This document shows, piece by piece, positions 1 to 64,000 of a DNA stretch of 64,000 nucleotides. The notes under the pieces are model-generated. The model did no database searches. It saw only the letters and a list, made by a program, of their open reading frames with translations, and was not told the DNA's origin. The stretch is from Prostheceraeus crozeri (Eukaryota; Platyhelminthes; Polycladida; Euryleptidae). Location of the stretch: positions 806,001 through 870,000 of the forward strand of contig CAJQUW010007059.1 of the NCBI GenBank assembly GCA_907163375.1, given 5' to 3'. The position numbers and the translations under genes were made by a program. Positions within the stretch are counted from its first letter, which is position 1. Each line of letters starts with the position of its first letter.

Positions 1-952
1 AACTCCAAAAATTGCTAACGTATGATTTAGCGTGTTGCTACTTCATCAGAGCAGATTTCAGATGAAATACAAGTGATAATTCAAAATCTATGTGCAATGT
101 AAAGGGAGTTCGTTTTTTCATGATTTTATTTTAAGATATTTTATTTACTTGAAATTTCTCGAAAATGTTTAGCTCGCTTTATTTATTAACACTTTAATCA
201 CCTATTAAAATAACAAACAAAAGCATCCAGCATGTGAGAGAGTAACAAATAATATCTGCGTTGACATGTGTTTTGATGAGGTCTGAAATGGCTGATATTT
301 TCTTCGCTAAATATGATCATGGAATTTCGGTAAAAGTGGTAGCCTATTCGTTTTGCTGAGAAAGGGCTCATCTTCCATAACTACTTTGAATTAGTTGAAT
401 TGCATCAATTTGGGCTACATTATATCTCATTTCTGACCTGCGATTCTTTTTTTAATTTTGAGCCGCACCAGGACTTATCAAATCTGTACCTTTCGCTTAA
501 CTGGCATGATTTAGCCTACATCGGAAAATATTGTTGCCTTCTGAGGCTAATCCGTAGGACATTTTGTTCCAGATATTTATCAATGTAATGTATATTCAAC
601 ATGTAATAATGTAACATGCTATGTATTCAAATATATCATAATTATATTCATATTATTATTCATTATAATTGTATCTTAACTATTAAACGTATGACCCATC
701 TGCTGAAGTGCATAATCCGCCGCATATACAAAGTTAGAATGCCTGTGAACATTTTCGGTTCTAAGTAAGATAATAACATTATTCAAATTTATCCGCATTC
801 GACCTTGCAGGCGCAGAAACTGGACACGAAGCTAGCTTAAAAGTCGCTTGAATCTGTGGCCTGATTTCAACTCCACGTGTCTTTCATTGACTACATTCAT
901 TGTTCATTCACTGTTGCTCTAATTTTTCTTCTACTATACTATTCAATTTCAG
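1..952. other. No gene seen; upstream intronic or intergenic DNA
   Basis: AT-rich sequence with stops in all frames and no recognisable domain. It ends in a polypyrimidine tract and AG at 951-952 that serves the first supported host exon, so at least its right part is probably an intron of that gene. Confidence 0.5.
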
Positions 953-3900
953 GTTCTCTTACTTGAAACGAGAGTACATTTACCTCAAACATTTACTCGG
1001 AAGAATTGGTTAAATCGCCTGCATCTCTATCCTTACGGAATCCAAGTACGTAAAGAATTTATCTTTCATACATCAATTCTTAAGTGTACCATATATAGGA
1101 CTTATTATCTAGTAGGCGTTTTTGAAAATATTACATTCACCACAATCTGGTAGTTACATGATATTCATAAATGCGGTACAGTATCTAGATAAGGTAGATA
1201 AGGTTAACAGTCAAAATGAATATACATACATGTACATATAAAGCTAAATATAAATATAAATGTATGCGTCATCATTTCTGCCGAAGTGTGATATGTTGTG
1301 ATAGTTTTCCACCTCAAACAAATATTGTTAACGTGCTTAATATATGATGACCTGCTTCTAGGGTTACCTCACTTCAATTAGTTTAGTAAACATCCGCATC
1401 TGTTGCGCCTTTATCAGCAACGTAGGCGCCCTCATTTACCTTACAAGCAACCTCATCAACAACAAAAGCACCTACAATCCTCCAATTCTAATAGACAGTA
1501 GAAGGTTTAAAATTTCATGAATTCTGTGCTTTAAAGCATACACAGAGGTTGATTCACTAGACGTAGAAGTGGTCTTATACGTGAAGCATGTCTTCATTTT
1601 ACAATAGTGGCCTACTTTACATTCTAAAATGTGTGTATGAATAAAGAAAAGTGAATGGGCCTTACTAGCGGAATTTTGTGTTATTTCATTGTGGTAACAC
1701 AGCCGTATTGATATTATGACAATATGGCTAATTAATATGGCTTTTATCGAAAAATAGTTGGTTGCACGTACCCCCTACTTATAAGTACCATGCAATTCAC
1801 AACACGAACACCATGCATTGGTTCAATTGCATGTTCGTGTACATACGTCACACAAACATAAACGGCATGTAAAAGTCAGCCATCCTCATACAAGTTAGGT
1901 TTCTTCATATATGTGTGTGGTTTTTGTCTGATATTGAATGAAATGATAGCTATTTAAGTATGCTCCATTTTTAACTGAGGGTGTAAATCAAAATTTGATA
2001 ATTCTACTAGCATTTAGCACTGAAATTTATGGGTGGAGGTGAGAGACGCAGAGACCAGACATGCAACATTTTGTAGCCTGCTTCACTGCTATTTCTTAAC
2101 ATGTTACTCATATTCTAAGTATCCGTGAATGCCCTCCACAAGTGATCAAATCCGCAGATTTTTGTTTTTGCAATGGCATGCCTGCATGTATACTTAAGCA
2201 GTGTAATTTCCATTTGTTTTTCAGACAGTCCCCCATGAAAAGTTATCCAATGTCAGTGGTATTATCGGTCAAGTGATGAAAGTGCCAAAGCGCCTCGACC
2301 AATATTCTCAAGAAGAATTAGACGACTTTCCTAAATTGTTTGACTGGTAAGGCCTATTGAAATAGTCGAATTTTCTACGAAATAATCATCACTCTTTCTT
2401 AAATACCTGTTTAAAGCCACCAAGTTGTGTTTAGTACGAGTTTTGATTTTCGCGCAGCCCAGAAGAGAAATAATGCAATGGTTATACAGGTTTCAGGAAG
2501 ACATGAAAGCAATGTAAGGACGTGATGGATATGTCAACATTGAAATTGATTGAAACCTAATGACAAGATCTCTTTATTGAAAACCCTCAACAATGAATAA
2601 GCAGGTCCACAATTTCACGCTTGAATTGTTAGCATTTTTGAGTGTGCCAGAATGAGATGCTTGTATAAGTTGTCATTAAAAGTATTCACAGAAAGAGAGA
2701 AGAAAGTTTCTTAAATGAAGAGAGCAGTATATTTTTATGCCTTGATAGGAAAAATTCAGCCTACTTTTCTGTAAATTCATGAATGAATTTGGTCTTTCCT
2801 GAAATCGATTCAGATACACAATATGAATATAAGAGAGTCAGTGTGGTCGGGGCGCTTGCATGATTGCAGAAAATTGCCTTTTATATTAATCAATGTTTTG
2901 AAGAAAGCATCTGACAAAACGTGAATTTTCCTGAAACAGCAAATTTAGGAGTACTGATGCTTACTGATGTAAAAACTTAAATTTTATATCAATCAGTTTT
3001 GTCTTTTAAAGCAGATCAACTCTTTTATGATATAAACAACTCGTTTCGACTGGCGACATTCTGTAGTTTCCTAAATATAACGCAAGTACATGAAGCTTTC
3101 TTGTTATACACTACATATGACGTGTTTAAGAAGCTCGATAATCCTCAATCCAGACTTAACCCTATCCACCCTGGAGAGGACTCCTGCACCCTCTCCCCCT
3201 GCCGCATGTTTCCTGTGGACCTCTCAAAATTTAGCCCCTCCCGACTTGATGGATTCGGTCTATTGGAATGTTATATTCCTGATCTATTTTGGAGCGAACT
3301 TAACCGAAGCTTTGAATTTTTCCACTTTTCGCATTTTGTATAAGAACTGTTTTTTTGTTAATTTAGGTTTATAATTTTGTCATGATCATCTATTATCCAG
3401 ACATGATAAAAGAAATCAATATAAAGCATTGTAAATTCAAATGTTGTGTAAATACTGCTTATTAAAGGTGTAGTTCGGTCCAATTTTTAACTTTGCCTCA
3501 ATTATGACATTGATATCTGGTGAGTAAAATGAGACATCTCTCTCGCTATCAAATCTCTTTGTTTAGACGCTGCAGCTGTCAGAAGATACAGCTGTGACGT
3601 CATAGAGGACGATTGGATTGAGGGAGAATATCGCCGGATAGCGCTGTCTCGTGTGGTGACTGCACGAATGTGCTCGTTGTACATCGACTGCAGGCAGGGA
3701 TCACGCTGTGCTTCGAGTTGTGAATTAAAGCAAAACTCATTTAGTCCGTCAGTGCTTGACAATCATGGTGCAGTGTTGCGTTTATAAGTGTAGTAATAAC
3801 ACCACTAAAAATACTAATAAGTTGTGTTTTCATAAGTTTCCCTCCGATAAGAAATTGAGAAAACTTTGGTGTGAACCATCAGCTCACAGCCGTGTCTTTT

Positions 3901-5701
3901 CAATTCATTTTGCTGACAAAGATAAGGAAATCAACCTTCAGTATACGTTATTGCATGAGCAATATAAAATAAGACGACCCTATTCTTTGAAAGAGAATGC
4001 TGTGCCGACTTTGAATTTAGGGAAGGTTCCACTGATCGTGAATTTAGCAGCCGGGAATCATCATCGTCCTCTGTGACGTCATAGCTTGACATTAGACAAT
4101 TTATCTCTCTTCAACGGTGATGACTGAGATGAAAACATCCGGTGGAACATAATAAAGAATGTTATATCTTCCGTTTTTGCTAATAAAATTGATACGTAAA
4201 AAGTACCGAACTACACCTTTAAATATTCTAGTAGGGCACAGCTAACTAGTCATATGTTAATTTTGTGTCTTTTCCTAAGCACCAAAATTCATCGGGGGAG
4301 GGGTTTCTTTTATAATCACATTGAAGCTACTTAGAAGCAGAATTGTAGAATACCTTAACACAGAAACTTTGAAATTACAATTTTTGAAGGAAAATCTTCA
4401 TAAATTTAAATGAGTATATTTGAGTTTTTTGCTCACAAGTAACTTCTCAATAAATTCAATCAGTTTGACATCGTAAACGGTAATCATTAAAGAACTTAAC
4501 AACTAAAATTCAGCAAAATTTCAAAAATTACTCAAAATTTTGTGATTTTTTATTTTTTAATTGCTATTTAGTGGAAGATGAGCGAATGAACAACACAATT
4601 AGAAAATTCACCGAATATGTTGCACCGCAAATTTCATGTGATGCGGAACAACATTGTAGACGTTCATGAGAGGGACGAATCCCCCCCCCTCCACCCCGTA
4701 AGTCGATGCGCTTTAGAGCCTGTATGGATAGTTACGGAAGAGCTTGCAAGCGCATAAGAGCAACATAGTTATTCTGCTAATTCGACAGATTTCAGCAATT
4801 GATAAGTAGCAATTCGTTGTAGGGCTTTTGCAGTACTTTTCAAATAGGATGCGTATTCTTTGATTGGTGATAATTTAAATAGTTAGTTCTTGTTTTTAAT
4901 TGTTAATTTTGATGCCATAATTATGTTCATGTCATTTTGTGCTCATATCGCTCTCATATCTGTTAAAGATATGATGCGTTATATAATCTCCTAGCATAAA
5001 TGACAAAAAAATTTGAGTTAAGAAATTGAGATTTCATATATATATAATCAGAACAGATTGTCTCCCTTAGTACTTCTGTTTGTCTAAGCCAAGTACAAAT
5101 GGTCAAGTAACCCAAGAAAGCCAAGTACGCTGTTGGTCACGTGTGTACAAATGTAGGAGTAAAACTTTCGTTGCTTCGAATTCAAAATTTCACTTAAGGC
5201 CCTTCTTACGCAACATAAAACTTAATGAACAAGAATATAAACTGACCGAAGTTGTAGGAAGCACATATTTACCGTGAATTTGTAATTTTCTTCAGTTCCT
5301 GGTAGACTCCATGTGAATGTAGCAAGTACATGGAAAGATTGGATTAGTGAAGATTAATTTCAGAGGACTTTTCTCAGACCGTTATTATGCAATAATCTGT
5401 ACTTATGCTGAATGATGAATTGATCATAAGATTTGAGGCAGTTTTTTGTGAGAACGCAACCATTTCTGCCGGTATCACAGCGATTCGATCTATTTCTTGT
5501 CATAAAAATAGAGCTTTCCAGCAATGCATTATTCTCCCAATTGGTATTTTAAGACGTGTGAAAGATGTCATTCAATCCTTTAAGTATTGTTAGCTATGTA
5601 TGAAGTTAAAACATGACCCTTTCCATTCCAGGCCTGAAGATTTCGCTCTCGGACCTGAGAAGTCATATGACAGAGTGAAAAAACCAAAGACAACGAAATA
5701 G
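953..5701 (+). CDS. Three 3'-terminal exons of an unidentified host gene
   Basis: Exons are 953-1045 (93 nt), 2225-2346 (122 nt) and 5632-5701 (70 nt, ending TAG). Each is bounded by good GT-AG signals: TTTCAG before 953, GTACGT after 1045, TTTTTCAG before 2225, GTAAGG after 2346, and CATTCCAG before 5632. Phases agree: exon 1 ends on a whole codon, and exon 2 ends with two bases of a Trp codon completed by exon 3. The joined tail of about 94 residues is hydrophilic and rich in Leu, Asp and Lys. It includes NWLNRLHLYPYGIQ and ends in a basic KKPKTTK tail. I do not recognise the family. The exons are too short for ORF finders, but three consistent splice pairs with one open frame are strong evidence for a real cellular gene whose 5' part lies left of the window. 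The last intron (2347-5631) carries the THAP element at 3466. Confidence 0.75.
3466..4218. mobile_element. Kolobok-like TTAA element carrying a THAP ORF
   Basis: Ends are inverted repeats (AGGTGTAGTTCGGTCC at the left; the complement of AGGTGTAGTTCGGTAC at the right), each flanked by TTAA (3462-3465 and 4219-4222). A TTAA target and a THAP DNA-binding domain are hallmarks of Kolobok-type DNA transposons (established knowledge). At 753 bp it has no catalytic domain, so it is a non-autonomous derivative sitting in a host intron. Internal inverted copies of GTGACGTCATAG lie near 3593 and 4070. Confidence 0.65.
3765..4076 (+). pseudogene. Degenerate THAP zinc-finger domain
   Basis: The 103-residue ORF from ATG 3765 begins with a THAP pattern: Cys4/Cys5 and Cys9, then LCFHKFP, a Lys/Arg-LWC segment, and a late SIHF followed by LKENAVPTLN. 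THAP domains bind DNA through a C2CH zinc site. In place of the usual third-ligand Cys in the CSxHF motif there is Phe (RVFSIHF), and the segment between the Trp and that motif is short. The zinc site is therefore probably broken. No transposase follows. It is best read as a truncated relic inside the TTAA element. Confidence 0.6.
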
Positions 5702-5980
5702 TTATTATCATTGTAAATATAAATTTTATAAAAAATTTCAAAAACGAATTTTTCACTCATAATCTTCGTTTAGAAGGAAATAGAGAATTCTGACCAAGTG
5801 ATTACTAGACTTATCGGTGTCTACATACCCTATAATTTGGCAAAATCTGTGCGGTAGCGTGCATTGACGACGTATTGATAGTGATGTAAAACCAGTAGAC
5901 TAATTATTTCTTCGATGATAATCACACTTTGCAACATCCTCTAATTGCGGTATAGGCCTAATCTTACTAAAAGTGAGGTA

Positions 5981-6196
5981 TAAAAGTAAAACGTCACAAA
6001 TCTCTCCCGAAATATATATAATGCCGAATAAACACAAAGGTTTAAGTAAAAATATAATACAGGTTAAATCGGCAGTGACCAAGCGTCTGGACGCGAAACG
6101 TTTGCCGATTTTACCTGTATTATATTTTTACTTAAACCTTTGTGTTTATTCGGCATTATATATATTTCGGGAGAGATTTATGACGTTTTCCTTTTA
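5981..6196. repeat. 216-bp hairpin (near-perfect inverted repeat)
   Basis: Arms of about 95 nt (5981-6074 and 6102-6196) are almost perfectly complementary around a 27-nt GC-richer loop. The outer ends contain AAAACGTCA and TGACGTTTT. The ORFs read through it on both strands are products of the palindrome. A fold-back MITE is the likeliest identity. Confidence 0.7.
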
Positions 6197-7015
6197 TTCA
6201 TTATGCGCCTCCCGCCTCAAGCCATTACATATAAAGTGAGGTATGTCCGATAAAATACTCAAGTGTACCACTGTGTTATAAAGAGCTGTAGATCAAGTGA
6301 AAATACATGGATATGGCAGGTGGGGAGTGTCTAGTTGATTGCAAAAAAAATAGAAGCCATAACTTCATATCATCATGCATCCTAAAAACCAAGTGCATGT
6401 ACCTACCTAGTTCTAATGAACTGTCTATAGCCGTTGATTGGTATATTCAACTGGCCTTATGTTTTCATCCTATTAAGACCTGTGAAAGATGAAATGGGGA
6501 TCCCCAATATTTTCCGCACATTCTGCAACTCGATAAAAAAAATCTAAGTGAAATTTTAAAAAAGGTCGGGTGTACGAATTCTGAAAATTTCCCATAAGTT
6601 AGGCGTATAGTAATAAAAGTTAATTATTCGGTAAAAGCCTACTTTTAATTCATCAGGGTCAGTTTGCTAAAATTTGAATGACTGAAAGTGCATATGGAAA
6701 TATCAGGGGTTTTGTGCATTGAGCTTAACTACGGATATGATAGCTTGCCGTCTGTAGGCTACGTAAAATTTAATTGAATAAGCATATTGAGCTGCATCCT
6801 CGATCAGTTGAAGGGAACCGAAACATTATTTGCAAAAACCAATTAGTATTTATAAATTGCTTAGGCTTATAGCTTATGGGCACAATAACTTGGACGACAT
6901 GTTAGTGTTTTGAAATTAGAGACATTCAATGAAAATTCTCTAATGAACATGGTAATTGCGTATCTCAGACCTTGGCGCGGTGCAGGCCTAACCACATGAA
7001 TAAGAGTTAATGATT
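6197..7015. other. Intergenic, no feature supported
   Basis: No extended ORF with recognisable residues, no RNA gene and no repeat boundary seen apart from the ATGATT duplication that starts the MITE at 7016. Confidence 0.4.
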
Positions 7016-7424
7016 TGGTACTTCTATTCTCCCCCCCCCACACATTTCTGTTGTTGACACCCAGAAGTGTTGCGTCGTCAACGATCCTCTTTTGGTCCTA
7101 CCTGCTCTCACTGACGTGGCATAGCTTTGAGTGTGCAAAACTCTTCTTATCTGACTTGTAGAACATTTAAAGCCTCAGAGTTAGACAACTGCAGGTCATT
7201 TGTCTGTTGACAACAATCACACGAAGTTCATGATCACAGCTGAATCTTGTCTTCTAACTGAGTATCCAAGGGACCAATCCTTCATCCCAGGTTTCAAGTA
7301 AGACTTCTCAGTCGTGTTGTACTGTCATTTAGTGACAGATCAAGTCTATTCTAAACCCAATGTGACTAACTTTGGCGACTAACTTGAAAAATGTGTGTGG
7401 GGGGGGGAAAGAATAGAAGTACCG
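7016..7424. mobile_element. MITE with GGTACTTCTATTCT termini
   Basis: The terminal inverted repeat runs GGTACTTCTATTCT followed by a C tract at the left. At the right a G tract runs into AGAATAGAAGTACC. The sequence ATGATT flanks both sides (7010-7015 and 7425-7430), giving a candidate 6-bp target duplication. The subterminal block (GTTGTTGACACCC ... AAGTGTTGC) recurs as the arms of the element at 46601-47335 and alone near 42989. No coding capacity. Confidence 0.55.
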
Positions 7425-8372
7425 ATGATTTTAGTACAATATCATTTCAAATTTGTACATGTAGGCAAGTCTACAATTTTTCTGAAATGAAGGTGACCAT
7501 TAAGTTAAAAACGAGTAGGCTAGATGATTTCAGTAGAATAAAAGTACCATTATGGATGGGTAGAGGCTTAAGTTCCATGTTAGAAAGAAAATCACAGGCC
7601 TAGACATACTTCTGATTAGTACTAAACTTGCCTTTCTTAAATTAGCGTTTTTGTTCATTTAGGCTATGTTTCTTCCCATAGTTGTTTGAACCGGACAAGT
7701 TGCTAAGAATGAGTATCATCATCCGGGAAGTTTCGCTGAGTCATTTCTAGATAAGCCTATTTCTAGGATTCTCTAATGACTCGTCACATTTGCTGGACGT
7801 TCGTATTTCAATATAAGAAAAAACTTACGCGATATTTTGAATTTAGTGTGGCAATGGCAATTTCCGGTAAGTCATGCTGAGAGAACACGTGAAGGAAATC
7901 ATTGCACCTATATGCCAGCCAATGACAGCATTACAATCAGTTGCTATGATAACCGTTAATGTCCTTGAATGAAACTGCGAATAGAAAAGCAGTATTGCTC
8001 ATTAGCTGCCAGAACTCTGTCTGCTCTTCAAGGGATGTTTTACATGGTTTCATTGTGGTGCCCTACTGATGCTTCCGCTGCCAATTCAGAGTTAAACAGA
8101 AATATGTTACAAGCAGGAAGACGTCTGTGTCCTTCCGCCATCATACTTTGACTGAATCTTATTAGCAGGTAACCGTTTGAATGGAATATCAACGCCAACT
8201 GCCAGGAACTGAACAAATGGTGCTGTAAAATGGATTAGCAACTCTTCGTATCTCTGCAGCTTCATTGATCACCGGTGAAATGTGGTAAGCGATTTGTCTG
8301 TTAAACATAGGGTTGCCAACGTCCGGTATTTATACTGGACAGTCCGCTATTTTGGTATTTTGTCCGGTATGC
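7425..8372. other. Intergenic, no feature supported
   Basis: AT-rich DNA. Near 8312 the sequence GGGTTGCCAACGTCCGG looks like the terminus of an unidentified transposon, but no partner end was found. Confidence 0.3.
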
Positions 8373-10908
8373 GGCAGAGGGTTTTCTAAGCTAAACCCAC
8401 TGGGGGGGGGCATTCTTCAGAAAAACATTTTTATGCCGATTTTGCAAATAAGCTGACATAGAATATATAGGCCTATACATCTATAGCCTACAGTATGTGC
8501 ATGTACATTTCAAGCATACAAGTATACAAGCATACAAGTATACTTTCAAGTATACAGCCTGCAAGGGCTGTAAGGGAATCAGAAAACTATCACTTCAATT
8601 TTCTAAAGAATTTTTTTACAAACTTTCTCTCTTTGTAAATTTCAAAATTTGGCTGACAGCATCTACGCGCTCGGCTTTTCAGGAAGTCAGCTACAACACA
8701 CCGCGGATCAAAGCATGCCAATCTCGCAGATTGTGCAGATTACTGAACGAAATTTAATTTAAGTATATAAAAGTATATGCGGTACATACACATTTTGATA
8801 GTTTGTCCAAATGCATAAAATGTTTCACTGAGAGGGACAACTTTGGATCCCCCGGGTCGGATACACATCAATCACTGGTAGGGATCTCAGACATCACTGC
8901 CAGGGACGAATCCCTCCCATACCCCTTACTTCGCACTCTGTTATGCGGTCGAATAAGATCACTTATGTTTTTTATTTTTCTTAAGTATTCCTTTCTTGAA
9001 TCATTGAGTATGAGACCTTATTTTTTCAATCAGGAATATAAAAGAGACAAACAGCCGAAACTGTCAACATTTTTGGAGCTGGGTGGTTGTTGTTTACAGG
9101 TAATGATTTTAATTGTTTATTTACTGCAAACATGTTGCAAGCCGTGAAAATTGACGAATCGTAGTCATAACCTCATATCACCAAATCTTTTGCAAGTATC
9201 ATGCTTTTTCATATGCTTAAGATAAGTATTCAAATTAATTCTATTCACGAGTGCTTGTTGATCCGACTGAGTTGTGAAACTGCAAGTGCGGCCGGTGTTA
9301 CATGTCGCCGCAGGGGAATGGTGACGCCGTGAACCTTCTCTGCCACAGTTATTTATCTTCTCTGGGCAGTACTGTAGAGGCATTTCACGTTTAAGTCTAA
9401 ATTTGGTAAAGGATCTGTAAATTCAATCACATCAAAGCAGCAGGATATCACCTCTCGTACATCAGTTTGACATCAGCGCCCCCGTGAATGTAAACAAACT
9501 CTTGCTGGGGATTCTCTATTTCTTGGTTTAGAAGTTCACACCTCAATTTATTTCAACATTGTGATAAGAAACCTTGATGTTCAATCTGGTTCAAACTAAG
9601 TTACATGATGACTTCGGAAGGAACAAAATTAGTCTATTTCAGTCTTTGTACTTTTAGCAAATTGAATTGCCACAGAATTACAGCACGGCACAGATATTAG
9701 GTATGCTTCTTCAATATTGCATTAAAATGATAGAATAAAAGGGTTGCCCCCAAGAGCCCTAAAAATCGTAAAAACTGGAGGGGCAAATTCGCTCACTGGG
9801 GGGGGCAACTGCCCCCCCGGTTATAATGTTAAAAAATCCCCTGACGAGAGGTGATATCCTGCTGCTTTGATGTGATTGAATTTACAGATCCTTTACCAAA
9901 TTTAGACTTAAACGTGAAATGCCTCTACAGTACTGCCCAGAGAAGATAAATAACTGGCAGAGAAGGTTCACGGCGTCACCATTCCCCTGCGGCGACATGT
10001 AACACCGGCCGCACTTGCAGTTTCACAACTCAGTCGGATCAACAAGCACTCGTGAATAGAATTAATTTGAATACTTATCTTAAGCATATGAAAAAGCATG
10101 ATACTTGCAAAAGATTTGGTGATATGAGGTTATGACTACGATTCGTCAATTTTCACGGCTTGCAACATGTTTGCAGTAAATAAACAATTAAAATCATTAC
10201 CTGTAAACAACAACCACCCAGCTCCAAAAATGTTGACAGTTTCGGCTGTTTGTCTCTTTTATATTCCTGATTGAAAAAATAAGGTCTCATACTCAATGAT
10301 TCAAGAAAGGAATACTTAAGAAAAATAAAAAACATAAGTGATCTTATTCGACCGCATAACAGAGTGCGAAGTAAGGGGTATGGGAGGGATTCGTCCCTGG
10401 CAGTGATGTCTGAGATCCCTACCAGTGATTGATGTGTATCCGACCCGGGGATCCAAAGTTGTCCCTCTCAGTGAAACATTTTATGCATTTGGACAAACTA
10501 TCAAAATGTGTATGTACCGCATATACTTTTATATACTTAAATTAAATTTCGTTCAGTAATCTGCACAATCTGCGAGATTGGCATGCTTTGATCCGCGGTG
10601 TGTTGTAGCTGACTTCCTGAAAAGCCGAGCGCGTAGATGCTGTCAGCCAAATTTTGAAATTTACAAAGAGAGAAAGTTTGTAAAAAAATTCTTTAGAAAA
10701 TTGAAGTGATAGTTTTCTGATTCCCTTACAGCCCTTGCAGGCTTGTACAGCTAACAGGCTGAAATTGAAATGTACATGCACATACTGTAGGCTATAGATG
10801 TATAGGCCTATATATTCTATGTCAGCTTATTTGCAAAATCGGCATAAAAATGTTTTTCTGAAGAATGCCCCCCCCCCCCAGTGGGTTTAGCTTAGAAAAC
10901 CCTCTGCC
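8373..10908. repeat. Giant inverted repeat, two ~1.07-kb arms
   Basis: Arm 8373-9458 is repeated in reverse complement at 9844-10908 with few differences (homopolymer length, a short deletion in the direct AGTATACAAGC copies near 8515). The spacer 9459-9843 has a shortened direct copy at 10909-11170. Small ORFs mirrored between arms (for example 8803-9147 and 10153-10335 minus) are copies of the same DNA with no recognisable domain. It resembles a foldback element or an inverted duplication within nested transposons. Confidence 0.8.
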
Positions 10909-11170
10909 TCTCGTACATCAGTTTGACATCAGCGCCCCCGTGAATGTAAACAAACTCTTGCTGGGGATTCTCTATTTCTTGGTTTAGAAGTTCACACCTA
11001 TAGATATTAGGCACAGATATTAGGTATGCTTCTTCAATATTGCATTAAAATGATAGAATAAAAGGGTTGCCCCCAAGAGCCCTAAAAATCGTAAAAACTG
11101 GAGGGGCAAATTCGCTCACTGGGTGGGCAACTGCCCCCCCCCCCCCGGTTATAATGTTAAAAAATCCCCT
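10909..11170. repeat. Shortened second copy of the palindrome spacer
   Basis: Repeats the blocks CTCGTACATCAGTTTGAC and TAGGTATGCTTCTTC and the C/G-tract end found at 9453-9842, with about 120 bp missing in the middle. Both copies end AAAAAATCCCCTGA, probably a transposon terminus (reverse complement TCAGGGGATTTTTT). Confidence 0.65.
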
Positions 11171-13990
11171 GATAAAATGACATAGAAACAGAACTGAAAT
11201 AAGAAAATAGCCTATATTGAGTTGATGTAACAGTCTAATTGTAGATTTTCTACTGGAGCATTATTGCTGAATAATTTTGGCAATTGTGTGCTTCAAAACA
11301 ATAGATCGTTATTGGAAGAAAAGAAAGGTAGGATTGACAATAAGCCTTTACTGTCAGATGGATACAATGACGGCTATAAAATCTATATTATATAAAGCAA
11401 CATTATCATCAATTCTCCAACTGACTGTCCATAATAATGTGCAATATATATGCACATTTCTTCCCTGTATTGAAAGAAACGATCGAGTCATGGGATGCCG
11501 TCACTATTTGATTAAAAGCCTTCTTGGATTTCTTGTAAGATATTTTTTGAAGCGTTATTAGAACTTTTCATGAATAAATCAATTAACACAAGACTGCATG
11601 TAACAACCGTAACTCATAAATTGTTTTCACCTCACTTCATTTCATTAAATGCTGTGTATTTGTTACTGCATACATCCAGACAATGCAAGGATGTTATACC
11701 ACATATTCATTTCTATGTATATATGAATATAAAAGCTGTTGCAGAAAGCGTATAAGTAGACCAAGATATGAAAAATTCAAGTCAAATCTATAGGCCTATG
11801 TGTAGCCCAAGCTTAGAAGTCGTGAAGATAGCTTACAAGGTTCACCATCCAAAATTCATTACCCACCACTGTTCTACACCATAACATAACAATAATCCGT
11901 ATATGTTTCTACAATTCATTTGCTAAGTACCCTGAAATTTCTACATCAAATTTGTAGAATTTTATTCAAATATAGTAGTCTTAATAATGTACATTGTAAT
12001 ACGCAAATGATAAATCGATACTGAAAGTCGTGACGAATTTGTCGCCGGCACCACTACCAGACTTTAGTAGTTTTTTTTTTGGTCAGACAATGCTTAATAC
12101 TCCCACAAGCAGGTGGAGTTTCTTGTATAATGACAGTCAGGAAAATCAATTCTGTCCTAGCAAAATGAAGCTGAAATTGATGTCAACTGTATGCACAATA
12201 GTGCGCAGTAGCAATAGCAGAAAATATGTATGTATGAACTGTGCATATTAGCACATCACTAGTAATTTAATGACAGGCGATAATGAAAAAAGCAAGAACA
12301 AATCCAGCCTCGAAGAAGTCAGGTTTCTGTGTTCCGATCACGGTCGTGTCACGTGTGAGTGTCGGTAAAAGTGTCAGCTAAAAGTTGCGCCTCGTTCAAC
12401 TGCAGTGACACTTGTGGCAGCCACTTTTCAGAAAGTGTCAGGAGCCGTTTACACGTGCAATATTTTCACTGACACTCGGTTGCAGCAACTTTTAAAAATG
12501 TCAGCAATCTAGTGTCAGACGAGAGTGTCAGAAGCGTTTACACGTGCAATTTAAGTGGCAGCAATAAAGTTTCATGTGTAAACGCACCTTTAAGGCTGAA
12601 ATCAATTTCAGCTTCATTTTGCTAGGACAGAATTGATTTTCCTGACTGTCATTATACAAGAAACTCCACCTGCTTGTGGGAGTATTAAGTATTGTTTGAC
12701 CTGAAATTCTTCACCACAGACATGCGTGGGAATTTAATCGTCGACTTTGCAGTCGTGCATCGGTGCTAGGCCGCTTGACAACCGTTCAATAGATAAAAGC
12801 ATCAGCAGGTAGGACTCATCTTTATCGAGTAAAATGAATCATTGATTGATTGGCTGTTATGTTGACATCGACAGATTTATATACGTGTAGCATTCAGCAA
12901 AACATCTTGTGAAACGATGATAGCTGGTTCAACGATGAATGAGAATGAAATGACACAAACAAAATGTGAGTGGACAAGAGCATTAACCGATGAACTGATC
13001 GGTGAATGCGAACTGTATCCGTGTTTGTGGAACGTCCACAATTATGAATATCGCGACAGAATAAGGAAGGTCGAAGCATGGAAGAAGATTGACGGAAAAT
13101 TTAAAGTGGAAGTCAAAGAGGTTCAGCGAGAAATTCACAACCTCAGGACTCAGTTCCACAACGAACTCAAAAAGCAAAAAAAACTGGTAGTGGTGCCGGC
13201 GACAAATTCGTCACGAAATGGCCGTTTTACGAGGCGATAAAGTTTCTTCAATGCTCAAATGAAGGTCGCGAGTCAACTGATACATTGGTGACTTTCAGTA
13301 TCGATTTATCATTTGCGTATTACAATGTACATTATTAAGCCTACTATATTTGAATAAAATTCTACAAATTTGATGTAGAAATTTCAGGGTACTTAGCAAA
13401 TGAATTGTAGAAACATATACGGATTATTGTTATGTTATGGTGTAGAACAGTGGTGGGTAATGAATTTTGGATGGTGAACCTTGTAAGCTATCTTCACGAG
13501 GGTTCGCGGAACCATCTTCCTCAAAGCTTGGGCTACACATAGGCCTATAGATTTAACTTGAATTTTTCATATCTTGGTCTACTTATACGCTTTCTGCAAT
13601 AGCTTTTATATTCATATATACATAGAAATGAATATGTGGTATAACATCCTTGCATTGTCTGGATGTATGCAGTAACAAATACACAGCATTTAATGAAATG
13701 AAGTGAGGTGAAAACAATTTATGAGTTACGGTTGCTACATGCAGTCTTGTGTTAATTGATTTATTCATGAAAAGTTCTAATAACGTTTCAAAAAATATCT
13801 AACAGTAAAGGCTTATTGTCAATCCTACCTTTCTTTTCTTCCAAAAACGATCTATTGTTTTGAAGCACACAATTGCCAAAATTATTCAGCAATAATGCTC
13901 CAGTAGAAAATCTACAATTAGACTGTTACATCAACTCAATATAGGCTATTTTCTTATTTCAGTTCTGTTTCTATGTCATTTTATCGTTGC
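11171..13990. repeat. Second giant inverted repeat flanking a MADF ORF
   Basis: The left arm 11171-about 12065 returns inverted at about 13185-13990. For example, the block around TGGCAATTGTGTGCTTCAAAACA is repeated near 13860 in reverse complement, and GTCGCCGGCACCACTACCAG near 12040 is inverted near 13190. ORFs 11570-11755 and 13583-13768 (minus) are mirror images. The enclosed DNA carries the MADF ORF and further inverted blocks. Confidence 0.7.
12917..13240 (+). pseudogene. MADF-domain protein of a Harbinger-type element
   Basis: The 107-residue ORF has the MADF/Myb-SANT-like pattern: TDELIGECELYPCLW, then a Tyr-Arg-Asp stretch, EAWKKI, and LRTQFHNELKK. MADF domains are DNA-binding. PIF/Harbinger transposons typically carry a Myb/MADF-like second gene (established knowledge). 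The C-terminus is frayed relative to the better copy at 45281-45646, ending in an out-of-frame RNGRFTRR tail. The transposase scrap at 14513-14863 lies 1.3 kb downstream on the opposite strand, consistent with one decayed element. Confidence 0.55.
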
Positions 13991-14512
13991 AAATAGGGCC
14001 TATAGCAACTAAAGAAACATAAATGAATAATAATAGTTTTCAAAGGATCATAATTGGGTTCTCCATATTTTCAAAATACTGTATATAGATGATGCTGAGA
14101 GACAATTGTTAATAAAAATCAATAGAAAACAAATTAGATAGCGCAGCTGTTTTCTTTGTGCGAATAGTGAAGTATGGAATGAATAGCTTTCTTGTCAAAG
14201 TTAAAATTCATGTCAGACAAATTTATACTGCCACGAAACTTCACTATCGGGTGTCATGAAGAAATCTCGAAATTCCTCTCGTGTTGTTTTTGGAGAATCC
14301 GCAATATTGTTGCTGCAGCTTCTTTCAGTTGGCAGCATGTTTCCTTCAGGCATTCCCATCCAAATGGCTGTGCCATTTGGCACAGTGGTTGCGTACTTGG
14401 ACTAGTGATCTCATGTTCCAGATGTCGAACCCGGAAAGTGTCATTGGAAGTCGGCAGGAAGGGCATTCGGACTACAAAGCACCACAACGCTCCAAACAAA
14501 GTCTGACTTCAG

Positions 14513-14863
14513 TCAGCACCGTCCAAGGCCCCAGTAGGGGTAGAAAGTGACGTAAAAATCCGTAAAAAAAATTCCCATCATGCGCCAAGAACCGTCTTTA
14601 ATTGAACTATTTTCAAAGTTCTCAGTGTCAAATGAATCTTTTGGAGCATGCCTCTTCGCCGATTCTTTCTTCGTCATAAGATAGTTGTGCAGTACACAAG
14701 AAGCCAGTACGATCATATTCAACCATATTCGCCGTTCACGCTTTGTTTTCTTCGTCAAGATGTATGGAGTAACTGCTGCAGCTGTTCGCTTTCTCGATGA
14801 CATCGTGAAGAATAAGTGTCGACTAAAAGTGTCAAGTGTAAACGCTCCTGCAATCTCCAGCAA
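14513..14863 (-). pseudogene. Harbinger transposase, internally deleted
   Basis: The ORF joins an N-terminal stretch (MSSRKRTAAAVTPYILTKK) directly to a C-terminal Harbinger signature (IVLASCVLHNYL, then SIKDGSWRMMG). The DDE catalytic core that should separate them is missing, so it cannot be active. The copy at 46023-46454 has the same junction, which shows that the deletion predates amplification. An extra non-homologous stretch (about 14350-14580) is present here and absent from the second copy. Confidence 0.6.
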
Positions 14864-15340
14864 TTTTCTGACTCATCATAGATCGATAAAGTGTCAGTAG
14901 CAATTTTTCCTCGAGTGTCAGCAACTTTTTAGTGTCAAGTGTAAACGGCCTCTGCCATCTGATTGCAGGTGGCGGCAATAAAGTGTCACGTGTAAACGCG
15001 CCTTTACACATGAAACTTTATTGCTGCCACTTAAATTGCACGTGTAAACGCTTCTGACACTCTCGTCTGACACTAGATTGCTGACATTTTTAAAAGTTGC
15101 TGCAACCGAGTGTCAGTGAAAATATTGCACGTGTAAACGGCTCCTGACACTTTCTGAAAAGTGGCTGCCACAAGTGTCACTGCAGTTGAACGAGGCGCAA
15201 CTTTTAGCTGACACTTTTACCGACACTCACACGTGACACGACCGTGATCGGAACACAGAAACCTGACTTCTTCGAGGCTGGATTTGTTCTTGCTTTTTTC
15301 ATTATCGCCTGTCATTAAATTACTAGTGATGTGCTAATAT

Positions 15341-16715
15341 GCACAGTTCATACATACATATTTTCTGCTATTGCTACTGCGCACTATTGTGCATACAGTT
15401 GACATCAATTTCAGCTTCATTTTGCTAGGACAGAATTGATTTTCCTGACTGTCATTATACAAGAAACTCCACCTGCTTGTGGGAGTATTAAGCATTGTCT
15501 GACCTGAAATTCTTCACCACAGACATGCGTGGGAATTCAATCGTCGACTTTGGTTAATGATCATTTCCAAAAGAGCCAAAAATGATCCAAAAATCATAAA
15601 AGAGCCAAAAAAGCCACAGAGTTGAGCCGATTACCCAAAAAAAGTCAAACTTAAGCTCACCACACCAGTCGACATCCACACTATCAGTTTCATTACCATA
15701 TCTGTCGATGCCACTCCTCCACAGTAATTCAAACAAGGTGAGATCTGTGAATATTGTTTGAATTTTCATATTTATTTATTTACTCGACCTTGTTAATTTT
15801 CGTGTATTCGTTTCTGTCCGTCCGATTTGGGGACAGGAACAAGGAATGATGTCTGTAAAACTACTTTCTGCAGGATTTGAGTGTCCATCAACTCTAATGT
15901 CTATGCATATGATACAAAATTCTATGAAGTCAGCAATTTGGAGATTTTGGCTGTTCTACTTTCATATTTTCGGAGGGCGAACCCATATGGGAAAACCGAA
16001 GTATGAGTAGGTTTCTTATCCTGTTCAAATACGTTCTTTATTTTTCATGTCATGGTTGATGGACGTTATAAAAAGCATGTATGTCTCACAGATTCGGATT
16101 ATTTCAGATGCTTTGCTAAATACTGATATAAATGCTTATTCTTGGTCTACAGAGTTTGCAGGAAAAGTATGGATTGATGCTTTACTGCTGAGCCTAATGT
16201 GGTGAGAAGAGAAAGCTTAGCTTTCATGTCATTAGTGGAAAAGCAATTCTACGATAGCCAGAAAATGATGTGAAATCAGTAGCAAATGCGTTGTGAATGC
16301 TAAGTAATAGGCTAACTGCTGTGTAGGCCCAGTAAGCTAATAAGCTAATAAAGAATCAAGTTGCCCACTCTAGTGTGTCACTGGCGATCATAAATTATCC
16401 GAAGTAAAATCTACAAAAAGAGGTCCATTAGAAAGCAATTTTCTTCATCTAAACATTCTATAGAGCAGAGGTTCCAAAACTCCGAACCACGGTCCGGATC
16501 CGGACCACGGCATTATCTTCACGGACTACAATGATCCCGAGATGTACACGCTACTCATTGTAGTTTATTTCGTTATTAATCAGGCTTAATCTGTCCTTTT
16601 GAGTCACTGACCACATTTGAACTAGACTTGTGAAGTATATTTCTGTGAAAGCAAAGACAGTGTGTCGCATCTTTACTTTCATGATGAATTTTTTTTTGAA
16701 GAATATTTCATAGCT
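15341..16715. other. Intergenic with transposon fragments
   Basis: From 15551 the sequence GGTTAATGATCATTTCC and repeated AAAAGAGCC words match, inverted, the foldback repeat ending at 45110. A hAT-like terminus (CAGAGGTTCCAAAACTCC) begins near 16462. No gene is supported. Confidence 0.4.
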
Positions 16716-16721
16716 TCTCTT
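16716..16721. repeat. Left target-site duplication of Polinton A (TCTCTT)
   Basis: TCTCTT directly precedes the element's terminal AGTAGTAAGC and is repeated exactly at 39390-39395. Six-base duplications are typical of Polinton integrases. Confidence 0.9.
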
Positions 16722-17913
16722 AGTAGTAAGCAAGTGACAAACACTCGACCGGCGCCCCCCCCCTCTGGAACGGCAGAGTGTCGTGGTCGGCCGCCGTGGT
16801 GCTTCGGGTCTGAGTCCCCCCCCCCCTGTGGAACGACAGAGTCTGTCGTGGTGTGCCGGCCAGGTGGGTTCACAACATGTTCGCTGACTCCCCCCCCCCT
16901 CTGCAACGACAGAGTGTGAGACTCGGATGTGTTGGTCTCGTATGGGTTGACGTGACCGACCGCCTAGGTTGACGTGGGCGACCGCCTAGGTTGACGTGGG
17001 CGACCGTCTAGGTTGACGTGGGCGACCGTCTAGGTTGTCGTGGATGGTGAAATGGCTGCCAGATTCGGATTCAGCGTAAAATTCTGCATCGGTAGGGTGA
17101 GTTTCAAGGCAATTGGCGAGAAAAAATTTTTCTTCAAAATTTTAACAGAGTTAGAATTTGGGACGTTTTGGTGTGTAGCGCCCGAACGAAGCATCGGATG
17201 AGAAAACGGAGGCCAGATTCGGAATCTACGTGAAATTTTGGGTTAGGAAGGATGTTTCCAGCGAAATCGGAGAGAAAAAATTTTCGGCTGACGTCCCCCC
17301 CCCCTCTGGACAGCTTGCTTCGATTTTGGCTTCCAGTGGACGGATTTTGTCGTGCGATAGCTCGTTTGAAAGCTAAGAGTGAGACAAATTCAGTGAAAGA
17401 ATCGGCTTGTTCCTATCTGTCTTCGTTTAGATGTGAGACGCCATTTAAGATTTTGGGACATTGGTGAAAAACGACAGAGTTAGAATTTGGGACGTTTTGG
17501 GCTGTAGCTTCAAAACGAAGCATCGGATTGGAAAACGGATTTCAGATTTGGAATCAGCGTGAAATTCTTTATCTGTATAGTGAGTTTCAAGTCAATCGGA
17601 GAGAAAAAATTTTCAACATTTTTCGAAAAAACGACAGAGTTAGAATTTGGGATGTTTTGGTGTGTAGCGCCCAAACGAAGCATCGGATGAGAAAACGGAG
17701 GCCAGATTCGGAATCTACGTGAAATTTTGGGTTAGGAAGGATGTTTCCAGCGAAATCGGAGAGAAAAAATTTTCGGCTGACGTCCCCCCCCCCTCTGGAC
17801 AGCTTGCTTCGATTTTGGCTTCCAGTGGACGGATTTTGTCGTGCGATAGCTCGTTTGAAAGCTAAGAGTGAGACAAATTCAGTGAAACAATCGGCTTGTT
17901 CCTATCTGTCTTC
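16722..17913. repeat. Left terminal inverted repeat of Polinton A
   Basis: Matches 38199-39389 in reverse complement apart from homopolymer lengths. It holds three C-tract blocks followed by CTCTGGAACGGCAGAG-like inverted motifs (16755, 16816, 16890), a GC-rich tandem array and nearly two copies of a 489-bp unit. The small ORFs inside are repeat artefacts. Confidence 0.92.
16946..17040. repeat. 22-bp GC-rich tandem repeats in the TIR
   Basis: About four and a half units of GGTTGACGTGGGCGACCG plus CTA or TCTA, mirrored at about 39062-39170. Position close to the terminus suggests a binding or replication role, which is inference. Confidence 0.75.
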
Positions 17914-18040
17914 GTTTAGATGTGAGACGCCATTTAAGATTTTGGGACATTGGCGAAAAACGACAGAGTTAGAATTTGGGACGTTTTGGGCTCTAGCTTC
18001 AAAACGAAGCATCGGATTGGAAAACAGAGACCAGATTTGG
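17252..18040. repeat. 489-bp direct repeat within the left TIR
   Basis: The sequence from 17252 (GGATGTTTCCAGCG) recurs at 17741 and stays similar to about 18040. The second copy extends past the TIR boundary at 17913. The right TIR carries the same pair. Confidence 0.8.
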
Positions 18041-18060
18041 AATCAGCTTGATGTTATTGT

Positions 18061-18108
18061 CCAATGAGGATCATCATCCAATGAGAATCAAGCATTTCTT
18101 TATAAATA
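18061..18108 (+). promoter_or_regulatory. CCAAT boxes and TATA box of the rightward cluster
   Basis: CCAAT occurs at 18061-18065 and 18078-18082, followed 19 bp later by TATAAATA at 18101-18108. Transcription would start around 18130, giving a leader exon that ends at the ATG at 18207-18209. The mirror-image gene for PolB has the same CCAAT-to-TATA spacing at 34580-34533. Confidence 0.7.
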
Positions 18109-18206
18109 GCGAGCCTTCCACAGTGAGAATCATTCCATCGTTGAATCACACGAGTGACGGACGCACATTTTCTCTCTCTAGTTCCCTGTTCTATTACCCA
18201 ACTAAA

Positions 18207-18982
18207 ATGGTAAGTCGCTACTTCCCTCCCTCTCCTCCCTTGAACGTAAACTTAATACAATCTTTTTTCATTTTCAGGCATCTACTCCATCTGCTGCACT
18301 AGTAGGACAAAATGGCGGTCAAACGTTACAAGGTTCGCTACGGTCAGATCATCTACAACTGAGGCCAGTGGAAGAAACATCCAAGGTACATAATCCTACA
18401 CCGCTACAGCGTAAATTTAAACAAGCCTTGCGTTATGATGATCATAGCGTAGTACTCCAAACGGGAATGCTCCCTTCCACGGATGTCAAGATAATGCACA
18501 ATCAGTATGGGGACTACATACTGATCCCCGTGAGTACGTACATTCGCCACCAACTTGATATTATTGAGGAGTACGTGACATTAAATATGGACATTCCTAC
18601 TCCTCTTGCTCAAGAGTGGAAGGCGAGAGATGACAAGGATACTCCCTATAGAAAGATTTGGGATGGTAATCACATTTGCCTACCGGTATCACATTGGTGT
18701 ACTTACTATAAGAAGGATGGAGATCATTCAATACCCATCAGATGTGATGAGCTCGGAGAAGGTACTTGGGATATCCTTTTTAAAGTGAATGGGCTATATT
18801 ATGGTCGACACAAGGATAATAAAATAGCCTCTCTCTCCATGCATATGGAATCCATTTTATATATTCCGAAACCACCCAACGTGGACGACATAATTGATCA
18901 AATCCTTAACAGCAGTGGTACGAAGCGCAAGTCGGAGAAGAATGCTACATCAAAACGCAAATCAAAGAAGGAGAATTACTAG
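18207..18982 (+). CDS. Spliced unknown protein, first gene of the cluster
   Basis: The ATG at 18207-18209 is the last codon of exon 1. An intron with GTAAGT (18210) and a T-rich tract ending TTTTCAG (18277) is 68 nt long, and exon 2 begins GCATCT at 18278, in frame with the long ORF. The product is 235 residues and starts MASTPS. The middle is rich in Tyr, Trp, His and Asp. The C-terminus is a Lys/Arg/Ser-rich tail resembling a nuclear localisation signal. I do not recognise the fold. Without splicing, the ORF has no upstream ATG in frame and would have to start at a GTG near 18368, which supports the intron. It is the most promoter-proximal gene, so it may act early. Confidence 0.75.
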
Positions 18983-19016
18983 TCCTTTCCTAACTCTACC
19001 CTATGACAATTCGCTT

Positions 19017-19142
19017 ATGTGCTTTGAGTGTCGTAGACGTGGTCTTATTAGATACATTTTACTTCTTCGTTGCCATCATATCATTTGTGTATTTTGTCGT
19101 GAAAAGCATCGATGTAATTCTTCATTTTGTAATATGTTATAG
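19017..19142 (+). CDS. Mini RING-type zinc-finger protein
   Basis: A 41-residue ORF starts at ATG 19017 and is almost entirely a Cys/His module: CFEC, a 12-residue spacer, CHHIIC, VFC, then C-x4-C. The spacing C-x2-C...C-x-H-x2-C-x2-C...C-x4-C approximates a RING finger, the zinc-binding fold of many E3 ubiquitin ligases. The frame is open upstream to 18894 but overlaps the previous gene there, so the internal ATG is preferred. It lies between the spliced gene and the exonuclease-like gene, with a second RING-like gene 1.1 kb downstream. It could instead be an exon of a larger spliced product. Function is inferred from pattern only. Confidence 0.45.
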   Translation: MCFECRRRGLIRYILLLRCHHIICVFCREKHRCNSSFCNML

Positions 19143-19194
19143 AACGCTTCCTTAGATGTGTAAATTTCCGTTTTAGGCTTCTATCATCATTTTT

Positions 19195-19725
19195 ATGGAT
19201 TGTGAGGGTGAACCTGTACAGGAGCTCAGTGCTATTGCTATGAACAATTGGACATATCAGATTGTTAGTGTCTATCATCAACATGCCAACTGTGATCCCA
19301 ATGTTGATCAATGGGCGAGAAAACACATTCATGGACTTAATCTGAAATATTTGCAAGACTATGGCTTTTCTTGTGAGAGTGCTCTTCTTATTGACTTTAA
19401 ACGATGGTTAGCTGCTTTCAATGTTATACGCATCTTTTGTAATAATCCTGGTAAGGAGAGGAAAGTATTTCCCAATCTAATCATTGATGATATTTTGCTC
19501 CCGCCTTGGGATAGTAGAGTGAATCAACATTATCATGAAGTCACGAAACGTTTTAAGGATTTGTGTGTTCCTATTTTGTCTGTTCGTTGTAGTAGCTACG
19601 TTCATAACCAATGCTTCTTTCCTCCTTACCTCAACACTGCCAAAGTCCTGTATGGTTATCATTGCTCGCTGTATGATAGTTATCAGCTGTATCTATTTTA
19701 TCTCTTTCAAACCATTGATTTATAA
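19195..19725 (+). CDS. DEDD (DnaQ-like) 3'-5' exonuclease-like protein
   Basis: The 176-residue ORF opens with MDCEGEPVQELSAI, the first DxE metal-binding motif of DEDD exonucleases, preceded in frame by hydrophobic residues (IIIF) that would form the first beta strand. Later acidic and His residues (IIDDI near residue 100, HYHEV near 112) could supply further motifs, but I cannot place all four confidently. An excellent splice acceptor, TTCCGTTTTAG, ends at 19176. Joining it to the ATG-ending leader exon (18209) gives Met-Ala-Ser-Ile in the same frame and restores the strand before DCEG, so the true protein may be 183 residues. A proofreading-like or RNA-degrading nuclease is plausible. Confidence 0.5.
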   Translation: MDCEGEPVQELSAIAMNNWTYQIVSVYHQHANCDPNVDQWARKHIHGLNLKYLQDYGFSCESALLIDFKRWLAAFNVIRIFCNNPGKERKVFPNLIIDDILLPPWDSRVNQHYHEVTKRFKDLCVPILSVRCSSYVHNQCFFPPYLNTAKVLYGYHCSLYDSYQLYLFYLFQTIDL

Positions 19726-19812
19726 TGCATGCTTGTTACCGTTATTCAATAAATGTTACTATGAGAAGAGTTGTTGTTTTCATGCAATGGATGGGTTAGT
19801 TAAAGGGCGATC

Positions 19813-20223
19813 ATGTCTTTCTCAAACGACTGCGGAACATTACGTTTTCATAGGCAAAGTTTAAAAGGAGCTGTTCAAGATTATGTGATAAATTTTCATA
19901 AAGATGAGACCGACATCGAAGCAGTGGTAGATGATGCTAGCACTCTATTTCTAGAGTTAATGAATACATTCTCTGATAGCATTGTCATGGCGCGATTAGT
20001 TGCGAAAATTAAGTTTAGTCATTTTGGAAAGGAAGAGGTGGAAAGTCGCTCTTTCCATTTTGCTTCTTATTCAATGGAAGTGGTAGATCACCCCGAAGAA
20101 TTTTTTAAAAGACATATGATAAAAATTGCTGAACGTCTTAACGCATTTAACCATCATGGTAGCAGTCTAGTGATTGAAGCGATTTCAGATATTCACATTC
20201 AACTTTCCATAAAGAAAAATTGA
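19813..20223 (+). CDS. Stand-alone paralogue of the PolB N-terminal module
   Basis: This 136-residue protein aligns along most of its length with residues about 113-238 of the element's own DNA polymerase ORF. Shared landmarks are a conserved Lys-Ile-Lys-Phe/Tyr strand, FHF/EFHI followed by a Ser-rich turn, EVVD, an FN-x3-(D/S)-SG/SSL stretch and a final IHIQLS / MIKISL strand. The match is visible by eye despite low identity. The module precedes the Cys/His papain-like segment and exonuclease domain in Polinton polymerases; its role is unknown to me. A separate copy could compete with or partner the polymerase, or act as a small DNA-binding or priming cofactor (inference). It ends 2 nt before the next ATG. 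Confidence 0.6.
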   Translation: MSFSNDCGTLRFHRQSLKGAVQDYVINFHKDETDIEAVVDDASTLFLELMNTFSDSIVMARLVAKIKFSHFGKEEVESRSFHFASYSMEVVDHPEEFFKRHMIKIAERLNAFNHHGSSLVIEAISDIHIQLSIKKN

Positions 20224-20225
20224 AA

Positions 20226-20549
20226 ATGCAGTGGTACTTGATTGTAGCACAACTGGTTTTCGAGCTATGTCTGCTCACTCTCGAAGTATATTCCTTCTGT
20301 ACATGCGTCTATTATTTAGAAAAGGCTAGCAAATTCATATCTTCAAAAAGACTTGCTATAGACATCAGTAACGGTGAAACTATGTGTTGCGATGTATGTA
20401 AGCGAAAGGATGGAAATGAAAAGCGCATCTTCAAGAGATGTAAGCATGCTTTTTGTCAACGCTGTTTCATACGTAATTGCATTCAACTTTGCCAATGTAA
20501 CCACTGTGACATTGCTCATTTCGATTGTCACTTATGTCGCAATAGTTAG
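20226..20549 (+). CDS. Membrane-anchored RING-finger-like protein
   Basis: The 107-residue protein starts at ATG 20226, two bases after the previous stop. Residues about 4-32 are strongly hydrophobic, consistent with a signal anchor. The C-terminal half is Cys-rich: CDVC, 13 residues, CKHAFCQRC, then CQCNHC and CHLC. The order C-x2-C, C-x-H-x2-C-x2-C, C-x2-C matches a RING-HC finger with an extra Cys pair. RING proteins usually recruit E2 enzymes to ubiquitinate targets. A membrane-tethered viral RING could modify host surface or trafficking proteins, by analogy to other large DNA viruses. That function is inference; the zinc-finger pattern is seen. Confidence 0.55.
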   Translation: MQWYLIVAQLVFELCLLTLEVYSFCTCVYYLEKASKFISSKRLAIDISNGETMCCDVCKRKDGNEKRIFKRCKHAFCQRCFIRNCIQLCQCNHCDIAHFDCHLCRNS

Positions 20550-20600
20550 TACCTATGCAAATGTGGTAAAGATAGGTTTTAGCAAAGACTAACACGGAAA

Positions 20601-20957
20601 ATGGCGAAACGTAAAATGACGAAACGTAAAAGTCAAAAGTTTTCTTCAGCCATTCAAGCTCTCCGACGAATGAAAGCAAATCAGCGATACAATGCTATAC
20701 GACATGCTAACGATAAATTCATTTGTGAAATTATTTCTCATGTGAGGAAGTTGAGGACGAAGAAATTAGCACCAAAACAACGAAAGTTACTTAAGCGATA
20801 TGCTACGAAATTGCGTTTCATCTCCAATCCTAAAGTCGCCCTTCAAAGAAAGAGGAAAACTCTAACACAAAAGGGCGGTTTCCTTTCAGCAATACTTCCA
20901 ATGATAGCTCCTGCCGTGGGCAACCTATTGGGAAATATCTTTGGCTCTAAGCGTTAA
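20601..20957 (+). CDS. Basic small virion-like protein with hydrophobic tail
   Basis: The 118-residue protein has a highly basic N-terminal two thirds (Lys/Arg about one third of residues) and then a Gly-Gly step (QKGGFLSAI) leading into a hydrophobic, possibly amphipathic C-terminal helix of about 24 residues. Small basic proteins with this GGFL hydrophobic tail recur in Polinton and adintovirus-like elements next to the ATPase. The layout resembles adenovirus precursor proteins whose amphipathic segment disrupts membranes (analogy). The Gly-Gly could be a cleavage site for the protease at 25340. It overlaps the longest possible ATPase start by 17 nt. Confidence 0.6.
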   Translation: MAKRKMTKRKSQKFSSAIQALRRMKANQRYNAIRHANDKFICEIISHVRKLRTKKLAPKQRKLLKRYATKLRFISNPKVALQRKRKTLTQKGGFLSAILPMIAPAVGNLLGNIFGSKR

Positions 20958-20988
20958 TTATGCAAATGTTGAGTCTCAAAGTAATAAA

Positions 20989-21606
20989 ATGGATTTCAGA
21001 CTTCAATGTGATAAAGTTCTGACTGTATCAGGTCCATCTCATGCAGGTAAAACTGTTTTCACGCTGAATTTATTGGATAAAAGAAGGGAGTTGTTTAAGG
21101 AACCTATCAATCGAGTGATTTGGTGTTATGGTATTTATCAACCGTCGCTGTTTCAGGAATTGCAAAGTCGCAACTTTATTCGACATGAAGGAATTATTCC
21201 AGTGGATAAACTTCAGTCTAATGATGTTGTTGTATTGGATGATTTATTAAAAGAAAGTAAGAATTCAAAAGATGTTACAGATATGTTCACTCGCGCAGCA
21301 CACCATAAAGGGTGTTTTATCATCTATATTACACAAAATTTGTTTCCTGATGGAAAAGAAGCTCGTACACGAAACCTGAATACACACTATTATGCTATTT
21401 TCAAGAATCCGCGAGATAAAAGTCAATTTGAAATTTTAGCGCGACAAGTTGCACCCAGAGGATCAAAAGCCTTAATTGAAATTTTTCAAGCAGCTACTGA
21501 AAAACCATACGGTTACTTATTCATTGACTTTACGCAAGAGTGTCCGGAAGAATTTAGATTTCGAAGTGATATTTTGAAAACTCCCATGATTATCTACAAA
21601 CTATGA
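20989..21606 (+). CDS. FtsK/HerA-type genome-packaging ATPase
   Basis: From ATG 20989 the protein has 205 residues. Walker A is GPSHAGKT (residues 15-22), and Walker B is VVVLDD (80-85) followed by LLKES. A third motif, YITQNLF, corresponds to the sensor region of A32-like packaging ATPases. The product would pump genomic DNA into capsids. An upstream in-frame ATG at 20941 would add 16 residues but overlaps the preceding gene. The later start begins immediately before the conserved first strand and is preferred. The stop overlaps the next start (ATGA at 21603). No motif is damaged. Confidence 0.9.
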   Translation: MDFRLQCDKVLTVSGPSHAGKTVFTLNLLDKRRELFKEPINRVIWCYGIYQPSLFQELQSRNFIRHEGIIPVDKLQSNDVVVLDDLLKESKNSKDVTDMFTRAAHHKGCFIIYITQNLFPDGKEARTRNLNTHYYAIFKNPRDKSQFEILARQVAPRGSKALIEIFQAATEKPYGYLFIDFTQECPEEFRFRSDILKTPMIIYKL

Positions 21607-22295
21607 GTTCTTATTCTCGCATGATTGTTATTCCTCAGGATGAATATGTACAATTGACTGCCATGCAGCAAGTAAAGCAACCTCTTGCAAATCAAATGTA
21701 TAGGAAAGAAATAGATTATCAGCAAAATGTTCACATCAAAGATCCACATCGTGCTGTATTATTACAATCGGAAACTGTTGAGCAATTGAAAAACTTGAAG
21801 AATAAGATGCGTGACTCTGTATCGACTGCTACACCTTTAGCATCTCGCGCACATGCCATATCTCTTTTCAATAGTATTGAGCCCCATCTCAATGTAAATG
21901 ATAGAGGAGAAATCATTACAGATGAAAATAAAGTGATTGATGCTTCACGTTATGAAGACTTGATTCAGTATGCGACACGTAGAAAGCGCCGTCAGGGCTA
22001 TGTTCCACCTGGTTGGTCATACTTTCTTAAACTATTGAAAAAGCATAATGTGCCAAAATTTGCTTTAAATAATGAGACATTGAAAGAACTTGATTCAACA
22101 GTGGCTACTACTCCAATGCTTCAGGCGATGAAAATGCCAACAAATTGGTTTAAGACGTCACCTGCTACATCCCCTCCCACACTCACTAAGCAAACAAGAG
22201 GAAGAACTCGACGTAGATCTACATCGCCACTAAAACTGGTAAAAGGAAAACGTAAAACAGCTCCTCCTAGGAAATACATGTTCTCAGACTATTAA
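21603..22295 (+). CDS. Conserved Polinton protein of unknown function
   Basis: This 230-residue protein has a charged N-terminal half with a helical region (residues 45-80), a central PPGWSYFLKLLKKHNVP segment, and a Lys/Arg-rich C-terminal 50 residues that is likely nucleic-acid binding. A similar P-x-x-W...IP block between ATPase and integrase is familiar from other invertebrate Polintons, but I know no assigned function. Start and stop are tightly packed: ATGA overlap with the ATPase, and one base between its stop and the next ATG. A virion or packaging accessory role is inferred from position. Confidence 0.6.
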   Translation: MSSYSRMIVIPQDEYVQLTAMQQVKQPLANQMYRKEIDYQQNVHIKDPHRAVLLQSETVEQLKNLKNKMRDSVSTATPLASRAHAISLFNSIEPHLNVNDRGEIITDENKVIDASRYEDLIQYATRRKRRQGYVPPGWSYFLKLLKKHNVPKFALNNETLKELDSTVATTPMLQAMKMPTNWFKTSPATSPPTLTKQTRGRTRRRSTSPLKLVKGKRKTAPPRKYMFSDY

Positions 22296-22296
22296 T

Positions 22297-22512
22297 ATGA
22301 AGCAGATGTGTTGCTTGCCATGTAATGAGCCGCCAGAGGTGAATGTCGTTGTCACTTGCACTTGCTGCGCCAGCTCTCATAATGAAACCCCTAAGCAATG
22401 TGAACACGATCGCAAAACCGCTAAAGCTAAATGCTGCAGTTGTTGTAAATGTAGAAAGGCAAGAAAGAAAAAAGATGAGAAGGAGGAAAAAGAGTCAGCC
22501 GTCATCGACTGA
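22297..22512 (+). CDS. Small Cys-rich ORF overlapping the integrase region
   Basis: The 71-residue ORF has 15 Cys in its first 50 residues (for example CCLPC, CTCC, CCSCCKC), then a Lys/Glu-rich tail. The Cys pairs look zinc- or metal-binding, but fit no finger I recognise. It starts 2 nt after the previous stop. It overlaps, in another frame, the region 22343-22512 that is also open in the integrase frame. If the integrase starts at 22475 the overlap is only 38 nt. The density of paired cysteines argues for a real protein, but composition alone is weak evidence. Confidence 0.4.
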   Translation: MKQMCCLPCNEPPEVNVVVTCTCCASSHNETPKQCEHDRKTAKAKCCSCCKCRKARKKKDEKEEKESAVID

Positions 22513-23563
22513 ACGTTTGAAGTCAATCTATTATGATGTAAAACATCCGGCAGGATTTGCATCTATCAAGAAATTATCAAAAGCGAGTGGTCTTCCACAA
22601 TCACAAGTGAAACGATGGTTAAAGGGTCAGGCTACCTATACACTTCACAAACAAGCGAAAAAGAAGTACCGCACCCGCCATTATATTGTTCATGACATCG
22701 ATGAACAGTGGCAAGCAGATTTGTGCGATGTTGCCTCCATTTCAAAACATAACTCGGGCAATAATTTTATTTTAACCGTCATTGATATTTTCTCGCGTTA
22801 TGCGTGGGCTCAACCTTTAAAAACTAAAGAAGGGAAAGGAGTAGCAAAAGCATTCCAAACAATTTTTCGAGAAGGTCGCATTCCAAAAAGAATTCAGAGT
22901 GATCAAGGAAAAGAGTTTGAAAATCAGCATGTGACAAGATTATTTGAGAGGCATGACATTGAGTTGTTTAGTGTAAAGAGCGCTTATAAAGCTGCACTCG
23001 TTGAACGTTTTAATCGCACATTAAAAAATCGCTTGTGGCGACATTTTACTGCCAACTTGACACAAAATTGGACAAAGGTTCTACAAGATACACTCCATGC
23101 CTACAATCACTCTATCCATCGTTCTATTGGACTCAGACCAGTAGATGTAAATGCTGACAATGTAGATAAAGTGCGCGAATCATTCCAACGTAAACGCACT
23201 CGTGTGAAAAGTGATGTGAAAATTGGCGATAAAGTTCGTATCTCAAAAGTGAAAAGTGTTTTTGCTAAAGGGTACCTTCCGAATTGGACAGAGGAGGTAT
23301 TTACAGTATCAAGGATTAATCAAAAAGACTCTCCGACCACCTACAAGTTGAAAGATTACGATAATGAAGAAATTGAGGGTAGCTTTTACCGCGATGAGAT
23401 TGAGGTAGTCACTGAAAGTGAAACATATTTGGTAGAGAAAATCATTCGATGTAAAAAACGGCAAGGTGAAGAATGGTGTCTTGTTAAATGGGCTGGTTAT
23501 CCTTCAAGTATGAACTCTTGGATGCGTCGTGCCGACATCTTTCATCTAAGTGATCGACAGTGA
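22475..23563 (+). CDS. Polinton integrase (RVE family) with chromodomain
   Basis: Numbering from the first in-frame ATG at 22343: a helix-turn-helix-like region (KKLSKASGLPQSQVKRWL, about 76-93) and a Tyr-Thr-Leu-His segment, then the catalytic core with Asp126 (WQADLCD), Asp187 (QSDQGKEF) and Glu221 (ALVERFNRTLK). This is the DDE triad that inserts the element and makes 6-bp duplications. A C-terminal SH3-like segment is followed by a chromodomain (YLVEKIIR...WCLVKWAGYPSSMNSW, 362-393), which may steer insertion to modified histones. The ATG at 22475 (Met45) lies just before the conserved start. The first 44 codons look like a shadow of the Cys-rich frame. All catalytic residues are present. 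Confidence 0.92.
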   Translation: MRRRKKSQPSSTERLKSIYYDVKHPAGFASIKKLSKASGLPQSQVKRWLKGQATYTLHKQAKKKYRTRHYIVHDIDEQWQADLCDVASISKHNSGNNFILTVIDIFSRYAWAQPLKTKEGKGVAKAFQTIFREGRIPKRIQSDQGKEFENQHVTRLFERHDIELFSVKSAYKAALVERFNRTLKNRLWRHFTANLTQNWTKVLQDTLHAYNHSIHRSIGLRPVDVNADNVDKVRESFQRKRTRVKSDVKIGDKVRISKVKSVFAKGYLPNWTEEVFTVSRINQKDSPTTYKLKDYDNEEIEGSFYRDEIEVVTESETYLVEKIIRCKKRQGEEWCLVKWAGYPSSMNSWMRRADIFHLSDRQ

Positions 23564-23604
23564 TTCATGCAAAGTTGTAACTAACAATGTTTAGGGTTTG
23601 AGCT

Positions 23605-24060
23605 ATGAATCCAACTGCCTCATTTTATTCACGACCCTCCTATGTAAGTGGCGGAGGACAAATTTACATCGGTGCTCGCCGCCAACGTGGAGGTAGCATA
23701 CTTGGTGCACTGAAATCTGTTGTAGCACCTCTCATATCCAATGTCGGTAGATCTTTAAAACGAAATGTTTTAAGTAATGCCGTTGGCTTTGCTGGTGATG
23801 TTGCTAGTGATCTTTCCAGAGGTAGAAGTTTCAAGAGCAGTTTGTTGAATCGTGGGAAGGAACGCGGTTTAAAAACATTGAAGCAGACCATTGCTGGTGT
23901 TACTCAAGGAAAGAAATCACCTAAACGAATGAATAAAGGAAGGAGGAAACATCGCGGAGCTGGTAAGGTGCGATCTTCAGTCAAAAGGCATTCACGCAAA
24001 CGTCGCAGAGGCTCTAATCATTCATCAGGCGCTAAACGACGACGCTGCTATAACTTCTAA
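23605..24060 (+). CDS. Basic core-like (pX/pVII-like) virion protein
   Basis: This 151-residue protein has a Gly-rich N-terminus with two Gly-Gly sites (SGGGQIY, RQRGGSILGA), a hydrophobic middle and a C-terminal third that is largely Arg/Lys. It resembles adenovirus-type core precursors that condense DNA and are cleaved at xxGG-type sites. The resemblance is compositional, not a proven homology. It lies between integrase and capsid genes, 2 nt from the capsid ATG, which suits a structural role. Confidence 0.6.
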   Translation: MNPTASFYSRPSYVSGGGQIYIGARRQRGGSILGALKSVVAPLISNVGRSLKRNVLSNAVGFAGDVASDLSRGRSFKSSLLNRGKERGLKTLKQTIAGVTQGKKSPKRMNKGRRKHRGAGKVRSSVKRHSRKRRRGSNHSSGAKRRRCYNF

Positions 24061-24062
24061 TC

Positions 24063-25340
24063 ATGGAGTGTAAAACTTCCGGTTTTTGTTTGTTCGATCA
24101 ACAAGCCATACAGACAGATATTCTTAGTTCAAGTATTGTAGATTATCATCCTCGAACAGCTGAGAATGCTGGCCCCATTGAATTTGTTATTCCTGGTGGT
24201 AGTGATGACTACATAGATTTGAGTTATGCGATGCTTGATTTGAGGTTTAGAATTCAGCAAGCAGATGGAACTGCTATTGACGATGCACATAAAGTTGGAC
24301 TGAACAATTTACCATTGACTACATTACTTCGTGATGTTTCTCTAACGATTGGAGAGCAGCAAGTGGAAGGTGGTCAAAGCGATTATCCCTATAAATCATA
24401 TTTCAATCATGTATCACAGTTTCATCCAGCAGCACAAAAAAGTCATATGGAAGCCATGGGATGGTACAGAGATGAAGCAGGAAAATTTGATGTTGAAACA
24501 AACAGTGGCTTTGTAAAGCGATCTGCTATGATTAAAGATAGTAGAGTATGTCAGCTATATGGTCCGCTGAATTTAGACTTCTTTAGACAGTCAAAGTTTT
24601 TACTGTGTAATACCAGCATGCGACTCAAGCTGACATTGAATAAGCCTGAATTTGCGCTGAATGCATTTGCTAAAGTTGACAATTTTAGAATTCATGTGGA
24701 AGATATTGCACTTTACATTCGTCGAGTAGTACCGAATCCAAGTGTCATTAGAGGGCATGCTGAAGGCCTTAACCGCCAAAATGCCATTTACCCCATTCAG
24801 CATACAAAGCTTCTCACCTTTACAATTCCGAAAGATCAAAAGAGTTTCATGAAAGTTGGCCTCTTTCCATCGGAAGCACCGAAGCTCCTCATGGTGGCAA
24901 TGGTTGAAAATGATGCATTTAATGGTAATATAAAGAAGAATCCTTTCAATTTTAAACACAATCAGTTAAGTGAAATTGCTTTACGTGTAAATGGTGTGAG
25001 TCATCCTGGTCCACCCTACAAACCAGATTTTGCTTCAGATCAATTTATGCGCAGTTATGTTGATTTTATGGATGTTTTTGGCTTTTACAATACGGATGAC
25101 ACCAACGGACTGACTATGAAAGAGTTTAAGAGTGGATATACTATTTATGCATTTGATTTAACTGCTGACAGCGATATTAGTGCACCCTATCGTCAAGCGA
25201 ACGTGCCTCATAATATTCGTTTGGATTTGACGTTCAAAAGAACACTACCTGAGACGATCAATGTATTAATTTATGCAGTCTTCGATTCAAATATTGAAAT
25301 TACAAAGTATCGTGACGTGATTCTTCAGTATAATCGTTAA
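24063..25340 (+). CDS. Major capsid protein (hexon-like, double jelly-roll family)
   Basis: The 425-residue protein contains the conserved early block PIEFVIPGGSDDYIDL and a following LTTLLRDVSLTIGEQQVEGG, characteristic of the capsid family widely annotated in invertebrate Polintons. It also has a late IRLDLTFKR and NVLIYAVFD pair. The family is taken as the double jelly-roll capsid protein of Polintons. Position between core-like protein and protease supports this. Length is within the family's usual 400-650. The frame is intact. The stop overlaps the protease start (TAATG at 25338). Confidence 0.85.
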   Translation: MECKTSGFCLFDQQAIQTDILSSSIVDYHPRTAENAGPIEFVIPGGSDDYIDLSYAMLDLRFRIQQADGTAIDDAHKVGLNNLPLTTLLRDVSLTIGEQQVEGGQSDYPYKSYFNHVSQFHPAAQKSHMEAMGWYRDEAGKFDVETNSGFVKRSAMIKDSRVCQLYGPLNLDFFRQSKFLLCNTSMRLKLTLNKPEFALNAFAKVDNFRIHVEDIALYIRRVVPNPSVIRGHAEGLNRQNAIYPIQHTKLLTFTIPKDQKSFMKVGLFPSEAPKLLMVAMVENDAFNGNIKKNPFNFKHNQLSEIALRVNGVSHPGPPYKPDFASDQFMRSYVDFMDVFGFYNTDDTNGLTMKEFKSGYTIYAFDLTADSDISAPYRQANVPHNIRLDLTFKRTLPETINVLIYAVFDSNIEITKYRDVILQYNR

Positions 25341-25801
25341 TGAGTTGGTTGACTGCTGACGATATTAAGACTAAAGTGCAGCGTAATGCAGACGAAGCGA
25401 CGTTGAAAGCTTTCGATAATGTCTATTCACTCGATACCTTACCACCTGCAGTAAATCACTATCCCATCTTTATTGTGCTAAACACTCATTCACAGAATTT
25501 AGGCGGTGAGCATTGGAAAGCGATCTTTATTGGAGAAGACCGACGTGGTGAACTATTTGACTCTCTTGCTCAACCTCCAAATATACCAACACAGCAGTGG
25601 TTGAGAAAACATACGCGTCAATATCAGCGAAATGAACGCATACTACAACATCCACTTTCATCAACGTGTGGTGCTTTTGTACTGTACTTCATCTTAAAAC
25701 GTTTACATGTATCTCGATTTGCATCTATTATTCAAAACTTTTCATGTAATCCATCCTCTAATGAAAAAATGATTTGTAAGTTCTATCATGATTTGAAATA
25801 A
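25340..25801 (+). CDS. Adenain/Ulp1-like maturation protease
   Basis: This 153-residue cysteine protease has His58 in GGEHWKAIF, Asp74 in ELFDSL, Gln103 in ILQHP and Cys110 in STCGAFVLYFI. The order His-Asp-Gln-Cys is that of the adenovirus protease / Ulp1 clan. It would cleave virion precursors, possibly at the Gly-Gly sites in the proteins at 20601 and 23605. Its start overlaps the capsid stop. Its TAA stop at 25799 lies within a poly(A) signal (AATAAA 25797-25802), so it is the last gene of this rightward cluster. Confidence 0.9.
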   Translation: MSWLTADDIKTKVQRNADEATLKAFDNVYSLDTLPPAVNHYPIFIVLNTHSQNLGGEHWKAIFIGEDRRGELFDSLAQPPNIPTQQWLRKHTRQYQRNERILQHPLSSTCGAFVLYFILKRLHVSRFASIIQNFSCNPSSNEKMICKFYHDLK

Positions 25802-25828
25802 AAACATCATGTTGGAAAAAATTGTTTT

Positions 25829-26374
25829 TTATTTTACAATCCGCTGGGTACGTACATACTCAATGAGATAGTCTAGGATCATATTTGCTTGTTCATGAGA
25901 TTTTAGTCCAGTAATGATCACTTTACTATTATGAAAGATTGCCACATGCACAGGCAACCAACAACTAATGAGAGCTGCAGGAAAAAGTTCGGGTTCATAA
26001 CACAAACTGTAACTGCTGGTACGAATCTTCAAAAATGATAGACTGTCACTCAATTGAGTAGAGATCACCATATTGTCCACAGTCAGATTCGACATCACAC
26101 ACCTCTCCCTCTTCCATATCCGACGTAGTAGTCTTTGTAGCTCTAAGCGCATTGACTGCGCCGATGAATGAGAAAGGGCGCCGAGAATCTGTACAGTCCC
26201 ATTTGGGAAGAGTTGAAGATTCCGTGAATTGTTCATCTTCACCACTAACATTTGAGGACGGCCCGGGTAATACTTGCTGTTTGGAAGCTGTTGGCGTAAT
26301 GTTGTGAGATCGATTTTGGTGTAGAGTCTGAAGCGACGGAGAATGTTGACGATGGTGTAGCGATGGCGCTTCAT
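25829..26374 (-). CDS. TATA-binding-protein-like two-repeat protein
   Basis: The 181-residue protein from ATG 26374 consists of two similar halves. Repeat 1 (about 6-85) has TIVN near its start and LQLFPNGTVQILGA in the stirrup position. Repeat 2 (95-175) has LTVDNMVIS, SYSLCYEPELFPAALI and FHNSKVIITGLKS. YEPELFP followed by the F-x-S/N-K-V-x-x-TG-x-K pattern is the TBP signature, and both halves carry it as in the TBP saddle. Cellular TBP nucleates RNA polymerase II complexes on TATA boxes. This copy suggests the element directs its own transcription, and its promoters have clear TATA boxes. The frame is open upstream to 26518 but there overlaps the neighbouring gene. The stop codon sits inside a poly(A) signal (complement of 25828-25833). 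TBP is not a standard Polinton gene to my knowledge. Confidence 0.75.
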   Translation of the reverse strand: MKRHRYTIVNILRRFRLYTKIDLTTLRQQLPNSKYYPGRPQMLVVKMNNSRNLQLFPNGTVQILGALSHSSAQSMRLELQRLLRRIWKRERCVMSNLTVDNMVISTQLSDSLSFLKIRTSSYSLCYEPELFPAALISCWLPVHVAIFHNSKVIITGLKSHEQANMILDYLIEYVRTQRIVK

Positions 26375-26696
26375 GATGAAAGAATGAGTAAATTGAGCGA
26401 TGTACCTTCCTTTTATACTTTTCCCAACTACCTTGATGAAATGTGAAGTTAGTATGAAGTTGGGAATGATAGAGTTGAATTCGCCGATTGTTGACGCGCA
26501 GCCAGATGCGATTTCCAATACGTGAATGTCTTTTCATATAGAAGTATTTCAAGTCCTTCATGATATGATGTAGAGATTGAAAATGACGATAAGATAAAGC
26601 AAACTCTCTTCTCACATTTCCAGTTGAATCTTTGAAATAGACGTTTCGATCATGATCCGTTTCAATACGTTGTAGGGAATCTAATTTCCAACTCAT
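26046..26696 (-). CDS. Small-domain protein, paralogue 1, with disordered tail
   Basis: This 216-residue ORF has an N-terminal 105 residues that align with the next gene upstream: WKLDSLQRIETD, a DRNVYFKD strand, LSYRHFQSLHHIM, GNRIWLR and QGSWEKYKRKVHRSIYSF. The order (short beta strands, then L-x-x-x-x-F-x-x-L-x-x-IM helix) is reminiscent of the PC4/p15 single-stranded-DNA-binding fold, but this is weak. Residues 110-216 are low-complexity, rich in Ser, His, Gln and acidic residues. They overlap the TBP-like gene in another frame from 26374 down to 26046, so the tail may be real dual coding or a partial shadow. The Met at 26696 is a good start. Confidence 0.6.
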   Translation of the reverse strand: MSWKLDSLQRIETDHDRNVYFKDSTGNVRREFALSYRHFQSLHHIMKDLKYFYMKRHSRIGNRIWLRVNNRRIQLYHSQLHTNFTFHQGSWEKYKRKVHRSIYSFFHHEAPSLHHRQHSPSLQTLHQNRSHNITPTASKQQVLPGPSSNVSGEDEQFTESSTLPKWDCTDSRRPFSFIGAVNALRATKTTTSDMEEGEVCDVESDCGQYGDLYSIE

Positions 26697-26718
26697 GGTG
26701 CGTGGTAATCATATCTGA

Positions 26719-27075
26719 TTAAGATTTGCATAGTAGGGCGATGAACTCACGACGAATAAATGTCATGATGGAGCGATGTATGTATCTTCTATACTTCTCC
26801 CAATTGTATTTGCGAAATGAGAAACAGTTTGCGGAATGAGAATGGTAGATTTGAATTTCATTTCTGTAATGTTGAAGCCAAACTTGATCACCCAAGGAGA
26901 TGAATCTTAATGTTTCAAAATATTCCAAATCCCTCATGATATCATTGAGGTTGACAAATTGTCGCCATGTTAATGTAATACCTCTTGATGTATGACCATG
27001 AGAATTTTTGAAATGTACGTTTCCATCACGATCAACTCTGATATATTGTAGAGAGTCCAAAATCCAAGTCTTCAT
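26719..27075 (-). CDS. Small-domain protein, paralogue 2
   Basis: The 118-residue protein from ATG 27075 is a tandem-duplicate relative of the gene just downstream: WILDSLQYIRVDRDGNV, FKNSHGHTSRGITL, WRQFVNLNDIMRDLEYFE, SLGDQVWLQHY, NWEKYRRYIHRSIMTF. Its fold may be PC4-like (RGITL followed by an aromatic helix), which in cells is a transcription coactivator binding single-stranded DNA. That assignment is tentative. Conservation of the same residues in two diverged copies shows that the domain is under selection. It is divergent from the gene at 27111 with only 35 nt between start codons. Confidence 0.65.
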   Translation of the reverse strand: MKTWILDSLQYIRVDRDGNVHFKNSHGHTSRGITLTWRQFVNLNDIMRDLEYFETLRFISLGDQVWLQHYRNEIQIYHSHSANCFSFRKYNWEKYRRYIHRSIMTFIRREFIALLCKS

Positions 27076-27110
27076 GATGTTATGCAAAGTTGCAGATTAG
27101 CAATATAAAA

Positions 27111-28508
27111 ATGTCGTTTTATCATATTTTGCTTAGCAATGCGGCTACAAAGAGATTTACTAGTAATCGAGCCGCACTCTTTTCTACTCCCATTGATCAT
27201 GCACAACAGCTAAATGGGAATTGGGAAGTGGGTGTCACTCAACTTGTTTATAGCAACTGTGTCTATACTTTTGATCATGAGGTGATGACTATTAATATGA
27301 GGCGTACAGCTGCTTATCAATGTGAAAAGGGGTGCCGAGTATACATTCCACAGTGGTCAAAGAAAGATCTCTTATCATGTAAAAAGTTTATATATGATTT
27401 CTTGAATAAAGCGTGTAAACATATTGTCCAATTTACTCCGCACAATGATGATTATAATTATGTACATCATGTAGTTGAGAAAGATTGGATTGTTGGTTTA
27501 AGTCCAAGTTTAAGAAATGATTTAGGCTACCTCGCTAGCGCCTTAACAAGCTATGATAATTTTAACGTTAATTACCACATAAGTGGTCATAAACAGTTAA
27601 TATATCGAGAGGAAGCTTATTATGTAGATCTTATTCCAAGAAATGAGAAGACGTTGGTGAAGAAGATTGTGATTAAGCCAAGAAAGACAAACATGACTCC
27701 TGAAACATTATTGAAGAAATTTAATTATCTCCTTCGAGTTGATGGTAAACAAGTGGCAACATTGACTTATATCAAATCATCTAATCATATTGCAATAAGC
27801 AAATTAAATGATGATGATCTAGTATTAGTTTGTTCAAAAGATTTTCATCAGTTCTTACGACATCGTTCTGCAGCTGTTCATGGAAAATCTGATATGCAAC
27901 ATTTACCATGTGAAAGGCCAAATCAATTTGATACAGAATGGGCCGTATCTTTATACAGAAAGTGTGTAGAGCCTTTTGGTGGTTTCTTACATGAAACAAG
28001 AGTGTTGATGCCTCGCATTATTACTTCGGTTAAATTGGTTGTAGATTATTTAAATGAAGTGATTAATGAGCAACATATTTCATTTTCTGAAAAAGAAGGT
28101 ACTTTGTCTCTCACTATAAGTGGAAAAGGTATTGAACTAATTATGGATAAAACTCTAATGGACATTTTGGGTTTTGACCAAAATATCTTTAAAAGTGGTA
28201 CTGTAACCAAAGCTAGCGCAGACATGTCGCTATCGCGTCGTATTAACTATTTTCAGATATATTCCAATATTGGTGAAGATGTACGTGTGGGAGATGTTGA
28301 AGCTCCATTGCTAGCAATGATACCATACCAGCCAAAGAGCTGCAGTATTTTATCTGAGCATACTTTCAAGAAAGTGCATTATACAAAGCTGAAATCAAAC
28401 TACATCCCACAAATTGATATTGCCATTTATGACGATGCTGGTGCGTTGATTCCTTTTCATAAAGATGCTGTGACAAGTATCACACTCCATTTCCGAATGA
28501 AGAGTTAA
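27111..28508 (+). CDS. Conserved Polinton virion-protein candidate, paralogue 1
   Basis: The 465-residue protein from ATG 27111 opens with ILLSNAATKRFTSNRAALF and LNGNWEVGVTQLVY. It ends with YFQIYSNI, VRVGDVEAPLLAMIP, PQIDIAIYDDAGALIPF and SITLHFRMK. The opening SNA...N...WEVG-x-x-x-x-x-Y and closing VGD...F-x-x-LHFR patterns define a protein found in many Polinton and adintovirus-like elements. It is probably structural (penton/minor capsid or fibre base have been suggested by position), but I cannot assign it. The following gene is a clear paralogue. The frame is intact. Confidence 0.6.
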   Translation: MSFYHILLSNAATKRFTSNRAALFSTPIDHAQQLNGNWEVGVTQLVYSNCVYTFDHEVMTINMRRTAAYQCEKGCRVYIPQWSKKDLLSCKKFIYDFLNKACKHIVQFTPHNDDYNYVHHVVEKDWIVGLSPSLRNDLGYLASALTSYDNFNVNYHISGHKQLIYREEAYYVDLIPRNEKTLVKKIVIKPRKTNMTPETLLKKFNYLLRVDGKQVATLTYIKSSNHIAISKLNDDDLVLVCSKDFHQFLRHRSAAVHGKSDMQHLPCERPNQFDTEWAVSLYRKCVEPFGGFLHETRVLMPRIITSVKLVVDYLNEVINEQHISFSEKEGTLSLTISGKGIELIMDKTLMDILGFDQNIFKSGTVTKASADMSLSRRINYFQIYSNIGEDVRVGDVEAPLLAMIPYQPKSCSILSEHTFKKVHYTKLKSNYIPQIDIAIYDDAGALIPFHKDAVTSITLHFRMKS

Positions 28509-28550
28509 TGCAAACGTATGCTAATATATTTTTCCAATGTGAATAATATG

Positions 28551-30068
28551 GAAAGTGAAAATAAGGACTCGTTTCTAATCTACTTGCCCAGTAATGCTTC
28601 TATGAATAAATTTCCCAAAAATAAACCATCAGACTATCGAGTAGAATTAAATCGCCCACTGCATTTAGAAGGTGAATGGGAGGTTGGCGTTTCTAGTATT
28701 TGCTATGATAGCAATATTCAGAATGTGAATGATTTGGAAGAAATGATATTGACTCCTCGCACCCATGATGGAATAACGATGAATAATGCATTTCAGTTCC
28801 CATACAATTTAACATCAGATGGAAAGTGGAACTATGAATGGATTCAGATAAAATCAGATTCTTATGAGCCATTTGAGAATGAGAAAATTATTAAGGCATT
28901 CAACAGTGGTAATACTTCCATCATGAAGAATAAAAATCAGAAAGCTTATGAGTTTACTATCTATCATTGGAGTGGGAGACAGTTCCTCCGCTTTCATTCT
29001 TTTACTAAAGGTCTTACGCTGAGGTTGGATAGTGAATTCTATCCGCATCTCGGTTTTGGTCATGGACTACATCTAACGTCAATTGCTACTGCAAATGTTA
29101 GAAAAGTTTATTCAAATCGAATCAACAAATTTCATTATAGATTTAAAATATTTGATGAAGATGTTGTAGAATGCGAAGAACGCATCATTTTGAAAAAGCG
29201 TGGTGTTCAACCTTTATCACTTATTGAGTTAGTAAAACGATGGAATGAGACTGTGGGTAAGAAGTATGGAGAGAAAATTATGGCGGACAAAAATAAGTTG
29301 GTTATTCAGAAATATAATGACAAACTTACAGTTTATTTCTCTCCAACCTTGCGTCATTTTGTAAGACATTATACACCTATTATTGGAAGCGGTGTGGTGT
29401 ATGCTTCTCATGAATATCACACTAAAGCTGATTCAGTTAATGATGAATGGTGGGTGGACATCTATGGCGATCGCATCAAGAAAATTTACCAGTCTTATGA
29501 AGAATCTAAAGTTGCTATCAATATAATGCCGCGTCTATATCATACAGTTGAAAGCTTCATTCATGTAGTAAATCCTTATATACAACAGAAGTTGAAGCAT
29601 GTGATGAAAAGTAAATATGATGCAAAGACACACCACATTTCGTTTTCAATTGAAAATCAACGCGTTGTTCTGAAACTGGGTGATGACATTCAATGTCAAT
29701 TGAGTAAAAATTTGAAAAAACTCTTTGGTTTTTCAATGCTACAAACAGTGTTTGCTGCTGCGCATACGATTGGTATAGAAACACCAATGACACTTGATAA
29801 ACATGAACAGCACCTTTACATTCAAAGTGATTTGATTCTACCTATTTCTGTTGGTGAGAAAAAAGAATACATTTTACGTGATTTCATTCATGATAAAGAC
29901 GCTTCATATGGAATAGTCGAGAAGATGTTTGAATCTATTTTCTATCATCCCGTCGTCAAACAAACTATACCCTCTATTGCTATCAAAATTACCAATGGTT
30001 TACAAGAGTGCATCCATGTGAAAGATACTAAATCCCTCATAACGTTAGTGTTTCGGAAAACAAAGTGA
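28551..30068 (+). CDS. Conserved Polinton virion-protein candidate, paralogue 2
   Basis: This 505-residue protein, if started at ATG 28551 (an upstream ATG at 28518 adds 11 residues), repeats the organisation of the previous gene: IYLPSNASMNKFPKNKPSDY, LHLEGEWEVGVSSICYD, a long middle, then HLYIQSDLILPISVGEK, TIPSIAIKI and SLITLVFRK. The MESENKD start fits the family, whose members usually begin shortly before the strand preceding LPSNA. Two diverged neighbours of one family suggest hetero-oligomeric capsid or attachment components (inference). Its transcript can use AATAAA at 30163. Confidence 0.6.
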   Translation, partial: ESENKDSFLIYLPSNASMNKFPKNKPSDYRVELNRPLHLEGEWEVGVSSICYDSNIQNVNDLEEMILTPRTHDGITMNNAFQFPYNLTSDGKWNYEWIQIKSDSYEPFENEKIIKAFNSGNTSIMKNKNQKAYEFTIYHWSGRQFLRFHSFTKGLTLRLDSEFYPHLGFGHGLHLTSIATANVRKVYSNRINKFHYRFKIFDEDVVECEERIILKKRGVQPLSLIELVKRWNETVGKKYGEKIMADKNKLVIQKYNDKLTVYFSPTLRHFVRHYTPIIGSGVVYASHEYHTKADSVNDEWWVDIYGDRIKKIYQSYEESKVAINIMPRLYHTVESFIHVVNPYIQQKLKHVMKSKYDAKTHHISFSIENQRVVLKLGDDIQCQLSKNLKKLFGFSMLQTVFAAAHTIGIETPMTLDKHEQHLYIQSDLILPISVGEKKEYILRDFIHDKDASYGIVEKMFESIFYHPVVKQTIPSIAIKITNGLQECIHVKDTKSLITLVFRKTK

Positions 30069-30373
30069 AGTCATTGTGATATGTTTATTGAAATATGTAC
30101 ATGAATGTGAAGCAACAGACTTTATACAACATCCACTGAAAATATATACATGAGCGCACTTCAATAAACATTGTTATATACAAAAAGTCTTTTTACTTCG
30201 TGAAGGGTGGAAATATACAGGGATAGGAAAAATGTCTTTCAGTGGAAAAGTCATCACATGGGGAATGTACAGATGTGGACACATATTCACAAGGAAAAAA
30301 CAATCTCATGCGATACATAAAACAACAATGTTTATCTACAGAAATCAACATCAAAATACTAAGTTAAGGATGA
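30069..30373. terminator. Convergent 3' ends with crossed poly(A) signals
   Basis: The plus-strand signal AATAAA lies at 30163-30168 for the virion-protein genes. The minus-strand signal (TTTATT on plus, 30084-30089) serves the PolB gene. Each signal lies beyond the other, so the two transcripts would overlap tail to tail by about 80 nt. The signals sit in an inverted repeat (ATGTTTATTGAA / TTCAATAAACAT). No ORF is present. Confidence 0.6.
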
Positions 30374-33300
30374 TTATGCTAAGACGTCTCCTGAATGTGG
30401 TAGTGTGAGTTTAATTCTTTTGGGTGGTGGTATGTTTGTGTCAGGATGTCCATGTGGAAGAGATATGTTGTGTTCTAACCAGCACCTCTTATCCTCCCAT
30501 GCTGAAAGCGCCCGTTTCCTAAAAGTATGAGTTTTGATCTCATGCGACTTAGATTTTAAGATTGTCATATTGACAAACGTTATATTTTTATTTCTATAGG
30601 CTTTCCTGAAATTCTTATGTTTCATATTTTGCACAATGGATTTTGATATGCCTTTAGCGCGCTTAATGCTATCATCACTATCCTTTAATTTCATAGAATA
30701 CATTTTTGGACGGAGGAGAATCATTTCATCTATTTCCTTCCCTGCTGTCTCATCCTTAAAGCAGCCAAGTTTTGCCTTATTTTTGATGGAGTAGAGTGGA
30801 TGATCAGCAGGATAATTTGATGTATCAAAATATCTTTCCAAAGATTTTCCTACTTCATTGAAATTTAAATCTTTTTGAGTGGTAATACCTAAGAAGAAAC
30901 TATCTGTATCACCACCCAACAAACGAACCTCTTTTACGAGAGGACATGGTTTTAGTATTTTATAAAAGAGTTGGTACATTTCAAGCTTAGAATAATCTAG
31001 TACAGCTTGACCAATATAGATGGGTTTGCACAACTCAACTTCAGATTTTATCATTTTAACACCTATAAGGTCCTCATCGATAATGTCTCTATCGATGAAT
31101 AGAGGTGATGAGGTCAATTTGTGATACTTTTGATCATCATTAACTAGTTTGTAGTTTACGCGCTTTCTAACATCCTCCATCGTCTTACCAAATAGACTGT
31201 TGTTCTTATATTTATAAAAATCTTTTTCAAAGTTATTTTGGGCTAGTGCACGTTTCTGGCTGTTGCTATCAATATATGGCTTGAGGAAGGCTTTCTGTCT
31301 AAATTTAATAATGCGGTGAACTCTTTTTAAAATCATACCCATTTCTAAATAAAATTTTAAGATGCTAAAGTGGACTAGATAGTTTTCTTTATCATACTGG
31401 GTGAGTAAAAGTTTGCGACAAGGCTTATAGTCGGGTTGTCCACATGATTCTAAATCTTTATGAAATTGTTTCATAAAGTCGGAAAACATATCTTTACTCA
31501 CTTCACCTGATTCGGGTGCGAGTGGAAAATCTACGGTTTTATGTTTAATATTATTTGGATAGATTAGATCTATCTCAAAATAATATCCCCAATCACCTTC
31601 ATCTGGAATTGCTAGTATGTTAGAAGGGTTGGAGAAATGTTGAATATCACTATCATCTAACCAGCTAAACTCAGAGTGAGGTAGCGGTTTGGATAATGAA
31701 CTACCATACAAATTATTTTGGTCATAATACTTCAGATGAGTCTGGTCATTGCCTACTGTTTCAGATTTTAACCTATGTTTATTTACAAATGTGAGACCAC
31801 CGCGAATTCCTCGCTCAAATAAATTATACATCTCTGGATCTTGTAAGAGATGAATGGTCTCACCAGTCATTTTAAAAGCAGACTTAAATGACATGGCTGG
31901 CAGACTGACAAAGTGGACGGGATCTAACTTATCTTCTTCTAATGCCACTCGTCGAAACTCCTGAAATACATCAGCCAGCAAAAATACATCTAACTTAAGG
32001 TAGGCAATCATATATTCGCCAAATGTATGGCAGTCAAATTTTATCCATGCATCTTGTGCATGATCATAATCTTCGATCTTACATTCTGCGCCGGTCAAAT
32101 CATTTTTAAATTTATCTATGGGCGGAAGAGAAGTCTCGCCGAGTTTACTAATCGCATCAAAATATGCATATGGAAAGACTCCTTTCCGTGTGATGACTTC
32201 ATCGGTTAGATTTGGGTATTGTTTCTTAAGATTTTGTGTTAGTGGAAGAGACTTTAGATTTTGCACGAGAGAGGCCAGTGAAGCAGTCATAAATTGGTAG
32301 GAATCTAAAAATTTTATATCAAAATAGACCGTCTTATTTTCTTTAGTTTTATCGACAGGCACTTTTGCTGTCATGGCCATAAACTTCTCTCTCGTTTGCG
32401 CTATTACATCAAGCTTCCACTCTTTCATTTGACCTAAACCTCCTTTTATTATCATATGGCTGTCGTAGCCCTTGAAATTATGGAAAATGACGGGTAATGT
32501 ACGCCGTTTCATCCTAAGTGAAAAATTGCATTTTGAACAGAGTGCGTTTCTAAATTTAGCAGTGATGTGATCATGGTCGCGCACTTTCTTAATCTTATCA
32601 TCGTCAAATGTTTTCCTACATTTGTGGCAAATGTTGCAACTATCAAATTTTGCTTGATCATCTGCTGTCATATGCAATGATCTGCGATAGAGTTCACCAT
32701 CATGTTTTTGTTGAAATTTTACAGCCTGTTCGAGGAATTGTAGGAATTGGTAAATACAATCCTCACCTTGCCAGACGCGCATTTTATTTTGCCTACCCCT
32801 AAAGTGATCATGCCATACTTCATAGCAGGAAATGGCTGCTGGTCGATGGATGTTATCATCGATATAACATTCGATGTCAGCATAGATGACACGAAGAGGA
32901 CTTAATTCATCACCATTCTCTCTATATGAAAACTCCTTATCTTTGGGCATGCGCTCCATTTGCAGTTTACCTCGCTTACACCATTCGTAATGAGTTTCAA
33001 ATTTAGTTTTCCTCCTAAAGTGGCGAATACATCTGTCGCAGTAATATAACTCTCTACTAGAGTTTTCTAAGTGGTGGTATAAGCGAGAGATTTTGGGAAT
33101 ACCGCAGTAGTGCCATTCCTCACTATCATCCTGTTTTACTAATAACAGGTTTACTGTACGTTCATAACAACTCGAACGCGAGTTGTAGCGCACACCCTTC
33201 AATCCTTTTTCCCAAACATGGAGAACTATTTTGATGTTGTTCAATTTTTCAAATTTTTCTATATCTTTAATTTTCATATCGTCACTATTACAGTCATCGA

Positions 33301-34360
33301 AGTTTAATTCATTCTCCCACTGTTGATACTTACTCTTGCGGTATCGACTATTCTGCACATCATTATAGTGGAGAATGGAGAGGACGGCATACTTAAAACA
33401 TTGCGATTCGCAATCTACAGAAATGACTGCTGCTTTATTTCTTAAATTTTTCGGAAGTTTAAAGGAGCCTCGACCACTATGATTTCCTAATAAACTGATT
33501 TTAATCATGGCGGTCTCAATACCATCAAAAACGAGTCCACTATCACGCTCGTTAAATTTATCTATATTTAATTTTAACCCTTGGATATGAAAATTTATCC
33601 AAGACTCACAGTCTACAACTTCGGTTGCAGGAGAGGAGGGTATGTGAAACTCCAACCTCTCTATTATTTGTCCAGTATGGTGGTCGATTTTTACATATTT
33701 TATTTTAAGATAGATGAGCGCCTTCATCCTAAAATTGTCTAAATTGTTGAAGAGCGCTTCTATCAATGATGAATTTTGATGAAACCATTCCTCAAAGTTA
33801 GCAATGGTTTCTGAGGAGTCCATCTGGTAGTTCCTCACTAAATTATTTATGGACACTTCAGTGAGTCGGATAGAGGAGGTACCGTTGGTGTAGGTATCGT
33901 TCGCGTGTGTATGTTGAAGTCTGTGCGAAGATAGTTCAAAACGTGTCTCGAAAGACTGAGCGCACAAGTCGCAAGAAAAGGAGACATCGTTAACAGAATC
34001 ATCCCTACCTTCGGAGATTGATGCCGGCTTAGGTCGACAAACACCTCGCTTGATGTGTCGGGTGAGATCACGCTTCCTCGTGAAGATGTGTCCACAGTCA
34101 GCACATTGCCGATCGTCGCATTCCCGCGACAATGTTGATATGGACTCGCACGAGATGGAACTGGTATCACCTGAAAGAGAAATCATTCTTTCATCTCTGT
34201 TCAAGTGTCAGTATATTGTTACAACCTACCTTGACTCAACAACTCTAAACTTTCCTCGAGAAGGGAGGGTGTTGGTGATGAAGTTGATGCCTGAAATTGA
34301 GGAAGATGCTATTAGCCACACGTTTGAGGGAGATGAGAGAGGAAATTTTCAACTTACCAT
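30374..34360 (-). CDS. Protein-primed family B DNA polymerase, three exons
   Basis: Exon 1 contributes only the ATG (34358-34360). Intron 34291-34357 starts GTAAGT and ends ATTTCAG. Exon 2 is 34230-34290. Intron 34171-34229 runs from GTAGGT to TTTCTCTTTCAG. Exon 3 is 30374-34170. Joined, this gives 1,286 residues starting MASTSS. Numbering below adds 10 to the exon-3 ORF opened at 34204. Two C2H2 fingers (about 44-66, 88-108) come first, then the module also found at 19813. A Cys279/His375 papain-like segment follows, then a third finger. Exo motifs are ADIEC (453), FHNFKGYDSH (584) and YLKLDVFLLAD (745), with an HNH-like DHDH (553). Polymerase motifs are YYDQNNLYG (836), KNNSLFGKT (1010), GGDTDS (1107) and RPKMY (1175). 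All are intact. It would replicate the linear genome from the TIR ends by protein priming. Confidence 0.95.
34171..34357 (-). other. Two short introns in the PolB 5' end
   Basis: Introns of 67 nt (34357-34291) and 59 nt (34229-34171) remove an in-frame TAA that otherwise closes exon 2 after 24 codons. Phases restore the polymerase frame exactly at a Gly codon. The 68-nt first-gene intron and a 62-nt candidate at 36232 are similar in size, indicating a common short-intron style in the element. Confidence 0.75.
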
Positions 34361-34532
34361 TTGAACGAAATTATGTTTAAGGTTGATGCTTCAATAAGAT
34401 AGAGACTTCACTCAATTAATATGTCTCAAATTTGGAATTCACTTGTACACCTCAAATAATAGCAGAATTCGCTAGAGAATACTTCACTTATACGTCTCAA
34501 AGACAGAGTGAAATGACACGGATGTCACTTTG

Positions 34533-34580
34533 CTTATATCCTTTCATGCTCATCATTCATTGGCTGTTCATTCTGATTGG
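34533..34580 (-). promoter_or_regulatory. CCAAT and TATA promoter of PolB, possibly bidirectional
   Basis: On the minus strand two CCAAT boxes (complement of 34576-34580 and 34559-34563) precede GATATAAGC (34540-34532), matching the first-gene promoter spacing. A second TATAAG lies at 34492-34487. The plus-strand gene at 34639 begins 59 bp beyond the CCAAT boxes, so these may serve both directions. Confidence 0.6.
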
Positions 34581-34638
34581 TTGCTTGTTGATACTTAAGA
34601 ATTAGAAAACATTTCAAAGTCAGCATTTCAAAGACAAC

Positions 34639-35094
34639 ATGACAAGTCCTCCAACAACACCAAATACCGCATTGGAGTTCTCCTCTCCATGCGCATCAGC
34701 AAAGGTGCTCGTTACACCAAATGCACCAAGAAAGGCGAAGGTGGAGAAGGTGTACCAACTGGACAATATCAGGAAGTTATCATTACCAGCGGATGAGGAA
34801 GAGGAGAGTGTATGTGAGAAGGAGTGTCCCGACTTAACAGGCGTGAGGTGGAAGTATCTCCAGTACGATACTGACGATGTGATGGAGATGACCAGCAAGT
34901 CGCAGTTGCATCAAATATGGGAGTGGTACACCCCTAACTCCCAACCGCGAACCGTGGCGGAGTGGGCGTACATTGACAACGTGAGGGACGCTGCAGAAGA
35001 ACGATTAAAGCAGCTCAACTGTTTTTGTGATCTATGTGAAGTCAGACTCTGGGACGATATTGACGATGAAGACCTTTTAAAATACATGCCATAA
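34639..35094 (+). CDS. Acidic protein of unknown function
   Basis: This 151-residue ORF starts at the first ATG after the shared promoter. The N-terminal third is Pro/Thr/Ser-rich with TSPPTTPNT. The middle has an EEEES acidic run and a short Trp-containing segment (VRWKYLQYDTDD). The end contains CFCDLC plus a final acidic WDDIDDEDLL. No family recognised. The stop TAA overlaps AATAAA at 35093-35098, the third such overlap in this element, which supports it as a true transcription unit. Divergence from PolB suggests early expression (inference). Confidence 0.6.
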   Translation: MTSPPTTPNTALEFSSPCASAKVLVTPNAPRKAKVEKVYQLDNIRKLSLPADEEEESVCEKECPDLTGVRWKYLQYDTDDVMEMTSKSQLHQIWEWYTPNSQPRTVAEWAYIDNVRDAAEERLKQLNCFCDLCEVRLWDDIDDEDLLKYMP

Positions 35095-35148
35095 TAAATT
35101 TTTATTTCGTATTATCTTTGCTTTCATACTGACGTACTTGAATGGGGC

Positions 35149-35968
35149 TTCAGTGAATAATTTAACCATGTATACTTTTTCATTTGGAAATAGTAGCACG
35201 CTTAGTTTAACTTGCAAATCTTATAACATTTCATATGGACGATGATGATAGTTGAAATAGTGTCAAATAAAATTAAGATAGCTTACACTTCTGATACAGG
35301 GATAGCAATCGACTGCGATCCATGTGTAAAGAGCTTGTTAGACTACGGATGGGGTTAAGTGGATGATTTAACCATGTATACATTTTCATTTGGAAATAGT
35401 AGCACGCTTAGTCTAACTTGTAAATCTTAAAACATTTCATATGGACGATGATGATAGATGAAATAGTGTCAAATAAAATTAAGATAGCTTACACTTCTGA
35501 TACAGGGATAGCAATCGACTGCGATCCATGTGTAAAGAGCTTGTTAGACTACGGATGGGGTTAAGTGGATGATTTAACCATGTATACATTTTCATTTGGA
35601 AATAGTAGCACGCTTAGTCTAACTTGTAAATCTTAAAACATTTCATATGGACGATGATGATAGATGAAATAGTGTCAAATAAAATTAAGATAGCTTACAC
35701 TTCTGATACAGGGATAGCAATCGACTGCGATCCATGTGTAAAGAGCTTGTTAGACTACGGATGGGGTTAAGTGGATGATTTAACCATGTATACATTTTCA
35801 TTTGGAAATAGTAGCACGCTTAGTCTAACTTGTAAATCTTAAAACATTTCATATGGACGATGATGATAGATGAAATAGTATCAAATAAAATTAAGATAGC
35901 TTACACTTCTGATACAGGGATAGCAATCGACTGCGATCCATGTGTAAAGAGCTTGTTAGACTACGGAA
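35149..35968. repeat. Four 206-bp tandem repeats
   Basis: Units start at about 35149, 35355, 35561 and 35767. Each contains GGATGATTTAACCATG, TAGTAGCACGCTTAG and GGGATAGCAATCGACTGCG. The last three are nearly identical and the first is slightly diverged. No ORF runs through a whole unit. Loosely related tandem repeats occur in the matching position of the relic Polinton arm (56020-56236). A replication or regulatory role is possible. Confidence 0.85.
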
Positions 35969-36153
35969 GAGAGAAGTGTGTTATGTTGCGTGTGGCGCGT
36001 GAGTGTCCTCCCATTTCATTCCATTCATTATTTTTCTTCCCCTCTGCATTCCATATCCGAGGATATGTGGCGGGCTTGGGACCGCTTTAGCTGCATTAGA
36101 AGGTTGGCCCTTAAAAGAGCCCATGGGTCGTTCTCCGTCCACCGACACTCCTC

Positions 36154-37301
36154 TCACTTCTGCAAAAACTCTGAAAGAAAAAGAATAGGAGATTAGATGA
36201 GCTACAAAAATGATCATGTTGAGGAAGCTTACTGGGAACTTTCTTCCGAACTTTTCGGACGACGAAGTCTTCAAGCTGGCCGGTAACGTCCATACTCATG
36301 TGGAGACATCGGACTCCGTCGCCCTCATAACACTGCTGTGTTACGTTGGGATCATCCGTGATGGTTGGGGCGTCGCACACATTGTTCTCAAAGAGGGGAA
36401 GATGGACTTCATACACTCTCCTTTTTCGACACTTCAAACGCTCATGCAGTCGCTCCACTTCACCCGTCAACCTCTTATTAATAACCTTCACCTCCTCCGT
36501 CTCCTTCACCACGCTTCGCATCCGCTCTATCTCTTCATCCTTCCTCGACACACTCGCCTGCAAACTCTCCACCAAACCTGCCTTCCTCATCAACTCGCTC
36601 CTTTCCGCCATCCATTCCTTCTCCTTCTTTCTCAAGCTCTCCAACTCTTCCCTTGTTGCCCTATACCCCTCAACCTTCACCTTCAGCTCTTCATTCTCCT
36701 TCAAAACTTTTCTATTATTACTTTCCAAAGCCATCACACGATCCTTCATTCTCACAAATACCTCCGTGTCATACGCCTCTTGCTGCCGTGGCGATGACGC
36801 TGCCATCGGCTTAGCCACTTCCTCCCCCTCCCACTCTTCCTTCAAATCCGCTATGTCCCCAAACAAATCTTCCATCACCGCATCCAAATCAACATCATCC
36901 TTCTTCTTCATATTCGCTCTCAACTCAACTTCCTCATTCGAACTCCCATCACTCGAACTCCCCTCACTCGCATTCCTCACCACTTTCTCCCCAATCACGT
37001 CCTGTATCGCTGCCGCCGCCTTTGTCACCTCTTCCCTCTCCAACAACTCTCCCTCAAACCATGCCTTGAACCCCTTCTCTCCGATGTTCCCACTCTCACA
37101 CTGCAAATGCGCCTTCATAAATTCCTTCTCATCCCCCATCACACATTTCCGACAAGACACACACAACCTCAACATCACTTTCCTCTCATGGCCCATCGTC
37201 CCCTCTTTTTCTTTCAAATGTTTCTTGAGTTCGCTACCTCTAGCAATCTTGCCACAACTGCACTTCCCCACTAGCATCTTGGCGTTACTCGCTTTCGTCA
37301 T
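36154..37301 (-). CDS. Cys/His-finger coiled-coil protein with a 3' intron
   Basis: The ATG at 37301 opens a 396-codon ORF ending at 36111. The N-terminus has Cys/His clusters (CSCGK, ELKKHL, GH, CVSCRKC, HLQCE) suggesting two zinc-binding units. It is followed by an acidic stretch (about 110-165) and a long coiled coil (about 180-290, heptad-like Leu/Glu/Arg). A good intron, GTAAGC (36232) to TTTTTCTTTCAG (36171), would join to a short tail and stop at 36154, giving about 361 residues and removing an unlikely phenylalanine-rich end. It is a candidate fibre or scaffold protein, but I recognise no family. The large open frames on the opposite strand are antisense shadows. Confidence 0.6.
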
Positions 37302-37314
37302 GATAATTCTGTAA

Positions 37315-37350
37315 AGATAGAGTAAAATTTGATAGCAAGTGTTTATAGGA
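37315..37350 (-). promoter_or_regulatory. TATA box of the coiled-coil gene
   Basis: On the minus strand CTATAAAC (37348-37341) lies about 45 bp before the ATG. A pyrimidine-rich CTATCTTTACAG ends about 8 nt before the ATG, so a 5' leader intron is also possible, though I see no paired donor. Confidence 0.45.
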
Positions 37351-38198
37351 TACTACTTGCTGATATGTATTGAAAGACTAAGTCACCAAACATTTGATAG
37401 CAAGTCAGCAACCGTTTGGGTGTTAAGCTCTTGAATCCGTTACAGGCATTACTCAGAGGGGATCTTATCCCAGCTCCAAGGCCTCGACCCACAAATCCAA
37501 CCTCGATCGGACAGAGCGTGCGTCATATCACTGTGTTGGTATCCGGGCCCCAGTTTTGACATGAAAACCGGTGGAGTTATTTACAAGAGGAAACGACCCA
37601 AGTCACAGAGACTCATAAACGACTGCTTTTTATTCAAAAACTTTAATTATTATCATTAAATATGAATTTAAATTTTTCAGTATTTTAGTACTACTCATAA
37701 AACGTTTATAAGTAGTCTGTCACCTTCAGCATAGCAAACGCTGTCGAATGTTTTTTGAATCAAGTCTAAAGGACTTGTAGAAGCAAAGTTATAGCCGTTT
37801 GAAGATTTCGGCCTACTATCATCAAATGGTCAGTCATGCTATACTGACTAACCTATAAGTCTGACACCTTAGCTGATATCAGCAATGTAAAGTCAGAAGT
37901 CCGATATCGGACCTCAAGAGAAACGACTTACCTGTAGTCAGTTTCTCAACTTAGTGAAATTCCTCTCCCGATCCCGTTCTTATATACCCTGTGAATATGC
38001 AATCGATAAGAGGGGGGGGGGGACGTCAGTGAAATTTCAAAATTTGATGAAAAATGTTTTGGTGACGGTCCCAGGTCGAAATTCCACACTTTGGAAAATT
38101 TTCAAATTTTTACCCATACAAAGCCACTCTGACACTTAGGATTTTTTCAGGTGAGCGAGCTCCGACCTAAAATCTTGTAACCGCTCTAACTTTTGAAT
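37351..38198. other. Non-coding spacer between the last gene and the right TIR
   Basis: No gene seen. The segments 37640-37720 and 37850-37930 (for example GCTGATATCAGCAATG) match, inverted, the relic Polinton arm near 54940-55140, so this spacer is conserved between family members. Confidence 0.6.
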
Positions 38199-39389
38199 GA
38201 AGACAGATAGGAACAAGGCGATTGTTTCACTGAATTTGTCTCACTCTTAGCTTTCAAACGAGCTATCGCACGACAAAATCCGTCCACTGGAAGCCAAAAT
38301 CGAAGCAAGCTGTCCAGAGGGGGGGGGGGACGTCAGCCGAAAATTTTTTCTCTCCGATTTCGCTGGAAACATCCTTCCTAACCCAAAATTTCACGTAGAT
38401 TCCGAATCTGGCCTCCGTTTTCTCATCCGATGCTTCGTTTGGGCGCTACACACCAAAACATCCCAAATTCTAACTCTGTCGTTTTTTCGAAAAATGTTGA
38501 AAATTTTTTCTCTCCGATTGACTTGAAACTCACTATACAGATAAAGAATTTCACGCTGATTCCAAATCTGAAATCCGTTTTCCAATCCGATGCTTCGTTT
38601 TGAAGCTACAGCCCAAAACGTCCCAAATTCTAACTCTGTCGTTTTTCACCAATGTCCCAAAATCTTAAATGGCGTCTCACATCTAAACGAAGACAGATAG
38701 GAACAAGCCGATTCTTTCACTGAATTTGTCTCACTCTTAGCTTTCAAACGAGCTATCGCACGACAAAATCCGTCCACTGGAAGCCAAAATCGAAGCAAGC
38801 TGTCCAGAGGGGGGGGGGACGTCAGCCGAAAATTTTTTCTCTCCGATTTCGCTGGAAACATCCTTCCTAACCCAAAATTTCACGTAGATTCCGAATCTGG
38901 CCTCCGTTTTCTCATCCGATGCTTCGTTCGGGCGCTACACACCAAAACGTCCCAAATTCTAACTCTGTTAAAATTTTGAAGAAAAATTTTTTCTCGCCAA
39001 TTGCCTTGAAACTCACCCTACCGATGCAGAATTTTACGCTGAATCCGAATCTGGCAGCTATTTCACCATCCACGACAACCTAGACGGTCGCCCACGTCAA
39101 CCTAGACGGTCGCCCACGTCAACCTAGGCGGTCGGCCACGTCAACCTAGGCGGTCGGTCACGTCAACCCATACGAGACCAACACATCCGAGTCTCACACT
39201 CTGTCGTTGCAGAGGGGGGGGGAGTCAGCGAACATGTTGTGAACCCACCTGGCCGGCACACCACGACAGACTCTGTCGTTCCACAGGGGGGGGGGACTCA
39301 GACCCGAAGCACCACGGCGGCCGACCACGACACTCTGCCGTTCCAGAGGGGGGGGGCGCCGGTCGAGTGTTTGTCACTTGCTTACTACT
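38199..39389. repeat. Right terminal inverted repeat of Polinton A
   Basis: Reverse complement of 16722-17913. It diverges from the left copy inside GAAGACAGATAGG at 38199. It contains the same G tracts, the ~22-bp array (39062-39170) and both 489-bp copies. Confidence 0.92.
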
Positions 39390-39395
39390 TCTCTT
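39390..39395. repeat. Right target-site duplication of Polinton A (TCTCTT)
   Basis: Exact repeat of 16716-16721 immediately after the terminal ACTACT. Confidence 0.9.
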
Positions 39396-39930
39396 ATTTC
39401 AGTGCTTTTCCAAGTCATAATGTTGAAACTGCGGCATGTGATTTTCAAATCGAAATGCAAATACCGCGACTTTTGTGACGTCTGGTAAAAGATCGATATT
39501 CTGTAATAATCGCTTTAAAAATTCATTAAATATTAATACGCTTGTCATGCATAATGCTTTTTCTTTCTCTCGGCTGCCTGAACAGTTTTATTTGTTGACC
39601 AATATCAATGAAAGTAAATTTTTGGCCACAAACATACGCTAAAATTATTTCTAGTATATGATAAAATGTATGAATAAGTAATGCACACTTATATGTAATT
39701 ATAAGACTATCGTGTCTGTTGTATTCTTGATAGTCTAAGTCTAATATTATAGTGAAAAGGGAAGTTTCAAATACAGTCCGTTTCATAAAAAGTGGATCAT
39801 CCTAAAATTTGACTAAATAAAACATAAGTATGATACAGAAAGCATTTTTCATGTTATTTCATGTCCCTAATATATTTAAATGTCCTTATATAATCTGATA
39901 AGCTATGATACAGTAACGGTTCTTAAAAAG

Positions 39931-40595
39931 CTAATATTTTGTGGCCCTACCCTTATTGTCAATGACATTACCAATTCGTCTAGGCATTGATTCGATGATA
40001 TCGTTGATTTTTGACTGATCTAACTTTCTCCACTCTCTTTTTAACAGTGACGTAAGTTGTGATACGCCATCTGTAGGTAGCAGTGAACGACGAACGTTAC
40101 GTTTTACTCCATACATTTTCTATGGGATTCAGATCAGGAGAACGAGCTAGCCAAGATAATGTCCTAAGCCCTAATTGAGACTTGCATAAGATGATTTCGC
40201 CAGTGACAGTGACTCATTGCCCATCTGAGACGTCTTTTTGTATGCTGATCTGATAATTCGATCTGAGAGGGCCTCTTACAGCTCTTGAAATTCGACTCAA
40301 TAAGTCTTCTACGAATACTGGACTTAGAAATAGACGAGACTAGTGCAGCCATATCAGTTAACGAGAGACTTGGATCAACTTTAACAAATCTCAAAATTAG
40401 GCGGTCTCTACGTTTGGATGTTTTGCGTGGACGGCCAGAGCCCTCTTTACAACAGAGTCGAAAACCATCATTATGCCATCGATGCACATTTGTGTAAGGG
40501 ACATTTAGTCGCTTGCTTGTAGCTCGCAAAGATAACCCTAGTTCTAGCAAGGCTGACACTTTGCCTTTTGTGAATGCGATCTCGTTATTGTTCAT
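39931..40595 (-). pseudogene. Tc1-like transposase, core deleted
   Basis: The frame 40595-40164 encodes the N-terminal helix-turn-helix part (SLRATSKRLNVPYTNVHRW, GSGRPRKTSKRRDR) up to AMSHCHW. After a shift, 40160-39931 encodes the C-terminal part, including the Tc1 signature ARSPDLNPIENVW (about 40117-40155) and the tail to KGRATKY. Most of the DDE catalytic domain between them is absent, so the copy is dead. Confidence 0.7.
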
Positions 40596-40733
40596 TTGTG
40601 CTTTGTATTGTTTTCAACCGGTAAGAGATAGATTTCTAGCTGAAAGCAATCAGGAATGCTGTCAGCACCACCGCAACGAAGTCAGGAAGCTATGGAACAT
40701 GAAGTCCAGTTAATCACATGTAGCAGTTACATT

Positions 40734-41694
40734 TAGGGTTTACAATCTCGAGCCGTTTTCTTAATCCCGGGATTTTCGAGACTGGCTAATCGCAATCCCG
40801 GGATCCCGGGATCTCGATCGAGATTTATATATACTGCATATTTTTTTAATCATTAAGTTTCTAGACATATTTCAAAAGACGATACGTGCTTGTAAAATTT
40901 ATATCTTTCAACGTGAACTAAACAAACATCTACAGTAGGTAAAACTAGTCAACTCGTAAAAAATATTGGCGAAGTAAGGTAAGACACTGAATTGTGTTAT
41001 CACTCATTCTCGACCGTAATTTCGTTAAGAACAAACCGGCCGCCGAGAATGCCCTTTCGGATTCTACCGATGTTGGAGGTATCGATTCCAGGACTTGTTT
41101 CACTCGCTTGAGGATCATTCCTGTGTCTCGAGATAGACTGAATTGTTGCAGTTCCATCCTAACCAACGATTCGAGAGAATCATTCCTTGCAGGAGGAGAC
41201 TTTTCCAATACTAGCAGACTTCTCGCAAGCATCTCACAAAAGTCGTCATTTAAAATTTTAGTCGTTATTTTAAATCGTTGTGATTTGTCTTTTAGCTATC
41301 AATTTACGAAGTATTTTCAGTTTACAGAAGCAATACTAGTAGCAGTGTCACAACACTGTTTATTAAGCGTCTGAACGGTTTGTGTCACGCCATTGATTTA
41401 GCCCAGATTTCGCGCTGCTCCTCGGCACTAATGTCACGACACTAGTGTCATAGTGTGAACGAGGCTTAACCAGCTGGCTCGGCAAATACAGCACATTGGC
41501 AAATTTATCAAACTTGGAACATAAAAAATTTAGATGCATTTTCAAAAAAGCCATTGACTCTCTTAACTATGTCACTTAGAAGGAACAAAGGGCCAATCTT
41601 TCAAATATCTCGAAATACCTCGAGATCTCGAAGACGTAATCCCGGGATTTTTAATCTCGGAAATAGGGTCGAGATCCCGGGATTGTAAACCCTA
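40734..41694 (-). mobile_element. 961-bp hAT-type element
   Basis: Termini TAGGGTTTACAATC and GATTGTAAACCCTA are flanked by a perfect 8-bp duplication GTTACATT (40726-40733, 41695-41702). Repeated ATCCCGGGAT words fill the ends. The minus ORF 41232-40945 encodes a hAT C-terminal dimerisation segment (IPPTSVESERAFSAAGLF, LRSRMSD), and the catalytic part is missing. Confidence 0.8.
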
Positions 41695-42066
41695 GTTACA
41701 TTATTGTTGATGAATGATGGTGCTATACTGGCTCTGATTGACCGATTTTCTTATTTTTGTTTTGCATGATAGCTTTTGGATTGTAGAACAACATATTACA
41801 TAACAAAGGAAACAAATGTAATTTTATAAGAGTGAGGTATGATTTTGTGTAACATTGCTAAATGAAGATCAAATTATCTACTACTTTTTTATCTATAACA
41901 GGAAAACAACTCAATATTCATGCTTGAAATTTCCAACAATGATATTAGTAAGCACAACTGACATATCTTCCAAATTTCAGAGAAATTCGTTCAAGTTTGG
42001 CGGAGTTAGACAAAGTTGAAGTTAAGGCGATGTTTAAGGGTGATCCATTTTTTATGAAACAATCTG

Positions 42067-43808
42067 TATAACAGTATTGCAATTTGCAACAATGAAATAC
42101 GTTTATCTTCATTGTTGCTTCATCTTCATACAGCTTAACTGCCTAAAAACAGATGTTAGCGAATCCCGGAATCCTGGTTAGCTAATCCCGGGATTAAAAA
42201 CTTTATTGATCAATCAATCTGAATATTCTGCGTGTGAGGCGAATGTGCGTGAAATTCTGTGGTTTGACTTTTCTTCTCAATGACTGCGAAATCTTTTTGA
42301 TCCATTTATCGGACAAGGTTTATGGCAGCGGCAGCCGGTATCTGACAAGACTGTGAATAATCGTTTGTCAACAGGTGCTGTTGAGTCTGCCGACAATCCC
42401 TCGTCTGGGGCCAGCGATCATTGCTATCATTTTTGCTAAGGGTAACACTAGACAAGCTATAGCAACCATAGAGATCAGATATCTATGCTATTGTCCTCTA
42501 TGGTAGCAACTTCGGTATTTCATTAATAGAGAAAGCACAGCGTCAACAATTTTGGCACCAGTCATTCTGGTGCGAGGGAGATTGACGTGCCGCTTTCCAC
42601 ACAGCTGCATTTACCAGCCTCTCTTACAGCCCGACATTCGAATAATAGAAATCTGGCAACTTGACGCCCAGTGATAATACTATGTTCAAGCGCGCGTTCA
42701 GTGTTTGTTAACAATTCGATTATGGGTGTCGGAGATCAAAAGTTTCCTTCATTCCCGCCTGTTGACAGTGAAACTAATGAATTATCATTCCGACTTCCGA
42801 GTCATGAACATCGAATTTAATCTTTAACATTTTTTTATTATGAATAATTGATGCATAATTTTGTGCATGAAATGGGGCTCATTTTAATCAGCATCATCTT
42901 CTGGTTCTCGCTATGATATAAGAATTTAAAATGGACTAAATTTGTAAGTTGGGATCTATAAAACTCTTAGTGAATGAAAAAATATTAGGTACTTCTATTC
43001 TCCTCCTCCCCTCATATTTTCCAAATTCATCAAATTTCGCCAAACTTCGTCACAATGGATTTAAAACAGACTTATGTCACTGAGTACGAGTGATAGTGCA
43101 ACGCCACTGAGAAGTTTTACTTCAGCGCTGGGAAAAAGGAGTGGAACCTTCCCTAGAAAGCAAGATACAGCTCTAAGGGGGGAAATTCTCGCCCCTTCCT
43201 GATCTCCCAAACCAAATCTGCCGAACCACACATCAATCGAAAAGGCATTGAAAGGGGATTCAGAAAAACAGCATCAGTTTTATTTCTTAAGTCATCCCTG
43301 GGCGGAGGTGAAGGTCAAAGGTCAAAAACCGTCAGTTTTTAACAGATGCTGTTTATAGCGTCAATTTCCATCAGATCACTATTTGAAATGGAAAATGACA
43401 ACAAAAACTGATAAACCATGCACTAATCGTAAGATCTGATTAAGATGGTTAATAAAACGATGATTACTAATCGCTCTGAGATTGCATAATTGTATTAGAT
43501 GAGGTGAAAGGTCAAATAATTGAAGGTTTAGTTCAAATCAAATATCACTGAGATCGCACATTTTAATTTTTAGTTTCTGCAGGTGAAATAAATAATCCAA
43601 TTCGGTGACTTTTATCGAGACACTGAGGCTAAAAGCAACATGATTCTGAAAAATTCAATAATTGATCATCAGATGCAGAAATAAAAGTAAAAAATTAAAA
43701 TTAAAAAATGTATTTGAAATTTCAAACATGCACACATAATAAGCAGACAATTTCAAATTCAAAGATTTTGTATTTGTGAATATCTATATATGGATAGGAA
43801 GACTCCTT
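42067..43808. other. Intergenic with transposon scraps
   Basis: AATCCCGG words near 42165-42205 resemble the nearby hAT ends. GGTACTTCTATTCTCC at 42990 is a lone terminus of the MITE family seen at 7016. No gene supported. Confidence 0.4.
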
Positions 43809-44235
43809 TATGTTAATTCAACTTATTTCGGTTAATGATTTTTTACTATCGAGCCAAAACAAATAACATCACGACAAAAAAGAACACATCGAGCCACAAC
43901 GTCTGCTCATCTTTGCGGAAAATGCAATAGAGCCAAACTTAAGCTCTACAGTACCTCACTCACCTTCAAGTATAGTTTCATCAAAATCCATGCAATACTC
44001 TGTACAACATAGCATTCACAAGTTCGAAAATATGGCCTATTCAGCGACATTTCAACTTTTCAAACACACATCGAGCCACAACTTTTGTGCATCTTAGCGG
44101 AAAACGCAATAGAGCGAAACTTAAGCTCTACAGTACCTCACTCACCTTCAAGTGACATTTCAACTTTTTGTCGTTATGTTATTTATTTTAGCTCTATAGC
44201 AAAAAATCATTAACCGAAATAAGTTGAATTAACAT
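43809..44235. mobile_element. MITE/foldback with TATGTTAATTCAACTTA ends
   Basis: The left end TATGTTAATTCAACTTATTT and the reverse-complement right end at 44176-44235 match over about 50 bp. The interior has two direct copies of ATCGAGCCACAAC...AAACTTAAGCTCTACAG and no coding capacity. Confidence 0.7.
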
Positions 44236-44637
44236 AATTCACTTATTCACCAAGAATTGATGCCGCAAAATAAATTAGAACTGAATATATAGCGAAATCA
44301 GCCAAAATGATGCAGACATTCAAATTTTAAAAAAACTCGCGAAGAAAGTATTGTGCCAAATTTATTATCCTTCTGTCAAAAACTGTATAATACGCAAAAA
44401 GTAAAATAGGCCTACTAAAAATCTGGTGGCCATGATTGCTTGGATTAAAAGATATTCAAAAAATTCTCCTAAGCAAGCAGGGTTGCTATACAGGAAGCAA
44501 TCTCAGGATCCTCATCTCAAAAAAAGGGATCAGTTCTATCATCAAAGTCGGGATTTTGAAAACCAAACTCAGACGAACAGAATCAAACTACCAAAATAAT
44601 TCGAATCATCTTTGGAGATCTCCAGCAATAATAATAA

Positions 44638-45110
44638 AACTGATAGTGTGGATGTAGACTGGTGTGGTGAGCTTAAGTTTGGCTTTTTTGGGTAATCGGT
44701 GCAGTAGCGCAGAATATTTTGGCTTTTTTGGATTTGAGTATCGAAATGTGGATTTGAATTGCTGTGGAGGAGTGGCATCTATAGCTATGGTAATGAAACT
44801 GATAGTGTGGATGTAGACTGGTGTGGTGAGCTTAAGTTTGGCTTTTTTGGGTAATCGGTGCAGTAGCGCAGAATATTTTGGCTTTTTTGGATTTGAGTAT
44901 CGAAATGTGGACTGACTTTGTGGATTTGAATTGCTGTGGAGGAGTGGCATCGATAGGTGTGTTAATGAAACTGATAGTGTGGATGTAGACTGGTGTGGTG
45001 AGCTTAAGTTTGACTTCTTGGGTAATCGGATCAATTCTGGCTTTTTTGGCTCTTTTGTGGTTTTGGCTTTTTTGTTTCATTTTTGGCTCTTTTGGAAATG
45101 ATCATTAACC
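44638..45110. repeat. ~170-bp tandem repeats of a foldback family
   Basis: Nearly three units containing GTGGATGTAGACTGGTGTGG, GGCTTTTTTGGGTAATCGG and GAGGAGTGGCATC. The array ends in GGCTCTTTTGGAAATGATC plus ATTAACC. A single inverted unit occurs at 15551-15750. ORFs predicted across it are repeat artefacts. Confidence 0.75.
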
Positions 45111-45280
45111 TCGACTTTGCAGTCGTGTATCGGTGCTAGGCCGCTTGACAACCGGTCAATAGATAAAAGCATCAGCAGGTAGGACTCATCTTTATCGAGT
45201 AAAATGAATCATTGATTGATTGGTTGTCATGCTGACATCGACAGATTTATACAACATTCAGCAAAACATCTTGTGAAACG

Positions 45281-45646
45281 ATGATCGCTGGTTCAACGAT
45301 GAATGAGAATGAAATGACACAAACAAAGTATGAGTGGACAAGAGCATTAACCGATGAACTGATCGGTGAATACGAACTGCATCCGTGTTTGTGGAACGTC
45401 CACAATTATGAATATCGCGACAGAATAAGGAAGGTCGAAGCATGGAAGAAAATTGCCGGAAAATTTAAAATGGAAGTCAAAGAGGTTCAGCGAAAAATTC
45501 CCAACCTCAGGACTCAGTACCACAACGAATTCAAAAAGCAAAAAAAACTAACGTCTGGTAGTGGTGCCGGCGACAAATTCGTCACGAAATGGCCGTTTTA
45601 CGAGGTTATATTGCACATTATTTTGGACAGTCAGTCGGAGAATTGA
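45281..45646 (+). pseudogene. MADF-domain protein of the second Harbinger copy
   Basis: 121 residues, close to the 12917 copy: TDELIGEYELHPCLW, EAWKKIAGKF and LRTQYHNEFKKQKK, followed by a longer in-frame end than the other copy. The MADF domain binds DNA. In an intact element it would assist the transposase. Since the neighbouring transposase is deleted, this is a decayed non-autonomous element, though the MADF frame itself is open. Confidence 0.55.
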
Positions 45647-46022
45647 TGATAATGTTGCTTTATATAATATAGATTTTACAGCCGTGATTGTATCCATCTA
45701 ACAGTAAAGGCGTATTGTCAATCCTACCTTTCTTTTCTTCCAAAAACGATCTATTATTTTGAAGCACACAATTGCCAAAATTATTCAGCAATAATGCTCC
45801 AGTAGAAAATCTACAATTAGACTGTTACATCAACTCAATATAGGCTATTTTCTTATTTCAGTTCTGTTTCTATGTCATTTTATCGTTGCAAATAGGGCCT
45901 ATAGCAACTAAAGAAACATAAATGAATAATAATAGAAAACAAATTAGATAGCACAGCTGTTTTCTTTGTGCGAATAATGAAGTATGGAATGAATAGCTTT
46001 CTTGTCAAAGTTAAAATTCATG

Positions 46023-46454
46023 TCAGATAAATTTATACTGCCACGAAACTTCGCTATCAGGTGTCATGAAGAAATCTCGAAATTCCTCTCGTGTTGTTTT
46101 TGGAGAATCCGCAATATTGTTGCTGCAGCTTCTTTCAATTGGCAGCATGTTTCCTTCAGGCATTCCCATCATGCGCCAAGAACCGTCTTTAATTGAACTA
46201 TTTTCAAAGTTCTCAGTGTCAAATGAATCTTTTGGAGCATGCCTCTTCGCCGATTCTTTCTTCGTCATAAGATAGTTGTGCAGTACACAAGAAGCCAGTA
46301 CGATCATATTCAACCATATTCGCCGTTCACGCTTTGTTTTTTTCGTCAAGATGTATGGAGTAACTGCTGCAGCTGTTCGCTTTCTCGATGACATCGTGAA
46401 GAATAAGTGTCGACTAAAAGTGTCAAGTGTAAACGCTCCTGCAATCTCCAGCAA
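46023..46454 (-). pseudogene. Harbinger transposase remnant, second copy
   Basis: The same fused N- and C-terminal pieces as 14513-14863 (MSSRKRTAAAVTPYILTKK joined to IVLASCVLHNYL). It continues further to GSWRMMGMPEGNMLPIER and TPDSEVSWQYKF. The DDE core is missing. The terminus with TTTACACGTGACACTTTA lies at about 46560-46600. Confidence 0.6.
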
Positions 46455-46595
46455 TTTTTCTGACTCATCATAGATCGATAAAGTGTCAGTAGCAATTTTT
46501 CCTCGAGTGTCAGCAACTTTTTAGTGTCAAGTGTAAACGGCCTCTGCCATCTGATTGCAGGTGGCGGCAATAAAGTGTCACGTGTAAACGCGCCT

Positions 46596-47335
46596 TTACA
46601 CACTCAACGCTATGCGACGGTAGTGAGACTGCCTGTAGGAGCAAGAGAAGATCGTTGACGATGCAATACTTCCGGGTGTCAACAACAGAAATGTAGGGGG
46701 GGGGGAGGGTGAAAGAACAGAAGTACCCAGACAAGTACTTTGCATTAAAGACGAAAACGTGAAGTGTAGCGATGTCATCAGCTTGATCTGACCTCTCTGT
46801 TCGACGCATTGTTGTTTTCTCGTGTGTGCATTGTTCTGTCCCTCCTTGTATCATCCACTGCTGTTTGAAATATTCCCACGCCCAGTATCTTGCCACACCT
46901 TTTTAAAGTTAAAGAAGTTAGTGTAAAGGATGTGGCCTGGTCATGATCACTTCACGAGTTGTCGGGAAATGACTCATGTTGACCTCAAGTGATTTCTGCT
47001 CAGACGATGAAGTCAGAATAAAGGCTGGTTCACATTACCCGAAGTTCGACGCTTGCGTTGGAAATATTTTGCGGTCAAGGTCATTCAACCGACGCGCGCT
47101 GAGACGCAGCATTGAAGAAAGGAAGTCAAGTTCAAATGATATCGGCAGGTTGTCCAAATGCTTGACGTTGCGACGGTTGCGTTCAACGCGAGGGTTTAGA
47201 AATCATTTCGGTACTTCTATTCTTTCCCCCCACATTTATGTTGTTGACACCCGGAAGTGTTGCACCTTCAGTGATCTTCTCTTGCTCCTACAGGCAGTCA
47301 CACTACCGTCGCATAGCGTTGAGTGTGTAAAACTC
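46596..47335. mobile_element. Foldback MITE with ~130-bp arms
   Basis: The arm 46601-46735 (CTCAACGCTATGCGACGGTAG onward to a G tract and GAACAGAAGTACC) is inverted at about 47210-47330. It shares arm sequence with the element at 7016. The minus ORF 46510-46896 and plus ORF 46976-47377 read through arms and are not convincing genes. Confidence 0.6.
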
Positions 47336-48213
47336 CTCGGTACTTATGGGTTATCTCCCCCCCCCCCACGTTTTTAAAATCCGTAGAAATAAATCAATCG
47401 TCACAAAACAGTAACAAGTAAAACAAGTAAGTGAGGTTATTCTCTATCTAAATGGAAAAATTTAGGCAAATCGGACAAGTGCTTTTTGAATTAGGAGCGA
47501 TAACTTGAAGTGCAGGGATGACGGTAGCTTGATCTGACTTCTTGTGACATCACCGTCGTAGCAGAAAGCACTTGAGGTCAACAAAGTAATTTCCCGACAA
47601 CTCGTGAAGCGATGATGAACAGGCTACATCCCTTATAATATGCTTGGCTTAATGAAGGTGTGGCAAAGTAGTGGTCGTGGGAAGATTTCAAATAACAGTG
47701 GATGAGACGAAGAGGGAGAGATAACAATGCACACACGAGTAACAATAATGCGTCGAACAGACGAAGTCAGATCAAGTTGCAGACAGCTACACTTCACGTG
47801 ATCTTCTCCCATGCAAAAACTACTTGTATGATCTGCATAAAATTTTGTGTGTGGGTAGAAAATATGCTCAAGTACGTTTACCTGAAGTTTGGTGACGATT
47901 GATTTATTTTTGCAGATTTTAGAAGAATTTGAAAACCTGTGGGGGAGATAACCCATAAGTACCAACTCCTCATACGTGTACTTATAGTTTTGTGACGATT
48001 AATTCATTTCTACGGATTTTCGACAAATTTAAATATGTGGGGGATAGCCCAAGTACCCTGCAAATTTAGATACTTGGGAATGCAGCATTTATGAATCAGA
48101 ACAATAAAAGCAATAAGCATGATATTAAAAGTCTTGAGATGCTACTATTCAGAATCTCCTGTAACTTTAATATGAAGCTAAAGTACAACTGTACAAGTTC
48201 TATGAAGCATCAC
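47336..48213. repeat. Inverted repeat around GGTACTTATGGGTTATCTCCCCC
   Basis: GGTACTTATGGGTTATCTCC at 47338 is inverted at about 47945-47965, and the adjacent CCGTAGAAATAAATCAATCG block reappears inverted or direct at 47890-48020. No coding content supported. Confidence 0.5.
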
Positions 48214-49261
48214 TAGGGATTGCAATCCCGGGATTATACCAAAATCATCGGGATTGAAAGACCGGGATCCCGGAATTGAAATTAAGAATTTCAGCCTTGT
48301 GACTAGTAACAACAGAATGACATAGTAGAGATATTTTTGTGTGAATTGTAACACATCTGTTCAACTTCAAGTCTATTTCTGACATATCAATGATTAAGTG
48401 TGTGTATGCCTTATTCTCCCACCACGTCACATGAAAATGAAGCCCGCTGTATGTTTCACACACATTTTCTGCCATACAGATGAATGGATTTCTCTTTCTC
48501 AGGCGTCACGTTACAGCCAACATGCAGTCAACGTACGAGATAGCGGCTTTAGGGAAGTCCGCACGAAGTCTCTCTAACGTGCGCATAGACGTTAATGAAT
48601 TCTATAGCTTTATTGAAAAAAAACATTTGTTTTCTCATTATCACATGTTTCGAGCTTCTATTGATGTGACAATGAAACCGGGAGAGAGCGGGATTTGATG
48701 ATCTCAAAGTCATAAAAGGTAACTTACCTATAACTTGCAATTATAAGTAATAAATTAATTATGTAAATATATGAGTAGGCTATTGAGATGTGCCGCTACT
48801 GCACATGAAATTACAATTGATGATATGTAGAATAACTACACAGATAATCGCCAAACATCTATTGACATCTAATGCTTAAATATCGCCGAGTAGCAAACTT
48901 AGTATAACGAAATATCAATCGCCGGTTCTCTAGAAGACGGAGATCGTTCGTAATCATACTTATTAAAGATGAAGGGGTCGCCAGCGATCTACGACGCAAA
49001 AAGGGGTTGTACGGCGAAGAAGGTTGGGAACCACTGATATAGTTTTAAATCAGCATAAATCATTGCTTTAACAAAACTTAGCATGAAACAATTGACAGTT
49101 CAATTCATGTATAGCTATTGAATTTATGATATAATATATAATATATCATGCGTCCAATAATATACCCGGAAGCATTTATAGTAGAGACACTATCAGAACT
49201 CCGGGATTGAAGATTTTCCGATTCTGGGATTGTAGAAAATGGACAGGGATTGCAATCCCTA
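48214..49261. mobile_element. 1,048-bp hAT-type non-autonomous element
   Basis: Ends TAGGGATTGCAATCCC and GGGATTGCAATCCCTA are flanked by the 8-bp duplication AGCATCAC (48206-48213, 49262-49269). No transposase domain recognised inside. Confidence 0.75.
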
Positions 49262-49684
49262 AGCATCACTGCTAATTTTTTTTGTTTCTCAATTTGATCC
49301 TTTTGGGCTTTATCAACCACAATTTATTGTACATGGTTGTGGGCATTTACGGCCTCTTCCTTCAATCATGTATAAGAATAACAATGCTTCAATTAATTCA
49401 AATATTTGTGCTGCACATGCAGTGTTCGCTATATGGGTGTATAATTGTTGCCAATTCGGGTCTGAAGCTCAGGCGGGCTGGGTCCTGAAAGTTGGACCCG
49501 TGTCCAAATCTGTAGTAGCATTTCCATAACTGCATATTAGTTACCATCTGACAGATATTATATCTGTTCTTGAAGATGGACAACGTTTAATGACTGCATA
49601 AATGAACTGCATTTTAAATAACCTGGACATGGATAAGGATATTGACAAGCCGAGCTGCTATTTAATTTTCTTTAATACTTTCAA

Positions 49685-49713
49685 TATTTCGTGGTTAAAA
49701 CCACATCATCAGA
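49685..49713 (-). ncRNA. Hammerhead ribozyme core motif
   Basis: On the minus strand the order is CTGATGA (49712-49706), a T, GTGG-TTTTAA-CCAC stem-loop, then GAAA (49690-49687). This is the conserved hammerhead core with stem II. Penelope-like elements are known to carry hammerheads in their pLTRs. Stem I and III pairing was not verified. The inverted copy at 52628 lacks the CTGATGA box. Confidence 0.6.
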
Positions 49714-49760
49714 AACACAAAGAATACAGAATGATTTATACTAGGCAGAAGATATAAAAT

Positions 49761-49918
49761 TTAAATGTTAGTAGAAAAAATCAGATGGCGGTAATCATTA
49801 CATTCATCTTTGTTATTGATAGAAGGATGTAAGATATCGATAATCATTGCTTCACGGAATCTAAGGTTAACAATATCATGATCTTTATCTAAGATGTCCA
49901 CAGATATTTTGCTATTGT
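49761..49918 (-). pseudogene. GIY-YIG C-terminal half (Penelope-like)
   Basis: Encodes SKISVDILDKDHDIVNLRF and EAMIIDILHPSINNKDEC, the second half of the GIY-YIG nuclease fold with its conserved Glu and terminal Asn. The first half lies beyond the hAT at 52286-52533. Confidence 0.65.
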
Positions 49919-49926
49919 CACACTGA

Positions 49927-52277
49927 CAAGCATGCCGGCACGGGGTGGGCAGGGTGGGCAAAGCCCATGCTGCCCTTTTCACACGGTGGGCAGGGTGGGC
50001 AATGCTGCCTTTTTACAGGAGGGGCAAATTGCCTTTTCACGGGATGGGCAAATTTGTTTAATTACCTATATTACGCTAGTATATTGCCCTTTTTCAAGTA
50101 CGCTGTAAGTGACTTCAGTTAGGATGTTTCCTTTAGACAGGATGGACAAGTTAATATGTGTCGCCTTTTGGTTGACAGAGTGGGCAAGTTGATCAACATG
50201 ATTGCCGTTTTGTAGGGTGAGAAAATTGATCTATTTTGCCTTTTTACATGGTCGGCAAGTTATTAATGTACATATGTTGCCTTTTTTTACGAGTACAACG
50301 TGGGCGCGTGTTTCTATGTTGCCTTTTTGCGCGGCGGCCAAGTTATTCTACTGTGTCTTGCATTTTGACAGGTGCAATTTGCCATTGTGCAATTTATAGA
50401 GGATGGGCAAATAGAAACAATGCTGACTTTTCACAAGGCGTGGGCAAGTCTGCGGTCACATTTACAGAATAGGTAATGTCATACAGTTGGGAGTCGAAAG
50501 TCGAAAGGAATAGTGAATCAATTGAGGGACACTTTTTTGATCGCTAGCATTAAGTGCTCATACGACGTGATCTGTATAATGGAGAATATTTCCAGGACTA
50601 CTCAAAGATCTGATGTTAGTGCTCAAGAAGCGAATTTTGTCAATTAGTAATCGAATTTAGTAAGATTAGCATACTAGCTAGTCATGCAGAAAAGCTACAA
50701 GCAGAATTAGGGGACGAAATGACAGATAGCATCATGGAGAGAAACGAAAAGAGAAAAAGAAAACTGCCAGAAATATTGTCCGAAATGACAGACTTGCCTG
50801 ATATTGATACACCGGATACAACGTTCCAATCTTTTTCCAGAAATATTTTGATTTGATCAATTTGATCGACGGAGCAATGCAGAGAAGATTCTCCCAAAAT
50901 GATTTGAAAATATTAGAAGATATTGAAATAGCCCTGATAGACTCTGTAAATGGCATGCTCGAGAAGGAATCATTTGACAAAATATTTCCAATTGTGTCCA
51001 ATGTAATGAGCTTCAACAATCTCGCAAAGCAGAAATTGAAGAACTAAAGGGTTTGCCAGTCCTCCTCAAAATGAGAAATGAACAGATCAAACCAAGAATA
51101 AAGACGGTTACAAAGATATCAACAATTTGTGATATATTTAACGCAATGCCAATGACGAAAAAAGCTTGCAAAATTACCCACTACTTGCTGAAATATTATT
51201 ACACAGTACCCATGAGCTCAGCGACAGCGAAAAGAAGTTTCAGCGCCATGCGACGCCTGAAAACATGGACCAGAGCCAAGACTGGACCAAACCACCCTAA
51301 CAATATCTTGTTTGAAGTATTGCATAAGGATTACATGGACGATGTTAATATCCACACCATTGCTGATGAATTCATCAAATTCAATGAAAAGAGACTCTCA
51401 TACTTTGGACATTTCTGATCTGGCTCTTGTTTTTCTTGTTTATATCATTAGAGTTATCACAGAGGTTTAGATTATATTGTTTGATATTTTGTACATAAAT
51501 AGATCATAATGATTTGATCAAATATTTTATTTTTGAATATTTTCCGTATCAAAACTGGATACCGGTGTCGTGAATAATAATAACCTTACAGTTAAGTACA
51601 CATTAAGAATATCAAGTTTAAGTCACTGTACGTAAAAGTGTATATAGAACCTACAATATGTGATTCGATTTCGGTTACATCACATTGTCATATTTTTAAC
51701 TTCTCCTTATTCTATAAGCCTCATATTTTCACACGTTATTTCATCGGAATAGAACCTACTTATAATATTGTTAAATCATGGCATTATGTTTATGCATTTG
51801 TTAAAAGAAACCTCTATATAAGATCATTTGAACTCCGTATTCATTTAAGCAGAAGAAAAAGTAATTCAAAAATCACATATAAAGTCAAAATTTTCAAATA
51901 AAAGTTCCCATACTTTAGATACAAATAAAGGTGCCGATACCGATGCGAACATGCAATGCTATGGACTAATAACCTATGGACTACGGAACTATTCCTACCG
52001 CAGCTAATTGTTATTGCAAAGCGATGATTATCATGCTCCGATGTAATGATATCAAGCTCGATCCACAACGTTCTACATCACGCCTAGTATGGAAATCCGC
52101 GCGATTCGCGCGGCAGGGAAACTAGTAAGTGCTTCCTGGTCTATGATTATATAATTTAAATAAATAAAGGCGTGTAAAATAGTCCAATTTCTTGTATATA
52201 CATGTAGGTGTGCATAATGCAAAATGCCTTTTTTTTATACTTGCCCATGCTGCCCCTTTTACGTGCCGGCATGCTTG
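49927..52277 (+). mobile_element. hAT transposon, 2,351 bp, inserted in the Penelope ORF
   Basis: The ends CAAGCATGCCGGCACG and CGTGCCGGCATGCTTG are perfect inverted repeats. CACACTGA flanks both sides (49919-49926 and 52278-52285), the 8-bp duplication expected of hAT. Subterminal GGGTGGGCA / TTGCC words are repeated many times up to about 50470. Confidence 0.9.
50682..51418 (+). pseudogene. hAT transposase C-terminal remnants
   Basis: Frames 50853-51047 and 51053-51418 encode the end of a hAT transposase of the type with a C-terminal dimerisation domain: MPMTKKACKITHYLLKYYYT, then VPMSSATAKRSFSAMRRLKT, RAKTGPNHPN and a closing DEFIKFNEKRLSYFG. An earlier stretch (50682-50860) is in a third frame. 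The catalytic DDE region is absent, so the element relies on other copies or is dead. Confidence 0.65.
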
Positions 52278-52285
52278 CACACTGA

Positions 52286-52642
52286 TGTAAATGCTTATAG
52301 ATTGACGAATCTGAGTGGTTGATGTGTTCGGTTATTCTTGTGTGTAATTTTCGTGCAGTGCTACCAATGTAGTATTGTTGACATTTGGTGCATGTTACTT
52401 TATAAACTACAAGTTGTTTAAAGCAAATGGCTTTGTTGGGTTTTTTACACGATTTCGATTTACATACTTGTTCTGATTGTTTGTTTTTGTTCAATGCCAT
52501 CCTTAAGGTGAATGATTGATGGGAGATTCTCACTGGAAGATTTAAAATGTGAAAAAATCCTGAGAATTCTGTTGTCTACATCATCTGATATATACGGAAT
52601 TTGGAAATAAGATATTTGATCGTGAAACTTGGTTTTAACCAC
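52286..52642 (-). pseudogene. Penelope-like linker and GIY-YIG N-terminal half
   Basis: The frame 52533-52286 encodes VVYKVTCTKCQQYYIGSTAR and KLHTRITEHINHSDSSIYKH, the GIY-YIG motif (YYIG) with its Arg and the Cys-x2-Cys linker. A second frame above it (52642-52460) encodes FQIPYISDDVDNRILRIF, part of the preceding region, so there is a frameshift as well as the hAT split. Confidence 0.65.
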
Positions 52643-52929
52643 TAAATATTGAAAGTATTAAAGAAAAAATAGCAGCTCGGCTTATCAATCTCCTTATTCA
52701 TATCATTTAATTACCATCAGAATGCTGTTTAAGGAAAATTACAATTTATTACTGAATTACCATCAACAATTGAGCCAGTTAAAACCTGGACATGGTTATC
52801 AGTCATCCGTACATGTTTGCTGTGTGTTGAACATTCATGTAGATATTGGAGCGATTATTCCAATTCAACAAGTATGTCAACTCACCGCTGTATGAAAAAT
52901 CCTTCTATGAGTAGTTAGATTTTCCCCAT

Positions 52930-53576
52930 ATGAGGTGCACCCGGCGGTTCATGATTTGGCCCTCTGCTCTATTTGAAGCGCAGTGGTTCGTATTATGGCC
53001 CTTTTGAGGCGCAGCGGTTCGGATTTTGGCCCTTTTGAGGCGCAGTGGTTCGTATTATGGCCCTTTTGAGGCGCAGTGGTTCGTATTTTGGCCCTATTTG
53101 AAGCGCAGCGGTTCGGATTTTGGCCCTTTTGAGGCGCAGCGGTTCGGATTTTGGCACTATTTGAAGCGCAGCGGTTCGGATTTTGGCACTATTTGAAGCG
53201 CAGTGGTTCATATTTTGGCCCTTTTGAGGCGCAGCGGTTCGGATTTTGGCACTATTTGAAGCGCAGCAGTTCGGATTTTGGCCCTTTTGAGGCGCAGTGG
53301 TTCGTATTTTGGCCCTTTTGAGGCGCAGCGGTTCGTATTTTGGCCCTATTTGAGGCGCAGTGGTTCATATTTTGGCCCTTTTGAGGCGCAGTGATTCGTA
53401 TTTTGGCCCTATTTGAGGCGCAGTGATTCGTATTTTGGCCCCTATTTGAGGCGCAGTGGTTCGTATTATGGCCCTTTTGAGGCGCAGTGGTTCGTATTTT
53501 GGCCCTTTTGAGGCGCAGTGGTTCGTATTTTGGCCCTTTTGAGGCGCAGCGGTTCGTATTTTGGCCCTTTTGAGTC
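52930..53576. repeat. 31-33-bp minisatellite, about 20 units
   Basis: Units vary around GAGGCGCAGTGGTTCGTATT plus TTGGCCCTTTT, with G/C and AT substitutions between copies. Minus-strand ORFs such as 53365-53934 translate the repeat and are not genes. Confidence 0.9.
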
Positions 53577-56240
53577 GCGGAAGATCGTTTGTGTCCTGTT
53601 TCAGTCCACTAGGATCGTGTTTTGGCCTCTTTAGGTGCAGTAGGATAGCGATTTGGCCGGAAGGTTGTGGATGGAAGGTCGGGAGGTGGCCGAGTATGTG
53701 ATGGTAAGCAGACCAAAGGAGAGACCGGTGCAGGGTGGAAAGCTGAACAGAAGGCGGTAGGAGAGAATGGAGTTGGAAAGACAGCCCGGTGCAGGTAGAA
53801 AAGAGAAGCTGACAAGCAGAGTTTGTCCAAAGTGGGTCGTGTTTTGAGGCATGTCGTGCAGAAGTGGACGTGTTTTGTCCACGGTGTGCCCAACTTTTGA
53901 CTGCAAGAGTTGACGGGAGAATAGGATATTTCAATCTGAGAGAAAAAATTCTGACTCCGCCCCCCCCCTCCTGTCAGACTTCCAACTTTGGTGGGAGTGA
54001 TCGTAGAGAGTCGTGCCCTAGCTCATGTGAAAGCTGAGAGTGAGCCAAATGCAGTGAAAAGCATCGTTTGTCCAAATCTTCCTTGGTTTAGAGTGGAGAG
54101 TGACTTTAAGATTTTAGGAATCTCGGAAAGCGACAGGGTTAGGAAAGTGTAGGTTTTGGATGTTTTGGAATGAGAAAGGCCATATTTCGGGCTGAAGGAG
54201 TGTCCGGAGGGACAAACCGAGGCCAGATTCGGATTCTACGTGACATTTTATATCGGTAAGGTGATTTTCAAGTCAATCGGAGAGAAAAAGTTTTCGCTGC
54301 CTCCCCCCCTGTCAGACTTCCAACTTTGGTGGGAGTTATCGTAGAAAGTCGTGCCCTAGCTCATGTAAAAGCTAAGAGTGAGACCAATGCAGAAAACTGA
54401 CACCAGATTTGGAATCAGCGTGATGTTTAGCATCTATAGGGTGGGTTTTGAGGGTCGTAGGAGTGAAATAAAATTTTCGAATTTTTTATGGTTCGAATTT
54501 TTTGATGTTTGGCGATGAATAGCGGAGGAGAGGAAGTGAGTAAAGACGTCGGGTTTCTTTTAGTGAAAACACCGCACTTTGTTCTCTAGGATCCCACATC
54601 TTCAGATCTGTAGAAGGTTTCGTTTCGAAATGAGAGCTTGTTTAAAATCGAATTTTTACGCATTTTCCAAGATTTTGGATAGTTTGAAAACTCGGCTTCT
54701 GATGATCGTAGAGAGTCGAGGGTTGGCTTAACTGAAAGGTGAGAGCGAGAAAACGTGACTGTCAAAATTTGAAGTGATTCGGAGCTCTAGAACCGGAGAT
54801 AGAAGTGTTTAAAGTTTTGGATGATTGAGATTACGTCATCAGCTGATCGCCACAAACTAAAGTGGAGTCTCTACTTGTGGGAATCAGTTCTCCTCCCGAC
54901 TTGGTTGGGGTAGGTGAACTCCGGAGCTCCGATGATAGCATCGGAAATTCCAAAATTTCATTGCTGATATCAGCTAAGGCGTCAGACTTAAAGGTTAGCC
55001 AGGAGATGACCTTAGTCTCCTAAAACTTTAAAGGCTTGTAACTTTGCTTCTACAAGTCCTTTTGACTTGATTCAAAAAAGGTTCGAGAGGTCATGATTCA
55101 GGTCAAGTCATAGACTACTTCTAAACGTTTTATGAGTAGTGCTAAAAAGTTGAAAAATTTAAATTCGTTATTTTTGGAGGTTTTCGACCCTGTTGAAGTC
55201 AATGAAGGCATGTATAAGTGTGTACGATTGTTCTCGCCCATTCATAATTCATCAAACATCCTATATAAAGAAGAGATGTTACTTTACGTTTCACATTTGC
55301 CTTTCGCAAGTGTCGGATGCATGGTACGGAGAGTTTCGCTGTAATATTCCAATGACAGGGTGTTCCTTCGGGACGGCGGATGATGCCGTAGTGATAAGTG
55401 TGGCAAGGGAGTGTGTCATATTTTAGACCGAAACCGCTGGGGTAACTCATGTTGGGCATTTGACACAGTTCTCAACGTAGCACTTTGAACGCCAATCGGT
55501 TGAGTCTTAGCTATCTTGTCATGGGTGGCTACTAAACATCTCCATTGCAAAACGCTTGTGAATCACGGCTTGCTATCACTCTCTACGGCTTAGACACGTT
55601 TCATGTCTGGCTATCAAGTCATTGACGGTGCAAGTCACGGAGATTTTCGGTGTCATACGTCCTGTTGGTGGGCGTTCTTTCGAGACAGCAGTGAAGTCCG
55701 TAGCGATGAGTACTGCACGGGACGTTGGCAATGGTAATCCTTGTGAAACCTCTCTGCGTCATGTTTCCAAGTGGTTGCCTTTCGTCTCAACGTTGTACTC
55801 TGACCGCCAGGGCGACATTTAGCTATCTGCCACAGGTTGCCTCATAAAATCTCCATCGCACTTGTCTTCCGATAGTTGGCCATACATGCGAGAATGAACC
55901 ATGAGTTCTGCTTGCCCCTATCACCGAGGCTAAATGAAATGGAATGAATGAGAAAGGGACATTCATGCGCCACACGCAACCACAAGCTCATTTCTCTCTT
56001 CGCTAGTAAACAAGCTCTTGTTAGTGTAGTTAGAAAATTTATCATATTTTGCAAAAGCAAAGTTTAGTGTAGTCAAATAGTTTTACCGTGACACACGTTT
56101 GTGAAAGTAAAGTTTCATCATCGAAGTTTTATTCGTTAGTGTAGTTAGAAAGTTTATCATGTTTCATGAAATGCAAGTGTAGTCAAATAATTTTACCGTG
56201 ACACACGTTTGTGTAGTTAGAAAGTTTATCATGAGTTCAA
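53577..56240. mobile_element. Relic right arm of a Polinton related to Polinton A
   Basis: Read left to right, this matches Polinton A's right end read inward. The C-tract plus TIR-like block (53950-54300) has words such as AAGCTGAGAGTGAG, AGATTCGGATTCTACGTGA and GTCAATCGGAGAGAAAAA. A spacer carries TTGCTGATATCAGCTAAGG (54942) and CTTCTACAAGTCCTTTTGA (55059). Then come a block matching 35965-36070 inverted (55925-56010) and a short tandem array (56020-56236). The coiled-coil gene is missing, replaced by two loosely similar ~270-bp units (55340-55870). The outer end, near the minisatellite, could not be fixed. Confidence 0.6.
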
Positions 56241-57168
56241 AATTCTTCAAAAGGCTTCTATCTCATACGTTGTTTATATTGTGAGCTTTCTGGTGACTTT
56301 CATCCGTCGTCAGACACGCGCGAGCAGAGAATGACATAAAAGATGGACAGAACATGTGATCACAATGATTACATTTCACACTGGCACCATTCAACGACAC
56401 ATCGATTAACTTCTGATTGAAATAACATAAAAAATAAATGATTAATACTACTGAATACAAGAATAAAAGTAACAATAAGAAAATATGAAAGTAAACATAA
56501 AGAAGTAAACAGATCACTTTATCAGGGAATTCCAGAATCGATCTAACGACCAGCCACAGTCCCGATTGAAGGTGTTGTTTTGCATAATGAAGATGCCTTC
56601 TTTTATCCGCCTTCTTTTCCAATTGCTCTCCATTGCCACAACTTCAAAACTATCGAGGTCCGGACGATGGCTAAGCTGATGGCAGTGCTCACTTATTGCT
56701 GACCGAACATTCATACTGCGTATGTCCGTCTCGTGCCCTCCTTGCTGTCTCACCGATATAGTATTTGTCACAATCACCGCACTTCTGCTTGTAGACAACT
56801 CCTCCACGATCCAGGATATCGACTTTGTCAAGCTTTGGACAGTAATGGTTATTTGACTGGTCCAGGACAGCCATTTTTTTAAAAAAATCAAGTACTTTTT
56901 TTACCTCTAAAATCACCAATTTACGGGCCAAAATAGATGCGAAAATGGGAAAAATACAACAAATAGGAAAGTACCTTAAATTTATAAAAATACAAATGGG
57001 AAAAATATAAAAATAGGAACGCTCCTGAAATTTATAAAAATGCAAATGAGGAAAATCTTTATGACCAAATGTAATAAAAATACAAAATGATGAAAATATA
57101 AATATACAAAATGATGAAAATAGAAATATACAACATGAGGAAAAATGAATATGAACAAAAATATTCAT
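56241..57168 (-). pseudogene. Second Penelope-like 3' end with GIY-YIG, frameshifted
   Basis: Minus-strand frames encode VVYKQKCGDCDKYYIGETAR (about 56735-56800). After a shift, SAISEHCHQLSHRPD, ESNWKRRRIKEGIFIM and TFNRDCGWSLDRFW (to 56514) follow. These are the linker and GIY-YIG nuclease of a Penelope-like element distinct from the one at 49621. Upstream the ORF degenerates into AT-rich tandem repeats (56930-57160), and no reverse transcriptase is seen. Confidence 0.65.
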
Positions 57169-57454
57169 TTAAAAATGGAAGATGTAAAAACAAAAGAACC
57201 ATCAGCCCCTTTATATCGGATATTGGAACAAATGAACAATTCCTGTTGTTGCTACTGCTCTGTGAAAGAATGAGATTTTAGTTGTACGTTAGGCAAGTTG
57301 TTTTAATTCTTGCCAGCGCACTCACATGACGACAAAACAATTGCAAACTGTCATCAGGTTGAAGATCGTTATGGCAATGGTGGCAAAGTTGCTACTAAAA
57401 GTTCATTTCTCTCTCTCGTCTGTCATTGTATCGTGTGCTCCGCTGTGATCAGTC

Positions 57455-57787
57455 ATGACACAAGAAGTTATCGAAGAGCAGTCAGACATTATTGCTTCGT
57501 TTCCGGAGTTATTTGCAGAAATTTCAAAACGATATATTTCCAATGATAAGAAGGAAGAATATAACACTTTTATCATTGAACAAATGGAGAAATTTCCTAT
57601 TATTTTTGACCCTGCATTTTTTGATAAGGAGAGAAAACGGAGAAGAAAGGCAAAACGTTGTTGTTATATGACGTCATTTTTCTCTCATCCAATGAAACCT
57701 TGTCCACGCGTGGACATATCGTTCATGCAATTTGTAATATTATATTTAGTAGACGATTGTTGTAAGAAGTTAGATAGCAGTAGCTGA
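57455..57787 (+). CDS. Unrecognised ORF next to Polinton B
   Basis: 110 codons with a moderately charged N-terminal half (DIIASFPELFAEISKRY, then KERKRRRKAKR) and a hydrophobic C-terminal segment. It matches nothing I recognise. Composition is compatible with a real protein or a chance ORF between two decayed elements. Confidence 0.2.
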   Translation: MTQEVIEEQSDIIASFPELFAEISKRYISNDKKEEYNTFIIEQMEKFPIIFDPAFFDKERKRRRKAKRCCYMTSFFSHPMKPCPRVDISFMQFVILYLVDDCCKKLDSSS

Positions 57788-57958
57788 TTTTATTTCATTT
57801 TACTGTAGAACGAAAATTCGTAATATACATATTCGTGCAATATTTGCCGACTTGTGCAGATGCATTTTGGAAATATACTACCCAAATTGAAATTTCCATG
57901 TGTTGTTTTTAGTTTCACATTTATGGGAATATAATAGAAACAATTTATTTTATGAAAA

Positions 57959-58392
57959 ATGACAAGTCTGACTGAGTTCCTAAAACAATACGGTAAACAA
58001 ACAACTACAAATTTCGACCTAAAGAAAATCGCTAATCGATTAGGAATAAAGAATTTTCATGTCCTAATGAGAAACGAATTACAATTGATCAAAAACAAGC
58101 CAACTGTAAATTTCGTAACCAATCTCCACACGTCAGATCAAAAAGGCGTACATTGGTCAGCAGGACAAAGAAATATAAACTGTTCTAATTAATATTTTGA
58201 CTCATACGGTCATACGGACTTCCACCTACGAATGAAGTAAGAGAAATACTTGGAAATGGTATTTATAATACATTTCAAATTCAAAAACCAGGAACTACTT
58301 ACTGTGGGCAATTATGTCTTCATGTTTTATTGAAATTACAGGAAGGAGTGCCATTTCTAGATATTATGTTAGAATTGAATAAGGGAATTTAA
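57959..58392 (+). pseudogene. Adenain-like protease, broken
   Basis: The open part (to 58192) ends in NLHTSDQKGVHWSAG, with the catalytic His. An in-frame TAA at 58190 then interrupts it. Just beyond, the active-site Asp region (YFDSYG) is followed by an 8-bp tandem duplication (TCATACGG twice) that shifts the frame. In the shifted frame IQKPGTTYCGQLCLHVLL supplies the Gln and Cys of the triad, and the ORF ends at 58392. Both lesions make it non-functional. Confidence 0.75.
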
Positions 58393-58470
58393 TTCCCGAA
58401 ACGTTAGTTCCAATAATAATGATAATTAAAAATCAAGCGAAGCTAGCTAGCTAAAGCGCCACCTAAAGGT

Positions 58471-59857
58471 TAAAGCTCGCTTCGTTGTAATTCGTTTTCA
58501 TAAAATCGGCCTCTGATATCTTCATCATCTAAATCTTTGATTTCGTAAGTAATCGGATAAGTTTGATTTATTTTACAAATTTCAAATATCTCTTTCGTCC
58601 AATAACCAACAAAGCCTTTTTCAAATTTATTCTTATACTTAAATATTCGTACCCTATCTCCAATTTTAAATTTCGGCTTACATTTCTGTACATTCAGATT
58701 ATTCTCATTCGAATAATTATTTTCGAATATTTTCTTTCGTATTAAACCAGGATCGTCAGAAGCCTTCTTTGGAGTTTCTTCAATACCTGAATGAACTTTA
58801 TTATTGTACTCATCTACAATTCCTGGTAATATTTTTAACCATTTCTGATTTCCTTGCTGAGTAAATTTCTTAAAGATCTTACCTTTTAGCGTTCTATTAA
58901 AGCGCTCTATTACTACAGCCTTTCCTGCATTTTCTGTGGAATAAACAGTTTCAAATAGTGGCTTTACGTTTCTATTGTAAAACTCAACCCTTTCTCAACG
59001 AATAGCTTCTTTGGTGTTCTATTATTTTCTTTAAAGATTTCTTCAAACGCATATTTAACTGACAGACCACTTTTGTTTTTTAAAGGCTTTACCCAAGCGT
59101 AACGTGTATATAAATCTATAACGGTCAATGCGTACTTAAACCCTCTTTCATTAGGCATATTTATTAGATCAGCACTCCAAATATCATCTTTATTAAATAC
59201 TTTTACTTTCAATAGATATTTCGGCTTTCTGTATTCCCTATGAATTTCGGACGCGTAGGTTCGAGCGTTGCTCTCAGACAGCTTTGCTGTCGTTTCATCC
59301 ATCCCCTGGCCAAAAAGCATTTTTGCTTGTAAAGCTTTCTTAACAAACATTCTTTCAATTTTTTCTCTAAATGTAGGATTTTGAATACTATCTAATTCTT
59401 GAATCATCTTCTTATCAGCTACATTTCGAGAACTTAGGTCATGATTTCGGTAAGCTAAATCATGTCTATAAGCGGCGGCGTCTACTCTATTTATTGGTTT
59501 ACTATTTTCTCTAGGTGTATTATCATCGTTTAATCTTAAATCTAATCTTGTGCCGGGGCCAGTAAAATTATGCCCAGGTAAATGTTTCTCTTTCGAATAT
59601 TTACTCCAAATAAAACCAGGAAAGTTTTCTAATGCTTTTTGTATATCGTTACCTTCGTAATGCTGGCAACCGGAAGTCGACGCTTCGCGTCTCGGCATCG
59701 AAGATGCAGTTGGGTCACCTCCGGTGTGAAGCCAAACGCTATCCCCACTTTCGTGACGCTGAGAATTTGAGGTTCTATGTACTTTTAAGAGATAATCCAT
59801 TAGATCTAGAGTTGAAATTCTTAAGTTATTCAAATTCAAGGAATCCACTTCGCTCAT
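58471..59857 (-). pseudogene. PLA2-integrase fusion, frameshifted
   Basis: From ATG 59857: residues about 78-165 form a viral-type phospholipase A2 domain (HLPGHNFTGPGTRLDLRL calcium loop, then AAAYRHDLAY with the His-Asp pair at 132-133), as used by parvoviruses to breach endosomes. An RVE integrase core follows (DDIWSADLINM, Asp230; YALTVIDLYTRYAWVKPL). At residue 288 Glu stands where the second catalytic Asp is expected (FVEKG), and a one-base deletion there ends the ORF at 58964. The correct frame continues open to a TAA at 58471 with VVIERFNRTLK and an SH3-like tail, no chromodomain. Residues 30-68 are a non-conserved GC-rich insert. Confidence 0.8.
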
Positions 59858-59873
59858 TTTTAAAGATTAATTT

Positions 59874-60338
59874 TTAACGTACCATACTAGGATTTAGATA
59901 TATGCCAGATCCATCTTTCGTTTCTTTTATTTGAATTAAATCATCAATATTATTTAGTACATTTTTAAGAACTCGTTTCCCTTCATTAGCTAAATTTAAT
60001 TTACTAATAAAATTATCTACTATTCCCTCACCTCTTGCCGCTTTCTCTAACTCTCGATTATGTCGTTTTTGTTCTTCTAATGCTGCCATCTCTGATTTAT
60101 TTTTATTTACTGCTTGAACAATACAAGCTGTCCCGCCTGCAACACTTCCTGCTGCTGCTATACCTCCTGTTATTAGAGGAATTAATGGTAGAATTCCTCC
60201 ATTCTTTTCCTCTTGTAATTTAATATTCTCGATCATTGGTCTACTTATGTAATACTTCTTTTTGTCAACCGTAATAGTTTTCGGTGTATTTTTGTCAATG
60301 ATGTTACGTAGTTTTAATTCAACCGTTTTATTATTCAT
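59874..60338 (-). CDS. Membrane-active-like virion protein, Polinton B
   Basis: This 154-residue protein has a charged N-terminus, a Gly-Gly step (EKNGGILPLIPLITGG) into a hydrophobic Ala/Gly-rich helix (about 46-75), then a charged helical C-terminus. The GG-plus-hydrophobic layout parallels the protein at 20601 in Polinton A and adenovirus precursor proteins. A precise assignment is not possible. It is divergent from 60514. Confidence 0.5.
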   Translation of the reverse strand: MNNKTVELKLRNIIDKNTPKTITVDKKKYYISRPMIENIKLQEEKNGGILPLIPLITGGIAAAGSVAGGTACIVQAVNKNKSEMAALEEQKRHNRELEKAARGEGIVDNFISKLNLANEGKRVLKNVLNNIDDLIQIKETKDGSGIYLNPSMVR

Positions 60339-60513
60339 TTTTTAACAAAAAATTTATAGTCTTGGGTTTTTCTAACCAATAGAAGCTTGTACAGAGGCTT
60401 TAGCCAATCGGACCAAAGGTCCTCAGGTTACTAACCAAAAGAACCTTGTTCGGAGGCTTAAGCCGATCATAAACGTAAATATTTTTCCCAAAACTCAAAT
60501 TTAAGCTTAAAAA
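60339..60513. repeat. Palindromic intergenic modules
   Basis: Divergent spacer between 60338 and 60514 with CTAACCAATAGAAGCTTG, GGACCAAAGGTCC (a perfect hairpin stem) and a second CTAACCAA...GGCTTAAGCC unit. Similar modules fill 62342-62510. CCAAT-like words within may act as promoter boxes. Confidence 0.6.
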
Positions 60514-60984
60514 ATGCCGATAATTTATAAACACAATCTTAAACATTTTGCTTCAAATAATAAAATTGCTCATGAACCATCTATGAAACCTGTGTACCAT
60601 TATGAAAGTGTAGAAACTGTTCAAACAGAAGGAGCTGGCATCTTTTCTGGTATCGGAAGTATCGTTAACTTGATTAAAAATAATAAAGATTTGATTTCAT
60701 CTGCTGCTAAAGGAGCAGCTGCTATAGGTAGTACAGCTAGTGCAATATCAAATGCTGTTAAGTCACAAAACGAATTAAAGCAACTAGAAGCTATTCGCAA
60801 ACTTAAAAATGATGCAAAAGAAATGCAAAAAGACAAAAAGCTCTCAGAGGAAACAAAAAACAAAATTGCACAATTAGCGAAGATGGAAAGTAAACATGAT
60901 GAAAAAACAATTGAAGAAATGAGAGGAAATGGTCTTGCAAAATCTAGTAGCAAAATTTCTAGCAAAATTCTAGTATCAAACTGA
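60514..60984 (+). CDS. Second membrane-active-like virion protein, Polinton B
   Basis: 156 residues: an N-terminal tail, then GAGIFSGIGSIVNLI and SSAAKGAAAIGSTASAIS, an amphipathic or hydrophobic Ala/Gly/Ser helix, then a long charged helix (about 85-140). EGAG could be an xxGxG-type protease site. Adjacent to the capsid gene (22 nt apart), as adenovirus pVI-like proteins would be. Assignment is by composition and position only. Confidence 0.5.
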   Translation: MPIIYKHNLKHFASNNKIAHEPSMKPVYHYESVETVQTEGAGIFSGIGSIVNLIKNNKDLISSAAKGAAAIGSTASAISNAVKSQNELKQLEAIRKLKNDAKEMQKDKKLSEETKNKIAQLAKMESKHDEKTIEEMRGNGLAKSSSKISSKILVSN

Positions 60985-61006
60985 TTTTTTCTAGTAAAAA
61001 AATATA

Positions 61007-62341
61007 ATGTCAACTCTGATCGAAAGCAAATTTAGATTAGACGATCCCCCGTTTGTCAGTTATAATCAAAAAAAGAATGATTATATAAGAGTTGCTATGA
61101 AACCCGGTTCTTCAGGAAGAGTGAATACTGGAGGTGATTTAATTTTTGAAGTTGATAATCAGCAAAGTTATTTATATTTACCCGATTCATTTTTACACTG
61201 TGAATATTCACTATATTCTGATGCTAATTTTACAACACCATTGCCTGCTACGGATAATATAACATTAGAAAACAATTTCTTCCCAAGATTATTCACACAA
61301 ATGCGTTTAGATGTTGCAACTCAAAATATAGAAACAATAAGTGATTCACCTGGTATTATTGATTCGATGCTTCGATTTGTTACAATAGGTGAAAATACTA
61401 AAATGCATGAAATCGAAGGATGGTTTCCAGATAATAATGATGGTATAATTATAGATGATTTAACTCACGCTGGAACAGATGCAGCAGGAATTGCGAAAGA
61501 TGTATAACAAATTGCAAAACATTTAAATAAAACAAATAATAATGCATATAAAGAAAGACGTAATTTTAATAATAAAAGTAAACAAACTATTGATTGGTCA
61601 TTGTCTCCATTATTCGGGTATTTAGATTACAACAAAATATCATATCAATTAAAGTTCAAATTAATAATTCATCGCACTGTAAATAATGAATCAATATTTT
61701 ATGGAAAGGCTGGGAAGAAAGCATATTTAAAAATTGACAGACTTGAATGGTGGATCAAGCACATTACTCCTAGTTTAGAGGTTGAATTAACTATTACGAA
61801 ACGATTAAATACTAATAAACCAATTCCAGTAAGTTTTATGAAGCGTACTGCGAGTTCAGTCACTTTTACTGAACAAAGATTTAACTGGCATATCACACGG
61901 ACATCGAATACTCCAAGATATTTTTTACTCACTTTTCAAAAGAATGAAACTCCTAGTTTTGATAAGAACAATAGTCTTTTCCATATTAATTCAATTAGAA
62001 GTTTACAAATTTCATTAAATCAAACACGTTTTCCTATCGATCCATTAAGATTTGATAGCTCAAATAATCAATTCATGGAAGGATATGACGCTTATAGAAA
62101 TCTATGTCGAGAATTTGGAGTTGAAGCACAATTAAATCCTGTAGATTGGAAGAATTTATATCCTGTTTTCTGTTTTGATTTAAGTGCACAATCTGAAGAT
62201 ATTATCAAGACTGGTTGTGATGTGACAATTAATATTGAAAAGACAAATTCCACAACATCATTGATGGCTTATGGTTTATTGCTAGAAGATGTAGAATATT
62301 CAATTGAAATTCTTAATGGAAAGATGGTTAGGATCGGCTAA
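61007..62341 (+). pseudogene. Major capsid protein with one nonsense codon, Polinton B
   Basis: A single frame of 445 codons is interrupted only by TAA at 61505-61507. The first part has GGDLIFEVDNQQSYLYLPDS, TLENNFFPRLFTQMRLDV and MLRFVTIGENT. The second has SLSPLFGYLDYNK, LTFQKNETPSF, FMEGYDAYRNL and VTINIEKTNSTTSLMAYGLL. This is the capsid type of a different Polinton lineage from 24063, with typical length. No other disruption is seen, so the inactivation is probably recent relative to the rest. Confidence 0.75.
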
Positions 62342-62510
62342 AGCCAGAGGAGCTTCGCTCCGATAGGTTAGTAACTTTGATCTGATCGGCTAAAGCAGCC
62401 AGAGCTTCGCTCCGATCGGTTAGTAACCTGAACAAAAGTGATCGGCTAAAGCCTCTGAACAAGGTTCTATAGGTTAGTAACCTGAGGACCTTTGGTCCGA
62501 CTAAGATTTA
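62342..62510. repeat. Palindromic repeat cluster between convergent genes
   Basis: At least three modules of the form GATCGGCTAAAGC...GAGCTTCGCTC...GGTTAGTAACCTGA, ending in GGACCTTTGGTCC (perfect palindrome). The same words occur inverted at 60360-60470. Confidence 0.7.
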
Positions 62511-63238
62511 CTTGTGTGAATGGACAACAACTTCGTGATAACTTTATTAATTTTCTGTTGCACTTTATCTATTGCGTCAAGCAGCGTGTGATGTACTTTA
62601 ATTTCTTTGCTATTAACTTGCATTTTCTCCTGGTTAATCTTCAACGCCGTTTTAAGAGCATTCAATTGTGCTTTATCACTAACCTTTTGATTAAGTGTTT
62701 TTACTTCATTTATCATTTTATTCATGAACTTCACTTGTTGTGTAATTCTGGTACTCAATTCGTCAACACTTTTTTGGAATGTAGATTGCAGTTGTTGCAA
62801 CTGTTGTAATAATTTTTGATTCTTTTCAGTAACTTTGACTAACTCTTCTTTCAGTTGTTTATTTTGATTTGTATTCTTTATAATGGCACCCCTTAAAGTT
62901 ATTGATAATAGGATTACAATCTTTGATTGTTCTGTTATTTTTTTATGAAGTGTTGATATATCTACTTCTAGATCTTTATTCTTTTTATCAAGTTTTAATA
63001 ATTTTTTTGTTAATGATTTGTCATTAAGTTTTAGCAACTCTAATTCATTTATTAGTGGAGCCACCTGTCTATCAACATATTCTTTATTTGCTAATTCAGT
63101 ATTTTGTTGTGGAAGAATAGAAAGATGTAACGGTCCTGTTAAAACGTCTCCAGTTTTCATGATATAGTTGTCTAGGTCTATGTCTGATTCTTGATTATTT
63201 GAAATGTAAGCACCTCCTCCAACATTTGTCAACATCAT
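62501..63238 (-). CDS. Fibre-like protein with phage-tail motif and coiled coil
   Basis: This 245-residue protein starts MMLTNVGGGAY. Residues 28-59 read KTGDVLTGPLHLS ... ELANKEYVDRQVAPL, the GDxMTGxLxL...ANKxYVD motif common in phage tail fibres. From about 60 to 240 it is a long coiled coil rich in Leu, Lys, Gln and Asn. It would form a trimeric fibre or attachment protein (inference). The frame is intact although neighbouring genes are broken. Start codons of this gene and the zinc-finger gene are 17 nt apart, divergent. Confidence 0.6.
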   Translation of the reverse strand: MMLTNVGGGAYISNNQESDIDLDNYIMKTGDVLTGPLHLSILPQQNTELANKEYVDRQVAPLINELELLKLNDKSLTKKLLKLDKKNKDLEVDISTLHKKITEQSKIVILLSITLRGAIIKNTNQNKQLKEELVKVTEKNQKLLQQLQQLQSTFQKSVDELSTRITQQVKFMNKMINEVKTLNQKVSDKAQLNALKTALKINQEKMQVNSKEIKVHHTLLDAIDKVQQKINKVITKLLSIHTSKS

Positions 63239-63255
63239 TTTTTCTGTTTAAAAAT

Positions 63256-63932
63256 ATGTTATCTAACGAGGAATTTGAAGCCCCGCGTTCCGAAGAAGAA
63301 GTTGGCGCTTTGCGTCTCGGCATCGAAGATTCAGTTGGTGGAGCCAAGCTTCTATCCAACAAAGTTGGCAGAACCAAGGTTCTATGTGAAATCTGTAATG
63401 CGGCATTCCATAACAAAGCATTATTAAATAAGCATGTGAAAGTAGTACATGCAACTGCATCTCCAGTACATGCAACAGCATCTCCAGCACATGCAACAGC
63501 ACACCCAGTGCAACACTTACAACAGTTACAACAGCACCAACCAGTAGAACAACAAATGTTACAACAACAAGTGCTAGAACAGTCGCAACCAGTAAAAAAA
63601 CGTGTGCTGAATGTGGAAAAGACATAACATCTAAGAATTTTGCACGTCATCAAAAAAGATGTCAATTACCAACACAACCAAAAATAAAAGATAGACAATG
63701 TTTGAATTGTAATAAATATTTCACTGCCCAGGGTTTTACTAATCATTCTAAGTCATGTACAATTAACACACGTAAATGTACTAGTTGTGAAATTCTTAAA
63801 CCCAAAACAGAATTTTATGATAGCAAATACCAATGTAAAGAATGCTTAAAACCACAAGTGAGATGGAATAACTGTAACAAAGTTGTAATGAAGAGAAACT
63901 TCGCACGTCATGTAACAATTTGTTATGAGTAA
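63256..63932 (+). pseudogene. C2H2/Cys-rich zinc-finger protein, frameshifted
   Basis: The first frame (63256-63627) has a C2H2 finger (CEICNAAFHNKALLNKHVKV, then VH), an imperfect HATASP repeat and a Gln-rich stretch. A run of seven A near 63595 shifts the frame. The next frame continues CAECGKDITSKNFARHQKRC, CLNCNKYFTAQGFTNHSKSC, CTSCEILKPKTEFYDSKYQC and a last NFARHVTIC to the stop at 63932. All are Cys/His units. The N-terminal 30 codons come from a GC-rich insert also present at 59690. DNA binding is likely; the role is unknown. Confidence 0.55.
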
Positions 63933-64000
63933 TTAACTTTTGTATCTGTAATAGTCCGGAGGTCAAGTCCATGCAGTTACTTGAATCTCTTGTCTACTTT
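63933..64000. other. Window edge, no feature
   Basis: Only 68 nt after the zinc-finger stop. No terminal repeat of Polinton B is visible. Confidence 0.4.

What the first reader, a model, noticed from the sequence alone, without database searches (positions are those of the whole stretch)
25829..26374. A Polinton-encoded TATA-binding-protein-like factor
The minus-strand ORF has two TBP-like repeats, including YEPELFP and F-x-N-S-K-V-I-I-T-G in repeat 2 and FPNGTVQILGA in repeat 1. TBP is not part of the usual Polinton gene set known to me. With TATA boxes on the element's outer genes, it suggests the element brings its own initiation factor, as some large nuclear/cytoplasmic DNA viruses do.
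Basis: partly seen in the sequence, partly recalled or inferred. Interest (0 to 1): 0.92.

Follow-up and report, generated by a model that had tools for sequence, protein, structure and literature searches.

The report
Virus-like transposon encodes TATA-binding protein
A virus-like transposon (Polinton) present in many copies in a eukaryotic genome carries its own TATA-binding protein, the factor that normally starts gene transcription, together with two different kinds of promoter signal, which suggests that it steers the host's RNA polymerase to its own genes.

The parts
25829..26374 (-). TBP gene, 181 aa, two TBP lobes (about residues 5-90 and 93-176)
26385..26417 (-). TATA-Inr core promoter of the TBP gene: TATAAAA starts 43 nt and the TCATTC A+1 lies 11 nt before the ATG
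   Evidence: same positions in 42 of 44 loci each; TATA-Inr spacing 32 also in lineage 3
16722..18058 (+). left terminal inverted repeat region (100% arms 16722-16825, 16817-16898, 16891-17793, further repeat to 18058)
38166..39389 (-). right terminal inverted repeat region
18101..18136 (+). TATA-Inr promoter of gene 1 (TATAAATA, TCATTC, spacing 31)
   Evidence: TATA kept in 3 of 3 and the Inr in 2 of 3 diverged copies aligned over the site; two further hits were partial
20989..21606 (+). packaging-ATPase-like gene (weak A32 match on the longer ORF, E 0.052; assignment partly by position)
22343..23563 (+). retroviral-type integrase with chromodomain
   Evidence: rve 1.4e-10, Chromo 1.3e-06
24063..25340 (+). 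MCP-like gene; assigned by size and position, no Pfam, NCBIfam or PDB match
   Evidence: 268 relatives; no match
25340..25801 (+). cysteine protease (C48/adenain-like)
   Evidence: Peptidase_C48 E 0.0013, just under the gathering score
26719..27075 (-). PUR/Whirly-fold protein, paralogue 1, upstream of TBP
26403..26696 (-). PUR/Whirly-fold paralogue 2 (conserved part, end approximate, of ORF 26046-26696, whose tail overlaps TBP out of frame)
30374..34186 (-). family B DNA polymerase-like protein with C2H2 fingers and an endonuclease VII match; DTDS and other PolB motifs read by eye
20555..20561 (+). ATGCAAA box 46 nt before ORF 20601
   Evidence: 3 of 3 diverged copies
20960..20966 (+). ATGCAAA box 29 nt before the ATPase-like ORF
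   Evidence: 3 of 3
23567..23573 (+). ATGCAAA box 38 nt before ORF 23605
   Evidence: 4 of 4
26725..26731 (-). ATGCAAA box 35 nt before PUR paralogue 2
   Evidence: 3 of 4
27082..27088 (+). ATGCAAA box 29 nt before ORF 27111
   Evidence: 1 of 3, a fourth hit was partial
28508..28514 (+). ATGCAAA box 10 nt before the first ATG (40 nt before the second, at 28548) of ORF 28518
   Evidence: 3 of 3

Best explanation
This is a TATA-binding protein that belongs to the Polinton itself. SHOWN: the fold (predicted with high confidence), its place in the element, conservation with synteny in a diverged Polinton, purifying selection, retained TFIIB-contact glutamates, TATA and Inr sequences at fixed spacing before its own gene, and a different recurrent upstream box before several other genes. 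INFERRED: host Pol II first transcribes the early genes (gene 1 and TBP) from canonical TATA-Inr promoters; the element TBP then binds element promoters and, through its intact C-terminal stirrup, recruits host TFIIB and Pol II. The most likely special target is the box A[T/A]GCAA(A), mostly 29-46 nt before start codons; the N-lobe Phe-to-Pro change would fit an altered DNA preference. Confidence in a TBP acting on element promoters with host TFIIB/Pol II is about 0.7; in the late-box step alone about 0.35.
For: TBP identity and fold. TFIIB-contact glutamates E127 in 60 of 61 (one Asp) and E129 in 61 of 61; Phe F56 61/61, F147 61/61, F131 60/61; first N-lobe Phe replaced by Pro in 57 of the 58 rows with a residue there. 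No TFIIB or RNA polymerase domain among the 19 element ORFs scanned. Synteny ATPase, ORF 21603, INT, ORF 23605, MCP, PRO, TBP(-), PUR(-), ORF 27111, ORF 28518 in a lineage with 54% MCP and 42% TBP identity. dN/dS 0.22-0.31 against four diverged copies. TBP promoter: TATAAA at 43 nt and Inr at 11 nt before the ATG in 42 of 44 loci each, with 19 distinct upstream sequences. Box: ATGCAAA before 6 of 19 ORFs; 0 of 1000 random ATG sets reach this for ATGCAAA, 6 of 1000 for any 7-mer; intact in 17 of 20 orthologous sites of diverged copies; AAGCAA before 7 of 12 genes of lineage 3 against 4 of 417 control ATGs, 0 of 2000 permutations. Precedent: KSHV ORF24 reads a TATTWAA late motif (PMC12529657, passages).
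Against: No transcript, binding or TSS data. Family 2 elements keep an open TBP although no capsid or integrase gene was found in the two examined; in the one tested gene by gene the box precedes only 1 of 9 starts, so TBP must have some other use there. In the window 13 of 19 ORFs lack ATGCAAA within 80 nt, MCP, PRO and INT among them. The best 6-mer and 8-mer are not striking (random-window sets as good in 45 and 62 of 1000). The four diverged copies behind the 17 of 20 are related to one another, so they are not independent. The lineage-3 box was named after looking at the same upstream set, and three of its seven sites (before ORF 21603, ORF 23605 and MCP) fall inside the preceding coding sequence. 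TATA+Inr pairs alone are weakly enriched (3 against 0.69 expected; 15 of 300 shuffles as high; the third pair lies inside the MCP ORF). TBP and box are linked by association only.
Confidence: 0.65

Rival explanations
1. General booster: the element TBP simply acts on ordinary TATA boxes (gene 1, its own gene, perhaps others), making transcription independent of limiting or regulated host TBP; the A[T/A]GCAA box is read by another factor (for example a POU-type octamer factor, ATGCAAAT, or an element protein such as the PUR-fold pair).
For: TATA-Inr is strictly kept on the TBP gene itself and on two gene 1 homologues in family 2; family 2 keeps TBP with almost no box; three of the four intercalating-type Phe are kept.
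Against: Lineage 3 has AAGCAA, not the octamer (0 of 12 ATGCAAA), at a similar distance, and the window boxes continue with G, C or T after ATGCAAA, which fits a POU octamer poorly; the fixed N-lobe Pro suggests altered DNA reading.
Confidence: 0.25
2. Host interference: the element TBP sequesters TFIIB or occupies host TATA boxes to shut down or reprogramme host transcription, rather than serving element promoters.
For: The TFIIB surface is intact while the N-lobe sequence is strongly diverged from cellular TBP.
Against: The DNA-contacting Phe are kept but for one; the gene sits in an element with conserved TATA-Inr and a second recurrent upstream box.
Confidence: 0.08
3. Recent host gene capture or pseudogene without a role in the element.
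For: None found; but the host TBP could not be obtained for comparison.
Against: Family split from 6 reference TBPs by a 100/100 branch, 1.84+1.43 changes per site; dN/dS 0.22-0.31; same position in a lineage with 54% MCP identity; 150 of 150 scored copies identical and open.
Confidence: 0.02

Closest known systems
Cellular TBP (Pfam PF00352; archaeal and eukaryotic)
   Same: Two-lobe saddle, 3 of 4 intercalating-type Phe, TFIIB stirrup YEPELFP
   Different: About 20-27% identity in the structural alignments; first N-lobe Phe replaced by Pro; far below the NCBIfam cut-offs of cellular TBPs (70 against 181 bits at best)
TBPs of giant viruses, algal viruses and mirusviruses
   Same: Virus-encoded TBP fold (BFVD matches include giant-virus TBPs; mirusvirus TBP, PMC10132985, passages; the algal virus CpV-BQ1 encodes TBP and two TFIIB thought to act on host Pol II, PMC12085832, passages)
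   Different: Viral TBPs are described as diverged at the TFIIB-contact sites, several with a viral TFIIB (PMC7221094, passages); here both glutamates are kept and no TFIIB was found; the carrier is a 22.7-kb Polinton. The contrast is not absolute: L001 and L002 also keep acidic residues there
KSHV ORF24, a herpesvirus TBP mimic for late promoters
   Same: Works-like precedent: viral TBP-type factor, short late motif other than TATA, host Pol II (PMC12529657, passages)
   Different: Not compared by sequence here; ORF24 is one of six viral factors; here the target box is inferred
Polintons/Mavericks and adintoviruses
   Same: INT with chromodomain and TIRs; PolB-like, protease-like, ATPase-like and MCP-like genes
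   Different: TATA and TBP have 0 occurrences in the main texts of PMC8097293, PMC11071308 and PMC11071296

Membership tests
TBP superfamily | Match above the curated Pfam cut-off | tested here: met
   72.8 bits against 22.9
TBP superfamily | Two pseudo-symmetric lobes forming a saddle | tested here: met
   [not shown]
TBP superfamily | Four DNA-intercalating Phe (recalled feature) | tested here: not met
   Three of four; the first N-lobe Phe is Pro in 57 of 58 rows. PMC7221094 notes a changed N-lobe position in TBPL1 too, so this counts against 'ordinary TATA reader' rather than against the superfamily
TBP superfamily | C-terminal stirrup glutamates that contact TFIIB | tested here: met
   E127 60/61, E129 61/61; meaning from PMC7221094
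TBP superfamily | Binding to TATA DNA and TFIIB | not testable with these tools
   needs protein
Cellular (archaeal) TBP models of NCBIfam | Score above the model cut-off | tested here: not met
   best 70 bits against 181
Giant-virus orthogonal TBP-TFIIB system | Virus-encoded TFIIB or RNA polymerase in the same genome | tested here: not met
   none among the 19 element ORFs scanned with Pfam; some short ORFs were not scanned
Polinton | Retroviral-type integrase | tested here: met
   rve 1.4e-10 and Chromo 1.3e-06
Polinton | Family B DNA polymerase | tested here: inconclusive
   PolB motifs by eye in P0062, but no Pfam or NCBIfam polymerase hit
Polinton | Terminal inverted repeats | tested here: met
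   903-nt arms 100% complementary
Polinton | Double jelly-roll MCP | tested here: inconclusive
   268 relatives, no Pfam, NCBIfam or PDB match; fold not predicted
Polinton | Ulp1/adenain-type protease and A32-type ATPase | tested here: inconclusive
   C48 E 0.0013 just under cut-off; A32 E 0.052

The most novel reading that the evidence does not exclude
A Polinton runs a two-stage transcription programme with its own TBP: early genes, including TBP, fire from canonical TATA-Inr promoters; the element TBP, with a changed N-lobe but an intact TFIIB face, then directs host TFIIB and Pol II to a lineage-specific late box (ATGCAAA in one lineage, AAGCAA in another) that has drifted together with the TBP. 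This would be a minimal, single-protein retargeting of Pol II, simpler than the herpesvirus late system.
Probability: 0.33. Interest if true: 0.92.

Novelty: new variant of a known kind. Interest (0 to 1): 0.8.

Why it matters
It adds a general initiation factor to the gene set of a Polinton lineage, and of a type that keeps the host-TFIIB contact. Such elements stand near the root of some proposals for the origin of large eukaryotic DNA viruses (abstract of PMC10328495, listing), so a TBP here bears on when virus-encoded transcription factors arose. If the late-box model holds, the pair of lineages gives a compact natural system for asking how a TBP changes its DNA target while keeping TFIIB.

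Tried and rejected
Relatives by DNA: P0001, A1, the PolB and the MCP gave no confirmed loci in viral contigs; A1 and the MCP none in genome contigs; P0001, PolB and MCP none in the phage records. Cellular TBPs as query gave two loci in viral contigs, L001 and L002, used as references. PHROGs: no family for P0001.

Contig-length matching, to show that the 60 homologues come from Polintons: by eye only P0002 with P0064 (both longest contig 1771) and P0066 with P0069 (11119) match; no TBP contig length recurs among the 120 MCP rows listed of 268. So the genomic context of most of the 60 is unknown.

POU octamer as the sole meaning of the box: weakened by lineage 3 (AAGCAA). ATGCAAA as a universal box: rejected, 0 of 12 genes of lineage 3.

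Host TBP: the query for it did not complete, so the host copy is missing from the tree. The host is unidentified.

Coordinates: the start of gene 1 was entered as 18208 in my scripts; the ATG is 18207-18209. In one search the lineage-3 TBP start was entered three bases early (it printed AGA), and one of the nine family 2 starts (g19813b) is approximate.

Full report

ELEMENT. TIR arms of 903 nt, 100% complementary, and flanking shorter arms bound an element of about 22.7 kb, 16722-39389. It holds an integrase with chromodomain, a protease-like and an ATPase-like gene, a polymerase-like protein with C2H2 fingers and an endonuclease VII match (polymerase motifs by eye) and an MCP-like gene with 268 relatives. 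The MCP, ATPase and PolB assignments rest partly on position and recalled motifs. TBP lies antisense between the protease and two small paralogues of PUR/Whirly-type fold.

SPREAD. The protein collection returned 60 relatives (E <= 0.01, 99 candidates), 31-78% identical over the alignment, all with Pfam TBP and none named; their genomic context is mostly unknown. The host genome (2.05 Gb) gave 150 scored copies, 150 of 150 identical and open (scoring stops at 150 and takes the best, so this is a lower bound and not a random sample). Queries with more distant members gave 150 scored matches each. Of the 24 loci fetched (compared), 12 are window-type (81-98% TBP identity) and 12 a second family (39-47%).

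SECOND FAMILY. On contig C4368 an element with its own, partly rearranged TIRs (about 113.3-132.5 kb) has PolB (58-64%), TBP (43%), a PUR-like ORF and homologues of gene 1, ORF 19195, ORF 19813 and ORF 36111. No MCP (15-sequence profile) and no INT, ATPase, protease, ORF 20601, 21603, 23605, 27111 or 28518 (phmmer, E 0.1) was found on C4368 99.1-137.7 kb or on 19.1 kb of a second copy, C6370, whose ends I did not map. The PolB of the C4368 copy is broken by a frame break.

THIRD LINEAGE. L060 (C12605) has ATPase 66%, INT 65%, MCP 54%, PRO 42% and TBP 42% identity, in the same order and orientation as the window, with ORF 20601 doubled. So TBP is a stable part of a Polinton lineage. Only 8.9 kb of it was read.

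SELECTION AND TREE. dN/dS of TBP between the window and four diverged copies (85-88% DNA over the compared stretch) is 0.31, 0.23, 0.22, 0.23; against two young copies 0.67 and 0.50; the four diverged copies are closer to one another than to the window, so these are not independent. Among 10 open family 2 copies pN/pS is 0.54 with few changes (2 of 12 left out for stops). The 49 family rows with both ends present separate from 6 reference TBPs (4 cellular, 2 from viral contigs) with support 100/100; 12 of the 61 rows were left out as incomplete, and the M. jannaschii row is flagged as long and of odd composition. The host TBP is missing, so the origin of the gene is open; a recent host capture is unlikely.

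RESIDUES. Over 61 rows: F56 61, F147 61, F131 60, E129 61, E127 60 plus one Asp; P40 in 57 of 58 rows with a residue, where cellular TBPs have the first N-lobe Phe (yeast numbering and the roles of the four Phe recalled). [quoted passage not shown] This family differs from that description; so, at these two sites, do the two TBPs on viral contigs L001 and L002 (YEAD, YEDE). Family 2 (12 of 12 copies) and lineage 3 keep E-x-E-x-FPA.

PROMOTERS, CLASS 1. TATA and Inr (TCAKTY) at 31-32 nt spacing precede gene 1 and TBP. By itself the pair is weakly enriched (3 in the interior, shuffles 0.69, 15 of 300 as high; the third pair is inside the MCP ORF). Conservation is the stronger argument: of 44 loci, 42 have TATAAA 43 nt and 42 have the Inr 11 nt before the ATG; TATAAA is lost in L056 and L057, the Inr in L028 and L057, and L028 and L057 also have stops in TBP. 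Lineage 3 has the pair at spacing 32; family 2 has it before TBP and two gene 1 copies, and one further pair without an assigned gene. In the protein collection, 9 of 12 relatives whose ORF was extended by 15 or more residues upstream encode Ile-Lys (ATA-AAR) 13-14 codons before the presumed start, as TATAAA would (read by eye).

PROMOTERS, CLASS 2. ATGCAAA is the commonest 7-mer within 80 nt upstream of the 19 ORFs (6 of 19); of nine copies in the element interior six are so placed. Random windows reach 6 for any 7-mer in 1 of 1000 sets, random interior ATGs in 6 of 1000, and never for ATGCAAA itself; for the best 6-mer and 8-mer the figures are 45 and 62 of 1000. With the span 25-60 nt it is 6 of 19 against 5 of 975 other ATGs. 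It is intact in 17 of 20 orthologous sites in diverged copies (one partial alignment not counted), at ORF 20601 and 23605 with changed neighbouring bases, at ATPase and 28518 with little change around it. Lineage 3 lacks it (0 of 12) but has AAGCAA 25-60 nt before 7 of 12 genes against 4 of 417 other ATGs, 0 of 2000 permutations. This second box was picked after inspecting the same upstream set, and three of the seven sites fall in the preceding coding sequence. Family 2, without capsid genes, has A[AT]GCAA before 1 of 9 starts. In the window the box precedes ORF 20601 and 23605 (basic), the ATPase, the two large ORFs 27111/28518 and a PUR gene; the other 13 ORFs, TBP, PolB, gene 1, MCP, PRO and INT among them, lack it. 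That the box-bearing genes are late is an inference from their likely products.

MECHANISM. I conclude that the element encodes a working TBP used with host TFIIB and Pol II on element promoters. Whether its target is TATA or the A[T/A]GCAA box is open; I favour the box as the special target because it differs between lineages, sits at core-promoter distance and the N-lobe is altered, and because KSHV offers a precedent (PMC12529657, passages). Family 2 is the main difficulty: it keeps TBP with almost no boxes.

LITERATURE. Searches: Polinton + TATA-binding protein (3 papers), Polinton + TBP (2), a six-term search listing 30 of 1429, Polinton + TATA (25), Maverick + TATA-binding protein + transposon (1), adintovirus (29, 20 listed), Polinton gene-content terms (37, 30 listed), viral TBP terms (44, 25 listed). 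I saw passages found by term, not whole texts, in PMC10675990 (sporadic TBPs in elements of putative mirusvirus origin in an alga), PMC12220804, PMC13037468, PMC11464507, PMC12085832, PMC7786948, PMC10132985, PMC11410667, PMC10328495, PMC11071296, PMC11071308, PMC7221094 and PMC12529657, and no occurrence of the terms in PMC8097293. None of these passages reports a TBP in a Polinton; the other listed papers were seen as listings only. The adintovirus paper, the 2024 polinton-supergroup review and the nematode Polinton paper are not held, so prior mention there cannot be excluded.

Noticed in passing
window 18207-18278 and 19175-19177: Gene 1 starts with a mini-exon ending ATG|GTAAGT; acceptors at 18276-18277 and 19175-19176 would both give M-A-S starts, as if one leader exon fed two downstream genes (adenovirus-like leader splicing). 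Read by eye; an AG is also seen at the second acceptor in three diverged copies, followed there by other bases.
   Followed up: partly
[not shown]
   Followed up: partly
window 26046-26374: The TBP gene overlaps the out-of-frame tail of ORF 26046-26696. The window's MCP and PUR1 proteins are listed in the protein collection at 100%, the TBP is not: gene callers may drop it because of this overlap.
   Followed up: partly
window 56263-63665: A second, different and apparently degraded Polinton-like stretch: PLA2-like domain with an rve match in one ORF (58964-59857) and a double jelly-roll domain (61601-62341, PF21738 1.4e-20). No TBP found in it.
   Followed up: no
L042, L043, L047 (C4368 about 113.3-132.5 kb): A TIR-bounded element with PolB and TBP in which no capsid, integrase, protease or ATPase gene was found: perhaps a non-autonomous element that depends on the full Polinton.
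   Followed up: partly
G000: Sign of very recent and large amplification: 150 of 150 scored TBP copies identical in amino acids; 99 of 99 scored MCP matches without stops.
   Followed up: partly
window 19018-19143 and 20226-20549: Two short ORFs with RING-like cysteine/histidine patterns (by eye).
   Followed up: no
protein P0069: An 86% identical MCP carries the NCBI name of a Pseudomonadota MAG protein: probably a Polinton contig binned with a bacterium. Looked for in genome contigs without result.
   Followed up: partly
window 35145-36062: Four tandem copies of a repeat with 206-nt spacing inside the element next to ORF 36111; family 2 keeps part of it.
   Followed up: no
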